Shown here piece after piece: positions 1-64,000 of a DNA stretch of 64,000 nucleotides. The DNA comes from Macrolepiota albuminosa (taxonomy: Eukaryota > Basidiomycota > Agaricomycetes > Agaricales > Agaricaceae): the NCBI GenBank assembly GCA_027475525.1, contig JAMWFC010000009.1, positions 1,984,001 to 2,048,000 on the forward strand, read 5' to 3'. How positions within the stretch are numbered: the first letter of the stretch is position 1; each line of letters begins with the position of its first letter. The position numbers and the translations under genes were made by a program. The notes beneath the pieces are model-generated. The model had not been told where the DNA came from. It searched no databases and was given only the letters and a program-made list of their open reading frames with translations.

Positions 1-3000
1 ATATTCCTCGATTGCGCCAGCAATGGCAACATGAGTTTGCTGATATCGTCAATAGAACGAAGGAAGAACTTCTTCCGTGGCAGGAGGTTAATCATGAGAT
101 TAATCTCATTGACAATAATAGATAATAAGCAGTACAAGTACCATTTGCCTTGCTGTCTGCAAGCACTACAGGATCAGCTTCATGAAAAGACGAACAGATA
201 CATAAATGCAAAGTGGTGGGAACCACAACCAGCGGTGCAAGCTGCACCTTTATTGTGTATTCCCAAGAAGGATGGGATGTTATGAACTGCATTGGATGCA
301 CGACAGTGCAATGATAATATAGTCCAGGACATAACACCCCTTCCAGATCAGGAAGTCATATGTGAAGATGTCACCACAGTGAAATAGGTCAAAAATCAAC
401 CTAACAGATGCATATAAACAGGTTTGCATATGCGAAGAGGATATACTGAAGATGCTGTTTTAATCCCTGATGGGGACATTCATGAGTAATATCATGCAGA
501 TTGGTGACTGTAATGCACCAGTGACATTCCAGAGGCTAATGACCTCAATCTTCTGAGATGTAATTGGGAAGTTTATGCATGTTTATTTAGATGATATATT
601 CATCTTTTCAGACTCCATTGAGGAGCATAAGCAGCATCTACGAGTTGTGTTTGAGCAACTACGTAAGGCCAGCCTCTACCTCAAATAGAAGAAGTGTGAG
701 TTGTACGCACCCAGTATAGACTGTCTTGGTCATGTCATTGACGAGAAGGGTATTCACCTAGACACAGACAAACTCAATCATATTTGAGAGTGGCATACTC
801 CATGCACGTATAATGATATCCAGCGCTTTGTTGAATTAGTGGACTATATTGGTAACTTTTTACCAGATATCATGGCATACACTGGGCCACTGATGGCTAT
901 GACCCAGAATGGGTCTCCTTTTCACTGAAGACCGCTGCATCAGCAGTGCTTTGAGATGATTAAGCGCATTTGCATGAAGATGCCAGTGATCTGCCCAATT
1001 GATCCATGCATTGATGAGCCCATTTGGCTCATATGCGATGCATCAAAGACCAGGGTCAGGGCCATGTTTGGCCAAGATAAGATGTGGCAAACTTGCTGAC
1101 CAGCAGGATTTATGTCCCATAAGTTCACTGCTGCACAGCAGAACTATGCTGTTCACGTGTTGAAAACACTCACTATCCTGGAAGCCCTCCTAAAGTGGGA
1201 GGACAAGCTGATGGGGTATAAGATCCATATCATTACAGATCACAAGGCACTCAAATTTTTTAAGACCCAAGTGAATCTATCACCACAACAATATCGCTGG
1301 ATTGACTACATGTCACAATATCAGTTTGACATCACCTATGTAAAAGGTGAATTGAACAAGGTGGCGGACTGCCTGTCTTGATATTTTGAGAGTGATACTC
1401 AAGATGACGTCCATGATGCACATGACTATGTTCAGGCAGACAAACGCATTGACCCAGAGGGCAAGGACTTGCCCCTGCATAGGTTCCATGAAATCAAAAA
1501 ACATATAGTCAAGCTACACACCATGCAAGGGCAGGAATCACATCACAGCAAGCAACTGCAAGAACAGCAAGAAGCTCACAATATTGAGGTGCAGGTGCTG
1601 GTGGATCATGAGATTCCCCAGCCAGGCAAAGAAATGAGGCAGGAAGTGCACCCTAGTGGTGCAGAGATGACTCTTCAGCAGGCATTGGACTCACATGACC
1701 GTCACCCCGTGCCAATTGACCTAGGCAATGCGCAATTTTGTGCACATATCCAGCAAGAGTACAAGGATGACAATCTCTTCATAAAGATTATAAACAATAT
1801 TCAAGCGCATCCACGCTTCAAGGTGGAGGAGCAACTTGTCTATCTTACTAGACCCACTGGGTCCAGAGTCATCTGCATTTCTCAGGAGAGGTCATTGATC
1901 ACAACTATCCTGGATCAGGCCTACAGAGTAGTGGGCCACTTCAGAACTCAGAAAACGCTGGACTATGTGCAACGCTGGTACTGGTGGCTGCAAATGGCCA
2001 AGGAAACAAGTCAATTCTGCTTGACATGCGAGCTATGTCAACAGTCAAAAGTATTGACATTGAAGCCACCAGAGAAGTTTCATTTGCTTCCTATACCAAT
2101 CAAACCCTGGGACTTGATCAGGATGGACTTTATAGGTCCGTTCTCAGAGTGGAAGGGTTGTAACTACCTATGGGTAGTAATCTGCAGAATGACCAGTATG
2201 GTCCATCTCATTCCATTGAGGACTACTATGACAGCTTTGGACTTGTCTTAGATCTATCTCAAGGAGACAGTATGCCTCCATGGACTGCTGAGCTTGATTG
2301 TAAGTGATTGAGATGCTAAGTTCACCTCCAAATAGTGGAAGGAGCTGCACAAGATGCTCAGAGCAAAGTTGCTCATGTTGATGTCCTTTCATCTGCAAAC
2401 AGATGGCCAGACGGAACAGGCAAATAGAAACATTGCGCAGATCCTGCAAGCATTTGTTTGTCCTGATCAGAAGGACTGAGTGGATAGATGTCCACTCATC
2501 AAATTTGCGATAAACATGAGCATATCCAAAACCATGGGGTATTCACCCTTTGAACTCAATAATGGCTATATGCCATCCATGATTTGTGAACTTTGCACCG
2601 ACAAAGCTATTCATATTGGAGTAAAGCAGTTTGTGCACAATGGGCTACAAAACTTAGCAGATGCCCATGATGTGATTATAGAATCACGTGTATAGCAGAC
2701 AAAACATGCAAATAATTGCAGATGTGATGATCTGGACATTGAGAAAGGGAACCTAGTGTACCTTTTGACGAAGAACTTGAACCTGCCAAAAGGCAGAGCG
2801 AGTAAGCTGTGTCCAAAGTGGATTGGACCATATAGGGTTCTTGAGGCTGAGCCAAGCACATCTAACTATGTGCTGGAACTGCCCCATGTGCTGCAGGCAC
2901 ACAGGATAGTCCCTAAGTTCCATGTGTTGTTGTTGCAACCATACTTGGCCAATAGTGACATGCTCTTCCCTAATTGCGCAACCCCAGAACCATATGACTT

Positions 3001-3205
3001 TGAAACTGGTGATAACCAGGAATGGTTTGTAAATGAGCTCATAGGTCATAGGTAGATAGGGGGAAACCTCAAATTCGAGGTAAGGTGGAGCTTAGGTGAT
3101 ACTACCTGGGAACTACTAGTGAACTGCAAAGATCTTGCAGCAATGGACAGGTACCTAGAGCTGCAGGGCATGAAACACTCTCAACAGCTAGCAAAACGTG
3201 CATAA
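1..3205 (+). pseudogene. pol: C1 pol remnant: RT, RNase H, integrase, chromodomain
   Basis: Homologous along its length to C2 and D pol. RT runs from the window start, with the YLDD catalytic motif encoded near 585-597. RNase H motifs are recognisable near 1020-1380 (ICDASK-like start, then ITDHKAL). The integrase has its zinc-finger CxxC near 2025-2045, the MDFIGPF aspartate near 2125 and SDxDAKFTS near 2305. A GPY/F-like region and the chromodomain (GDTTWE) follow at 2750-3205. More than a dozen in-frame stops and several small indels break it, so no protein of this length can be made. The CpG dinucleotides of C2 are often TpG or CpA here. Confidence 0.9.
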
Positions 3206-3998
3206 TTCACATGTGGTGGTGAAATGTGGATGAAGTCCACTTTAATGGCCAGTGAAAGACTGGGTGGCAGGTATTTGTGATTATTTACACCACTGGCAGA
3301 GTTAGGAGATTTTTTTCTTCTTTTCTCCTCCTAAGTCCCAATACACATTGCTAGTGTGTTGTTTTACAAAAAAGTGATCAGAGCCTGCAAGGCTCTAGTG
3401 GCAGGGGGAGACCCCCAAATATACACATGTGACAGTATCCGTCAGACTACCAGGGGCAGCTGCCATATCTGGCAGCAGGCCAACACCATCTGGTGGGCGT
3501 GGCCTATCCAGGCTGCAAAGGACTGCTTCCATACCAGACTTTCCTCCACTCACAAGAGATGGAGGTTGATGATAAGGGGTGTTATGAGCACCCAGAGGAC
3601 AGCACTCACTCAGAGTGCTACTATCAGGTACCACCAGCATGCTCACATGTGTTGATTCCAACATATGCAAGTGCGGTGACAGGACTGCCATCTGTATTGT
3701 GGGCACATCAGCCCATGGTAGAGCTATATATGGAATCTGCGCCACAAGTGCAGGACTAAGCAGTGCCAGATGCACTCCTCAGCCATTTGGAAGCAGCGGG
3801 ACAGCCAGTCCTTGCAACTGTGTCCTTTCTGCAGGACAGTTTTGCCATCGTCGTCATGGAGAGGTTGCTTGACCAGATTGAGCTGATGAAGAGGCAGTGC
3901 GTATCAGCGCTGGAACAGATTGATCGTGCATCTAAGCACAAAGTTTCATCCATTGAGGAACTGACCGCTGAGGTCAAGAGGGCTAGATATCAGCCCAT

Positions 3999-4410
3999 TG
4001 ATGACGCCAACTGTAGTTGGGTGCGCTGGACGTATACGCAGTACAACACCGTCTCCAGCGCTTGGCGTGTGTAGTTGTGAGGAGTCCTGACAGGGTCCCG
4101 GTGTGCTCAAGTGGGAGTGGTAAAACAATGCACTAGATTATAGTGCTTCGGGGGCTACCTGGCAGACGGTAAGTGTCGTAGTTTAGACAAAGATATTGAA
4201 GAAAAGAAGAGTAGTGCAGCATATTGTGCCCATAGGTGGCACCGTAAACAACGAAGGTGACATAGACGAGGCTAGCGCCTGACTTAGTGACAATGATAGG
4301 CTTCTACTCGGACTGAGCGCATCAAGGGACATTATAGAGTCCTGAGTACGTCAAGTGTTGGTTGGCCTATAATGTCCCTTGATGCGCTCAGTCCCAGTAG
4401 AAGCCTATCA
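3999..4410 (-). repeat. B1 3' LTR, shortened and rearranged
   Basis: Begins TGATGACGCC (plus strand) and ends AAGCCTATCA, as the other B LTRs do. It is only 412 bp against 1071 bp for its partner at 15481. The first 290 bp align with the partner. Then about 650 bp are missing and an inverted copy of the outer LTR end is present instead. Confidence 0.9.
4294..4410. repeat. Hairpin made from inverted copies of the LTR end
   Basis: Arms 4294-4337 and 4367-4410 are 44-nt inverted repeats with a single mismatch, separated by 29 nt. Both arms correspond to the outer end of the B LTR. The structure is absent from the other three B LTRs, so it arose in this copy, perhaps by strand switching during reverse transcription or by a later repair event. 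Confidence 0.92.
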
Positions 4411-4419
4411 TCTCCCCCC
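4411..4419 (-). promoter_or_regulatory. B1 polypurine tract
   Basis: GGGGGGAGA on the minus strand, directly against the 3' LTR, where a plus-strand primer tract is expected. The same tract is at 32393-32401 in B2. Confidence 0.85.
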
Positions 4420-4499
4420 AACTGAAAAATTGACTGTCCTCAGTCAAATACCGTCATTAATTTGACTGTGCTACGGTCCGTATAATGCCGCCGGCGCCT

Positions 4500-4507
4500 T
4501 ATAAAAG
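4500..4507 (+). promoter_or_regulatory. TATA box of B1 cargo gene 1
   Basis: TATAAAAG 50 nt upstream of the cargo gene 1 ATG at 4557, in a short leader next to the 3' LTR. B2 has the same octamer at 32482-32489. Placement suggests that the gene has its own RNA polymerase II promoter firing opposite to gag-pol. Confidence 0.7.
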
Positions 4508-4556
4508 TCGTTTTCAGCACTTCACCTTCTCGTGTTTTCCTTCCTATCTTTCCAGC

Positions 4557-7067
4557 ATGTCCACTCCTTTTGATGCCTCTGCTCTCCGCAATTTCCTGGC
4601 TAAGGCCTCCTATTTATTCAATCACGCTAAGTCTGTCGGTCCCGCCGATGCGCCACAAACCGTCTCTGGCATTATGCAACTCTATTGGCGCTGGCTCGTG
4701 GTCCGTGGCTCTGACAGTTCCTGGGCGTGGGGCGTCAAGGTTCATGAATGGTGCATGGCTCGGTACCACGAATATGAGGGTGCCGATTGGTTACGACTGT
4801 TTGCGGACTTGTTCATAAGTTTTTAGGTTTGATTTTGGATTTGTGGCGCTAAGGTTCAGCGCCCATACTAGGCTCCTTCTCTGTCCGACAAGATTGATGC
4901 CCTGCTGGCTAGTACCAAGGTTGGCGAAGTGAGTTCCTTCCTCTTTTTCCTCACATTTTCCATATTAACCCTGAGTAGTCGGTTGCTACGTCGCCCACCA
5001 TCGCCAGTCTTCCTAGTGCCCCGTCAGCCTCTACCGTTCCTTCCGCTCTGGCCACTCCTGCTGCTCCTGTCCCTGTTCTGCCTCCTCCCATTCTTGGTAG
5101 TCCTTTTTGTGGCGATGTTTCTCCTGCTCATACTGCACCCATCGTCGCTTCTCCCACTCGCACTGCGCCTCCTCATTCGGCCATCAAACAGATTGCCGTT
5201 ACCGCCAGTGAGCCCTGGCCCAGACATACCCATACTATTTCTCGCCTTCCCCCCTGTAACTTCGCCGTGGTTATTAATCACGTGCCCCCTGCTCTCGCTA
5301 GCCCTCCTAAACATACCGTGCATCCTTGTCTTCTTGCCTCTAGTTCTTCTACTAACTCTGCTTATTAGGTCAATCTCCCTGCTCATGTTGCCCCTTTATA
5401 TGTTGTAAGTGTTTCCTTTTAAGATTGCTTGTCTCTAGCGCCTGATCAAGCCCTCCTTAGATGCCCAACCAAACTATGTTTACTGATGTGGAGCTTCATG
5501 ATTTGCTGCGCCTTTGTCGCGATACTACCGTCATTGATACTGGCCTCCCAGCTGGTGTCCAAGTACTCAGTGCTAAGAAGAAGGTTACAGTGGCACCCGT
5601 GGAGCGCCGTGCCTTTAGGGCAAAGATTGGTGCAGTAAGTGCTTGTTCGTCCCTGAAAGGTTGATGATGTCACTAACTTCTTTCTCAGTGCGATAAATGC
5701 TGGTCTGAGAACAATCCTGAGGGTTGCTGGTTTCCTACCGCCTCTCTTCCCTGCTACCGCTGCAATGCATTGAAACAGGGCTGTGCTTTCAATAGGATTT
5801 GTACTCGCAAACGTGGTAGGGACGCTATCATGCAACGCAATTACGAGCACGCAGTGCTAGTTCGTAATGCCCAGGCCTTCGTGCTGCAGCAATGCGATCT
5901 GGCCGCTACTCGTCAGCCTACTGTGATTAGCACTGCGAGTCTAGCACTTCCCATCACCCAAGATGGTACCACCATGGTGGCCCCCTTTGCCCGCTCTCCC
6001 CGTCGTCCCATCCCTTCGAAACGTAAGCCCATTGTCGCCTCTCCTAGCAAGAGTCCTGGTAAGCGCAGGGAGCTAGCGCCTGCTACTCCCGTGGTCTTGT
6101 CTTCTACCAAGTCGTCTACTGATGAAGGCAAGGATACCAAGAGGGACGCTGAGGGCGAGAATGACAATGAGGCTGGGCCTGTAGTCGACACCGATGCGCT
6201 GTTGGTGGTACGCGCTCTTCTGCTTCGCCTTACTCCTCCTATCGCCGCTAACCCTTATCAGAGTGGCCCCAGTGGTAATCAGTGCGTAGTCTTCATGTTT
6301 TACTTTTTAGGTGGCGCTAACTTCTTTGTCGCCAGGTCTCCTACTCCTTTGCTTCCTGTCATTGTGCATATCCCTCCCGCCGGAGATGTTGTGATGTCTG
6401 TCGCCGGCGCTACCCCTGCTCCTGAAGCTGTCGCGGCTAGCGCCTCCCCCGTTGCCCTTCCTATTACCCCTTCTTTTACTCCCCCTTGTAGCCTTTCTTC
6501 CTTCCCCAGTACTCGCGAGTCCTCCACAGCGCCTGAGTCTGAAGGGACCTTAGTGGCTCATGGTGAGTGCCGTCGCTGCTGGAGGTACTTGCCTTCTTAT
6601 GGCATCCACCTTTTCTCCGCTAGGGCCATGTCACCAGGCGATGAGCGCCATGAATGGACCCCACGTGCTTCCGTAACCGTTCGAGTAAGTCTGCATTTCT
6701 TAGTCAGTTTGCCTTTTCTCTGACCTCCGCTAAGTTCGATCCCTTCTGGACTCCTCCCCCTGCCATGCGCGTTTCCGGCGACACCTACCCTTGGCTTGGG
6801 GATGAGTTCTCTTATCCCATCACTCCCCTTTGCCCTGCCGCTGATCTCCGCCAACAACTTCGTCAGGTCGAGGACGCAACCGACGTTATTGGTAGCGAGC
6901 TCGCCCTCCTACGCCCTCATGTTTCCACCTTAGCACGCTGTGAGCTCCTCCTGCTTGAGCTCCATGACGACATCACTGATGCACTCGAGTGGCAAGCGAG
7001 TAATGCCATTCAGGATGGGGACTTGCTTCCTTTGGGTGATCCCGCTCCCTCTGCGTCTGATGCGTAG
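4557..7067 (+). pseudogene. B1 cargo gene 1: Zn-cluster protein, eight exons, first donor lost
   Basis: Antisense to gag-pol. Exons by comparison with B2: 4557-4814, 4872-4928, 4979-5317, 5369-5404, 5461-5634, 5689-6281, 6336-6684, 6735-7067, joined length 713 codons with stop. All junction phases match B2. The exon 1 donor reads AT instead of GT (4815), so correct splicing is doubtful and read-through stops six codons later. Exon 6 opens with six cysteines (C-x2-C-x8-C-x8-C-x2-C-x5-C), close to the fungal Zn2Cys6 cluster. Pro/Ser/Thr-rich stretches and basic patches (SKRK) follow. The C-terminal exon has heptad-like leucines. Function unknown; DNA binding is an inference from the cluster. 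Confidence 0.75.
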
Positions 7068-7595
7068 TCGCCGGCCCGTAGCGCTTGGAACTTTTTGTGG
7101 ACTTTGAACTTTTTGATACATAGTTTGTGATAGCTCTACCAAAAATAAACGCTCCCCCCCTTTGTTTTGAAATTGTCAGTTTGTAAGTAATCAAAATACA
7201 AAGTAAGAAAAAGAGGAAACACTCAGTAAATCATCATAGCGTCGAAAACCCCTATTACCAGCACGACCCAATAGCCAATATTGCGCCAGCCTAGGAAGAA
7301 ATAGGTATCGTCTGTAGAAAAATAAGTCGATTCATGCAAGAAGTTTTAATGTATAAGAAATAGAGTGCCACTGATCGCTTGTGGTTATTCGGTGATGGTG
7401 GCTATAAGCGCTAGATCTCGAAGGTTAACTTCCTCTTTGTGCGACCTAACATTAGTTCAAGCGCATCCTATTGGTTCGTGTCTGCGTCAGGGTCCAAGCC
7501 CCTTGAGAAGTGCCCTCCCACGCTGTCGCTAGTTGAAACACTGTCTGAGTCCTATAAATTGCCCATGCCTCGACAGCATCTCATCAGTCTTCACG
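7068..7595 (+). promoter_or_regulatory. Spacer and promoter between B1 cargo genes 1 and 2
   Basis: No coding signal. It holds the 3' flank of cargo gene 1 and a TATA box, TATAAATT at 7553-7560, 36 nt before the ATG of cargo gene 2. In B2 this TATA box and the start of gene 2 are deleted. Confidence 0.55.
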
Positions 7596-8108
7596 ATGGA
7601 AAGCCCAACCGGCATCATGTGGACTCCCTGCTGTGATCGTGCTCATATCGTAATTGATCCCCCCACTTTCCTGGAACGCGCTACCTCATTCTTCCACCAC
7701 TACCCAGCGGTCAGCGTGCCCGGATTGACTGACAGAGTCGTTGAGTTAGGTCGTCGCTGCCAGCTACTTTGTGCGGCTTGTGAGATTTGGAACGATGACC
7801 TGCCGTTGACCCGTTTTGGTATGGAGAAAAACTGGAGTCAGATTTTTCAGGTGCGCTATTGCCTTTTTTGCCCTCCTTCTCTTCTGATAGTTGCTAAATA
7901 AAGCAAATTGCGACCAAGGAGATGAAGGAGCGTCTTCAGTTGCTGCTGGAGGAGAGTCACTACCTGGTTCGTTGCCTTATTACCTCGTTTTCTTCCTTCT
8001 AACGCGTTGCCCCGCTAGGCGCCCCGCTTGTCTACTGGTGGCCGGCTTTTTCACGGTCCGGCTGAAGGTTGGCGGCCTCCCAGGCCTCTCCTTTTGCCTG
8101 GGCCTTGA
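7596..8108 (+). CDS. B1 cargo gene 2, three exons, unknown function
   Basis: Exons 7596-7850, 7904-7966 and 8019-8108 give 135 residues. Introns are GT...AG, 52-53 nt, all phase 0. The ATG was chosen because it follows a TATA box by 36 nt and opens the frame that continues across both introns. Exon 1 contains a helical-looking segment with several cysteines (CQLLCAACEIW). Exon 2 encodes a short amphipathic segment (MKERLQLLLEES). The layout (long exon 1, exon 2 of about 20 codons, both junctions phase 0) matches cargo genes 1 and 3. No known domain recognised. The B2 copy has lost exon 1. Confidence 0.65.
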
Positions 8109-8347
8109 TGCTCGTCCATCTCCCATGTTGTTTATGTAAGTTGGCTCCTTCTTTTCCGTGGCGCCACTGGACTGACAGATTTCAGATACTTGATATCTTT
8201 TGTCGTAGTTATATGAACTGCATCGCTGTTGTCACCCCCCCTCATGATTGTTTTGTGCATGTAAGAATTCCCTAGTATCTGTGACCCTGCAAGTAGCTTG
8301 AGGTACTTTATGGGTTCTGGCACGGTTAACCCAGTCAGTATCACATC

Positions 8348-8976
8348 ATGCCAGTAGTTCCCCTTCTCCTTGATGAGCCCAAACGCCTGTACCGTCCTGC
8401 TATCCTAGACCGATTAGAGCAGTTCCTCGCACTAATGCCTACCGGCAGCTTTCCGCATGAGAATGGCAATACTATGACCTTGGTTCGCAGGTACCAGATT
8501 CTTCTCACCGCTTCCAAGGAATGGATGGCCGATGTCGACCCATCCATAATCACCGTATGCCTTCCCTTAGCGCGGGTCGTGAGTAATACTCATGCATTGT
8601 GCAGGAGCCGGTCACAGGTAACACTCTGAGTCTGGCCAGCCTACTCCGTGAAACGGGAACCTTGGTTAGTTCTTATCTTTTTCTAACCTGAGGTTGTTAA
8701 CTCCATGCTGTCTCTAAGAGTCTCTCCTGGCTCCCCCTTCCCCCTCTCGTCAATCTTGATGCACGTCGGGCTATATTCAAACGCACAGCCTTTCCTTACC
8801 CATTGTTTGAGTCCTGCCTGGATGGGGATGGGCGGTACTCATTTCCAAACCCCTCGGCCGCTTCTCCAGGCGCTACTCCCGCACCTCCTCCTAGCGTTCC
8901 CATTCCTCCCATACCTTCTGCTAACACGCCACCTCCAGGTGCTCCCCCCACCTGCAGGCGACCTAAGATCAAGTGA
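8348..8976 (+). CDS. B1 cargo gene 3, three exons, proline-rich C-terminus
   Basis: Exons 8348-8554, 8605-8664 and 8719-8976 give 174 residues, with phase 0 junctions and GT...AG introns of 50-54 nt. The N-terminal exon resembles that of cargo gene 2 (LDRLEQFLALMPTGS, then RRYQILLTASKEW). The last exon is rich in proline and alanine and ends in a basic tail (RRPKIK). Start and exon borders were fixed by alignment with B2 (36119 onwards), where the same junctions are used. Function unknown. The remaining sequence to 9153 holds nothing coding that I can support. Confidence 0.65.
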
Positions 8977-9153
8977 AAGGTCCACGTCAACGGTCTGCCT
9001 CTTTAGGGTAGTCCAATTAGTTGTAGTCGTAGTCTGATTGCTTGTTCCTTGTGTACTAGTACCGCTGGTTTATTTATTCTTTTCTGGTTATCGAGTTGCC
9101 TAAGTCTGATCAAAGAGAGCGCTAATGGTTAGCGCCTCGCATTTTGTATAAGT

Positions 9154-12100
9154 TTATTGCTCTTGTTCTTCATCCAGAGTGCTCTCATCATTGTCCACCA
9201 ACTCAGTCTCTTCCAGCTCTTGAAGTTTGGTAGTGTCAATGTCCAGCACCGGCAAAGGTAGTGGAATATGTTTGCGCACTAAGTAGGGAATGAGCCAGAA
9301 CGCCACTACCAGCCAATGCAAAACAGAGCCATCCAACTTGCAAAGTACGTAGGCGCCTCCCCTATTGCGGGAAACTACTATGAGGGGTCCTAGGTATCGG
9401 GGTCGCATCTTTTTGTTGTGGGTGACTTCGATTTTTGAATTGCGCATTAGTACTAAGACGCCAGCTGTAAAGTTGTAGTCTCAGATGGTAGCGCTATGCT
9501 CGCTCTCAAATCGCAATGCGGCCTGTCGTCTAGCTTGAAATACCACCTCGTATAGGTGCTCTAGATCCTCCATGCATTGTTGTAAGTCAATAGCGCGCCT
9601 AGCAATCAGATCGGTAGAGGACAGGATTGAGTTAGGTGGGGGTTGTAAGTATGTTGCCTCCACAACGTCCGCGGGGAGCAGGGGATGGGTGCCAGTCGCC
9701 GTGTAGTAAGGAGAACAGCCCATCCTCTTTCGTACGGTAACTCGTTCAGACCAAAAGACTGAATAAGTTGCTTCACTCCAGCGACTTTTGTCGCCGTCTA
9801 CCGCTTTGAACAGCGCCTGTCGTACGTCAAAATTCAGCCTTTCCACTATACCATTAGCACGTTTGTTGTATCCTGAGACTCGAATATGCTGTATGTTGTA
9901 TTTCTTAGCGAGGTAGGTAAGCGCCTTAACTATTGGCGCTCCATTGTCTGTAACAATCTCGTGAAGGGCTCCCCACCTGCAAATAACATCTTTGAAGAGC
10001 CACTTAGCTATATCGTTGGTATTTTCCCGCTGGAGCATACGGAACTCCGGCCAATGTACCAAAGAACACCTTCCCTGGATAATGTACTTGTAGCGCCCCG
10101 ACTTGGGCATGTGCATAGTGTCGATATATATTTTTCCAAACAAGGGTGCTGGAGTTGCTACGGTTGGGGGAATAAGCACCTGGCGCATCTGCTGGATGAC
10201 AAGTGCAAATATACCATGCGATATCGGCACTAACTTGAGGCTACCAAAAACATTCCAATAAATTTGCCCACGTCGCGTAGAGGCCTCGATGTCCTAAGTC
10301 ATCGTGCATAGCGCGCAGAATCCTAATGTGGCCCTCTGGTTTGATTACCAATTTGTGAGCGCCAGCCCTATTCCGTCGCCAAAGCCGGTTCTCAACCATA
10401 AAGAAAGTCGTTGCGTATCGAATGAAGGTGGCATATTCCGTATCTGTAAGGTCTGATGGTCGGCGCAAATCCTGTAACCACTTCCTAACCTGATCAACTT
10501 GTTGGTCTTCTGACTTAGCCTTGGCGCTATGAGGTACCGCCAAATATGGGAGGTTGTGACTATCTTCCCGTAAGGGTCTGGGTTCCTCGACTATCTTTAG
10601 ATCATTAGATGGCTTAGCGATGTTATAGATACTAGCCATGTAAAAAGTCGATGGAGCCTGATACGGTTTAGGTTGATATGGGATGATAGGGTGTAGCCAG
10701 GTCAAGACAGGTTGGTCTTCACGAAGGGCCGAAATAGGCAATTGAATAATATGTATGAAACCATGCAACCGGTCAATCCAGTTGTCAAATGCATCGTTAT
10801 CGCTTTCATCTAGCGCTTTGTCCTCTGGCTGCCTAGGTCGTCTAGATAGTCCATCAGGTCCGTGAAATGCACTCTTGACGTGCATGAGCTTGAAGTGGAA
10901 CATTAGTATCGCTACTACCCAGCAATTCATGCTAGCCGAAGGTTGAATGTCTGGATTCTGGAGCATTCCTTTGATGTAGCGTGCGTCGACTTCGACAATC
11001 AAGTTTTGAACCCCAATAAGATACATGCGTAGCGCCTGAAACGCTCAAAACAAGCCATATAACTCCAGTTTGGGCTGACTATAGCACGACTCTCTGTCGT
11101 TAAGGGTAATTGATCCGAAGCGATTGTAGCGTCTGATTTTTCGATTCGCACTATCACATTGACATAAAAAGAAGCCGACCGCAATGTAAGAGGTGTCAAC
11201 AGCAAGTATAACGGGATCGGACATAGTATAGTCAATGGGTACCAATGGCTTTGCTTCCTGCAGCGCCTTCACTAAATCCTTTTGGGTGTTAATTTGGTCG
11301 GGTCCAAATTCGAAGGGGACCCCTGAACGAGTTAAGTGATTTAGTGCGTGCGCTCAATGTGAAAAATGGTGTATGAACATGCGTAGCACGCCTACCGTGC
11401 CTAGAAATGCGTGAACTTCCAAGAGATTATGGCAGACTCCCCACTTTTCCAGAAGCGCTAATCGGCTCTCCTCAGGGATCCTGCCCTGCAGCGTGCAAAC
11501 GTGCCCTAAAATTTTAAATTGTGGTGTGCAAAGAACCAACTTGTGTCCTGAGAATGTTCTGCCACAATACTTCATGCACTGGAGCACCCAGTTAACCAAT
11601 TGGAAGAAGTTCCATAGCACCATGCAGATATTGGGATTTTCCGGGTGCACTTCGGGCTTGCCATCTACAAGGCGCCAATCTTTTGGGCCCTTAACTCCTA
11701 CGTTGTCGATAAAGCTAAGCACATGGTGGGGTATCTTGGGTTGTAGAATAAACGTAATGTCGTTGTGGAATATGGGTACCGAATTCGTCCATCCCATGGG
11801 AAGTGTAACCAGTCGTAGCACTCCGAATGGCATTTGAAATGTTGTCAAGTCATGAGAGGAAGGGTGAATTAAATGCTCATCATAGCCAACGTACAGATCC
11901 AGGGTAGCGCCACATATTCTTCCTGTGAACAATTCAGCGACGTGATTGGGGAAGGACGGTACCCCTGAATGATGAATTGTGACTTTGTTTAGCAGTTCCA
12001 AACTGTGAACTATACGTAGCTTCCCATTTTTCTTCAGTACACAAAACCATTGTGATCGGTAGGCCGAATTGGAAGGCTCGTAAACTCCTGCCGCTATTTT

Positions 12101-12853
12101 GGAACGAATAATTTGGCAAACTTCAGCTTCAATACCCGGTGGTATAGGTCGGTTATGCTCGGTCCAAGGTACGTGAGGTATTGTCGGTATAACCACTGGT
12201 GGAAAGAAGTCAGTTCTAAGTTTACCATGTTCAGAATCCTCCCAAGCAAATGCTTCGTTTTGCTTTTTCATAATGTCGGTCAATACATCTAGTTCCGCCG
12301 TCGATAGAAAGCCTGTATTGTGGGCGCTAAGGAATAGCGCCCGTCGTTCTTCCGTAAATCGTCTGGTAGGCTTGAAGGGTGGCGGGTTCAGATTAAGCTC
12401 AGAAAGGGTCGCTAACGGGTCGCCAATGATCTTTCTCTCGATGCGAAATTCTTCGGGTACGCCGCTTGCTACCGGTTTTGTTTTAAGCGCTACTGGCTTG
12501 TATTTCTTTTTAACCTGAACCCCTTTGCACTTAGGGGTACTGTTGTTAGCAAACATATTATAAATAGAACTCTGGTTTCTAGCGAAACCGGATATCAAAG
12601 TTTCTTTAGAATCAGAGGTAGAAACAAAATAAGTGTCTGTCGAAAGATTTTCAGTAATATCGGATGCAGTGAGGTATAAGTAGGATAAAGCTTCACTAGT
12701 AAGTGACGTAGAAGTGTTCAAGATTTCAGGGGCTAAAGAGGTATGTGATATAAAGTTTACTTGCCCAGTCCAATGATTATAGTCCAAGATAAGCGCTTCA
12801 TCTCTATGATCCTCATCACTCATCTCCTCGATGGCACCGGAAAACACTTGCAA
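9154..12853 (-). pseudogene. pol: B1 pol: RT, RNase H, integrase, inactivated
   Basis: Read right to left: RT (12853-11354) with the catalytic box as FIDN instead of FIDD in B2, RNase H (about 11350-10850, AVDTS start) and integrase (about 10330-9154; IDTMHMP and VTDNGAP aspartates, RANGIVER glutamate). In-frame stops occur at 11354, 11045 and 10241 (a CGA or TGG codon in B2 at most). A 10-bp deletion near 10220 relative to B2 shifts the frame and removes the second half of the integrase CxxC zinc ligand. The loss of the second catalytic Asp in RT alone would abolish polymerase activity. Confidence 0.88.
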
Positions 12854-13496
12854 GGTTTGTCGCTAATGTAAGGTTGCTTTCTCAGTCCAGGCTTCTGGAA
12901 CCTTTCTCGAGGAAATGTCGGTACCGTTCTCCTGACTCCAGAATTGGGGTCGCTAATAGTTAGCGTTGTTTCATCCTCAGACGTTGTTTTGACTACTGAT
13001 CGCGCTAGCACATCGAAGGGCCTCCCCAATAATAAATCATAGGCTGGCGATCTAAGTATGTGAATTTGCAGATAGAACATAAGATCGCCTATAGCACATG
13101 GCACGTTCCGAGCCATCCCCAAGGATTGATCAATCGTGCCATTAGCGCTCTGCATGTTAAGAATGATCATTGGATCGTAAATGATACCCAGCTTGTTAGC
13201 GACGTCAGCAGCCATTGAAATAATCTGTGATCTGCTGTCTACGATAGACTCTATTTCGCTTTTCCCATCAACTGTCAGCATAATTGAGTGAATCGTGTGA
13301 GAGTCTTGGGCTACAGTTAAGATGGCGGGATCATCGCTAGATCTTAGCGATTTGAGGTAGGTTTTGACTGGGTCAACGGAAGTGGCTTCTTTAGGTGGTG
13401 CAACCTCTTCCTTGGTTTCCGAGGCTACCGCCTCAGTTATGTATGCAAAACCAGGCAGCGCATTGTCGCATTCGTCCACCGTCGTTACATTGTTAG
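12820..13496 (-). pseudogene. B1 retroviral-type aspartic protease region
   Basis: Contains the VDSRS site that corresponds to VDSGS in B2, so the catalytic DSG triad has Gly changed to Arg. Flap- and helix-like parts (LLLGRPFDVLARSVV) follow as in retropepsins of gypsy elements. The ORF overlaps the start of the RT frame by 34 nt in the -1 frame, exactly as in B2. Confidence 0.75.
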
Positions 13497-15238
13497 CTAC
13501 ATTTCATTGAGGGGTAACCGCAGTACACATCTGATTCCTGACATCTGGCACCAGCTGCATAACTCTCCTACCGAGAGCGTAACCTGACTTTGCATGATGC
13601 AATCAAAAACTACCTTAGACTTTTCCAGATTATATATAGGCGCTGTGGGTCGATATCCCCCCGTAGGTTTGTCTGGCGCTCCGAAGTTGCGGTTAAGAGG
13701 CGGGGCGTAGTTGCCCCCGAGACCAGCATAGGGATGTAGCGGTGGCTCCAGAACCTTGGTTGCTTTGGGTACTTTGTCGTTAGCACTAGAGGTTGAGGCT
13801 GGTGCTGGGGCGGGGCCTGTCGTTGTGCCCGATGGTCTATAATCTTTTAAAGGCTGCTTGCCCTTTTTGATTTCTACCCCATCAAAGACCTGATTCTTTA
13901 GCGACTTCAGTTCCTTCTCTAGTGTCTCAATTCTCTCCTCGCAGGACAGCGTGGGTCGGTCACTGATAGCGTTTAGCTGAAGTACTTCGTGAATTAGTGC
14001 TTGTTGAGGAGTTGCCTCGGCTTCTGTTGTCGCCATGCTATTCAGGTTGCTGGTCGCTAAGTTCCCAGGATTCCTACGATGCCACTTGTCAATGCGTCCC
14101 TGGAATGTCTTATGTTCAGGATAAAGGGGAATGCTGGTGCCTGACGGTAAGACTAGTTCCCGTCCATTTCATGGCATGCCTTCCCTTGTCGCAGATACTG
14201 TTCAAGAATAGCGCACCTACCCCTGGTCATGGTATGTCCTGCCTCGCCACAAAAATGGCAAAGTCCTGTCTGTACGTTGTTTCTAGGTGCCGAAAGACTA
14301 GTTGAGATCAAGGTTTCCAGTTTATTCATGACGTTAGCGACTGCATTGTTAACGGCATTCTCCAAATCCTCCTTCTTGACATACCCATTACAGTCATTGG
14401 CGGCGCTAGGTGCTGGCGACTCTGTCTTGGGTGCCATTCCTCCATGGTCCGCCCCAGGTCGCTGTAATGGTATACCCGTATCCGTGCCTTTTAATACCCA
14501 CTTTCCTGCCTCAAAGACCTTTTCTATGTCGTAGGGTTCCTCGGGGTGATGGTCATGCATAATGATCTCCAAGCATCGCACAATCTTAGTCCATAACGAA
14601 GTCGGGAATCCTTGTTGAAACAAATGGCGCTCCTCGTTTCCATATAACTTCCCATTTTGGACCAGCCATCTCACTATCCGCTGGAAATCATGATAATAAG
14701 TCGATAATGCTCGTAGAGTATAGATCCCAGCCGCAAAGGTGTCCTGTACTAGCTTCTGGATTTCCATTACCGTATAACGCGTAGCTTCTTCAGCGCCAGG
14801 ATATAAATGAATGATAGCCTTTTTCCATTCATCATAGGTAAAAGGCCTTGGTGCTGCGTCACTAGTAAGTCCTTGGAACTCCCTTAACCATGTCCATGAT
14901 TTGGCTGTATCGTATGAGATGTATCTGGCGGCGTATTCCTTCATCTGTGTATTGTTGGTTACCCGGCAATTGTGTAGCAAATACTCCAACTCTTTGAAAT
15001 ACTGCGTTAGTTCGCGAGGCTTTGTTTCATCCCATTTTGGCAACAAGAAGTGGTTTCTGGGTGGCATGCGCTGATTGTTTGGCTGATCCATACCAATAGG
15101 TGTGTTTGTCGAGGTAGGAAGGGTGGTGGTGCTCATGTTACTTAGCGTCGATGTCGTAGGTACCGGCTCAGTTGGCTCCGAGTCACTAGGTTCTGGTGAT
15201 AATAACCTAGATAACTCTTCTAGAGGAGTAAGCGGCAT
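13497..15238 (-). pseudogene. gag: B1 gag
   Basis: Capsid-like region with gag helices (YFKELEYLL, WLVQNGKLYGNEE), then a CCHC-type knuckle (CHFCGEAGH then C, spacing C-x2-C-x4-H-x6-C) near 14205-14255 and a linker with a predicted coiled coil (RIETLEKELKSLKNQ). In-frame stops after the knuckle and a frameshift near 13560 break it. B2 suggests that the true N-terminus lies about 120 nt further right, beyond a TGG-to-TGA stop. Confidence 0.8.
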
Positions 15239-15459
15239 ATGGTTTTTGCCTCCTAAGTACTCAAACGGTCAGGAAAAAGGGAAAAAGCTTTTGGCTAGGC
15301 TGTCTGGGGCGGCCTCAAGGCTCCTGATCCAAAGTCTGTCTCGGTAGCGTGCCTGGTAAGTGTGGTGAGTCGGTGGTACTTGGTTCAAACGCGCTCTCCA
15401 ACAGGAGGCGGCGCTGTTGCTGGGCTCGAGTTTCTAGCGGAATTCTGTCTCAGAAGAAC

Positions 15460-15477
15460 CCCTCGCGGTGGGCTCCA
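15460..15477 (-). promoter_or_regulatory. B1 primer binding site
   Basis: On the minus strand, TGGAGCCCACCGCGAGGG begins 3 nt inside the 5' LTR. TGG is the complement of a tRNA CCA end, and the site is conserved in B2 (43599-43616). The tRNA was not identified. Confidence 0.7.
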
Positions 15478-15480
15478 AAA

Positions 15481-16551
15481 TGATGACACCAACTGTAGTT
15501 GGGTGCGCTGGACGTATACGCAGTACAATGCTGTCTCCAGCACTTGGCATGCATAGTTGTGAGGAGTTCTGACAGGGTCCCGGTATGCTCAAGTGGAGGT
15601 GATAAAACAATGCGCTAGATTATAGCGCTTCAGGGGCTACCTGGCAGACGGTAAGCATTGTGGTTTAAACAAAGATATTGAAGAAAAGATGAGTAGCGCA
15701 GCATATTGTGCCTGTAGGTGGCACCGTAAACGACGAAGACGAGATAGACGAGGCTAGCGCCCGACTTAGTGACGAAGTCAAAGGAAGCTAGTGTGATTTG
15801 AACGCTAAGTGTAACTGTGTGCTCAATGGGTTACGATTCGTTGTTATATACATGTAAAGTAGCTATTTAATATACTATGCGCTATCATATTTGCCAAGAT
15901 ACAAGTCCATCTGCAGCGCTACCTCCTAGCGCCTCTCCTTGTGGTTTCTTCTAATAGCGACCTGTCAACGGTGACCTTTTGCACATGGATGACGGCGACC
16001 AACAGCGTTATGACCCACGGCAACCAGCGGCGACTCTATATTGGCTTAGAATTGCATGAGTCTGCTTACTTTTATTATAACTCCGATTGGCCAGGCTGTT
16101 CCGGGGTATGGTCAGAAAATCCTCGACAGATGCCGTGAGTGCTAATGTCAGCGCTACTCATTGTATCAGTTCTGGACAGGTCCAGATGTTGGATTTAAGT
16201 ATATCCAGTGCCGCCGTCATTGATCCTTTTAGACTTCTGATTGAAGTGCCTCGTCAAATGGCAGCACCTGCTGCTGGCTCCTTCTGGAAGTGATCGGGGT
16301 TTAGTTAGAGTCCTCTCCCGCCGTCATGTTAGCGCTATACATTATGAGCCTCCTTCGTCCTTGGGATAGGTGAATGGAGTGTGCTGAAGGCTCGGTAGCT
16401 AGGGGTTAGGATAAATGTCTAAATCCTGTAGTAGGTTGCCAGAGCTCAAGCTGCTCTATATTCCCAACTGGTCGCTAGAGTCCTGAGTACGTCAAGTGTT
16501 GGTTGGCCTATAATGTCCCTTGATGCGCTCAGTCCGAGTAGAAGCCTATCA
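15481..16551 (-). repeat. B1 5' LTR
   Basis: 1071 bp, TGATGACACC...AGCCTATCA on the plus strand, TG...CA ended. Homologous to the B2 LTRs with scattered transitions and small indels. Confidence 0.9.
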
Positions 16552-16761
16552 CCGTCTGACCGGTCGAGCCTTCACAGGCTAGGATGCCATCGGCAGCATG
16601 ACCAGTGTGCCTGGATCAGCCTGCTCAGCCTGTTGCTTCATCTTTGCGGCTACCCGCCATGGCCCCTCAGGCTCAGTCAGAGTCACTGGCTGTCACCAGT
16701 GAGCCTCTGGCTGGCCTGTCCTTGGGTCAGTGGAAAACTGCATTATCTCAGGCCCCACCTA

Positions 16762-18367
16762 CAGTGGCTCAAAAAACTGTCCCAATGTTTCATACTTTTT
16801 GAAAGATGACATTGGCATGAAGGATGGGAAGTACATAAAATCCTGATTAAATCATGTAAAATACTATGGCATCGTAGCTACAAATTGAATCTAAGTTTAT
16901 GTAATCGAGATCAAAACTGATGGAGCAATAGCCATTTTAAAATATTCACTCATTGGGACAGTTTTTTGAGCATCTCTAATTTTTCAGGTTTATCCCTATT
17001 TTACTCAGAAATAAAGAGTAGGTTGCATGTGGGAATATAAACAAAGTCATGTGACCATGTTTAGATATATTTGGGAGTAGTTCAAGCTGGTTGAACCACA
17101 TCTTGACCTTCAACCACTATCATGAAACCTATTCCTTCTGCACAACACTCTACTGTTGCTTCTCTTCTTGCTTAAGGGTATTCTCTGGTCAGATTGGGGC
17201 TCAAACTGGTTTAGGGAAGTCTACTACTGGGAGGATTGGTAGAGAGTTGGAGATGGACAAGGAAAACCATCCTGGAGGCCGTCCTGCTAAGCTTACTCCA
17301 TGCGATAAACAGGCTATTGTTCAACAAATCTCAACTGGAAGACTTGATACAGCTGTCCAGGCCACTAATTTTATCAACAACATCATTTTCAACCCTGTCT
17401 CTTCCAAGACTGTCTGGAATGTGTTGAAGGAGGAGGGGTATTGGTCTGCTACCAAGAGAAAAGTTCCTATGCTCAAAGCTAAACATTGACAACTACAGCT
17501 TAAATGGGCTCAGAAGCATCAGAACTGGACTATAGAGGACTGGAAAAGGGTGTTGTGGACAGATGAGACAAAGATTAACAGGATTGGGTCAGATGGGAAG
17601 CAGTATGTGTGGAAGCTACAAGAAGAAGACATTTCAGACCGAACAACTACACCTACTGTGAAGCATGAAGGAGGGAATAATCTCATGGTATGGGGCTGTA
17701 TGAGTTGGAATGAGGTAGAAAAGCTTGTAGAGGTGGTGGGGATCATGAATGCAGAGCAGTGCTCTGAAATTTTAGATGATGGAGCAAAGGAGAATTTTGA
17801 GAAGTTGGAGATGGAGGAGGGTGCCCACTACTTTCAACAGGACAATAACTCCAAACACAACTCCAAGAGGGCTGACAAGTGGTTTGAGGACAGCAACTTT
17901 AATGTCCTTTGGTGGCCAGCCCAATCCCCTGATCTCAACCCTATTGAACATCTCTAGAAGTACCTCAAAGAGCAACTTAGGCAGTATGAAACACCTCCTT
18001 ATGGTGTGCATGAATTATGGGAGAGGGTTGCAAAGGAGTGGGATGAAATACCACCAGAGGTATGCCAAAGACTAATAGAAAGCATGCCTAGAAGGATTCA
18101 AGCAGTTATCAAAGCAAATAGAGGACATACAAAGTACTAGATACTAAAATTAGAGATGCTCAAAAAACTGTCCCAATGAGTGAATATTTTAAAATGGCTA
18201 TTGCTCCATCAGTTTTGATCTTGATTACATAAACTTAGATTCATTTTGTAGCTACGATGCCATAGTATTTTACATGATTTAATCAGGATTTTATGTACTT
18301 CCCATCCTTCATGCCAATGTCATCTTTCAAAAAGTATGAAACATTGGGACAGTTTTTTGAGCCACTG
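16762..18367 (+). mobile_element. Tc1/mariner-type DNA transposon with 219-bp inverted repeats
   Basis: Terminal repeats at 16762-16980 and 18149-18367, ends CAGTGGCTCAAAAAACTG, flanked by TA on both sides (16760-16761, 18368-18369). Each long repeat itself has an inverted motif, CTCAAAAAACTGTCCCA, at both of its ends, giving four candidate transposase sites. It is inserted in the third ORF of C1. Confidence 0.93.
17193..18140 (+). pseudogene. Tc1-like DD34E transposase, two premature stops
   Basis: Helix-turn-helix part (IGAQTGLGKSTTGRI) then a GRP-type linker (HPGGRPAKLT), then the catalytic domain: WTDE, YFQQDNNSKH and SPDLNPIEHL, with 34 residues between the second Asp and the Glu. Two stops, TGA after KAKH near 17487 and TAG after IEHL near 17956, probably come from CGA and TGG. 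The upstream exon is unclear; a splice acceptor (GTCAG) at 17192 fits the frame. The element therefore looks non-autonomous today. Confidence 0.88.
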
Positions 18368-20704
18368 TATAGGGTCCAAAACTGTTACCACAGCGCCTCA
18401 GGTGCCAACTCTTAGTACATCCTGCACTGAGTTGGGAGGGAGAACTCTGGCACAAAATGTGCCTGCCCCTCTGGTGGCTCAGCCACAAACTGTTGTGTCT
18501 GCCCTGGCAAAGTTGGGGCCATCTCATCAGTATTGTGGCTGCAAGCCACCTCTTGATGCCTCCAAATTAGAGGTCATAGCCTTCTCTGCTGGCATTCCCA
18601 CACAAGCGGGAGAAGTCCAGATCCTCTTCATGCTGCTGGTGTTTGTACCAGCCCTGCCAGAACAGTACCCCATGGTCGTCTTGACCCCAGACCCCTGCAC
18701 ACCAGAACAATATGATGGTCTGGTGGTGACTGCAAGAAGGAAACTCATGCCTGGAAAAGGCAAAGTGCCAGTTGCATCCTTGTCCAACAAGAGCGACTAT
18801 GGAGAGTTGAGCTCAGAGCAGGAGGAGGATGGAGAGGAGAGGGAATCGGCAGTAGACCGATTCCAATGAGTATTGCACAATAAGCACATCATGAAGAAGA
18901 AGGCAAACCATGCCAAGGAGTTGCAGGCCCTGAATAATAGGGCTGAGGATGAGTTCTCAAGGAGAATTCTCAATGGCTTGGAGGTGAAAGTGTGGGGGGC
19001 CGCCCAATATTGAGCAAATGAATTTGTGCTTTAGAGGAGCACTCAGCCACTGCACTTACTATTCGTATGCCACAAATATGGTGCTGATGGGAGCTGATGC
19101 CAATAGAGCAGCATCATATGAGTATGCCTCTGGCCAGTGTGCCCACATCCTGGATACAATTGTGTAGAAGCATGCCTCACGCAGTCTTCCCTGCACTCTG
19201 TTAGAGCTGGACTGGCTCTACAAGTATTATATGAACATTCACATCCCATGTTGCAACAGAATTGTTGCCTATATGTTGATCACAGAGCTTCAGATGTTTG
19301 CATGCTCTGCACGACCAGACCATGCAGCTCCTGATGAAGGAGCCTCAATACCAGGACCTTGTCAACCCAATGCAGGGCCCTGACAACCTCGCTCTTGTGG
19401 AGCGATGACACATTCTGGGGCACTTTCTGCACACAAAAGAAGATGGTTCCACAGCACTGTGCATAATGCATGCTCAAGATCCAGCCACGCCATTCGATTT
19501 GGATCAGCTGGCACAGTACGTGCTGGTCTTTGGTCATCCCAGGCTGGAAAACACCTATCAGGGCATCGTGGTGGACCACACCTACTGTATGTACTGTATG
19601 CACTGGTGAACCCTCTTTGGGTTCACATTATGTCAAGCTCTCTGCGCTAATAGCGTAGCCAAACCCATGATTGTTCAGCGCATGACCCTTGTTGTGGCCT
19701 GGCCAGGGCTGTACTGTGAGGCGATTGCCTTGTATGATGCTATGTTTTCTGAGCAACTGTTTGAGCCCCAATGTGGGCCAAAGCTTAAGATTCATCAAGT
19801 TCATGTGCCTGATGATCAGGCACAGAACTTCTCTGACAACAATGCGTTACATGTCTTCCTACACAACCAGATTCCACTGGACTGGGTGGACCACACCTAC
19901 ACTTACGGTGTGGTCTTCCTGGAACAGCAGTTCCACTCCTCCATGATGTCTATAGACATCTTTAAGCAGATTGACGATGAGCGCATGGAGCACCTCTCTA
20001 CGTATGGCACCCCTCCTGCAATCCCACAATGGGATGGATGGCAGGAGATGATCGAAGACAACCATTATTGTCTTATGTTCAAGCACCATGAGAAGAGCAA
20101 TCTCCTGGTCAACCCTGAGGCCAATGGCCTCTACTACCTCATTGGAATGGACCTGAATCGGGTCAATCTCCTAAACCAAATGTCAGCACATGGTACGCTC
20201 ACCACCAAGCCTCCTGTGATTAATGTCATGCTTACTGAGCCTATGGTGTTAGATTTGCCTGCAGTCAAGGGGTCAACTACCTAACCAAGGACAGAATTGG
20301 TGCCTCCTCCTCCCGCAATTAACGTCGCACCATAGGAGGAGTCAATGGTGACAGAGATGGGCACGGTTGTGGGGGCCTTATTGGACAGGTCATAGACCCA
20401 CTTAATTTTGTTAGGTAATCCTGAGTATACACTCAACATTTCCAGGCTGACATGCACTCCAGTGTAGCATGTATATATATTTTTTTGTTACTCTTAATTT
20501 GATTGTGCCTTTTTGCTGCTTGTATTGTATGTGCACTGGTGCACTCAGATATTTCAAGCTCAAGTGTTATTGAGGACACTACTACCTCATTCATGGTACT
20601 AACTGTTGCCCGTGACATGATATGCATCTCTGACTGATGCTTGCACTACTGTGCATATTTTGTTTTCACTTCTACTCCTTTCCTAAGACTGAGTGTTTGG
20701 TCTC

Positions 20705-20715
20705 ATTGGGGGGTA
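20705..20715 (+). promoter_or_regulatory. C1 polypurine tract
   Basis: ATTGGGGGGTA directly before the 3' LTR. Its complement is found at 25738-25748 in C2, and D has a similar tract at 51293-51303. Confidence 0.8.
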
Positions 20716-20885
20716 TGTAACGGAACATCATACTTGTACTAGCGTCAACAATGCTATAGGTATCCAGTATAGTATTATGTAAGATAACATCTTGTATTCA
20801 CTCTAGTTCTAATCAATCCAATACTGCAGTCTGATTCAGCACTGTGTGATACACACAAGATCATAACCTCTACAGAACAGTTACA
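20716..20885 (+). repeat. C1 3' LTR
   Basis: 170 bp, TGTAACGG...AGTTACA, diverged from the 174-bp LTR of C2 in the reverse orientation. It fixes the right end of C1. Confidence 0.88.
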
Positions 20886-23111
20886 CATGATGTCTACTGT
20901 AGATTCATATGACTAATTTTGTGACCATCCACATTACCTGCTTTTTCTAATGTAATTGTATATTATGTAAGCATTTGGTGGGATGATTGGTTTAATTATA
21001 TTTATTTATTTATTTTGTTGTTATTTTTAATGATTATTAAATTATAAAAAGAATAAATAGTAAAATTAAATAACAATTTCATAAATGTGATTCTGTATTA
21101 TATAATAGTTCAGTTGAACGACTGTTCAGAGAGTATATAGCAAACACACATATATACATTTACTTGTTGTTATGCCGCTTTGTACAAGGCTAGCCAATAA
21201 GAAAAACTTGTAAATCTATATATATATATATTTTAAAAAAGATACAAATTTATGATATGTTGAAACGACTTATGATTCTTATATATTTGATGTTATATAT
21301 TACTATTTTGTTCCTTATATATTAAAGTATGTACATAAGCCTTCACCTCTTCTTCCCCTTGTGTGCTCTTCACTTTCAGTTTGTTGTTTCTTTTTGGTGA
21401 TTTCTTATACCGGCTATGTTACATTTAGCTTACTCTTACAAAATGCTATTGTATGCTCTGGAACATGCCTTTTCACCACTGCTTGGAGATACTGGTACTA
21501 GCATTCTATGTTGCTCTGGACTTGCTTGACAGATATTTGCTGGAAGCAAATACAGTCACTGTATATCGACTTGGTACTTATTACTTGCTCTGGGCTCAAA
21601 CAATCCGATGAGTAAAATTTTATCAATTAATACAGTACAGAAAGTACATCAGTCTGCTCAATTTATGAATTCTCACAAGTCAAACTGAAATATTTCTGCA
21701 TGAACTTCTATGGAAAATACGATATGTTACTCAAACACCAATGAGATGAACTACAATACACTAAATTAATAAACCAACCAATATGTTGAGTTATCATTAA
21801 AACATATAGTTAGCGTAAACTCACTTATTTACACAACAAATATATGCTGTTGATGTGTTCTCTCAATATACCTCCATATATGTTTACACTTGTCATTCTA
21901 TTCACTTAACATCATGACTGCACTACCAATCACTAGTATTTGATGCTGGCACCCATGCATGTCTGCCACCACCTTACATGGCATACAGATGAGGGAGATT
22001 ACAGCTGATAGATTAAGTATAGTCACCAGTTGGTACTTCAATATATTAATGTGTGCTAACATTGTCGAACTCATATTTTAGTGAGTTTTTCAGTCTGTTT
22101 TAGCATGTAGAGGCATTTTTATAATATCAACCTTGTATATTCATGGCAGCACTTACACTCATTATGACCGAACTGCTCGACATCTTATGATCAAAGAATT
22201 TGATCAAAACAACTACCTCATCGCCACTTTTCATGTAAATCCAAATAACAACAAGCAATGCTTCAATGAAGCATTCACATATTCCTTTTTGGATGATACA
22301 CACAGCTGGACAGCATGCAATATTGTTGTTCAACATGTCATTCCAAGATGCTTAACTGCTTACCACATGTTCAATGAATCTTCAAAGGTTGTAAGTATTC
22401 TGTTTCCTCTTCAGTTTACTCAGCGACTAATTTTATTAGTGCAAGTATACTACAGGCATTCTTGCATGAGCAATTCCTATATATTCTTTTGTAGGTAATT
22501 TGGTTTTGTATGTAATGCTTAGTGGGCCTCATATTATAGACATGTATTTTGCATATTGTTATATCTTACATCTAATGTACTATAGTATATTAATGGACTT
22601 TCATATATCTGATATTAAAACTGATAAAAAGATTTATATGTGTATTTTAAAAAGGGAAAATATTTGAAAATAAATAAATTATAAAATTATAAAATAAATA
22701 TTAAAATTCAAATATATAAAAGGACCGGTTAGTCGTGCTTTTTCACTATTGTTTTTACATTGTCAAGAAAATATTTGTGTATATTAAAAATGTTTTAATA
22801 TTTATTAATTAATGGTTTGGGCATATGGCCATGGTCTCTGACGTTTCACATGACCAGATTCATGTGATCGTTCTGTTACCTTATTTTAGACATATGATGT
22901 ATTATATAAGGATTTAGTAGGACGATTGGTTCACTTATATATATTTATTTATGTGTTTATTTTTACCTTTGCTTACATTCATAAAAGCAAAAATAATAAT
23001 AAGAATAATAAGAATAATAATTAAAAATAAAAAATAAAATAATAATGTCACATTTGTAACAAGGTCCCCGACTCTCTTATGTAAGTAATGAGAAGAGGGT
23101 TATGTCCTGAC
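20886..23111. other. AT-rich stretch without a supported gene
   Basis: Mostly A+T with simple runs (TA repeats near 21220, AATAAT near 22990-23045). Two diverged direct repeats, about 20930-21030 and 22865-22965, share GATTGGTT and a TATTTATTTAT tail. A possible exon remnant at about 22131-22388 reads openly for some 85 codons and ends at a GTAAGT, but I recognise nothing in it. Some of this may be Helitron flank or a decayed older element. Confidence 0.5.
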
Positions 23112-23384
23112 GAATAGTCTTCATCCTGCCAAAGGCACTTTAGTCACGTGTGTCACGTGCTCTGTCAAGCTTTGGCTTTGCTTTCCTGCACACATCTGAA
23201 TAGTCTTCGTCCTGCCAAAGGCACTTTGCGTCACGTGCACTTGCTTCACGTGCTTTGCCAAGCTTTGGCTTTGCTTTCCTGCACACATCTGAATAGTCTT
23301 CGTCCTGCCAAAGGCACTTTGCATCACATGTACTTGCTTCACGTGCTTTGTCAAGCTTTGGCTTTGCTTGCTCTCTTACATACA
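23112..23384. repeat. Three-copy minisatellite
   Basis: Units start at 23112, 23198 and 23291 (86 and 93 bp), each starting GAATAGTCTTC and containing CACGTG-type sites and a CAAGCTTTGGCTTTGC segment. Units differ at several positions, unlike the exact 77-bp duplications elsewhere. It lies just before the Helitron coding part. The sequence from here to 23581 shows no further gene. Confidence 0.85.
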
Positions 23385-23581
23385 AGCAAAAATTTTTGTA
23401 AAAACTTCATACTATCAATCGCTTGCTTGCCTCACTATATGCTAATTTTTTTATATTATGATTTTAATTTAACATGTTTTTTTTTTTTAGTTACTACTTG
23501 CTTTATAGTCTTTGCTGCAATACTCAACATTGCTACTTTTTATAAACTTTCTGTCTCTACGACAAATAATAATATTTTCTT

Positions 23582-25563
23582 ATGTTTCCTCTTATTAGAT
23601 TTGCATGCATTGCTCCCCGCATTTTAGATGAAAATGAATGCCCTCCATCTAATATTGAATATTATACAGATGAATATTCTATATATTATAATCCTCTTTA
23701 TTATCCTGATTTATATTCTCATATATTTCAATCATCTCAATCTATTATTAATTGGCTTCTTATTATATTTCAAAATACTGCATCTTTATTTAAATTTCTT
23801 ATTTATTTTTTAAACAATAAATTTTATATATATGATATTACTAAGCAAATATCTATTGCTTTAGATTGTTTTGATATTTCATCGCAACATTTTCATCCCA
23901 GACATTATCATACTGCATTTTTAAATTCTAATTTGTCTGCTTTGCATGTTCATCATCCAATTTGATTTTATTATAGCAACCAACATTATATTGATTCTTT
24001 GCATAAACTTAGTTTTAAAATTCTTAAAGAAACTTTTATTCATTTTCAGCGTCCAAAATTACAAACAAAAACTGCTTATATTAATATTCTTTTAGAGCAT
24101 TTTATAAAATTTAGACATCAATGGTTAACTTTTAATAATAACCAACTTGCTTCTGCCTTAAATATTACTATTTCTAATGAATCTTTGCATACTCTTTATT
24201 ATCAATTAATGATTCAAACTTTTGGTGAAGCTGCTACTAAATGTTTTGTTATTCCTGATAATCCTTCTTTAAATTTATCAATTAAAAAAAACCATAATGC
24301 ATTTTTATATGATTTATTAAATCCTTCTATTATTAATCCTAATATTATACCCTCCAAACAATTTCCTAAAAAAACTCTTCACCTTTTACTTTTACAATTA
24401 CATCCTTTTCGGCGTCCTAAATTTGACTGCACTCATTCAAGTATGGTCAAAGCTATTATTACTAGTTTTCATATGTGATGCACTTTACTTATGTCTTGTA
24501 CTTTATCTCAAATTCATTCATATATTTTATGCTATAATTATAAGCAAATTGTTTTTTCTTCATCTTTTGAAGAATCTATTTATTCACTTTTAGAATTAGA
24601 ATATAGTTCTTATTTATTATCTATTCTTACTTTGTCGTGCAATAAGCGTCTTAAATCTATTCAATATTCAAATAAAATTATAAAAGCAGAATTAAATATT
24701 GATCAGCATAATAAAATTATAAATGAATGGCCAACTGTGCCTAATGATGATCTTATTATGAATTGTGCTGAAAATTATCGCAAAGCTTCTATTTGGATTC
24801 CTTCTAAAATTTGTGCAGTTTGTGCTCGCCAACAATCTCACTCATCTATTAAATCATTTTCTATCACTTCTTTTCAAGATATCAAACAATTAAATCTTGA
24901 TATTTTAAAAATATTTGATTTGCGCTTTTGTAATGACTTTTCTACTCTTTCTACTTATCTTGCTGGCTTAATGTTAGATATGCGAGGTATTTTACAAAAT
25001 TCTTCTATAACAATTTATATTTGTCATGATTGTAATATTGATTTAAATAAGCAATGTATACCTAAATTCTCTTTAGCTAATAATCTTTATAGAGGTAAGC
25101 TTCCAGAAGAATTTTCTGATTTAACATGGATAGAAGAAATGGCTTGTGCTATTTATTCTAATTCTGCTTATATTACACGTCTTCATCAATCTTCTGATCC
25201 TAAACAACTTAAAGTATTTTATGGTAATACATGTGCTCATGATATGAATATTGTTTCTACTGCTTCTGCTTTACCTCATACACCTGATTATATTTCTGGC
25301 ATACTTTCTATTGTATTTATTGGTCCTGGCCAATATAAATCTGATTGTTTAAAAAATATATTTCGTGTTCGAAAAAAAAAAATTTGGAATTTTTTATTTT
25401 GGTTAAAATATAATGCTCAAAATCCTTTATATGCTAATATTGAACTTGATCAATATGCATTAAATCTTTATCCTGATGATGCTGCTCTTTCTAATATTTA
25501 TGATCGTGTTATTCATGATACTGAACTTTCAGTAAAAGAATCTTTTGATACAGAAACTGCTGG
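23582..25563 (+). pseudogene. Helitron protein, N-terminal half with DUF6570-like domain
   Basis: One frame over 660 codons, interrupted by TGA at 23963-23965 and 24476-24478. The part from 24750 resembles the DUF6570 module of fungal Helitron proteins: paired cysteines (CAVCARQ; CHDC), then DLTWIEEMACA, VFYGNTCAHDMN and LSIVFIGP. The first 300 residues are not recognised. An ATTAG just before the first residues may be a splice acceptor. The frame is cut at 25563 by insertion of C2. Confidence 0.85.
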
Positions 25564-25737
25564 TGTAACCTGAGTTACGAGTTAGAACTATCTTGTGTGT
25601 ATCACACAAGCGCTAAATCAGACCGCAGTATCGGATTTGACTAGTACTTAGAGTGAAAACAAGATGTTGGCTTATATAATACTCTACTGTATAAGAATAG
25701 CGTCGTTGACGCTAATACTACGTATGACTCCGTTACA
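25564..25737 (-). repeat. C2 3' LTR
   Basis: 174 bp, TGTAACCTGA...CCGTTACA on the plus strand. It has short inverted ends (TGTAAC / GTTACA). Confidence 0.93.
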
Positions 25738-25748
25738 TACCCCCCAAT
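25738..25748 (-). promoter_or_regulatory. C2 polypurine tract
   Basis: ATTGGGGGGTA on the minus strand against the 3' LTR, identical to the tract of C1. The 350 bases from here to 26104 are the 3' untranslated part of the element and hold no gene. Confidence 0.82.
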
Positions 25749-26104
25749 GAGACCGAATACTCGGTCTTAGGAAGGAAGTTGGAGCGAGATGTTGGATGCA
25801 CAATAGTGCATACTCTCAATGAATACACGCGTATTGCATGGCTGCCAGACGTTAGCAGTTGTTCGCAGCGTAGATGCGTCATCTAGACACACTGGAAGTC
25901 AGTCCTTATCAGACAAGGGCGCACGTTGCGCCAGCAGTAGATGCAAGATAAATATGTATATACTAAAATAAAAAAAGACAAGAATTAAGAGTGACCCCGC
26001 CTCTGGGTCTGCTGTATCTACACGCAACTCTGGAGTGCGTATCAGCTGAAATGGTTCGAGTGAATGACTCAGAGGTACCTACACAACAAAATATTAACAT
26101 GGGT

Positions 26105-29038
26105 CTAGGACCCGGATGACGATGCTCCCGCAACCGCGCCCATCTCAGTCACCATTGACTCCTCCTCCAGTGCGACGTTAATTGCAGGAGGGGGAGGCGC
26201 CAATTCCATCCTTGGTGGGGTTATAGGCCCCTCGACTGCAGGCATGTCTACCACCATAGGCTCTGTTAGTGCGATGTTAATCGCTAAAGCTGTGGTGGTG
26301 AGCGTACCCTGCTCTGCCGTGCGTGACAGGAGATTGACCCAGCCTGGGTCCATGTCAGCTGTGGGCAGGTCATGCGCTGCCGTGCGTTTTAGGAGGCTGA
26401 CCCGATTCGGGTCCATGCCAATCAAATAATAGAGGCCGTTGGCCTCAGGGTTTTCTGGGAGCTTGCTCTCCTCATGATGCTTGAACATAAGACGATAGTG
26501 ATTGTCTTCAGTCATCTCCCGCCATCCATCCCATTGTGGGATTGCAGCAGGGGTGCCATACTTGGAGAGGCGCTCCATGTGCTCGTCATCAACCTGTTTG
26601 AAGATGTCCATTGACATTGTGGGGGAATGGAACTGCTGTTCCAGGAAGACTACACCGTACATGTACGCGTGGTCCACCCATTCCAGCGGGATCCGGTTGT
26701 ATAGAAGGACGCGTAACGCGTCGTCATTGGAGAAGTTCCGTGCATGGTCGTCGGGCACGTGAACTTGGTGAATCTTGAGCTGCGGCCCACATTGGGGCTC
26801 AAATGGCTGCTCGGGGAACATGGCATCATACGAGGCAATTGCCTCTTGATAAAGCCCTGGACGGGCCATGACGAAGGTCATGCACCGCACAATCACTGGC
26901 TTGGCTGCGCTGTTAGCGCACAGAGCTCGACATAAGGCAAACCTGAAGAGGGTCCACCAGTGCATGCGACACCTTGATAGGTATTTTCCAACCCAGGTCG
27001 GCCAAAGACCAGCACGTACTGCGCCAGCTGGTCGAGGTCGAACAGTGTGGCTGGATCCTGAGCACGCATTACGCGCAACGCCATGGTGCCATCGTCTTTT
27101 GTGTGCAACAAGCGCCCCAGAATGTGTTGTCGGTCAACAAGAGCGACGTCTTCAGGGCCCTGCATCGGGTTGATGAGGTCCTGGTACTGAGGCTCCTTCA
27201 TCAGGAGCTGCATGGTTCAATCATGCAGAGCCTCAACTGTCCGCTGCACGAACATCTGGAGCTCTGTGATCAACATGTACACGACGATTCTGTCGCAACG
27301 CAGGACGTGCACATTCATGTAGTACTTATAGAGCCGTTCCAGCTCTAATGGAGTGCAGGGAAGGCCACGTGGGGCGTGCTTATACACAATTGTACCCGGG
27401 ATGTGGGCACGATGGCCAGAGGAATACTCATATGACGCCACTCTATTAGTGTCAGCTCCCATCAGCACCGTATTCGTGGCATACGAATAATAGGTGCAAT
27501 GGCTGAGTGCTCCTCTAAAGCACGAATTCAATTGCTCAATATCGAGCGGCCCCCACACCTTCACCTCCAAGCCATTGGGGATCTTCCCCGAGAATTCATC
27601 CTCGGCCCTATACTTCTGGGCCTGTAGCTCCTTGGCGCGAATCGCCTTCTTTCTTGCAACGCGCTTATTGCACGATACTCGTTGGAACCGGTCTGCGGCC
27701 AATTCTCCCTCCTCCCCATCCTCCTCCTGCTCTGAGCTCAACTCTCCATAGTCGCTCTTGTCGGACAAGGATGGTACTGGTGCTTTGTCTTTTTCAGGCA
27801 CGGTCTTCCCTCTCGCGGTCGTCACCAGACCATCATACTGCTCTGGCGTGCAGGGGTCTGGGGTCAATACGACCACGGGGTACTGCTCTGGTGGGGCTGG
27901 TACAAACACTGGCAACATAAATAACATCTGGACTTCTCCCGCTCATGCGGGAATGCCAGCAAGGAAGAGTATAACCTCCAATTTGGAGGCATCGAGAGGC
28001 GGCTTGCAGCTGCGGTGCTGATGAGACGGCCCTGACTTGGCTGGGGTGGACGATTCTAGTTGTGGCTGAGCTACCGGAGGGGCAGGCGCATTTTGCGCCA
28101 GAGTTCTCCCTCCAGGCTCAGCGCAAGGAGTGACGGTAACGGGCGCTCTTGGCACCACAGCGACGGTTTTGGGCCCCCTATGTGGAGCCTGGGATGATGC
28201 AGGTTCCCGCTGGCCCAGGGACAGACCTGCCAAGGGTTCACTGACTGCAGTCAGCGACTCTGAGGAGGCCTGAGGGCCCAACTCGGGTAACCATGATGAC
28301 GAAGTCACGGGCTGAGCAGGCTGCTCATGGCATGCAAATTGCGCATCCGACGGCATCCTTGCCCGCGGAGGGTCGACCGGTTGACTGGGCTGATATTTAG
28401 CCCTCTTGACCTCGGCGATCGATTCCTCACCCGTGGCGATTTTGCGCTTAGACGCGCGTTTGATCTGTTCCAGCACTACGACGTGCTGCCTCTTCATCAG
28501 CTTGATCTGGTCAAGCAATCCCTCCATCACCATCACAGCCAAACTGTCCTGCAGGAAGGATGCAGTTGCAGGGACTGGCTGTCCTGCTGCTTCCAGTCTG
28601 CCCAACAGCACGTCTGACGCTGCTAAACTCTGCGCTTGTGGCGCAGGCTCCCCATGACTCTTCCATGGGCTGATGCGCCCATGGTACTGATGGCGGCCCC
28701 ATCACCACACCCGCATACATCGGCTGTGACACAGCTGGACGTGACAACAGTTCCTGGTAGTAGCGCTCACGGCACGTACTGTCCTCCAGGCGCCCATAGC
28801 GCCCTTCATCATCGACCTCCATCTCTTGCGAGTGGAGGGGTGTCTGGTATGGAAGCAGCTTGTCACGGCCTGGACAGGCCATGCCCACTGACTGAAACTG
28901 GCTTACCGCCAGATATGGCGGCTGCCTCTGGTACTGATCAGGATAATCACGGTTTTGTATATTCGGGGGTCTCCCCCCTCCACTAGAGCCTTGCCGGCTC
29001 TGATCACTCTTTTGCGGCCCCCAATAGGCCATTTTCAC
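26105..29038 (-). pseudogene. C2 third ORF, unknown, about 980 codons
   Basis: Extra gene downstream of pol, same strand. It starts at ATG 29038. Open pieces lie at 29038-28511, 28611-27943, 27927-27217, 27213-26893 and 26965-26105. Breaks are a frameshift near 28550, in-frame TGA at 27943 (a CAA codon in C1) and 27217 (CAG in C1), and a deletion near 26970. The N-terminal third is Pro/Gln/Ser-rich. Then come a coiled-coil-like part, an acidic stretch (SSEQEEDGEEGE) and a conserved C-terminal domain shared with D (HAPRGLP; LVFGRPG; FVMARPGLYQEAI; WVDHAYMYGV; IPQWDGWRE). It has no membrane segment or signal peptide that would suggest an env protein. Confidence 0.75.
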
Positions 29039-29065
29039 TAGACACGTAGACTACGTGTATTGGGA

Positions 29066-29090
29066 CTGAGAAAAGAAAGAAAAAAAAACA
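29066..29090 (-). promoter_or_regulatory. Possible 3' splice site before the C2 third ORF
   Basis: On the minus strand, a run of about 20 pyrimidines ends in CAG, 28 nt before ATG 29038. C1 keeps a pyrimidine run ending in AAG before the same TCCCAATACAC sequence (about 3310-3345). This would suit expression of the third ORF from a spliced subgenomic RNA; no donor was identified. Confidence 0.4.
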
Positions 29091-29195
29091 ATCTCCCAAC
29101 TCCGCTAGTGGTGTAAACAACTACAAATACACACCACCCGGCCTATCACCGGCGATCAAAGTGGACTTTGTTCACATTCCACCACCACATGCGTG

Positions 29196-31348
29196 TTACG
29201 CACGTTTTGCTAGCTGTTGAGGGTGTTTCATGTCCTGCAACTCTAGATACCTGTCTATCGCTGCAAGGTCTTTGCAGTTCACTAGTGGTTCCCAGGTAGT
29301 ATCACCTAAGCTCTACCTTACCTTGAATTCGAGGCTTCCTTTTGTCCACCGATAACCTATGAGGTCATCTACAAACTACTCCTGGTCATTGCCAGTTCCA
29401 AAGTCATACGGCTCTGGAGTTGCGCGATTAGGAAAGAGCGCATCACTACTGGCCATATATGGTCGCAATAGCGACACATGAAACTTGGGAACTATCCTGC
29501 GCTCTTGCAGCACATGGGGTAGTTCCAGCACATAGTTAGACGTGCTCGGCTCTGCCTCAAGGACCTTATATGGTCCAATCCACTTCGGACATGGGGTAGT
29601 TCCAGCACATAGTTAGACGTGCTCGGCTCTGCCTCAAGGACCTTATATGGTCCAATCCACTTCGGACACAACTTACTCGCCCTGCCTTTCGGCAGGTTCA
29701 AGTTCTTCATCAAAAGGTACACTAGGCTCCCTTTCTCGATGTCTGGCTCATCACGTCTGCGATTATTCGCATGTTTGGTCTGCCATACACGCGATTCTAT
29801 AATCGCGTCATGGGCATCTGCCAGATTCCTTAGCACGTTGCGTGCAAACTGCTTTACTCCCACATGAATAACTTCGTCCGTACGAAGTTCACGAATCATG
29901 GATGGCATGTAGCCATTGTTGAGTTCAAAGGGTGAATATCCTGTAGTTTCTGATATGCTCGCGTTTATTGCAAATTCCATGAGGGGACATCTATCCACCC
30001 AGTCCTTCTGATCAGGACGTACGAACACTCACTGTCAGGGGACTCCTCATTCCTTTCTTCTTTCACTCTTTATTTCTTCACTCTCCTTTCATTCACTTCC
30101 TTATTTCTTCTATCATTCTCTCATTTTGCTGTTACTACTTTTTCAACACTATCTGTTAGTACTATTCTCAACCTTTGAGGTGCTCTGGTTCTTTAGCTAT
30201 CACTCAGACAAGTGTGGGCCCTTCAGCACCGCTCCAGGCTGCTTAGATAAGCCAGAGTTTGCCTTTCTGACTTCTAAAGTCCGGAGTTTTCCTCCCTTGT
30301 TTGCACACTTGTTTGGTTAGTCAATTTTCGAGTTTTTAAGGTTTTGTTGTACTGTACAGTTGTTTCCCACGCTTCAGAGGCCCCAGAAGCGTCCAACCTG
30401 GCATAGGGAATCCCCAGACTTGTTCTCTTTGGATCTCCCTCTGCCAGGTGAGTAGCTACCTTGATATTGTCAGTATATATTCTAATACACTTTGGATCTC
30501 CCTCTGCCAGCTGTGTGACTGAGCCACAGCCTCTAGAGGTTGCCCTTACACTCACAGGATTTGCGCGATATTTCTATTTGCGCGTTCAGTTTGACCATCC
30601 GTTTGCAGATGAAACGACATTGACATGAGCAACTTTGCTCCCAGCAGTTTGTGCAACTCCTTCCACCATTTGGAAGTGAACTTAGCATCTCGATCGCTTA
30701 CAATCGAACTTGGCAGTCCATGGAGGCGTACTATCTCCTTGAGATAGATCCACGACAAGTCCAACGCTGTCATGGTGGTTCTCACCGGAATGAGATGGAC
30801 CATACTGGTCATTCTGCAGATCACTACCCACAGGTAGTTAAAGCCTTTCGACTCGGGGAATGGACCTATAGATGGACCATACTGGTCATTCTGCAGATCA
30901 CTACCCACAGGTAGTTAAAGCCTTTCGACTCGGGGAATGGACCTATAAAGTCCATCCCAATCGAATCCCAAGGTTTGACCGGTATAGGTAGCGAGTGAAG
31001 CTTTCCTGGTGGCTTCAATGTCAAGACTTTCGACTGTTGACATAGCTCGCATGTCAAGCAAAATTGGCTTGTCTTTTTGGCTATTTGCGGCCACCAGTAC
31101 CAGTGTTGCACATAGTCCAGCGTTTTCTGAGTTCCGAAGTGGCCCACTACTCTATGGGCCTGGTCCAGGATAGTCGTAATCAACGACCTCTCCCAGGGAA
31201 TGCAGATGACTTTGGACCCCGTGGGTCTGGTAAGGTAGATAAGCTGCTGCTCCACCTTGAAGCACGGATGCGCTTGGATATTGTTCAGAATCTCTAAGAA
31301 GAGATTATCATCCTTGTATCCTTGCTGGATACGTGTGCGGAATTGCAC
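29196..31348 (-). pseudogene. pol: C2 integrase and chromodomain (part after B2)
   Basis: Continues the pol frame cut by B2. Zinc finger (HFGTQKTLDY then CLTCELCQQ), catalytic Asp in GMDFIGPF, Asp in SDRDAKFTS, Glu in QTERANR, then a 515-bp insertion (30033-30547), the GPY/F-like core (SKLCPKWIGPYKVLE) and a chromodomain. Two TAG codons (TGG in D) interrupt the chromodomain. Two exact 77-bp duplications (29512, 30794) also break the frame. The stop at 29196-29198 ends pol. Confidence 0.88.
30033..30547. mobile_element. 515-bp hAT-like non-autonomous insertion
   Basis: Present in C2 but not at the equivalent place in C1 (near 2448). Flanked by the exact 8-bp duplication ACACTCAC (30025-30032, 30548-30555), the length typical of hAT elements. 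Ends are TGTCAGGGGACTCCTC and, reversed, AAGGGCAACCTCT, a weak inverted match. Inside, a direct repeat of CTTTGGATCTCCCTCTGCCAG occurs twice (about 30427 and 30490), and one strand is pyrimidine-rich near 30050-30120. No ORF. Confidence 0.7.
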
Positions 31349-32392
31349 TGATGACGCCAACTGTGGTTGGGTGCGCTGGACGTATACGCAGTACAACGCC
31401 GTCTCCAGCGCCTGGCGTACGGGTTTGTGAGGAGTCCCGGCAGGGTCCCGGTGTGCTCGAGCAGAGGTGATAGGGCAATGCGCTAGATGATAGCGCCTCG
31501 GGTGCTACCTAGCAAGTGGTAAGCGTCGTAGTTTAGGAGAAGTTATAGAGAAATAGGCGAATAGCGCAGCGTAGCGTGCCTGTAGGTGGCACCGTAAACG
31601 ACGAAGACGAGATAGACGAAGCTAGCGCCGAACTTGGTGACAAAGTCAGGCAATGCTAGCGCAATTTGAACGCTAAGTGTAACTGGGTGCTCAAGAGGTT
31701 ACAATTCGTTGTTATATACATGGCAAGTAGCTAGTTTTTATACTATGCGCTACATTATTTCCAAAATAAGTCCATTGACGGCGCTACCAATTAGCACCTC
31801 TCTTCGTGACTGTAGCTAACGGCCACCTGTCAACGGCGACCTGCAGCACATGGGTGATGGCGACCAACGGCGACTCAAAAACTACTTAGAAGTGGTACGA
31901 GTTTGCTCACTTTTTTGATGTAATTTAATTGGCCATGCCATCCCGGGGTATGGTCGGGGAATCCTCGACAGACGCTGTGAGCGCTAATTCCGGCGCTAAA
32001 CATTGTACCATCTTTTGATAGATTTAAATGTTGGGTCTGCGTGTATCCTGTCTCGTCGTCATTGATTCTTTTAGACTTCTGATTGAGGTGCCTCGGTGAT
32101 TGACAGCGCCAATTGCTAACTCCTTTCAGTACTGATCGGGGTTTGGTCAGAGTCACCTCCCGCCGTTATGCTAGCGCTATGAGTTCTGAGTCTTCTTGGT
32201 CTTCAAAGTAACTGAGTGGAGTGCGCTGAGGGGCTGATACTGGTGATTGAGATGAATGGATAAGTCTTGCCATAGAGCGCCCGCGCTAGGGCTGCTCTGT
32301 ACCCAAGGCTGGTTGCTAGAGCCTCTAGTGTGTCAAGTGTTGGTCAGCCTATAATGTCCCTTGATGCACTCAGTCCGAGTAGAAGCCTATCA
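31349..32392 (-). repeat. B2 3' LTR
   Basis: 1044 bp, TGATGACGCC...AGCCTATCA. Complete, unlike the B1 partner, and lacks the hairpin of B1. Confidence 0.95.
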
Positions 32393-32401
32393 TCTCCCCC
32401 C
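32393..32401 (-). promoter_or_regulatory. B2 polypurine tract
   Basis: GGGGGGAGA on the minus strand next to the 3' LTR, same as B1. Confidence 0.85.
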
Positions 32402-32481
32402 AACTGAAAAATTGACTGTCCTCAGTCAAACGCCGTCCTTAATTTGACTGCGCTACGGTCCGTATAATGCCGCCGGCGCCT

Positions 32482-32489
32482 TATAAAAG
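32482..32489 (+). promoter_or_regulatory. TATA box of B2 cargo gene 1
   Basis: TATAAAAG 49 nt before ATG 32539. The flanking leader is nearly the same as in B1. Confidence 0.72.
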
Positions 32490-32538
32490 TCGTTTTCAGC
32501 ACTTCACCTTCCCGTGTTTTCCTTCCCATCTTTCCAGC

Positions 32539-35024
32539 ATGTCCACTCCTTTCGATGCCTCTGCTCTCCGCAATTTCCTGGCTAAGGCCTCCTATTTATT
32601 TGATTGCGCTAAGTCTGTCGGTCCCGCCGATGTGCCACAAACCGTCCCTGGCATTATGCAACTTTATCAACGCTGGCCCGTGGTCCGCAGCTCCGACAGT
32701 TCCTGGGAGCGGGGTGACGAGGTTCGCGAGTGGTGCGTGGCCCGGTACCGTGAGTATGAAGGTGCCGATTGGTTGCGCCCTTTCGCGGACCTTTTTGTAA
32801 GTTTCTAAGTTTGATTTTGGCTTTGTGGCGCTAAGGTTCAGCGCCCATACTAGGCTCCCTCCTTATCCGACAAGATCGACGCGTTGTTGGCTAGTACCAA
32901 GGTCAGCGAGGTAAGTCCTTCCTTTTCTTCCCCCCTTTTTCCACTGTTAATCCTTGAGCAGTCGGTTGCCACGTCTCCCACCGTCGCCAGTCTTCCTACT
33001 GCCCCCTTGGCCTCTACTGTCCCTTCTGTTCCTACCACCCCTCCTTCTTCGACTTCTGTTCCGCCTCCTTCCGTTCTTGGCAGCCCTTTTCATGGCGCTG
33101 CTTCTTCCATTCGCACTGCCCCTCCCCATTCGGCCATCAAACGTATTGCCGTTTCCCATAGCGAGCCACGACCCGGCCCGACACGCCCAACTTCCCACAG
33201 TCCTCTGCATAATTTCGCCATTGTTATTGAACGAGCGCCCCCTGCTCGTGCTAGTTCTCCCAAACGTACCGTGTGTTCCTTCCCTATCTTCCTTACTCCA
33301 TTTTTCTGACTTCTCCCCTTCCAGATCAATCTCCCTGCTCGTGTTCCCCCTTTGTATGTCGTAAGTGCTTTGCTCATTGTTGCTAGACTTTAGCGCCTAA
33401 ATGTTAATGTCGATAGGCGCCTAACCAGACCATGTTCACCGACGCGGAGCTTCGTGACCTTTTGCATCTTTGCCGTGATACTACCGTCATTGATACCGGC
33501 ATCCCGGCTGGTGTCCAAGTACTGGGTGGCAAGAAGAAGGTTACCGTTGCACCCTTGGAGTGTCGCGTGTTTAGGGCAAAGATTGGCACGGTAAGCACTG
33601 GTTTGCCCATTGGTAGGTTCATGCTGTCGCTGACTTCTTTCTTAGTGTGACAAGTGTTGGTCTGAGAACGATCCTGAGGGCTGCTGGTTTCCTACCGCCT
33701 CTCTGCCTTGCTATCGGTGCGATGCGTTGAAACGAGGCTGCACCTTCAACAGGATTCGTACTCGTGAACATGGTAGGAATGCCATTATGCAAAGGAACTA
33801 TGAGCGCGCGGTGTTGGTTCGTAACGCCCGGGACTTCGTGCTGCAGCAACGTGATCTGGCAGCTACTCACCAGCCCACAGTAATCAGTGCAGCCAGCCTG
33901 GCGCTGCCGACTACCCAGGATGGTACCACTGTGGCGGCACCTTTTGCTTTCTCTCCTCGTCGTCCCGTTCTTTCGAAACGTAAGCCTGTTGTTGCGTCTC
34001 CTGGCAAGAGCCCTGGTAAGCGCCACGAGCTAGCGCCTGCTACGCCTGTGGTTTTGTCTTCGACCGAGTCTTCTACAGATGAGGGGGAGGGCACTGAGAG
34101 GGATGCCAAGGGAGAGAATGATGATGAAGCTGAGCCTGTTGTTGATGCCGATGCGCTGTTGGCGGTACACGCTCTCCTGCTTTGCCTTACTCCCCCTATC
34201 GCCGCTAACCCTCGTCAGAGTGGCCCCAGTGGTAACCAGTACGCATTTTCCTAACTTCTTTTTCTTCGCGTGCTAACTTCTTGACTGATAGGTCCCCCAC
34301 TCCTGTTCCCGCCGTAGTGGCTATCCCTGCTGCCGAAGATGTCGTTATGTCTGACGCTGGCGCTACCCCTGCCCCCAAGTCGGTTGCGGCTAGCGACACT
34401 CCTGTTGCTCTCCCTATTACTCCATCCCTTACTCCTCCCCACAGCTCCTCTTCTTTTCCTAGTAGTCATGAGACTTCTGCGGCGCCGGAGTCCGAAGGAA
34501 CCCTGGTGCCAGAAGGTGAGCGTCATCGCTGCTGGAGATACTTGCCTCCCTACGGCATCCATCTTTCTTCCGCTAGAGCTATGTCCCCTGGCAACGAGCG
34601 CCATGAGTGGACACCCCGCGCGCCTGTAACTGTCCAGGTACATCCGTCTTTGTTCGTGCCCTTTTCTCTCCTTTTCTAATCTCCCAATAAGTTCGATCCC
34701 TTTTGGACGCCCCCTCCCACCATGCGAGTTTCTGGCGACACCTTCCCTTGGCTTGGGGACGAGTTCTCCTATCCCGTTACTCCTCTCCGTCCCTCTGCCG
34801 ACCTTCGCCAGCAACTTCGCCATATCGAGGATGTGACCGAAGTCGTTGGTCGTGAACTTGCCAACCTGCGTCCTCGCGTTTCCACCTTAGCTCGCTGTGA
34901 GTGCCTCCTGCTCAAGCTCCATGACGATATTACGGCTGCGCTTGAGTGGCAAGCGAGTAACTTGATCCAGGATGGGGACTTGCTTCCTTTGGGCGATCCC
35001 GCCCTTCCCGAGTATGATCCGTAG
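32539..35024 (+). CDS. B2 cargo gene 1: Zn-cluster protein, eight exons, intact
   Basis: Exons 32539-32796, 32854-32910, 32962-33270, 33325-33360, 33417-33590, 33646-34238, 34292-34637 and 34692-35024 give an uninterrupted 701-residue product. Introns are 51-57 nt, GT...AG. Exons 1-5 end in phase 0; exon 6 ends in phase 2. The ATG follows a TATA box. N-terminus: helical segment (LRNFLAKASYLF...WPVVRSSD). Middle: Ser/Pro-rich. Exon 6 starts with C-x2-C-x8-C-x8-C-x2-C-x5-C, then RKRGR-like basic residues, a likely binuclear zinc cluster. Acidic and low-complexity stretches follow, then a leucine-rich C-terminal exon. It lies antisense inside a retrotransposon. A nuclear DNA-binding role is inferred only. 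Confidence 0.8.
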
Positions 35025-35570
35025 TTGCCGACCCTTAGCGCTTTAAACTTCTTATGGACTTTGTCATTTGATACGTACTTTGTAGTGTGTGATACTAAAA
35101 TAAACGCCCCCCTTTGCTTCAAATCGTCAGTTTGTAAGTAATCAAAAAGAAAAATAAGTAAAAAGGGGAAACGCTCAGTAGATCATCACAGCGCAAAAAC
35201 CCCTTTTGCCGACGCGGTCCAATAGCCATTACCGCGCCAGCCTAAGTAGAAAATAGGAACTGTCTGGAAATAAATAAGCGGATCCATGTAAGAAGTAGAG
35301 CGTATAAAGAAATAGAAAACCAGTGATCGCTTATGCCCGTTTAGTGCGGTTGTGAGTAAGCGCTAAACATCGAATGTCGATTCCCTTTTTGGAGGGACCC
35401 AGAATAAGTTAAACGCTTCTGATTGGCTAGCGCTCCTGTTAGGGTCCTGGCTCCTTGAGAAAAGTCCTCCCACACTGTCGCTAATCACCACTTGGAGTCA
35501 GGCTTTCCATGTGCGTGTCTTGCTATTCTTGGCGCACTACAGTGCCCTTCTGACAGTCGCCCAAATCCAG
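35025..35570 (+). other. Spacer with deletion of the B2 cargo gene 2 start
   Basis: 3' flank of gene 1, then sequence matching B1 up to about 35485. About 300 bp present in B1 (TATA box, ATG and most of exon 1 of gene 2) are missing here. Remnants of the end of exon 1 and of intron 1 lie at 35495-35570. Confidence 0.6.
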
Positions 35571-35864
35571 GAAATCGCCACCGAAGACACGGCGGATCGT
35601 CTTCAACTTTTGATGGAGGAAAGCTATTACCTGGTTAGTGACTGAGCCATCACCTCTCCTTCTTCCGTGTCTAACGGCCCTTTTCTCCTAGTCCCCTCGC
35701 AAGTATACCGGTTAGTGACTGAGCCATCACCTCTCCTTCTTCCGTGTCTAACGGCCCTTTTCTCCTAGTCCCCTCGCAAGTATACCGGCACTCGTCTCTT
35801 TTGTGGTCCCCTCAAGGGGCCGACGGTTGTTAGCAAGCGTATTTCTTGGTTCGGCCCTTCTTGA
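35571..35864 (+). pseudogene. B2 cargo gene 2 remnant (exons 2 and 3)
   Basis: Exon 2 (35571-35633, 21 codons, DRLQLLMEESYYL) and exon 3 (35769-35864, ending WFGPS and TGA) match B1 gene 2. Intron 2 lies between but carries an exact 77-bp duplication (35634-35787). The missing promoter and exon 1 mean that no normal product is made. From here to 36118 nothing coding is seen apart from a TATATAT at 36074-36080 ahead of gene 3. Confidence 0.65.
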
Positions 35865-36118
35865 CCTGTCGTGTGTTGTTTTCCTTCCCCCCCCCCTGTT
35901 GTTTGAGTGAGGCGATCCCATCTTCTTTGCAGCGCCACCGGCCTAACATATTCCCAGCTTTTTGCTTCTCCTGCCATAGATATATGAAATACATCGTTGT
36001 TGTCGCGTTCTCGTGATGGTGCCGCATAAGTTCTGTTTCCTAAGTCCCTTAGACCCTGCATAATGTCGCTAGGTATATATCTGAGATTTCCGAGCCTAGC
36101 GTTGTTAAGTTCTTCGGA

Positions 36119-37061
36119 ATGCCTACTCCCTCTTTCCTTCTCGAAGACATCACCTCTATCCCTCATCCTGAGGTTTTAGATCGCCTCGAGATGTTCTTTG
36201 CTCGACTGCCGCCAGGCAGTATTCGACACCACAACGGGAACATCCTTACCCTGATTTGGTGCTACCGGTTACTTCTGGCTATGGCCCAGGAGTGGCTCGT
36301 AGAGTCCAAACAGCACCCCAACGTGGTAAGTTTCTACCGTCAGGGTGATTAAGTACCTTCTTACATGTCCTTCCAGCCTCCTATTTTGGGTAGCACAAAA
36401 AGCTTGGAGTACCTACTCCTCGAAACGGATAATGTTGTTAGTTCCTCTCCTTTTCCCGTTCATACGTTCAGGTTTGCTGACCCCCAGCTTCAGACTTTGA
36501 AGTGGTTGCCCTTGCCAGACCTGATTCTTTTCCCGTTCATACGTTCAGGTTTGCTGACCCCCAGCTTCAGACTTTGAAGTGGTTGCCCTTGCCAGACCTG
36601 ATTGATGACGAAGTTATACGTTCAGGTTTGCTGACCCCCAGCTTCAGACTTTGAAGTGGTTGCCCTTGCCAGACCTGATTGATGACGAAGTTTGTGCCGC
36701 CACGCTTCAGCGCGTCATCATACCGTTTACGCCTCTAGCTCCTCGCTTCAGAGCTGGAGCGCCTCCTGCCCCCATAAATGAGTCTCCACCCGGCTCCTCC
36801 ACCTTTCGCTTCAGAGCTGGAGCGCTGCCTGCTCCCATAAATGAATCTCCCCCCGGCTCTTCCACCTTTCGTGCTGGAGCGCCGCCTGCTCCCATAAATG
36901 AATCTCCACCCGGCTTCTCCACCTTTCCTCCTGGGACCTTTCCCTCCACTCCGTCGCCTATTCTCCCCCCTGCACCGCCTCCTTCTCCTGCGCAACTCCG
37001 CCGCAGACAGCACCCTAGGCGCTCTGAGGGATTTGTTAGGGGTCCTCGCCATAGAGCGTAA
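36119..37061 (+). CDS. B2 cargo gene 3, three exons, proline-rich with internal repeats
   Basis: Exons 36119-36325, 36377-36436 and 36648-37061 give about 226 residues, all phase 0 like B1. The acceptor for exon 3 was chosen as CAG before ACTTTGAAGTGG because it aligns with B1 and keeps the frame; two overlapping 77-bp duplications (36451-36692) place three copies of this acceptor region in the assembly. Exon 1 encodes LDRLEMFFARLPPGS and a Trp/Tyr-rich helix. Exon 3 carries three tandem units with AGAPPAPINESPPG, absent from B1, and ends in a basic tail. TATATAT at 36074 is 38 nt upstream. Unknown function. Confidence 0.65.
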
Positions 37062-37188
37062 AGTAGCCAATAGGTCAATTATTGCCAGCTTCATAGTCCT
37101 GTATAGTATGAAATCCTATGCGTTGTTGTTCTTTTCATAAGTGAGGTGCAAGGCGCTAAGGTCTAGCGCCCTTCCCCTTTGTGTCCTA

Positions 37189-40100
37189 TTACTGATCGTT
37201 TTCTTCTTCTTGTGTGACTTCGTCATCGTCCACAAGCTCGGTCTCTTCTAGCTCTCGAAGTTTAGCAGTGTCAATGTCCAGCGCCGATGAAGGTAATGAA
37301 ATGTGTTCATGCGCTAAGTAGGGAATGAGTCGGAACACCGCTACTGGTCGATGCAAAACTGAGCCGTCCAACTCGCAGAGTACGTATGCGCCTCCCCTAT
37401 TGCGAGAAACCACTATTAGGGGTCCCAGATACCAAGGCCGCATCTTTTTGTTATGGGTAACTTCGATCTTGGAGTTGCGCATTAGTACTAGAGCGCCAGT
37501 TGTAAAGTTGTAGTCTCAAATCGTGGCGCTATGCTTGGTTTCAAACCGTAGCGCAGCTTGTCGTCTAGCCTGAAATACTACCTCGTGTAAGCGCTCGAGA
37601 TCCTCCATGCGTCGTTGTAAGTCTATAGCGCGTCTAGCGATCATGTTGGTAGAGGATAGTATTGAGTTCGGTGGGGGTTGTAGGTACGTCGCTTCCACCA
37701 CGTCTGCAGGTAGCAAGGGGTGGGTGCCAGTCGCCGCATAGTAGGGAGAGCAGCCCATCCTCTTTCATACTGTAACCCGCTCCGACCAGAAGACCGAATA
37801 AGTCGCCTCGCTCCAGCGACTTTCGTCACCATCGACCGCCTTGAATAGCGCTTGTCGAACATCGAAATGAGGCCTTTCTACGATTCCATTAGCGCGTTTA
37901 TTGTATCCTGAGACTCGGATGTGTTGTATGTTGTATTTCTTGGCAAGATAAGTGAGCGCCTTGACTATTGGCGCTCCATTGTCTGTGACGATCTCGTGAA
38001 GGGCTCCCCATCGGCAGATAACGTCCTCAAAAAGCCACTTAGCTATAGCGTCTGTATTTTCCCGCTGGAGCATACGGAACTCCGGCCAATGTACCAAGGA
38101 ACACCTTCCTTGAATGATATACTTGTAGCGCCCTGACTTGGGCATGTGCATGGTGTCGATATATATTTTTCCGAATAACGGCGCTGGAGTCGCTACTGTT
38201 GGGGGAATCAGGACTTGGGCATGTGCATGGTGTCGATATATATTTTTCCGAATAACGGCGCTGGAGTCGCTACTGTTGGGGGAATCAGCACCTGACGTGT
38301 CTGCTGGATTTGACAGAGATGACAAGTGCGAATATACCACGCAATATCGGCGCTAACTTGCGGCCACCAAAAGCGCTCCAAAAGGTTCACCCTTGTCGCG
38401 TAGAGTCCTCGATGTCCCAAGTCATCATGCATAGCGCGTAGAATCCTAACTCGATTATCCGGTTTAATTACTAGTTTATGGGCGCCATCTCTATTTTGTC
38501 GCCAAAGTCAGTTTTCCACTATAAAGAAAGTCGTCGCATATCGAATGAAGGTGGCGTATTCCGTATCTGTAAGGTCTGATGGTCGTTGCAAATCCTGTAG
38601 CCACTTCCTAACCTGGTCCACTCGCTGATCTTCTGACTTAGCTTTGGCGCTTCGAGGTACCGCCGAATATGGCAGGTTCTGACTGTCTTCTCGCAAGGGT
38701 CTTGGTTCCTCAACTATCTTTAGATCGTTAGACGGCTTAGCGACGTTATAGATACTGGCCGTGTAAAAAGTCGATGATGCCTGATATGGTCAGGGCTGGT
38801 ACGGAACAATAGGGTGAAGCCAAGTTGAAACTGGCTGGTCTTTGTGAGGGACTGGAATAGGTAACTGAATGATATGCATGAAATCATGCAATCGATCAAT
38901 CCAGTCGTCAAATACGTTGTTGTCGCTATTGTCTAGCGCTTCGTCTTCCGGTTGTCTGGGTCGCCTAGATAATCCATCCAGCCCGTGGAACGCACTTCTG
39001 ACGTGTACTAACTCAAAGTAAAACATTAATATCGATACTACCCAGCGGTTCATACTGGCCAAAGGTTGAATATCAGGGTTCTGAAGCATTCCCTTGATGT
39101 ATCGTGCGTCGACCTCGACAATCAGATTCCGTACCCCAATGAGGTACATGTGCAGCGCCTGAAACGATCGAAACAAGCCATATAATTCTAGCTTGGGCTG
39201 ACTGTAGCGCGATTCTTGGTCGTTAAGGGTAATTGATCCGAAGCAATTGTAGCGCCTGATTTTCCGGTTTGCGCCATCACACTGGCATAGAAAGAAGCCA
39301 ACGGCGATATATGATGTGTCAACAGCAAGTATAACAGGATCGGCGGTAGTATAGTCAATAGGTACCAATGGTTTCGCTTCTTGTAGTGCCTTTACTAAGT
39401 CCTTCTGGGCATTGATTTGATTGGGTCCGAATTCAAAGGGGACCCCTGAACGGGTTAGGCGATTAAGGGCGTTTGCGCGATGTGAAAAATGGTGTATGAA
39501 CATGCGCAGCACCCCTACAGTGCCCAAGAATGCACGAACTTCCGAGAGGTTATGACAGACCCCCCATTTCTCCAACAGCGCTAATCGGCTCTTTTCTGGA
39601 ATCCTGCCTTCTGGCGTGCAAACGTGCCCCAAAATTTTAAACTGCGGTGCGCAAAGAACGAGCTTGTGCCCTGAAAACGTCCTGCCACAATACTTCATGC
39701 GCTGAAGTACTCGGTTAACCAGTTGAAAGAATTCCCATAGCGCCATGCGAATATTAGGATTTTCCAGGTGAACTTCGGGCTTGCCATCTACCAATCGCCA
39801 ATCCTTCGGGCCTTTAACTCCTACGTCGTCTATGAAGCTGAGCACATGGTGGGGTATTTCGGGCTGTAGGATAAACGTAATATCGTCGTGAAATATCGGT
39901 ACCAAGTTTGTCCATCCCATAGGAAGTGTGACTAGTCGTAGCACCCCAAATGGTGTTTGAAATGTCGTCAAGTTGCGAGAGGAAAGATGGATTAAGCGCT
40001 CGTCATAGCCCACATACAAATCCAGGGTAGCGCCACATATTCGTCCCGCGAAAGATTCAGCAACGTGATCGGGAAATGGCGGTACCCCTGAATGACGAAT

Positions 40101-40976
40101 GGTGACTTTGTTTAGCGGTTCTAGGCTGTGAACTATACGTAGCTTCCCGTTTTTCTTTAGTACGCAGAACCACCTCGAGCGGTAGGCCGAATTAGAAGGC
40201 TCATATACACCTGCCGCTATCTTGGAGCGAATAATTTGGCAGACTTCGGCTTCGATGCCCGGGGGTATGGGGCAGTTATGCTCAGTCCAGGGTACGTGCG
40301 GTATTGTCGGTATAACCACTGGTGGAAAGAAGTCAGTTCTAAGTTTACCGCGTTCTGAGTCCTCCCATGCGAAAGCCTCATTCTGTTTTTGCATGATGTC
40401 GACTAATACGTTCATTTTCTCCATCAAGAGGAAGCCGGTATCGTGGGCGCTAAGAAATAGCACCTTTCGTTCTTCTGTAAATCGTCCTGTTGGTTCAAAG
40501 GGTGGTGGATTTGAATCGAGTTTTGGCAGGGTAGCCAAAGGGTCACCTATTATTTTTCTTTCGATGCGAAATTCCTCGGGTACGGCGCTTGCTACCGGTT
40601 TCGTTTTAAGTGCTACGGGTTTATATTTCTTCTTGACCTGAACCCCTTTGCGCCTAGGAGTACTATTGTTAGCAAACGTATTATAAATAGAGTCATGGTT
40701 TCTAGCTAAACCTGATATCAAAGGTTCTTTAGAGTCGGGAGTAGAAACGAAATAAGTGTCTGTTGAAAGGTTTTTAGTAATATCTGACGCAGTGAGGTAT
40801 AAGTAGGATAACGCTTCGCTAGTAAGCGACGAAGAAGAATTCAAGATTTCATGGGCTAAAGGGGTATGTGATATAAAGTTTACTTGCCCAGTCCGATGGT
40901 TATAGTCCAAGATAAGCGCTTCATCTCCATGATCCTCATCACTCATCTCCTCAATGGCGCCGGAAAACACTCGCAA
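37189..40976 (-). pseudogene. pol: B2 pol: RT, RNase H, integrase
   Basis: A 728-codon open part (40976-38790) covers RT and RNase H: LRIVHSLEPLN, GATLDLYVGYDE, LPMGWTN and the catalytic SFIDDVG, then AVDTSYIAVGF for RNase H. Integrase follows: HDDLGHRG and CHLCQ zinc ligands, YIDTMHMP, VTDNGAP and NGIVER for the DDE triad, then a C-terminal fold ending at 37189. In-frame TGA codons at 38788, 38508, 37765 and 37516 interrupt it. The first three are sense codons in B1; the last is TGA in both. No chromodomain was seen. The frame starts in a 34-nt overlap with protease. Confidence 0.88.
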
Positions 40977-41653
40977 GGGTCGTCACTAATGTAAGGTCGC
41001 TTTCTCGGTCCCGGTTTCTGGAATTTCCCCCGGGGAAATGTTGGTACCGTTCTTCTGACGCCCGAGTTAGGGTTGCTAATAGTTAGCGTTGTTTCATCTT
41101 CAGACGTCATCTTGACTACTGATCGGGCTAAGACGTCAAAGGGCCTCCCTAATAATAAGTTGTACGCAGGCGATCTAAGAATGTGTATTTGAAGGTAGAA
41201 TGTAAGATTGCCAACAGCACATGGCACGTTACGGGCCATTCCCAAGGATCGATCAATAGTGCCGTTAGCGCTTTGCATATTAAGAATGATGGTCAGGCCG
41301 TAAATGATGCCAAGCTTGTTAGCGACATCGGCAGCCATTGAAATAATCTGTGATCCGCTGTCCACGATAGATTCTATCTCGCTTTTTCTATCAACTGTCA
41401 ACATAATCGAGCGAATCGCATGAGAGTCTTGGGCTACAGTGAGGACGGCAGGATTGTTGCTAGATCTTAGCGACTTAAGGTAGGTTTCAACCGGGTCAAT
41501 GGACGTAGCTTCTTTGGGTGGCGTGGCCTCTTCTTTGATTTCCGATGCTACCGTCTCTGTTATGTACGTGAATCCAGGTAGCAAGTCGTCGCATTTGTCC
41601 ACCGCCATTACATTGTTAGCTACATTTTGTCGAGGGGTAACCGCTGTACGCAT
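40943..41653 (-). CDS. B2 aspartic protease region
   Basis: Open for 236 codons. VDSGSQIISMAADV is the catalytic DSG site and LLLGRPFDVLARSVV the downstream helix of retropepsin-like proteases. The TAG that separates it from gag (41654-41656) is CAG in B1, so gag and protease were originally one frame. It ends in TGA inside the RT frame, which is shifted by -1. Confidence 0.8.
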   Translation of the reverse strand: MRTAVTPRQNVANNVMAVDKCDDLLPGFTYITETVASEIKEEATPPKEATSIDPVETYLKSLRSSNNPAVLTVAQDSHAIRSIMLTVDRKSEIESIVDSGSQIISMAADVANKLGIIYGLTIILNMQSANGTIDRSLGMARNVPCAVGNLTFYLQIHILRSPAYNLLLGRPFDVLARSVVKMTSEDETTLTISNPNSGVRRTVPTFPRGKFQKPGPRKRPYISDDPCECFPAPLRR

Positions 41654-43540
41654 CTAATTCCTGACGTCTGGCGCCACACTGCATAGCTCCCCTACCGACA
41701 TCATGACTTGACTTTTCATAATACGATCGAATACTTGCTTAGATTTCTCTATGTCGTAGATTGGTGCCGTTGGTCGGTAGCCTCCTGCTGGCTTGTCTGG
41801 CGCCCCAAAGTTTTGATTGACAGGTGGAGCGTAGTTACCGGCAAGTCCTGAATATGGGTGTAGTGGCAGTTCCGTGCTATCTGGCGCTTTGGCGGTGTTG
41901 GGAGCATCGCCATTAGTTCTGGTATTCGAAGGCTTTGCTGGTGCTGGGTCTGACGTAGCGCCTGAGGGTCTATAGTCCTTCAACGGTTGTTTGCTCTTTT
42001 TAATTTCGACTCCGTCGAAGACCTGATTTTTTAGCGACTTCAATTCCCTTTCTAACGTCTCGATCCTTTCCTCTCGTGACAAAGTGGGCCTCTCGTTAAC
42101 AGCGTTAAGCTGGAGGACCTCATGAATTAGCGCCTGTTGTGGAGTCGCCTCTGCCTCCATCATGGCCATACTATTAAGGTTGCCCATCACTAAGTTCCCA
42201 GGGTTACGTCGGTGCCATTCGTCAATTTGTCCCTGGAAAGTTTGGTGCTCGGGATATAGAGGAATGTTAGCGCCAGAGGGTAGGACTATTTTCCCGTTGG
42301 CGCCTCGGCGTGCTCTTCCTTGGCGTAGATATTGTTCGAGGATAGCGCAGCGTCCGTGAGTCATCGTATATCCTGCCTCACCACAGAAGTGACAAGGGCT
42401 GGATTGCATATTACCTCATGGTGCATTAAGGCTAGTCGAGATTAATGTTTCCAATTTGCTCATAACGTTTGCGACGGCCATGTTGACTGCGTTTTCCAGA
42501 TCCTCCTTCTTGACAAAACCTCCCTGATTGTTAGTCGCGCTAGGTGCTGGCGCCGCAACAGGTGGCGCCTTTCCTCCGTTATCAGTGCTAGAAGGTCGCT
42601 GGAAGGGGATGCCAGTATCCGTTCCTTTCAGTATCCATTTACCTGCTTCAAAAACGTCTTCTATATCGTAGGGTTCCTCAGGATGGTGGTCGGACTTAAG
42701 AATTTCTAAGCGACGAGCTATACGAGTCCATAGTGATGTTGGAATGCCTTGTTGAAACAAGCGCTGCTCCTTGTTCCTGTAGAGTTTGCCGTTCTGTACT
42801 AGCCATCTTGCAATTCGCTGGAAATCTCGATAATAAGTAGATAGCGTGCCTAGCATATAAATGCCCGTTGCGAAGGTATCCTGTACCAGTTTCTGGATTT
42901 CAAGGATGGTATAGCGTGTGGATTCTTCAGCGCCAGGATACAGTTTAATGATCGCCTTTTTCCATTCCTCGTAGGTAAACGACCTTGGCACCGCATCTCG
43001 TGTTAATCCTTGAAACTCGTCCAGTCCTGTCCAGGATTCCGTGGTATCGTAGGAAACGTATCTGGCGGCGTATTCTTTCCTTTGTGTGTTGTCTGTGACT
43101 CGGCAGTCGCGTAATAAATACTCCAATTCTCGGAAATACTGGGTTAACTTGCGAGGCTTTGTCTTGTCCCATTTTGGCGACGAGAAGTGGTTTCTTGGCA
43201 GCATGCGTGGTGTGTTTGCCTGCTCCATACTAGCTGGCATTGACGTCGTGGTGGGAATAGTAGTGTTAGTAGTAGTTTCGCTTGGCATGGTTGTAGTCGG
43301 TACTGGCTCAGGTAATTCTGAGTCGCTAGGTTCTGGCGATAATGACCTAGACAGCTCTTCCAAAGGAGTAAGAGGTGTATGGTTTTCACCTGCTAAGTAT
43401 TCGAACGGCCAGGAAAACGGGAAGAAGCTTTTAGCCAAGCTATCTGGAGCGGCTTCAAGTTCCTGGTCTAAAGTTTGCCTTGGTAATGCGCCTGGTAAGT
43501 GTGGTGATTCAGGTAAGGTTTGTTCAAACGCGCTCTCCAA
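41654..43540 (-). pseudogene. gag: B2 gag with one in-frame TGA
   Basis: Starts ATG 43540 and runs 374 codons to TGA at 42416 (AGA in B1), then continues in frame through the CCHC-type knuckle (CHFCGEAGY, then C) near 42340-42395 and a coiled-coil linker to 41654. The capsid-like part contains YFRELEYLLRDC, YPGAEE and a WLVQNGKLYRN helix. The N-terminal 60 residues are Ser/Pro/Thr-rich. It is nearly intact; a single reversal would open the whole gag frame. Confidence 0.82.
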
Positions 43541-43598
43541 TAGGAGGCGGCGCTGTCACTGGGCTCAAGTTTCCGGTGGAATTCTGCCTTAATAGAAC

Positions 43599-43616
43599 CC
43601 CTTGCGGTGGGCTCCA
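43599..43616 (-). promoter_or_regulatory. B2 primer binding site
   Basis: TGGAGCCCACCGCAAGGG on the minus strand, 3 nt from the 5' LTR, one base different from B1. Confidence 0.72.
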
Positions 43617-43619
43617 AAA

Positions 43620-44663
43620 TGATGACACCAACTGTGGTTGGGTGCGCTGGATGTATACGCAGTACAACGCCGTCTCCAGCACCTGGCATACGGGTTTGTG
43701 AGGAGTCCCGGCAGAGTCCCGGTGTGCTTGAGCAGAGGTGATAGGGCGATGCGCTAGATGATAGCGCCTCGGGTGCTACCTAGCAAGTGGTAAGCGTCGT
43801 AGTTTAGGAGAAGTTATAGAGAAATAGGCGAATAGCGCAGCGTAGCGTGCCCGTAGGTGGCACCGTAAATGACGAAGACGAGATAGACGAAGCTAGCACC
43901 GAACTTGGTGACAAAGTCAGGCAATGCTAGCACGATTTGAACGCTAAGTGTAACTGGGTGCTCAAGAGGTTACGATTCATTGTTATATACATGGCAAGTA
44001 GCTAGTTTTTATACTATGCGCTACATTATTTCCAAAATAAGTCCATTGACGGCGCTACCAATTAGCGCCTCTCTTCGTGACTGTAGCTAATGGCCACCTG
44101 TCAATGGCGACCTGCAGCACATGGGTGACGGCAACCAACGGCGACTTGAAAACTACTTAGAAGTGGTACGAGTTTGCTCACTTTTTTGATGTAATTTAAT
44201 TGGCCATGCCATCCCGGGGTATGGTCGGGGAATCCTCGACAAACGCCGTGAGCGCTAATTCCGGCGCTAAACATTGTACCATCTTTTGATAGATTTAAAT
44301 GTCGGGTCTGCGTGTATCCTGTCTCGTCGTCATTGATTCTTTTAGACTTCTGATTGAGGTGCCTCGGTGATTGACAGCGCCAATTGCTAACTCCTTTCAG
44401 TACTGATCGGGGTTTGGTCAGAGTCACCTCCCGCCGTTATGCTAGCGCTATGAGTTCTGAGTCTTCTTGGTCTTCAAAGTAACTGAGTGGAGTGCGCTGA
44501 GGGGCTGATACTGGTGATTGAGATGAATGGATAAGTCTTGCCATAGAGCGCCCGCGCTAGGGCTGCTCTGTACCCAAGGCTGGTCGCTAGAGCCTCTAGT
44601 GTGTCAAGTGTTGGTCGGCCTATAATGTCCCTTGATGCGCTCAGTCCGAGTAGAAGCCTATCA
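43620..44663 (-). repeat. B2 5' LTR
   Basis: 1044 bp, collinear with 31349-32392. Most differences are C/T or G/A. Confidence 0.95.
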
Positions 44664-44667
44664 GCGC

Positions 44668-47302
44668 ATTGCCTAAGTCGGCTGGTGCAGGCGTATGGTC
44701 CTGTGACTCCAGCGCTTGCTGGAGCGTCATACTAGTACCTCCCGTAGGCACCCCTTGCCTCGTCTCTTCACTTGGCTGAGGGGCCTCATGATCCACTAGC
44801 ACCTGGGCTTCGATATCGCAAGTCTCTTGCTGTTCGTGCAGTCGCTTACTGCGACGTGTTTCCTGCACTCGCATGGCACGTAGCTCGACCCTATGTTCCC
44901 TGATTTCGTGGAATCAATGCAGAGGCAAATCTTCGCCCTCTGGATCAATATGTTTGTCCACCTGGACATAGTCATGCGTGTCATGGATGTTATCTTGAGT
45001 ATCACTCTGGAAATATCAAGACAGGCAATCCGCGACTTTGTTCAATTCACCTTTTACATAGGTGATATCGAACTGATACCGCGCCATGTAGTCAATCCAG
45101 CGACGTTGTCACGGAGACAGGTGCACCTGAGTCTTGAAGAACTCTAGTGCTTTGTGATCCGTAATAATGTGGATCTTATATCCCATCAGTTTATCCTCCC
45201 ACTTTAGGAGGGCTTCCAGGATGGCGAGTGTTTCTAACTCATGCACAGCATAATTCTGCTGAGCAGCAGTGACTCCCACTTTAGGAGGGCTTCCAGGATG
45301 GCGAGTGTTTCTAACTCATGCACAGCATAATTCTGCTGAGCAGCAGTGAATTTATGGGACATAAATCCCGCTGGTCGGCAAGTCTGCCACGTTTTACCCT
45401 GGCCAAACATGGCCCCAACCCCAGTCTTCGACGCATCGCAAATGAGCCAGATGGGCTCATCAATGCGTGGGTCAATTGGCCGGATGACTGGCGTTTTCGT
45501 GCATATGCGCTTAATCATCTCAAAACACCGCTGATGCAGTGGTCTCCAATGAAACGGTGACCCATTCTGGGTCATGGCCATAAGTGGCCCGGTGTATGCA
45601 GTGATGTCTGGCAAAAAGTTGCCAATATAGTTCACCAGTCCAACAAATTGTTGGATATCATTATATGTGCATGAAGTATGCCACTCTCGGATTTGGTCGA
45701 GCTTATCCGTATGCGGATGGATGCCCTTCTTGTCAATGACGTGACCGAGACAATCTATACTTGTTGCGTACAACTCACACTTCTTCCATTTGAGATAGAG
45801 ACTGGCCTTCCGTAGCCGTTCAAATACGACTCGTAGGTGCTGCTCATGCTCCTCAATGGAGTCAGAAAATATGAATATATCGTCTAAATAGACGTGCATG
45901 AACTTCCCGATTACATCTCGGAAGATTGAGGTCATTAACCTCTGAAATGTCGCCGGTGCATTACAATCACCAATCTGCATGATGTTACTCACAAACGTCC
46001 CCATCAGGGACGAGAACAGCGTCTTTGGTATATCCTCTTTGCGTATGCGAACCTGTTCGTACACGTCTGTGAGGTCAATTTTCGACCTATACTTTGCTGT
46101 CACGACATCTTCTCGTATTACTTCCTGATCTGGAAGAGGTGTCACATCCTTGACTGTATTATCATTGCGCTGTTGCGCATCCAATGCAGTCCTTAATGTT
46201 CCATCCTTCTTGGGAATACAAAGTAATGGTGCAGCTTGCACCGCTGGTCGTGGTTCCCACCACTTTGCCTTAATGTTCCATCCTTCTTGGGAATACAAAG
46301 TAATGGTGCAGCTTGCACCGCTGGTCGTGGTTCCCACCACTTTGCATTTATATATCTATTCATCTTTTCATGAAGTTGATCCTGTAGTGCTTGCGGACAG
46401 CGAGGCAAATGATATTTGTACTGCTTGTTATTGTCAATGAGGTTAATCTCATGATTAACCTCCCGCCACGGCAGAAGCTCTTCCTTTGTTCCATTGACAA
46501 TATCAGCAAACTCCAGTTGCCATTGCTGGTGCAATCGAGGAATATCATCCTCTGTAAGGCTCACAGCCTTACCTTTTCCTTTGGCTACGCGTGCTATACG
46601 CGGTTGAACCTTTGGTTCAAATCGCTCCCGTAAGGCACGTACGTGCTCCTCTGTGAGATCTCCCAAATTCAACCTTACAACTGGTTGTTTCCTTGTCGTA
46701 TTTGCCAATGACTGCACGCTTCTCGCTTTCAGCGAGAGTCCGTCAAATACAATATCCAATGTTTCGGAAATCTTGTCCTCTTGTGCGTGACAGTACACTT
46801 CTCCCGTCTGGGTTGCCTGCACCCTTCCCATAGCCTGCGTCACCATTGACGCTACCAACTCATTCCACTCCCGTGGCATTCGTGGGTCATACACCCATTG
46901 CACTCCTGGCCGAGGCACTGGTCGGTCCATTAGTGACCTAGTGCTACCCACAGTTCCCATCGTACTGTATACCTCGTCCTTGACAAGATCCTCAACCTTC
47001 ACTCGAGAGCTAGTCGGCTGGCATTCCAGCGACTCCACCAGATCCTCAACCTTCACTCGAGAGCTAGTCGGCTGGCATTCCAGCAACTCCACCACACGTT
47101 TACTACGCTCATTGTTGCACTGTACAGCCTGTTTAGGCTTTCCATTGGTACACCCAATCACATCCGGGTGCTTCCCCTTCTTCAGAGTTCCTTGAAACTC
47201 TTCCTCAGACATCAGTATAGCCGGCGAGTCTGCCAGCAGGCTTTTCGGTGGGGCCTGTTTGTCCTCCACCTCCTGTACAGTCGCTCTCCTGCGACCATCT
47301 AG
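44668..47302 (-). pseudogene. pol: C2 RT, RNase H and linker (part before B2)
   Basis: Follows protease after an in-frame TGA (47303-47305). RT runs from about 46560 to 45650: LLCIPKKDG, SKIDLTDVYEQV, GDCNAPATFQR and the catalytic VYLDDIF. RNase H follows at about 45460-45050 (CDASKTGVGAMF, HELETLAILEAL). Just after the TGA, an 18-residue segment (SLECQPTSSRVKVEDLV) is repeated in tandem with 54-nt spacing. Two 77-bp duplications (45196, 46192) break the frame, and removing one copy at 46192 joins the two RT pieces in frame. B2 sits at the left end. Confidence 0.88.
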
Positions 47303-48055
47303 TCAGTTGCATTCATCACACCGCTTTTCAGTTGCGCGATAGCGCCTCAACCGACCATCTGTGTCGTTCAACACCACTTTCTCCACCTTCAAAGGCGTAC
47401 CATTCACAATGACCATGTTGTTCATGAAATTCAGCAACACCTTGTTCTTACGCATGAAGGGCGTACCGATAATCATGTCATAGCGATCAAAATTTGCTAT
47501 ATCCACATATTCTTTTGTCAATGTCCCTGCCATCTTCATTCTCACTTCCGCACCAAACTGTACCATAGCGCAACTCCCAACAGTCCCCAGTTGAAGCATC
47601 AATGGCTCCTCCAGTTCATGAACGCAAATCGCGTTGACGTGAGCAAACTGGGGCGTAATGCCCGTAGTGGTACTCCCCGAGTCCCACAATGTCCATGCCG
47701 GATGTCCATTGACATCAACATACGTGACCAGGCACTCCTTCTCTTTGGGAGTATAGCGTGGCTGCTGCAACCTATTCATTGCTTTCTGCAGGGTTACACG
47801 TCTCATTCGGACATCCTGATCTCCACGGCACTCAGTCAGTGCAAACAGGTGTTCTTCCTTGTCCTCACAAGCATAATAGTCACTGTTGTACACATCCACT
47901 GTGATGTATTTGTCGCCATCAATCTGGACGCTCTCAGCGTCATCCACTTCCGACCCGTCAGCCTCTACTTGCGGCTCCTCCTCCATTTTGTCAACGATCT
48001 CATCGTCCTCGTTGTCACTGATGACATCGCTCGGTGCTGCAGCTGTATGGGCTGC
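47303..48055 (-). CDS. C2 aspartic protease
   Basis: Open between two in-frame TGA codons (48056-48058 and 47303-47305). LWDSGSTTTGI is the DSG catalytic site; YDMIIGTPFMRKNKV is the downstream hydrophobic/IGxPF block of retropepsins. The N-terminal part is acidic. Both flanking TGAs lie at the same positions in D, in the same frame. Function would be cleavage of the gag-pol polyprotein. Confidence 0.82.
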   Translation of the reverse strand, partial: AAHTAAAPSDVISDNEDDEIVDKMEEEPQVEADGSEVDDAESVQIDGDKYITVDVYNSDYYACEDKEEHLFALTECRGDQDVRMRRVTLQKAMNRLQQPRYTPKEKECLVTYVDVNGHPAWTLWDSGSTTTGITPQFAHVNAICVHELEEPLMLQLGTVGSCAMVQFGAEVRMKMAGTLTKEYVDIANFDRYDMIIGTPFMRKNKVLLNFMNNMVIVNGTPLKVEKVVLNDTDGRLRRYRATEKRCDECN

Positions 48056-50980
48056 TCAGATGTGTGCCTTAGGAGGGGCGGGGCACTCCTTAGCGAAATG
48101 TCTGCTCCTGCCACAATTGTAGCACGCTGAGGGATCCCCGGCAGGCCTTCTCTGGGCCGCTCCTAGAACCCCAGCGGCTTTGCCCACCATACGCGCTGCA
48201 GGCACCACCACTCCTCTTGGTGCTACTTGATTCTGACCCGAAAAGGGTCGACTATCCTTCGCTGGCAATTGTCCAGCAGGCTTCGATCGAGGCTGTTGGC
48301 CTCCAGGGATTGTCTTACGAACAACGAATCATGGATTGTGATTGTTCTCCATCTCCGTCTGTTTGGCCAGGAAGGTTCCCACCTTCACTGCCTGATGGTT
48401 CACAGTTCCTTGGCGGGAACTCCGCTGCTCATAATGGTTCACCGTCCATGTCGACTGCTCATAACGGATGGCATACACCAAGAATTTGGTCACAGTATTG
48501 ACCTCCGGAGACAAATTGTCGTCGCGTATCAACGCTCTCCTCATGTCTGCGGGTATTCCGTCCAGGTCACAGTATTGACCTCCGGAGACAAATTGTCGTC
48601 GCGTATCAACGCTCTCCTCATGTCTGCGGGTATTCCGTCCAGGAATGTCTCGTGAATAGTGTATTCGTCTGGATAGACGGCCATATTCTGTGCATGACCC
48701 ACCAGGTCATCATAAAAGGTCTGGACGCCAGTCTTAGCGTCATACACTGCCTTTCTAAAGGCATCACGGGCTTCCTGCATCGTAGCAGCGTTGACAAAAC
48801 GATTGTACAGTCCTATCAGGACTTCTTTAAATGTCCAATGCGGTTTGTCACGATTAATGTGAAGAACATGGTGACGGAACCAATTCCGAGCCTCTCCCTC
48901 CATAAATTCGTGTAGCACGAATATCCTCTCCTGGTCCATGTCGTCTCCACCATAGCAGCAGGCTGCAAGGTGGTAGCACACGTCCATGGCCCAGTCCTCC
49001 AGTTGAGAGAACCTATGTCCTCCAGCATACGCATGGATGTGCTTACCATCGGACTTACGGGGGCTTACCCCAGCAGGAAATTTAAACCTGACTCCAAGGG
49101 AGTCATCCACCAGATGAGTGAGACGGTCATGCATATGATCCATGTGGATCCTGACCGCTTCATTCATTCCCGGCATAGTTTCACGCAATTCATGAGGTGC
49201 GGGCATCGAAAATGCCTGGGGGCTGCGGAACAGGTGCTCATTGGCCACTCTTTCCGGCCGTGGGGTGGGCTGTTGCCTCACTTGTTGCTCTGCTGGTAAT
49301 CCACTAGCCTGCCTGCCACTATCACGATGATTATTATCGTCCCGATCGTTATTTTTGTGATCACAACCTCCACTGTCGTTATTGCAACGACTTGGCTCCC
49401 TCCGTTCGTAGTGACCACTACTATCATCACTACCACCTGGATCTCTGTCCGGTTCAGCAGTCCAAGCTGCAAATTGTCGCCACATATCATCAACAGGCGT
49501 TATACCCTCACGCCCTTCAAAGGCTACCCCCTGGTCATCAATTAACGACTCACCATGATCGCGCAAGTCCTGGTTGCATATCCTCTGGTAATTGACGTGT
49601 TCATTCCAGTTGTCCACTAGGTGGACGCGTCGCACTACGCGTCGTGGTCGCATTCGCTCCTCAAAAATGTGGACTTTGTCCACCTCTTCCTTGATTGTAA
49701 CTTGCTTATGAGGTGTCTTAACCTCCTGCACTGCAAGTAGTGCCTCTGGCTCTGCCGGAGTCATCGTCACAGTCTCCACCTCAGACAATGCCTGCTGAGG
49801 CACTCCGCTAACAATGCGTTGACGGTTTGCGGCGTTCTGACGCCGAACGTCTCCACCTCAGACAATGCCTGCTGAGGCACTCCGCTAACAATGCGTTGAC
49901 GGTTTGCGGCGTTCTGACGCCGAACGTAGTCTTGCTGAGACTCATTAGCCTGACAAGGCGCATTGAGCAATTCCATCGCGTCCACGATTAATGGTGCTCG
50001 TCGGCGCACACTCATCTCACATTCTACTGAGTCAGCTAGAGTAGCCGTTGAGACTGCTGACCCTCGCGCCGCTTTGCGCTTAAGGTATTCCACTACTTCG
50101 AGTTCGAAGATGCGCACAAACAATTTGATATATTCATTCGAATCGCCGCTTTGCGCTTAAGGTATTCCACTACTTCGAGTTCGAAGATGCGCACAAACAA
50201 TTTGATATATTCATTCGAATCTGCATGGGGTACATCATGGCTCCTAGCAGCCAGGAACTGTAAGTGCTTTATGACATAAAGCTGCAGACGCTTTCACGTC
50301 GATTCCTTCGTGACCGATAGATATCGGTCCAATACCAGCTGTAACTGGATAGACAAGGTCGAATGCGACCTTTTGCTTTCCTCATCGTCTGAGGATTCCA
50401 GCTTGGATTCTAAGTCCATAACTCTCCTGAGGCCATCATGCCTCACCTGCGGCTGTTTGCCGGTTCTTCTGTGCAACTCTGGAATTCCAGGCGCTGTTGA
50501 TGCCTTTTCCAACCTTACGACATTGTCGTCCTCCCTACTGACCACTATTGCTGGTCCTTGATTCCAGGCGCTGTTGATGCCTTTTCCAACCTTACGACAT
50601 TGTCGTCCTCCCTACTGACCACTATTGCTGGTCCTTGCTTCTGTCCTTGTGTCGTCAACAACGACGGTCCCAGTTCAGTGGCAGCATCGGCCACATATTC
50701 CAAATGCTGTTCCGTAGGTGCAGTCCAGAATGGGGTGCTATGCGCAAACGCGCTGCCTTGTACCATTTCCGAGTACTGGGTAACGTCCGGTTGACCCTCA
50801 GAGGGAGCTGAAGAGCTCTCGGGCAATACCGGCCTTGTACCATTTCCGAGTACTGGGTAACGTCCGGTTGACCCTCAGAGGGAGCTGAAGAGCTCTCGGG
50901 CAATACCGGGTACATCAATGAAGGCATTTGGCTTGCTGGCAGCGACACTCCTGAGACCACAGATCTCTCTCCTGGTTTAC
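48056..50980 (-). pseudogene. gag: C2 gag, main part, with CCHC knuckle
   Basis: Continues the N-terminal piece at 62306-62513 beyond D. Retrotransposon gag domain at about 49130-48530: DWAMDVCYHLAACCYGG, GEARNWFRHHVL, AQNMAVYPDEYT, FLDGIPADMRR. The CCHC knuckle (CYNCGRSRHFAKEC) is at about 48080-48125. A TGA near 50291 probably replaces CGA. Five 77-bp duplications (48489, 49772, about 50067, 50484, 50756) interrupt it, and removal of one copy restores frame at those I tested. Confidence 0.85.
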
Positions 50981-51292
50981 TGTAACGAAGTTACAAGGAT
51001 TTGTGAGCTTAATGTTCACACTGCACAGAATCAGACCAGTCCGGTCTATTGACTATGTAGTACAAACAAAAGATAAGCTGCTTTGTAAGCAGCTGGTAAA
51101 CTAATTTATATAATAATGTAAATTAATATTATATTATAATAAATATAATATAATAGTATCTACTGTAAAGTAAGTAAAGCTATGTGGCCAACGCCACATA
51201 GCATATTATATTATAATAAATATAATATAATAGTATCTACTGTAAAGTAAGTAAAGCTATGTGGCCAACGCCACATAGCAAACTACGCTACA
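50981..51292 (-). repeat. D 3' LTR (with a 77-bp duplication)
   Basis: TGTAACGAAG...ACGCTACA. Positions 51126-51279 hold two exact copies of one 77-bp segment; the partner LTR has one. A polypurine tract (ATTGGGGGGTG, minus strand) follows at 51293-51303. Confidence 0.92.
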
Positions 51293-51337
51293 CACCCCCC
51301 AATCAGACCGAGCTACGGTCTTGAGATAATATGACGG

Positions 51338-54300
51338 TCATGCCGTCGGTAAGTCAGGGACGGGGGCAATGGGAGAGTCCCCAGGCTCCCGGAATGGATC
51401 GGCAGTCACGTCGTCCATGTCGTAGTCGAGGAGTTCATCCTCAGGTGCGGGTGCGTAGGAAGTACCCGAAGGCCCTGCTACTGGCAGGGAGTCGTCATAG
51501 TCCCGGAGGGGGGACAGTGTGAGATTGGGGTCGATGGTCGACCCTGAGACAGGTGGTTGGGGATCAGGCAGATCCCCAGTGTCGGACGGGTTCTGGCGCG
51601 TCCAGATTTTGCAGGCATGAATGTCTTGCCCGATGGAGAGGTACATCCCCTTGGCAAGCGCATCGTCGTATGCACGACGACTGTCCTGCTGCTGGAGCAT
51701 CAGGTGTTGGTGATCGCCAATGGTGGCCTCGCGCCACCCATCCCACTGAGGGATGGACTGGGGTGTACCGTAGTGGTCGAGGCGTTGTAGCCTCTCGTCG
51801 TCGATAGCAGCCGCCTCGTTGTAGAGCCGGCTGTCGCTGAAGAATAGATGGGCCAAGTAGGTGACCCCATAAGTGTACGCGTGGTCAGCCCAGCTGACCG
51901 GAATTTGATTGTGAAGAAGGACACGTAACGCGTCAAGTGGTGAATACGGAAGCTGACGCTTCCAGGATGTCCACAGCCCGAACCTCGAAGGTAGGGTCGT
52001 CGGCGTGGAGAGGCTCAAAGGCTTGCCCCGTGGCCGCCTCGTACTCAGCCACGGCCTCTTTGTAGAGGCCTGGCCTGGCGAAGACGTAGGCCAGGTACTT
52101 GTATACCGTGGCCTTGGAGGGGCGGCTGGCACTGAGGGCGCGTACAAGCGCAAACCCAAAGAGGCTGCACCAATGAATGCGCATGGCTCGGTCCATGGCC
52201 AGACCAGTCCACACGTTGGACGTCCCAGGGTGTCCATAGAGGAGGGCGTATGAGCCCAGATAGTCCAAAGCAAATGGTTGCTTTAGATCAGGGGGGGTAA
52301 GGCCGACGAAGGCAATTTTCCCTCCCTCTTTGCGGCGATAGAGCCATGACGGCACAATCATTCGCGGGGCGTTCTCCCGCTCCTCTGGACTCGCGAAGGG
52401 TACCGTAATAGTCCTATACTTGACCTCGTCGAATAAATGAGACATAGCTCTGTCTCGGGCCGTAGGGTGGCAGCTGAGCGCCACCTGCTTGAATTCGTTG
52501 AGCAAGAGGTAGCCCAACTGACACTGACGAAGCGGCGTAAACTGGTTGTTAACCAGTGCATGAAGTCTACGGACTTCTCGAGGACTGCGGGGAAACCCGC
52601 GAGGTGCCACTTGGTACACCTTACTGTTGTGGGGCGTCGCGGCGGCGTTGCCCTGTTTATCGTCCTCGAAGGACCTGGCTGCGTGGGCTTCTTGCCCGAC
52701 GAAGATGGTATTGGTCATCGGTGACCAATAGAATTGGGGAGCCAACCCCGCGCCAAAGAATGAGTTCTGGCGCTCAATAGGGTTTCGTCCTCAAGGAGGG
52801 CGGCCCCTCGTTTGGTGCTGTTCTGCGCCCGACGCTCCATCTTGGCTCATCGATTGCTGTTGCGCCGTTCGCGCACCATATGTTGTGCCGCCGTCTCGTG
52901 CGGCACTGGGGATTCCATACGAGCCTCTTCAGGCTCCTCATACCACTCGTCGTCGGAGGGAGGGGAAGGCAGCCTCTCCGGCTCCGACTTCTCAGATCGT
53001 GGGTCCATTGCCCACACACACCGCGGGAGTCAGGCTGGCAGGCCCTCTACCAGTATAGCGGGTAAAAAGGGGATGTTCGCCCCTGGGGCCCCTTTCGGGG
53101 CATCCTCGGGGAAGTGCACGTTGACGTAGGCGCGCCCTTCCGGTTGCTTACCCCGACGATCCTTTTGGGGTTGTGAGGCCTTGGCCTCAGTGGGGCGTGT
53201 GCTCACGCCCCTGGAACTCTGCTCCCCAGAGTACGTGGTGGATACCACGGATACTGGTCGCGAAGACGCGACCTCAGACGCGCCGCTGGCGAGGCGCTGG
53301 ATAAGCCGGGGGGCAGCTGGAGCAGGAACATCTTTATAGGGGAGGATGTCCCGTCCTAGACCGGCCTCCTGGCTGGGGGCAGCAACCTCGACTTAATCGA
53401 GCGGGAGGGCGCGTCCTCCACTCCTTGCCGACGCGCCCTTTTGCTGGAGTCGGTGTCCCGACTCGGGGGTGTAGTCTGCCGCTTACGAGCGGCCGAAATG
53501 GCAAGGAGATCAGTTTTGCGCTGAGCGCGCATATGATCCATGTCGTCCATCATCCGGCAGATGAGGATGACTGCCTCCGCATCGCAGAGGAACGATGACT
53601 CTGTGGGTACATCGTACCCGTTATCTCCCAGACATTGGAGAAGGGTAGCCAGGACTAAGTCCTGGCTGTGAGTGGGCTCGACAGCCCGTGCTTTTCCTTT
53701 GTCGCGTCGAGGACGCGACTCTTCTTCCGAGCTGGGCTCGGATTGGTGCGGCATTTCCAGCTGCTGTAGCAAGGAGAGCTTGGCCAAGCTCTCCACTCTT
53801 CTTCCGAGCTGGGCTCGGATTGGTGCGGCATTTCCAGCTGCTGTAGCAAGGAGAGCTTGGCCAAGCTCTCCATCGGCGCATCAGCCGATGAACTGATGCT
53901 CCGTTCTGTATTGAGAGTTTCTGTACTCTCGATGGCCACGGTGGCCTGCACGAGGGATGCTTTGCGTCCCTCTAGATTGTCAATTGGTGCTGTGGTCGAC
54001 AGAGAAATCGACCGGCCTCCCTTGGCTTGCGACTCATGCGAGTCGCTGTACTGGGGCATTGCGCCCCAAGCCCCCATCCAAGCCGGGGGGTACAGCATCA
54101 TTACGGGCACACCACCCATCCCAGGGTAGTGCGCCGGGGCGGTAAACTGGGGAAAAGGATGTGTCCCCAGTTGCCCTGTTGCCGGTACAGGGGCAAGCTG
54201 CCTCCATGCCGACGCTGCTTGGGGGCTGACTAGCCCCCCGTAGGCCTGTTGCTGGAATTGGCCCTCGGTGTGATGTGGCGCATAAGCGCCTGGTGCTGGT

Positions 54301-54587
54301 TGTTGGGGCTGATAGCCGCCCACAGGTGCGTTCTGGGGCATGAAGTTGCCCTGCATGGTTTGAAGTGGCGGATAGCCACTGATCACCGGCTGCTGCGGCA
54401 GGTAGCCCGCCGCTGGTGGTTGCTGCTGCTGTGGGAAGCCCACAGCTGGTTGCAATTGTCCCCACTGGGGCGCATTTTGGGTCTGCGGGGGAGCCATCTG
54501 CCCCCCCCCTTCAGCCGACGGTAAGACTGACGGCGTACTCTCAAACTGCTGCTGCTGGTCATTTAAGTCCACGGGCATGCTGTCCAT
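51338..54587 (-). pseudogene. D third ORF, unknown, about 1,000 codons
   Basis: Homologue of the C third ORF. ATG 54587 begins a 240-residue Gln/Pro/Gly-rich region (GYPPLQTM, QQQQPP), then a helical, basic segment to about 53356, a poorly preserved middle, and the conserved domain at 52745-51933 and 51940-51338. Shared blocks with C2: APRGFP/APRGLP, LLYGHPG/LVFGRPG, VFARPGLYKEA, WADHAYTYGV and IPQWDGWRE. A stop and shifts around 53356-52780 and a 1-nt shift near 51937 break it, plus a 77-bp duplication at 53718. The C-terminus is acidic. No known domain recognised. Confidence 0.75.
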
Positions 54588-54690
54588 GGTTGGGGGAAAA
54601 AAGCGAAAAAGAAATTTCGCCTTTTAAGAGGTGTTTCAGCCACAGCTGCTGACCAACTCAGCCAAGCCGCGATCGGCACTGCCGATCAAA

Positions 54691-57600
54691 TTAAGCGCCA
54701 GCACGCTTACTTAATTGATGTGGGCGCTTAACGCCCTTCAACTCCAAATAACGGTCAAGTGCCGCTAGCTTGGAGCAATGGGAGTGTGGCTCCCATGTTG
54801 TGTCCCCCAGGGACCATCGTACCTCAAACTCGAGCATGTTACGCTCAGTCCACCGGTGCCCAATTATGCACTCGACGAACCATTCGTCATCGTCTCGAGC
54901 CCCAAAATCATAGGGGCCCGGGGTTGCCCTGTTAGGGAACAGTGCATCATCAGACGCGCTGTAAGGTCGCAACAGCAACACATGAAACTTAGGAATGATG
55001 CGTTGTTCCTGTAATGCCAGAGGCAGCTCCAACACGTAGTTGGAGGTACTTGGCTCTGCGTCTAGGACGCGGTATGGGCCTACCCACTTCGGGCAGAGTT
55101 TACTCGCCCGTCCCTTTGGGAGCTTCAGATTACGTGTTGATAGGTAGACCAACGCTCCTACTGCTATTGGCGGGTCTGCTCGCCTACGGTGATTGGCGTT
55201 TTTCGCCTGGAAGACTCGCGCCTCTATGATGGCGTCATGTGCTGCCGCGATGTTCTCCAGGGCCTGCCTGGCAAACTCGACAACTCCGCGGTGAGCCACT
55301 GTATCAGCACGAACTTCGTGCAGCATGGAGGGCACAGGGCCTGCCTGGCAAACTCGACAACTCCGCGGTGAGCCACTGTATCAGCACGAACTTCGTGCAG
55401 CATGGAGGGCAAGTACCCTCCATTGAGTTCAAAGGGCGCATACCCTGTGGTATCCGAGATACTCGCGTTAATCGCGAACTCAGTGAGTGGACACCAGTCC
55501 ACCCAGTCCCGTTGGTCAGGGCGAACAACTGCCCTCAAAATCTGACCGATACTGCGGTTCGCCCGCTCTGTCTGCCCATCCGTTTGAGGATGGAAGGACG
55601 TCGACATGAGGAGTCGCGCTCCTAGCAGTTTGTGGAGTTCTCTCCACCATTGAGACGTGAACTTCGAGTCACGATCGCTCACAATGGTGCTAGGCAGCCC
55701 ATGCAGCCTAACGATCTCCCTCAGGTAGATCCATGACAGCTCCTTAGCCGTCAGCGTAGTTCGCACCGGTATGAGGTGCACCATGCTCATCATGCGGCAT
55801 ATGACTACCCAGAGGTAATCGAACCCTCTGGACTCGGGAAAGGGACCTACGAAGTCCATTCCGATTGAGTCCCAGGGTTTCACCGGCACGGGTAGCTGGT
55901 GTAGCTTCCCGGGAGGGGATCCAGGGGGCAACTTTGCCCTCTGACACGCTGTGCATGACGCGCAAAACTTAGTCACTTCTTGGGCCATACGTGGCCACCA
56001 ATACCATCTCCGGATGTAGCCCAACGTCCGGGCGGCACCAAAGTGCCCCACCAGGGCATGGGCCTGGTCCAAGACCCGCGTACGGAGGAGGCATACCACT
56101 GCCACCCCTTGACGGTTCTCCGTCGTGATGAGTCCACCAGGCTCATGCCTGAACCGAGGATGGTCGTCAGGATTGGCGATTATCTCGGCGAAGAGAGGAT
56201 CATTGCCATAGTCCTGCACCACCTCCTGCCGGAAGTCGTCATTGACCAGGCTAGGAGGCTGGGATGAAGGCAATTCGCCTTCGAGCATCTCCGCAAGCGT
56301 AACGGGTACATCGTGGCGCTTGTGCTCCCTAGTGGACGCTGGGTCCACGGCTTCATGCTCCTTGAGCAACTGGGCGGCTACATCCCGTTCTTCACGCTGC
56401 TCTCTGAGGCAAGTGCTTCGCCTCCGTTCATCGTCACGCATAGCGCGTACTTCCAGGACATGCTCCCTGAGCTCCTGGTATTGGTGGAGAGGTAAATCCT
56501 CTCCATCAGGGTCTATGCGGCAGTCTGCCTGCACATACTCATGAGGCTCGTGAGCCTCCCTGACTACATCACTCTCAAAGTAGCGCGACAAGCAGTCTGC
56601 CACTTTGTTGAGTTCACCTTTAACATAGGTGATGTCGAACTGGTATCTCGACATGTAGTCTATCCACCGTCGCTGGCGCGGCGACAAGTTCACCTGAGTT
56701 TTAAAGAACTCAAGGGCCTTGTGGTCCGTTATGATGTGGATGGGGTATCCCATCAGCTTATCCTCCCACTTGAGGAGGGCCTCGAGTATGGCAAGAGTCT
56801 CCAGCTCGTGCACTGCATAGTTTTGCTCATCAGCTTATCCTCCCACTTGAGGAGGGCCTCGAGTATGGCAAGAGTCTCCAGCTCGTGCACTGCATAGTTT
56901 TGCTGGGCGTCGTGAACTTCTTCGACATGAACCCTGCTGGGCGGCACGTCTGCCAGCTGCTTCCCTGGCCGTACATGGCTCCGACGCCTGTCTTGGACGC
57001 ATCGCAAATGAGCCATATTGGCTCGTCCCGTTTAGGGTCGATTGGTCGAATCACCGGAGTCTTCGTACAGATCCGTTTGACCATCTCGAAGCACCGCTGG
57101 TGCAACGGCCTCCAATTGAACGGAGACCCGTTCTGCGTCATGGCCATAAGTGGCCCAGTATAGGCTGTGACATCGGGCAAGAAGCTCGATATGTAGTTGA
57201 CAAGGCCAACGAATCGTTGGATGTCATTGTAGTTTCAGGGCGTGTGCCACTCCTGAATACGATCGAGCTTGTCCTGATCAGGGTGGATACCCCGCTCATC
57301 TATGACATGCCCTAGGCAGTCTATACTCTGAGCGTAGAGCTCACATTTTTTCCACTTCAAGTACAACTTGTACTTGCGCAGTCGTTCGAATACGACTCTG
57401 AGGTGCTGCTCATGCTCCTCCATAGTATCCGAGTAGATGAATATGTCATCTAAGTAGACGTGCATGAAACGTCCTATTACGTCTCAGAAGATAGAGGTCA
57501 TTAGCCTCTGTAGATGAATATGTCATCTAAGTAGACGTGCATGAAACGTCCTATTACGTCTCAGAAGATAGAGGTCATTAGCCTCTGAAAGTTGCTGGAG

Positions 57601-58807
57601 CATTGCAGTCTCCAATCTGCATTATATTGCTCGTGAATGTACCCATGATCGACGCAAATACGGTCTTGGGTACGTCCTCGGTGCAAATGTGCACCTGCTC
57701 GTAAGCGTCAGTAAGGTCAATCTTCGAGCGATACTTCGCCCGAGCCACGTCTTCCCGGATCACCTCTTGATCTGGTAAAGGAGTTACATCCTTTATGGTA
57801 TTGTCATTGCGCTGACGCGCATCAAGAGCTGTTCGAAGGGTTCCATCCTTCTTTGGGATGCACAATAATGGTGCAGCTTGAGCGGTGGTGCATGGGGACC
57901 ACCATTGAGCATTCAAATAGCGATTAGTCTTATCGCGTAGTTGCTCCTGGAGGGCGCGCGGACAGCGTGGCAAGTGGTACTTATACTGCTTGTTCTCGTC
58001 TATGAGATTAATCTCATGGTTCACCTCCCTCCATGGCGGGAGCTCCTCCTTGGTCCCATTGACCATGTTGGCAAATTCTTCTTGCCATTGCTGACGCAAC
58101 CGAGGAATATCTTCCTCACGAAGGCTTGTCGCCTTCTGCTTCCCCTTCATACGTACCGGGGGAAGTACTTCCACCGTCTCTGAGGGTGGCCGAGGCGGTG
58201 GTGCATACTGCTTGTGCATTGCAAGCACCCGATTGACACTGTCATCGGGTATATGTAGTCTCAGCGGAGCACCCGCTGCAGCTGCCTTATAAGCCACGAG
58301 GCTTGTTCCCTCACGTACAAGTGAGTATGCTACGGACACCTCGTCTGAGGCTGGCTGGCGATACGCTGGGTTGACTGTCATCTGTCTCTGGTGCGCATTT
58401 TGTGCACACGTGGCTGCCACCAGCTCATTCCACTCTTGCGGCATTCAGGGGTCGTATGCCCAGTCGTACTCCGGCAGGGGAGCTGGTCGCTCCCATAGGG
58501 ACCGTGTGTCCCCCTCTACTGAGGCTTCCGCCTCTTGGATGCTGTCTTTCAAGTCTTCCAACTTGACTCGTGAGGACGTAGGTGGACATACATCCACTGA
58601 GTCCTCCCGTTGTCTCGCCTTTCGATGGCGTTTGTCTGGAGGCCTTGCGCCTCGAATCTCAGGAGCGATTATTTGCTCGTTGCTCTTCTTGGAGGCTTGA
58701 TACTCCTCCTCGCTCATCATTACCACGTTGTGGTCTGCGCTCAGTCCAGGCATAGCCTGCACTTCCTCCTCCACATCCTCCATGGCCAGCACTCTGCGCC
58801 GGCCAAG
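54691..58807 (-). pseudogene. pol: D pol: RT, RNase H, integrase, chromodomain
   Basis: RT from about 58150 to 57240 (LLCIPKKDG, KIDLTDAYEQ, VYLDDIFIY), RNase H about 57010-56600 (CDASKTGVGAMYG; HIITDHKALEFF), integrase 56170-55000 (HFGAARTLGY, CASCTACQ, MDFVGPF, SDRDSKFTS, QTERANR) and an intact chromodomain (EWFVECIIGHRW...FEVRWSLGDTTWE) ending at 54691. CGA-to-TGA stops at about 58445 and 57486, 1-nt deletions near 57597 and 56910 and another TGA near 57237 inactivate it. Duplications at 55258, 56751 and 57433 also interrupt; removing one copy at 55258 joins integrase to chromodomain. Confidence 0.9.
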
Positions 58808-59581
58808 TCATGGAGAGTCCTTGCATTTCTCCGTAGTGCGATGACGTCGCAGACGATTATCAGTGTCGTCTGCTGTAGCTCGTTCGGCTGGGATCACTTT
58901 CCCATTCACTAGTACCTGGCATTGGTCAAAGTCTAGTATGACTTTGTTACGCCGCATGAATGGCGTTCCCAGTATCATATCGTAGCAATCGAAGTTCGCT
59001 ACATCCATGTATTCCCAGCTACATGAGCCCGGCGTTTGGACATTCACATTTGTCCCATACTGCACCATGGCTCGGCTCCCTACGGTGCCCAGCTGTAACG
59101 CCAATGGCGTATCCAACTCCTGCACGGATATTCCGTACACATGGGCGAACTGGGGCATTATGCCCGATGTGGTACTCCCAGAGTCCCATAGGGTCCATGC
59201 CTTGTGGCCGTCTACGTCCACATACAAGACCAGGCACTCCTTGTCTGCTCGTTTCAATGTAGGGCGCTGCAAAGTGCCCTCTGCACGATGAAGGGTCACC
59301 TTCTTCATCCGAACCATGTTATTCCGTTCGGGATCATTTGTGGACGGCCAATCCGTCATCGCCACTAGGCACTCAGAGTCGCTGTCACGACTGTAATACT
59401 CATTGTCGTAGACGTCATCATATACATTGACTGTGACGTACTCCTCCCCCTCCACGACCACACTCTCGGGCTTGGCGCCCGATGCCTCCTCTGGGGGCTC
59501 CTGGTCGTTTGTGGGGTGCTCTGCCTCAGAATCGGCAGATACGTCTCCATCACTCCCACTCGCGGCTGCAGTATGTGCAGC
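58808..59581 (-). CDS. D aspartic protease
   Basis: Open between in-frame TGA codons at 59582-59584 and 58808-58810. LWDSGSTTSGIMPQF is the catalytic site and YDMILGTPFMRRNKV the conserved downstream block, matching C2 closely. Acidic N-terminus as in C2. Confidence 0.82.
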   Translation of the reverse strand, partial: AAHTAAASGSDGDVSADSEAEHPTNDQEPPEEASGAKPESVVVEGEEYVTVNVYDDVYDNEYYSRDSDSECLVAMTDWPSTNDPERNNMVRMKKVTLHRAEGTLQRPTLKRADKECLVLYVDVDGHKAWTLWDSGSTTSGIMPQFAHVYGISVQELDTPLALQLGTVGSRAMVQYGTNVNVQTPGSCSWEYMDVANFDCYDMILGTPFMRRNKVILDFDQCQVLVNGKVIPAERATADDTDNRLRRHRTTEKCKDSP

Positions 59582-61896
59582 TCAAAGGTGGGCGCGGGGT
59601 GTATACCCCTTCCTCGGGGGTCCTGGCTTCGCAGGGCAGTTGGTAGCGTAGTGGCAGCTCAAAGGTGGGCGCGGGGTGTATACCCCTTCCTCGGGGGTCC
59701 TGGCTTCGCAGGGCAGTTGGAAGCGTAGTGGCCTGGTTGGCCACACGCGAAGCACGTCCCCGACTGCCCCAGTGGGTTGGCCGGCTTGAAGTCCGGCCTT
59801 GGTTTAGGACGTTCTCCGTCCGGCGCCCGCTCTGGGCATGGGCAACTCCGCCCTCGGTTTGCAGCAGGGGTTCTGCGTACAACAAACCACGTGTTGCGGT
59901 CACGGTCCAAATCGGTCTTTTTGGCCAGGAAGGTCCCCACATGCTGACCCCGTGAGGGTGTCCCACCAGGCGGTAGTCGCCTGGGTCTCCCTTTGTGTCT
60001 ACTCCGATGTTCATAGTGGTTAGCAGTCTTCAGAGACTGCTCATACCGGATGGCATATGCCACAAATTCTTCCACATCGTTGACTTCTGGGGACAATCCG
60101 TCCTCACGTATCAAATAGCGGCGCATATCTGCTGGAATGCCATCCAAGAACGTTTCGAGCATTGTATACCCGTCCGGGTATACTGCCATGTTCTGGGCAT
60201 GGTCATTAAGGGTATCATAGAACCCTTGTACTCCCAACTTCTCGGTGTACTTGGTGGACTGGAAGTCCCACCTTGCATCCTGGAGCGTTGAGGGGTGTAC
60301 GAATCGATCGTACAGTCCTGTAAGGACTCCTTTAAACGTCCAGTCATATTGGACACGATTGACGTGCAGTACTGCCCGTCGAAACCAACCCATGGCCTCT
60401 CCGGCCAAGAACTCAGGCAGAACAAAGATTCGTTCTTGTTCCATACGGTCACCTGTCGAAACCAACCCATGGCCTCTCCGGCCAAGAACTCAGGCAGAAC
60501 AAAGATTCGTTCTTGTTCCATACGGTCACCTCCGTATAAGCACATGGCAAGATGGGTGCATACATCCATCGCCCAATCTTCCAGGTTGCTGAACTTGGAC
60601 GCGCCTGTATAGGCGCGAATGTGCCTACTGTCTGCTTTACGCAGCTTCACTCCGTCTGGTAACCGTAAGGTTACGCCCAGGGCATCATCGACTACTCGAT
60701 GCAGGCGATCGTGCATGGCTTCACGATGCATTCGAATGGCTTCCCGCTGACCCGGGGATCTAGTCGCCAAATCAGCGGCATGGGGAAGTGACTTCCCCCG
60801 TCCACCTTGTGGAGGACGTCCCGAGCCTCCTCGACTGTGGGCATAATTGCCCTCGTCTCGAGGAGTCGACCTAGGGCCGTCATCCCGGTCTTACTTCGGG
60901 CACTTCTTGCGCCCGTGCTAGTGCCTCCACTAGCTCGATTCCGACGTCTTGATTGCGTCGTGCTGAGCATTCCTCGGACATGTGGCTCCAGGAGGTCGAG
61001 ACCCCTGATTGCCATGTGGCCTTACGCTGCACATACATTTGCAGCTCCATAGTGAGCACTCTCACCATCAAATCAGTATATTTCGTACTGAATACATTGG
61101 GCACTTCGTGCCCCTGTCGCCTAAGTGCTACTATATGGGCTGACGCGTAGCACTCGAGTCGCGCTTGGGTGGTGTATTTCATCACCTCTGGGTGCAAGTC
61201 CCAGAACACCCGCAAGCGCACGGTGTACGCGGTTTTCAGCCGCTGTTCCTCTGCTCCGACGTCGTCATCACTTGACGACTCCATCACCTCCTCTGGAAGC
61301 TCTACAACCTCCGGAGCTTCCTCCACTGCTGGTGTGCACGGAAATCGATCTTCCGCGCGGTATCCTTCAGGCCTTGCAGCCTCCTCCAGTACCTCTTCTA
61401 AGCGGGCTTCCGCTACTTTAGAAGGCATTGGACCCGCTGTGGACCGCCTGGTCCCACTGCTCCGGCTTGCAGGGAGGGCTCTCCCAGTCCGTACTGACGA
61501 CTCGGCATCTCCTGGGGCGCCATAGGCGCCGGTTGACTGTCGGCTGTCCTGCGGGGGTCCTTTGGAAGCCAATCGGCTAGACCGTCGCGGTCCTCCTGGC
61601 AACTGCGTAACTGGGGGAGTTAATCCCCCGGGCATCTTGTCTTGGAGGCGTTGCGGACCGTCCTGCTGTGAGCTTTCAGCTCTCCGGGCCTCGCTCTCAT
61701 TCCCGGCCAGGTCGGTACTCTGACCTCGGTCTCGAGCCTTGGGTCTTACCTGACCCGCATTGGACGCTGACGCGTCCTGGGTGTCTGCTGGGTCTCCCCG
61801 TAGGTCGTGGGCATTTTGCCCGCCGTCAGTGGGCGCTGCAGGTATGGGATTACTCATCGATCCCCTGTTTGAAATTTGCACGGTGTGGCTGTGCAA
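59582..61896 (-). pseudogene. gag: D gag
   Basis: Starts at ATG 61896 (another ATG lies 39 nt further in). N-terminal 200 residues are charged and low-complexity. Gag domain at about 60690-60030 (DWAMDVCTHLAMCLYGG, AQNMAVYPDGYT, FLDGIPADMRR) and CCHC knuckle (CFACGQPGHYASNC) near 59712-59755. A frameshift near 60880 separates the N-terminal part. 77-bp duplications at 59577 and 60378. Ends at TGA 59582-59584, in frame with protease. Confidence 0.85.
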
Positions 61897-62065
61897 GAAG
61901 CTCGAGAAGCTGATAGAGTTCTGTCAACGAACTCAACGACTGACGTCGAATGCTAGGCAATAGATCCTAGCTGGCAGCTCGAGAAGCTGATAGAGTTCTG
62001 TCAACGAACTCAACGACTGACGTCGAATGCTAGGCAATAGATCCTAGCTGGCGGATTCAAAAAAA

Positions 62066-62300
62066 TGTAACGAAGTTACAAGGATTTGTGAGCTTAATGT
62101 TCACACTGCACAGAATCAGACCAGTCCGGTCTATTGACTATGTAGTACAAACAAAAGATAAGCTGCTTTGTAAGCAGCTGGTAAACTAATTTATATAATA
62201 ATGTAAATTAATATTATATTATAATAAATATAATATAATAGTATCTACTGTAAAGTAAGTAAAGCTATGTGGCCAACGCCACATAGCAGACTACGCTACA
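62066..62300 (-). repeat. D 5' LTR
   Basis: 235 bp, TGTAACGAAG...ACGCTACA. The leader inside it (61897-62065) has no gene and carries a 77-bp duplication (61899-62052). Confidence 0.94.
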
Positions 62301-62305
62301 TTTAC

Positions 62306-62513
62306 CACCAGGTCGTACAATGGATATCATCTGTGATACGGATAGCCCACCAGGCATTCCAAAGCTCACGCTGACATCGTGAGGAATCTTTTCGTCCCGC
62401 TTTGGTGGAGGTTGGTATGCTGACACAGATTGCGTCTTCACAGCTTGAAGCACAGGTAGGTCACCTGTGTCTGCCGCTGGAAACGGAGGATCTGGATCAA
62501 GAGAGCCAGTCAT
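62306..62513 (-). pseudogene. gag: C2 gag N-terminus, cut by D
   Basis: ATG 62513 opens 71 codons (MTGSLDPDPPFPAADTG...) that join in frame to 50980 once D and one TTTAC are removed. The junction codons read R-P-G-G-K then P-G-E-R. Confidence 0.8.
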
Positions 62514-62624
62514 GGAAGCACGTTTTCAACGTGATGCCAACAGAAAATTGAGAGGTTTTGATGAGAGTTGCCTAGTCGGTAACAAGCCTAGAGTCTAAAG
62601 CCGATAGCAGAAGATTTAAAAAAA

Positions 62625-62875
62625 TGTAACCTGAGTTACGAGTTAGAACTATCTTGTGTGTATCACACAAGCGCTAAATCAGACCGCAGTATCAGATTTG
62701 ACTAGTACTTAGAGTGAAAACAAGATGTTGGCTTATGTAATACTCTACTGCTAAATCAGACCGCAGTATCAGATTTGACTAGTACTTAGAGTGAAAACAA
62801 GATGTTGGCTTATGTAATACTCTACTGTATAAGAATAGCGTCATTGATGCTAATACTACGTATGACTCCGTTACA
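62625..62875 (-). repeat. C2 5' LTR (with a 77-bp duplication)
   Basis: 174-bp LTR plus an exact extra 77 bp (62674-62827). Ends TGTAACCTGA and CCGTTACA. The 110 bases to the left (62514-62624) are the leader and show no TGG-type primer site. Confidence 0.93.
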
Positions 62876-62880
62876 GCTGG

Positions 62881-64000
62881 ATTTTCAAATCATCCTGCTT
62901 TAGAAATACAAAGTGATAATTTAGAAAATCCTACAATTTTTTTAGAGCATATGGGAGTATCTGATCCTGAATGTGCTAAAATTCAAGGTCGCACATTCAC
63001 AGCTTCTGCTTTGCGCTCATTAGTTGAAAAAAATAATAATCATCCAGATTTATTAATTTATAAAGGAAGCATTGCAATTAATAAATATAATAATCCTAAT
63101 TTATTTCCTGGTATGTTTCCATCTTTATATCCTTATAGTTGTGGTAGATTTGAAGATTCAAAGTGCCCTACTAAACTTAATTTTGATAGTCATTTGAATT
63201 ATTTATTTGATTGTGCAGATAGAGAATTTCGCTATTATTATTCTTTTATTTTCATAGCTTTAAATATAAAACAACGTCGCAATGCTCATTTATTTACTTC
63301 TTTTACAGTTAAAAGTTCAAAATTTCAATCTATTGCTGATAAACTTGTATCTATTTCTTCTGATGTTCTTTTATCTGCAGCTAAATTAATAGAAAAAGAA
63401 GGTAATGCTCAATCATTTTCTAATGAAGAAAAACAAGTATTTGATTTATTAAAAGAAGTTAATACTATAGCAGCTCATATTCCTGGTTCACAAAGTTCTA
63501 AAATGCGATGTAGAAATGAAATTTATAATTATTCTGCTTATTTTGGAATGCCAGCACTTTATTTTACAGCTAATCCTAGTGCTATCCATAGTCCAATATT
63601 TCATGTTATGTATGGTGACACTTCAATAAATCTTGATGATTGTTTTCCTATTATGGTTGATAGTACTAAAAGAGCTTTAAGATTAGCAAAAGATCCTGTT
63701 GCTGCTGCTGATTTTTTTGATTTTGCAATTCACTGCATGTTTGAGCATTTATTTGGATAGAACTTTAGTAAAAACCAATCTTTGCCTAATGGTGGAATTT
63801 TAGATCATTTATCTGCATTTTATGGTTCAAATAAATTAACTGAGTGAGGACAATAGCATGCTCATTTTTTAATTTGGTTATTAGGTGCTCCTAATCCTTC
63901 TGATCTTCATGATTAGTTAAAAGCAGATTCTGAATATGATAAAAAACTTTTTGCTTTTCTTGAAAGTATTCTCCATCATCATTTACCTGATATTGAATGG
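62881..64000 (+). pseudogene. Helitron protein, Rep-like (Helitron_like_N) part
   Basis: Continues the frame from 25563. The segment to 63760 matches the N-terminal region of Helitron proteins (KFQSIADKLVS, ARKDPV-like ALRLAKDPVAAADFF, FFTANPS-like ALYFTANPSAIHSP). The HUH nickase motif HAHFLIWL follows near 63868. TAG at 63758, TGA at 63845 and TAG at 63854 interrupt, so the copy is dead. The catalytic tyrosine motif and helicase lie beyond the window. Confidence 0.85.

What the first reader, a model, noticed from the sequence alone, without database searches (positions are those of the whole stretch)
4411..8976. Retrotransposon family B carries three intron-containing genes antisense to gag-pol
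Between integrase and 3' LTR, both B1 and B2 hold a 4.6-kb block coding on the opposite strand. The genes have TATA boxes, GT...AG introns of 50-57 nt in the same places, and frames that stay open across the joins. Introns can persist here because the genes are antisense: the genomic RNA would carry reverse-complement introns that the spliceosome ignores. Two independent insertions share the arrangement, so it is a family trait. I know of no described function for such a cargo.
Basis: partly seen in the sequence, partly recalled or inferred. Interest (0 to 1): 0.92.

Follow-up and report, generated by a model that had tools for sequence, protein, structure and literature searches.

The report
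Antisense gene cassette in fungal retrotransposon
A jumping gene found in hundreds of places in this fungal genome carries, back to front, a cassette of three genes that appear to keep their introns and that selection has preserved, probably to regulate the jumping gene itself through a short DNA motif scattered along it.

Summary
Family B is a Ty3/gypsy-type LTR retrotransposon carrying, between integrase and 3' LTR, a ~4.6-kb block of three genes antisense to gag-pol; the LTR|PPT|block junction occurs 693 times genome-wide (up to 3 mismatches). Gene 1 (701 aa in B2) has 7 predicted introns, genes 2 and 3 two each. In 40 gene-1 copies, 280 of 280 acceptors and 271 of 280 donors are kept and 17 models are complete. 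B1 versus B2 or B3 dN/dS is 0.12-0.13, near RT (0.085) at equal dS. Colinear homologues exist in Termitomyces. The window copies are imperfect: B1 lost donor 1, B2 most of gene-2 exon 1.

New: gene 1 has a six-cysteine cluster (40 of 40 copies) resembling, but not matching, fungal Zn2Cys6; and the element, its LTRs above all, is studded with TAGCGC (10.2/kb in 31 LTRs, 0.48/kb genome-wide), kept outside LTRs better than permuted hexamers. I infer an element-encoded DNA-binding regulator, perhaps anti-silencing like plant VANC; expression, splicing and binding are untested. Antisense cargo at this place is known (plant Retand/Grande, Botrytis Boty); the multi-intron three-gene form and the motif array make it a new variant.

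The parts
3999..4410 (-). B1 3' LTR as assembled: partial and rearranged (LTR piece, inverted piece, LTR end)
   Evidence: the LTR is ~1.04-1.07 kb at the B1 5' end and in B2
4411..4420 (-). B1 polypurine tract (reads GGGGGGAGA on the - strand), start of the antisense block
   Evidence: sequence
4499..4507 (+). TATA box of B1 gene 1, 58 nt before its ATG
   Evidence: sequence
4557..7067 (+). B1 gene 1 (8 exons by homology with B2; donor 1 is AT, so intron 1 is splice-defective)
7596..8108 (+). B1 gene 2, exons 7596-7850, 7904-7966, 8019-8108, 135 aa
8348..8976 (+). B1 gene 3, exons 8348-8554, 8605-8664, 8719-8976, 174 aa
9154..15238 (-). B1 gag-PR-RT-RH-IN, interrupted frames
15481..16551 (-). 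B1 5' LTR (TGAT...ATCA) with 10 TAGCGC motifs
31349..32392 (-). B2 3' LTR, 97.4% identical to its 5' LTR, 12 TAGCGC motifs
32393..32402 (-). B2 polypurine tract, start of the antisense block
32481..32489 (+). TATA box of B2 gene 1
32539..35024 (+). B2 gene 1, exons 32539-32796, 32854-32910, 32962-33270, 33325-33360, 33417-33590, 33646-34238, 34292-34637, 34692-35024; 701 aa, open
33646..33741 (+). six-cysteine cluster C-x2-C-x8-C-x8-C-x2-C-x6-C of gene 1 (residues 279-310)
   Evidence: all six Cys in 40 of 40 copies
35495..35866 (+). B2 gene 2 remnant: exons 2 and 3 kept, exon 1 mostly deleted (bounds approximate)
36119..37061 (+). B2 gene 3, interrupted by 77-nt head-to-tail duplications that look like assembly artefacts
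37178..43540 (-). B2 gag-PR-RT-RH-IN
43620..44663 (-). B2 5' LTR with 11 TAGCGC motifs; PBS TGGAGCCCACCGC just inside

Best explanation
Family B is a Ty3/gypsy-type retrotransposon whose pol-to-3'LTR region is an antisense accessory cassette, expressed from its own promoters, the first beside the 3' LTR/PPT. Its mRNAs are spliced and made on the strand opposite the genomic RNA, so the introns survive retrotransposition. Shown here: a conserved multi-exon coding structure, purifying selection, fixed position and orientation in the copies examined, and Termitomyces homologues. Inferred: transcription and splicing; gene 1 makes a nuclear DNA-binding regulator through its six-cysteine cluster. Inferred more weakly: its target is the TAGCGC motif studding the LTRs and body, through which the element raises its own transcription or resists silencing. 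Genes 2 and 3 share an N-terminal domain and would be partner proteins. My estimates: coding cassette real 0.95; serves the element 0.8; gene 1 binds DNA 0.5; TAGCGC is its target 0.35.
For: Selection: gene 1 dN/dS 0.13 (B1-B2) and 0.12 (B1-B3) at dS ~0.73, and 0.20 for the close pair B2-B3 at dS 0.08 (13 of the 40 copies used); introns differ at 33-36% of sites, exons at 16-20%, the 146-bp PPT-to-ATG stretch at 7-8% in three distant pairs (L002-B2, L022-L011, L036-L016). RT of the window pair B1-B2, 499 codons: dN/dS 0.085 at dS 0.76, so gene 1 and pol diverged together. Gene 2 dN/dS 0.10-0.17 between subfamilies; gene 3 0.10-0.33, with dS undefined in many pairs. Splice sites. Homologues: 6 Termitomyces proteins, one of 626 aa colinear over the whole length. 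Position. Six Cys in 40 of 40 copies and in 5 of the 6 Termitomyces proteins (P0008 lacks the first pair). Motif: 9.3-11.5 per kb in the window's three whole LTRs, mean 10.2 in 31 LTRs, 0-0.34 per kb in the rest of the window, 0.48 per kb genome-wide, reversed hexamer 0.26. Motif sites kept from B2 to B1: 9 of 11 in the 5' LTR; 17 of 31 outside LTRs against 57 of 245 permuted CpG hexamers, Fisher p 4e-4. Genes 2 and 3 N-termini related: hhalign probability 92%, E 7e-7.
Against: No RNA, methylation or binding data. No Pfam match: gene 1 and gene 2 whole at E up to 1; gene 1 Cys-cluster piece, gene 2 N-terminus and gene 3 at E up to 10 (HMMER's filters drop most matches above 0.1). No PDB relative (the one hit, E 0.12, is an RNA-binding protein). 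AlphaFold models are poor (mean pLDDT 43 and 58), so no fold search was made. The first Cys spacing is 8, not the 6 of Zn2Cys6 (recalled). Gene 1 also has one hydrophobic window (residues 443-461, mean 1.72), so a membrane segment is not excluded. In the LTR alone motif retention (9 of 11) is not clearly above permuted hexamers (12 of 23); a maximum-order Markov model does not list TAGCGC among its top hexamers, since its sub-words are enriched too; within the block the intergenic stretches carry only 1.7 and 0.35 per kb, and gene-1 intron motifs lie in introns 1, 4 and 6 only. Family B is also less CpG-poor than two of the three other stretches, which favours CpG words in general. Nothing links gene 1 to the motif directly. 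4 of 24 RT copies had no junction in the 0-mismatch list. Neither window copy shows a clean target-site duplication.
Confidence: 0.55

Rival explanations
1. Passenger cargo: host genes captured by the element and dragged along without serving it.
For: Antisense orientation lets any intron-bearing insert survive; the proteins have no recognised transposition domain.
Against: dN/dS 0.12-0.13 at dS 0.73, comparable to RT; the cassette is in all four subfamily groups sampled; all six Cys in 40 of 40 copies; the six database homologues found are several proteins of one Termitomyces strain on contigs of 1.7-3.6 kb, not a single-copy host gene, though the two searches were word-limited.
Confidence: 0.08
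2. The antisense block acts through its RNA (antisense or double-stranded RNA that tunes silencing) and the reading frames are incidental.
For: Antisense transcripts of LTR elements can feed small-RNA silencing (discussed in PMC7264820, passages).
Against: Third-position excess and low dN/dS, e.g. differences of 68, 42 and 257 at codon positions 1, 2 and 3 for L022-L011; colinear Termitomyces proteins. An RNA role in addition cannot be excluded.
Confidence: 0.05
3. Accessory proteins with a non-DNA role (capsid partner, nuclear import, RNA export, membrane); TAGCGC is a site for a host factor that drives or silences the LTR.
For: Nothing ties gene 1 to the motif; the Cys cluster has no Pfam Zn2Cys6 match; long helices in the poor model; one hydrophobic window; motif density is highest in LTRs, where host factors would bind.
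Against: Motif enrichment and retention extend into gag-pol and some introns (gene 1 introns 5.7 per kb, exons 2.7 per kb), not expected of an ordinary LTR promoter site.
Confidence: 0.3
4. The gene models are an artefact: chance frames and chance GT..AG pairs in a degenerate repeat.
For: Both window copies carry lesions (B1 donor 1, B2 gene 2); internal AGs are also fairly conserved.
Against: 701 open codons across 7 joins in B2, 17 of 40 complete copies, dN/dS, and Termitomyces gene predictions that run through joins 1, 4 and 5, the ones in well-aligned parts.
Confidence: 0.02

Closest known systems
Plant Retand/Tat-type antisense ORFs between pol and 3' LTR (Retand TRP28, Grande gene23, RIRE2, PvRetro13)
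   Same: Same place and orientation; similar region size (2,933-6,566 bp, average 4,616 bp, in Retand); own promoter for gene23; proteins nuclear or predicted DNA-binding; function unknown (PMC11963269 abstract and passages; PMC7264820 passages).
   Different: No TRP28 or other Pfam domain found here. Here three genes with 7, 2 and 2 introns; the word 'intron' occurs 0 times in both papers' main text. Fungal host. Dispersed hexamer array instead of family-specific tandem repeats.
Botrytis cinerea Boty antisense gene brtn (Zhao et al. 2011)
   Same: Fungal gypsy element with one additional antisense gene (cited in PMC7264820 and PMC8365987, passages; the 2011 paper itself was not seen).
   Different: One gene, ascomycete host. 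Sequence and intron content not compared, so homology is untested.
HTLV-1 HBZ and related antisense proteins of deltaretroviruses
   Same: Spliced antisense transcript from the 3' LTR side encoding a regulatory protein (PMC3185765, start of abstract and passages).
   Different: Transcripts start inside the 3' LTR in HTLV; here the TATA box is in the internal region beside the PPT. No bZIP match in Pfam here.
VANC anti-silencing proteins of Arabidopsis VANDAL DNA transposons
   Same: The element encodes an accessory protein and carries a high-density short motif across itself, introns included, that is rarer elsewhere (PMC5735166, start of abstract and passages).
   Different: VANDAL is a DNA transposon (recalled); VANC binding and demethylation are experimentally shown, here not. 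VANC motifs lie mainly in noncoding tandem repeats in one orientation; here they are dispersed, in both orientations, and also in coding sequence.
Fungal Zn(II)2Cys6 transcription factors
   Same: Six-cysteine pattern with a second half P-C-x2-C-x6-C (resemblance recalled).
   Different: First-half spacing C-x2-C-x8-C instead of x6 (recalled consensus); no PF00172 match for the Cys-cluster piece at E up to 10.

Membership tests
Ty3/gypsy LTR retrotransposon | two LTRs with TG..CA-type ends, PBS and PPT | tested here: met
   B2 LTRs 31349-32392 and 43620-44663, 97.4% identical, ends TGAT..ATCA; PPT beside the 3' LTR; TGG-start PBS. No clean target-site duplication in B1 or B2
Ty3/gypsy LTR retrotransposon | PR-RT-RH-IN order in pol | tested here: inconclusive
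   RNase H above the Pfam cut-off; PR and integrase H2C2 below the cut-offs; RT read by eye from the FIDD motif (recalled); order PR, RT, RH, IN along the - strand
[quoted passage not shown]
   (20 of 24 RT copies on contigs with a complete list)
LTR retrotransposons with antisense ORFs 3' of pol (aORF-3R) | antisense transcription from an internal promoter | not testable with these tools
   TATA boxes only; no RNA data
Retand lineage (TRP28, PF04195) | antisense ORF with TRP28 domain | tested here: not met
   no Pfam family for genes 1 and 2 at E up to 1 or for gene 3, gene 2 N-terminus and gene 1 Cys-cluster piece at E up to 10
Boty/brtn | sequence homology to brtn | not tested
   brtn sequence was not held
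Zn(II)2Cys6 (PF00172) | match to the domain model | tested here: not met
   none at E up to 10, within HMMER's filters
VANC/VANDAL anti-silencing | homology to VANC | tested here: inconclusive
   no Pfam domain found; VANC itself was not compared directly
VANC/VANDAL anti-silencing | element-specific high-density short motif | tested here: met
   but dispersed and in both orientations
VANC/VANDAL anti-silencing | protein binds the motif and lowers DNA methylation in trans | not testable with these tools
   needs EMSA, ChIP, bisulfite
HBZ-type antisense regulators | spliced antisense transcript from the 3' LTR | not testable with these tools
   gene models only

The most novel reading that the evidence does not exclude
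Family B is a retrotransposon counterpart of the VANC system: an antisense, intron-bearing cassette encodes a sequence-specific DNA-binding protein that recognises TAGCGC arrays across family copies in trans and lifts silencing. Diverged gene-1 homologues in the same genome (70 and 89 candidates scored with two queries, a minority of them family B itself) would be parallel systems with their own motifs.
Probability: 0.25. Interest if true: 0.88.

Novelty: new variant of a known kind. Interest (0 to 1): 0.72.

Why it matters
Retroelements are expected to shed introns. Here eleven predicted spliceosomal introns in three genes persist through copying because the genes lie antisense, a natural demonstration that antisense placement lets a retrotransposon carry fully eukaryotic, self-promoted genes. 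If the gene-1 product recognises TAGCGC, it is a testable self-recognition system in an LTR retrotransposon, bearing on how such elements reach hundreds of copies despite silencing, and on the unanswered function of antisense ORFs in plant and Botrytis elements.

Tried and rejected
Tried without result: Pfam for genes 1-3; PDB by sequence (39, 86); AlphaFold on P0006 with 5 relatives (50, 63: pLDDT 43) and on the Cys-cluster exon (73, 83: pLDDT 58), both too poor for a fold search; viral contigs with the gene-1 exon and with RT-RH (33, 34: no relatives). Gene 1 N-terminus as a third member of the gene 2/3 domain: not supported. Env-like role: disfavoured but not excluded; the best 19-residue hydrophobicity means are 1.7, 0.6 and 0.8 for genes 1-3, and 1.7 is at the level often taken for a membrane-segment candidate (threshold recalled). 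A nested independent element: rejected because in 38 of 40 loci the same LTR end is followed at once by the block start (L007 and L008 had no exact match to the LTR-end word). The first gene-3 model search began one base off and found nothing; the ATG used later is 8348. Literature: 10 answered searches, of which I saw the listings only (4 to 20 rows each, capped; searches matched thousands), listed no paper on antisense multi-intron cassettes in basidiomycete LTR elements; the library is open-access only.

Rows dropped before counts: one search used 60 of the 61 scored RT copies (one split copy on C111 left out; the second row of the C92:3402253 copy not counted apart) and 97 of the 100 listed junctions (three 77-nt duplicates left out) plus block starts; the junction list is complete only for 0-mismatch places on contigs C1-C89. 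Gene 1 was projected on 40 copies and genes 2 and 3 on 33, all from the best-scored hits, a sample of hundreds; dN/dS used 13 copies for gene 1 and 14 for genes 2 and 3, the last over their first 318 and 330 nt. Bases inserted relative to the reference copy were dropped from the codon alignment and counted as frameshifts when not a multiple of three. Intron motif density left out aligned introns over 80 nt. The 31 LTRs are those in which both ends matched.

Full report
WHAT IS THERE. The window is C122:1984001-2048000 of a 100-Mb genome in 129 contigs. Family B has LTRs of 1.04-1.07 kb with ends TGAT..ATCA, a PPT beside the 3' LTR, a TGG-start PBS, gag, protease, RT, RNase H and integrase on the - strand, and a block of about 4.6 kb on the + strand between integrase and PPT. 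Pfam support is firm for RNase H only; protease and integrase hits are below the curated cut-offs, and RT was read by eye. Neither window copy has a clean target-site duplication.

GENE STRUCTURE. B2 gene 1 has 8 exons and 7 GT..AG introns of 51-57 nt and reads 701 aa without a stop. Gene 2 (B1) has 3 exons and 135 aa; gene 3 (B1) has 3 exons and 174 aa. I projected gene 1 on 40 copies: AG at 280 of 280 acceptors, GT at 271 of 280 donors, the other 9 AT, 7 of them at donor 4. 24 of 40 have no frameshift or stop and 17 of 40 are complete. In 33 rows gene 2 has GT/AG at 132 of 132 dinucleotides and 28 of 33 rows have no frameshift or stop; gene 3 has 131 of 132, one donor lost in L007. Gene 3 frame counts are unreliable because its proline-rich C-terminus varies in length. 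Control: non-splice AGs in the introns are kept at 84% and non-splice GTs at 59% in 28 B1-type copies, so the acceptor count alone proves little.

WINDOW COPIES. B1 gene 1 has a mutated first donor. B2 gene 2 lacks most of exon 1. B2 gene 3 contains head-to-tail 77-nt duplications that look like assembly artefacts: the window has 21 of period 77 and, at the same threshold, none of any other period from 60 to 99.

SELECTION. Gene 1: dN/dS 0.13 (B1-B2) and 0.12 (B1-B3) at dS ~0.73, 0.20 for B2-B3 at dS 0.08, and 0.11-0.27 within groups (13 copies). RT of the window pair B1-B2: 0.085 at dS 0.76 (499 codons). So gene 1 has diverged with pol and is constrained almost as strongly. In three distant pairs introns differ about twice as much as exons, while the PPT-to-ATG stretch is the most conserved part. 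Between groups genes 2 and 3 give 0.10-0.17 and 0.10-0.33; dS was undefined in 14 of 73 gene-2 pairs and 14 of 73 gene-3 pairs, B1a-B3 of gene 3 wholly.

MOSAICS. B2 and B3 are close in gene 1 (dS 0.08) but their gene 2 differs at dS ~2.2 (5 of 9 pairs undefined) and gene 3 at ~1.6; B1a and B1b are close in gene 2 (dS 0.35) but gene 3 has dS ~1.6. Gene 2 and 3 divergence between B1 and B2 groups (dS about 2) exceeds that of RT (0.76). The simplest reading is recombination between subfamilies inside the block.

SPREAD. The LTR|PPT|block junction was found 693 times at up to 3 mismatches (reversed control 0), some of them 77-nt duplicates; a pattern reaching further into the family-B LTR end gave 287 at up to 2 mismatches, so related LTR ends probably carry the block start too. 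Of 60 RT copies, 31 had a known block or junction on the antisense side within 15 kb and 2 had one in the same strand; on contigs with a complete 0-mismatch list it is 20 of 24. The four without may have junctions with mismatches.

HOMOLOGUES. Two word-limited searches of a 5.8-billion-protein set found six, all hypothetical proteins of Termitomyces sp. T32_za158 (2 of 7995 and 6 of 2192 scored candidates). P0006 (626 aa) aligns over the N-terminal domain, the Cys cluster and the C-terminal helix, running through gene-1 joins 1, 4 and 5. The same genome as the window holds many relatives: 89 candidates scored of 1865 with P0007, 70 of 2370 with P0006, at least 8 of the 89 coinciding with family-B blocks, and one group in six identical-score copies on five contigs. 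I could not read their surroundings.

PROTEIN CLUES. Gene 1 residues 279-310 read C-x2-C-x8-C-x8-C-x2-C-x6-C, all six cysteines in 40 of 40 copies and in 5 of 6 Termitomyces proteins. It resembles a fungal Zn2Cys6 cluster (recalled) but has no Pfam match. Gene 1 also has one hydrophobic stretch. Genes 2 and 3 share a 46-residue stretch (hhalign probability 92%). Models were too poor to use.

MOTIF. GCGCTA/TAGCGC is the most over-represented hexamer (among those seen 8 or more times) of both elements relative to base composition (7- and 9-fold). Density: 9.3-11.5 per kb in the window's three whole LTRs, mean 10.2 and minimum 6.5 in 31 LTRs, where a permuted CpG hexamer pair averages 0.49; 0-0.34 per kb in the rest of the window; 48,168 genome-wide, 0.48 per kb, against 26,149 for the reversed word. 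Flanks outside the LTR in fetched loci: 0.72 per kb over 13.9 kb. Retention from B2 to B1: 5' LTR 9 of 11 (permuted 12 of 23); gag-RT-RH 8 of 15 (29 of 131); IN C-terminus 3 of 7 (6 of 32); gene-1 part 6 of 9 (22 of 82); outside LTRs 17 of 31 against 57 of 245, p 4e-4; from B1 to B2 outside LTRs 17 of 25 against 57 of 197. In 21 B1-type LTRs, 10 of the 11 B2 sites are kept in 76-100% and one in none, permuted mean 59%. Against: a higher-order Markov model does not single the word out; CpG is less depleted in family B than in two of the three other stretches; intergenic parts of the block carry 1.7 and 0.35 per kb; gene-1 introns carry 5.7 per kb against 2.7 in exons but only in introns 1, 4 and 6.

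MECHANISM. Shown: conserved coding, antisense and intron-bearing cassette under purifying selection. Inferred: transcription from the TATA beside the PPT, splicing, translation; gene 1 a DNA-binding regulator; TAGCGC its target. The analogy is with VANC, whose motif is enriched in its own element and found in introns too (PMC5735166, start of abstract and passages).

KNOWN WORK. [quoted passage not shown] PMC8365987 passages); in Retand 97% of clusters have antisense ORFs with the TRP28 domain, predicted to bind DNA (PMC11963269 abstract and passages). HBZ gives a spliced antisense precedent in retroviruses (PMC3185765, start of abstract and passages). None of the passages seen describes a multi-intron multi-gene antisense cassette or a dispersed motif array in an LTR element.

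Noticed in passing
21 places, e.g. 29512, 30793, 36450, 38135, 45196, 62673: Near-exact head-to-tail duplications of 77 nt and, at the same threshold, of no other period from 60 to 99: probably overlaps of an assembly graph left unmerged; they break frames artificially.
   Followed up: yes
3999-4410: The B1 3' LTR is collapsed with an inverted piece (4294-4337); in most fetched copies the LTR start and end lie about 1 kb apart there, so this is probably a misassembly.
   Followed up: partly
32393-37061 versus L041-L046: Subfamilies are mosaics: gene 1 is nearly the same in B2 and B3 while genes 2 and 3 are deeply diverged.
   Followed up: partly
whole genome, e.g. G000:C30:6340-8496 and 19483-21639: Many diverged gene-1 relatives, some in identical-score sets and one pair 13.1 kb apart, suggesting further mobile families with such genes.
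   Followed up: partly
51126-51292 and 62066-62300; 25564-25737 and 62625-62875: Near-identical short repeats (the first pair TA-rich with a GTGGCCAACGCCAC hairpin-like core) shared between distant parts of the window.
   Followed up: no
43620-37178, - strand: gag-pol frames of B2 end at 42416 and 41654 and restart in the same frame; other copies have an open frame of up to 1239 codons at RT.
   Followed up: no
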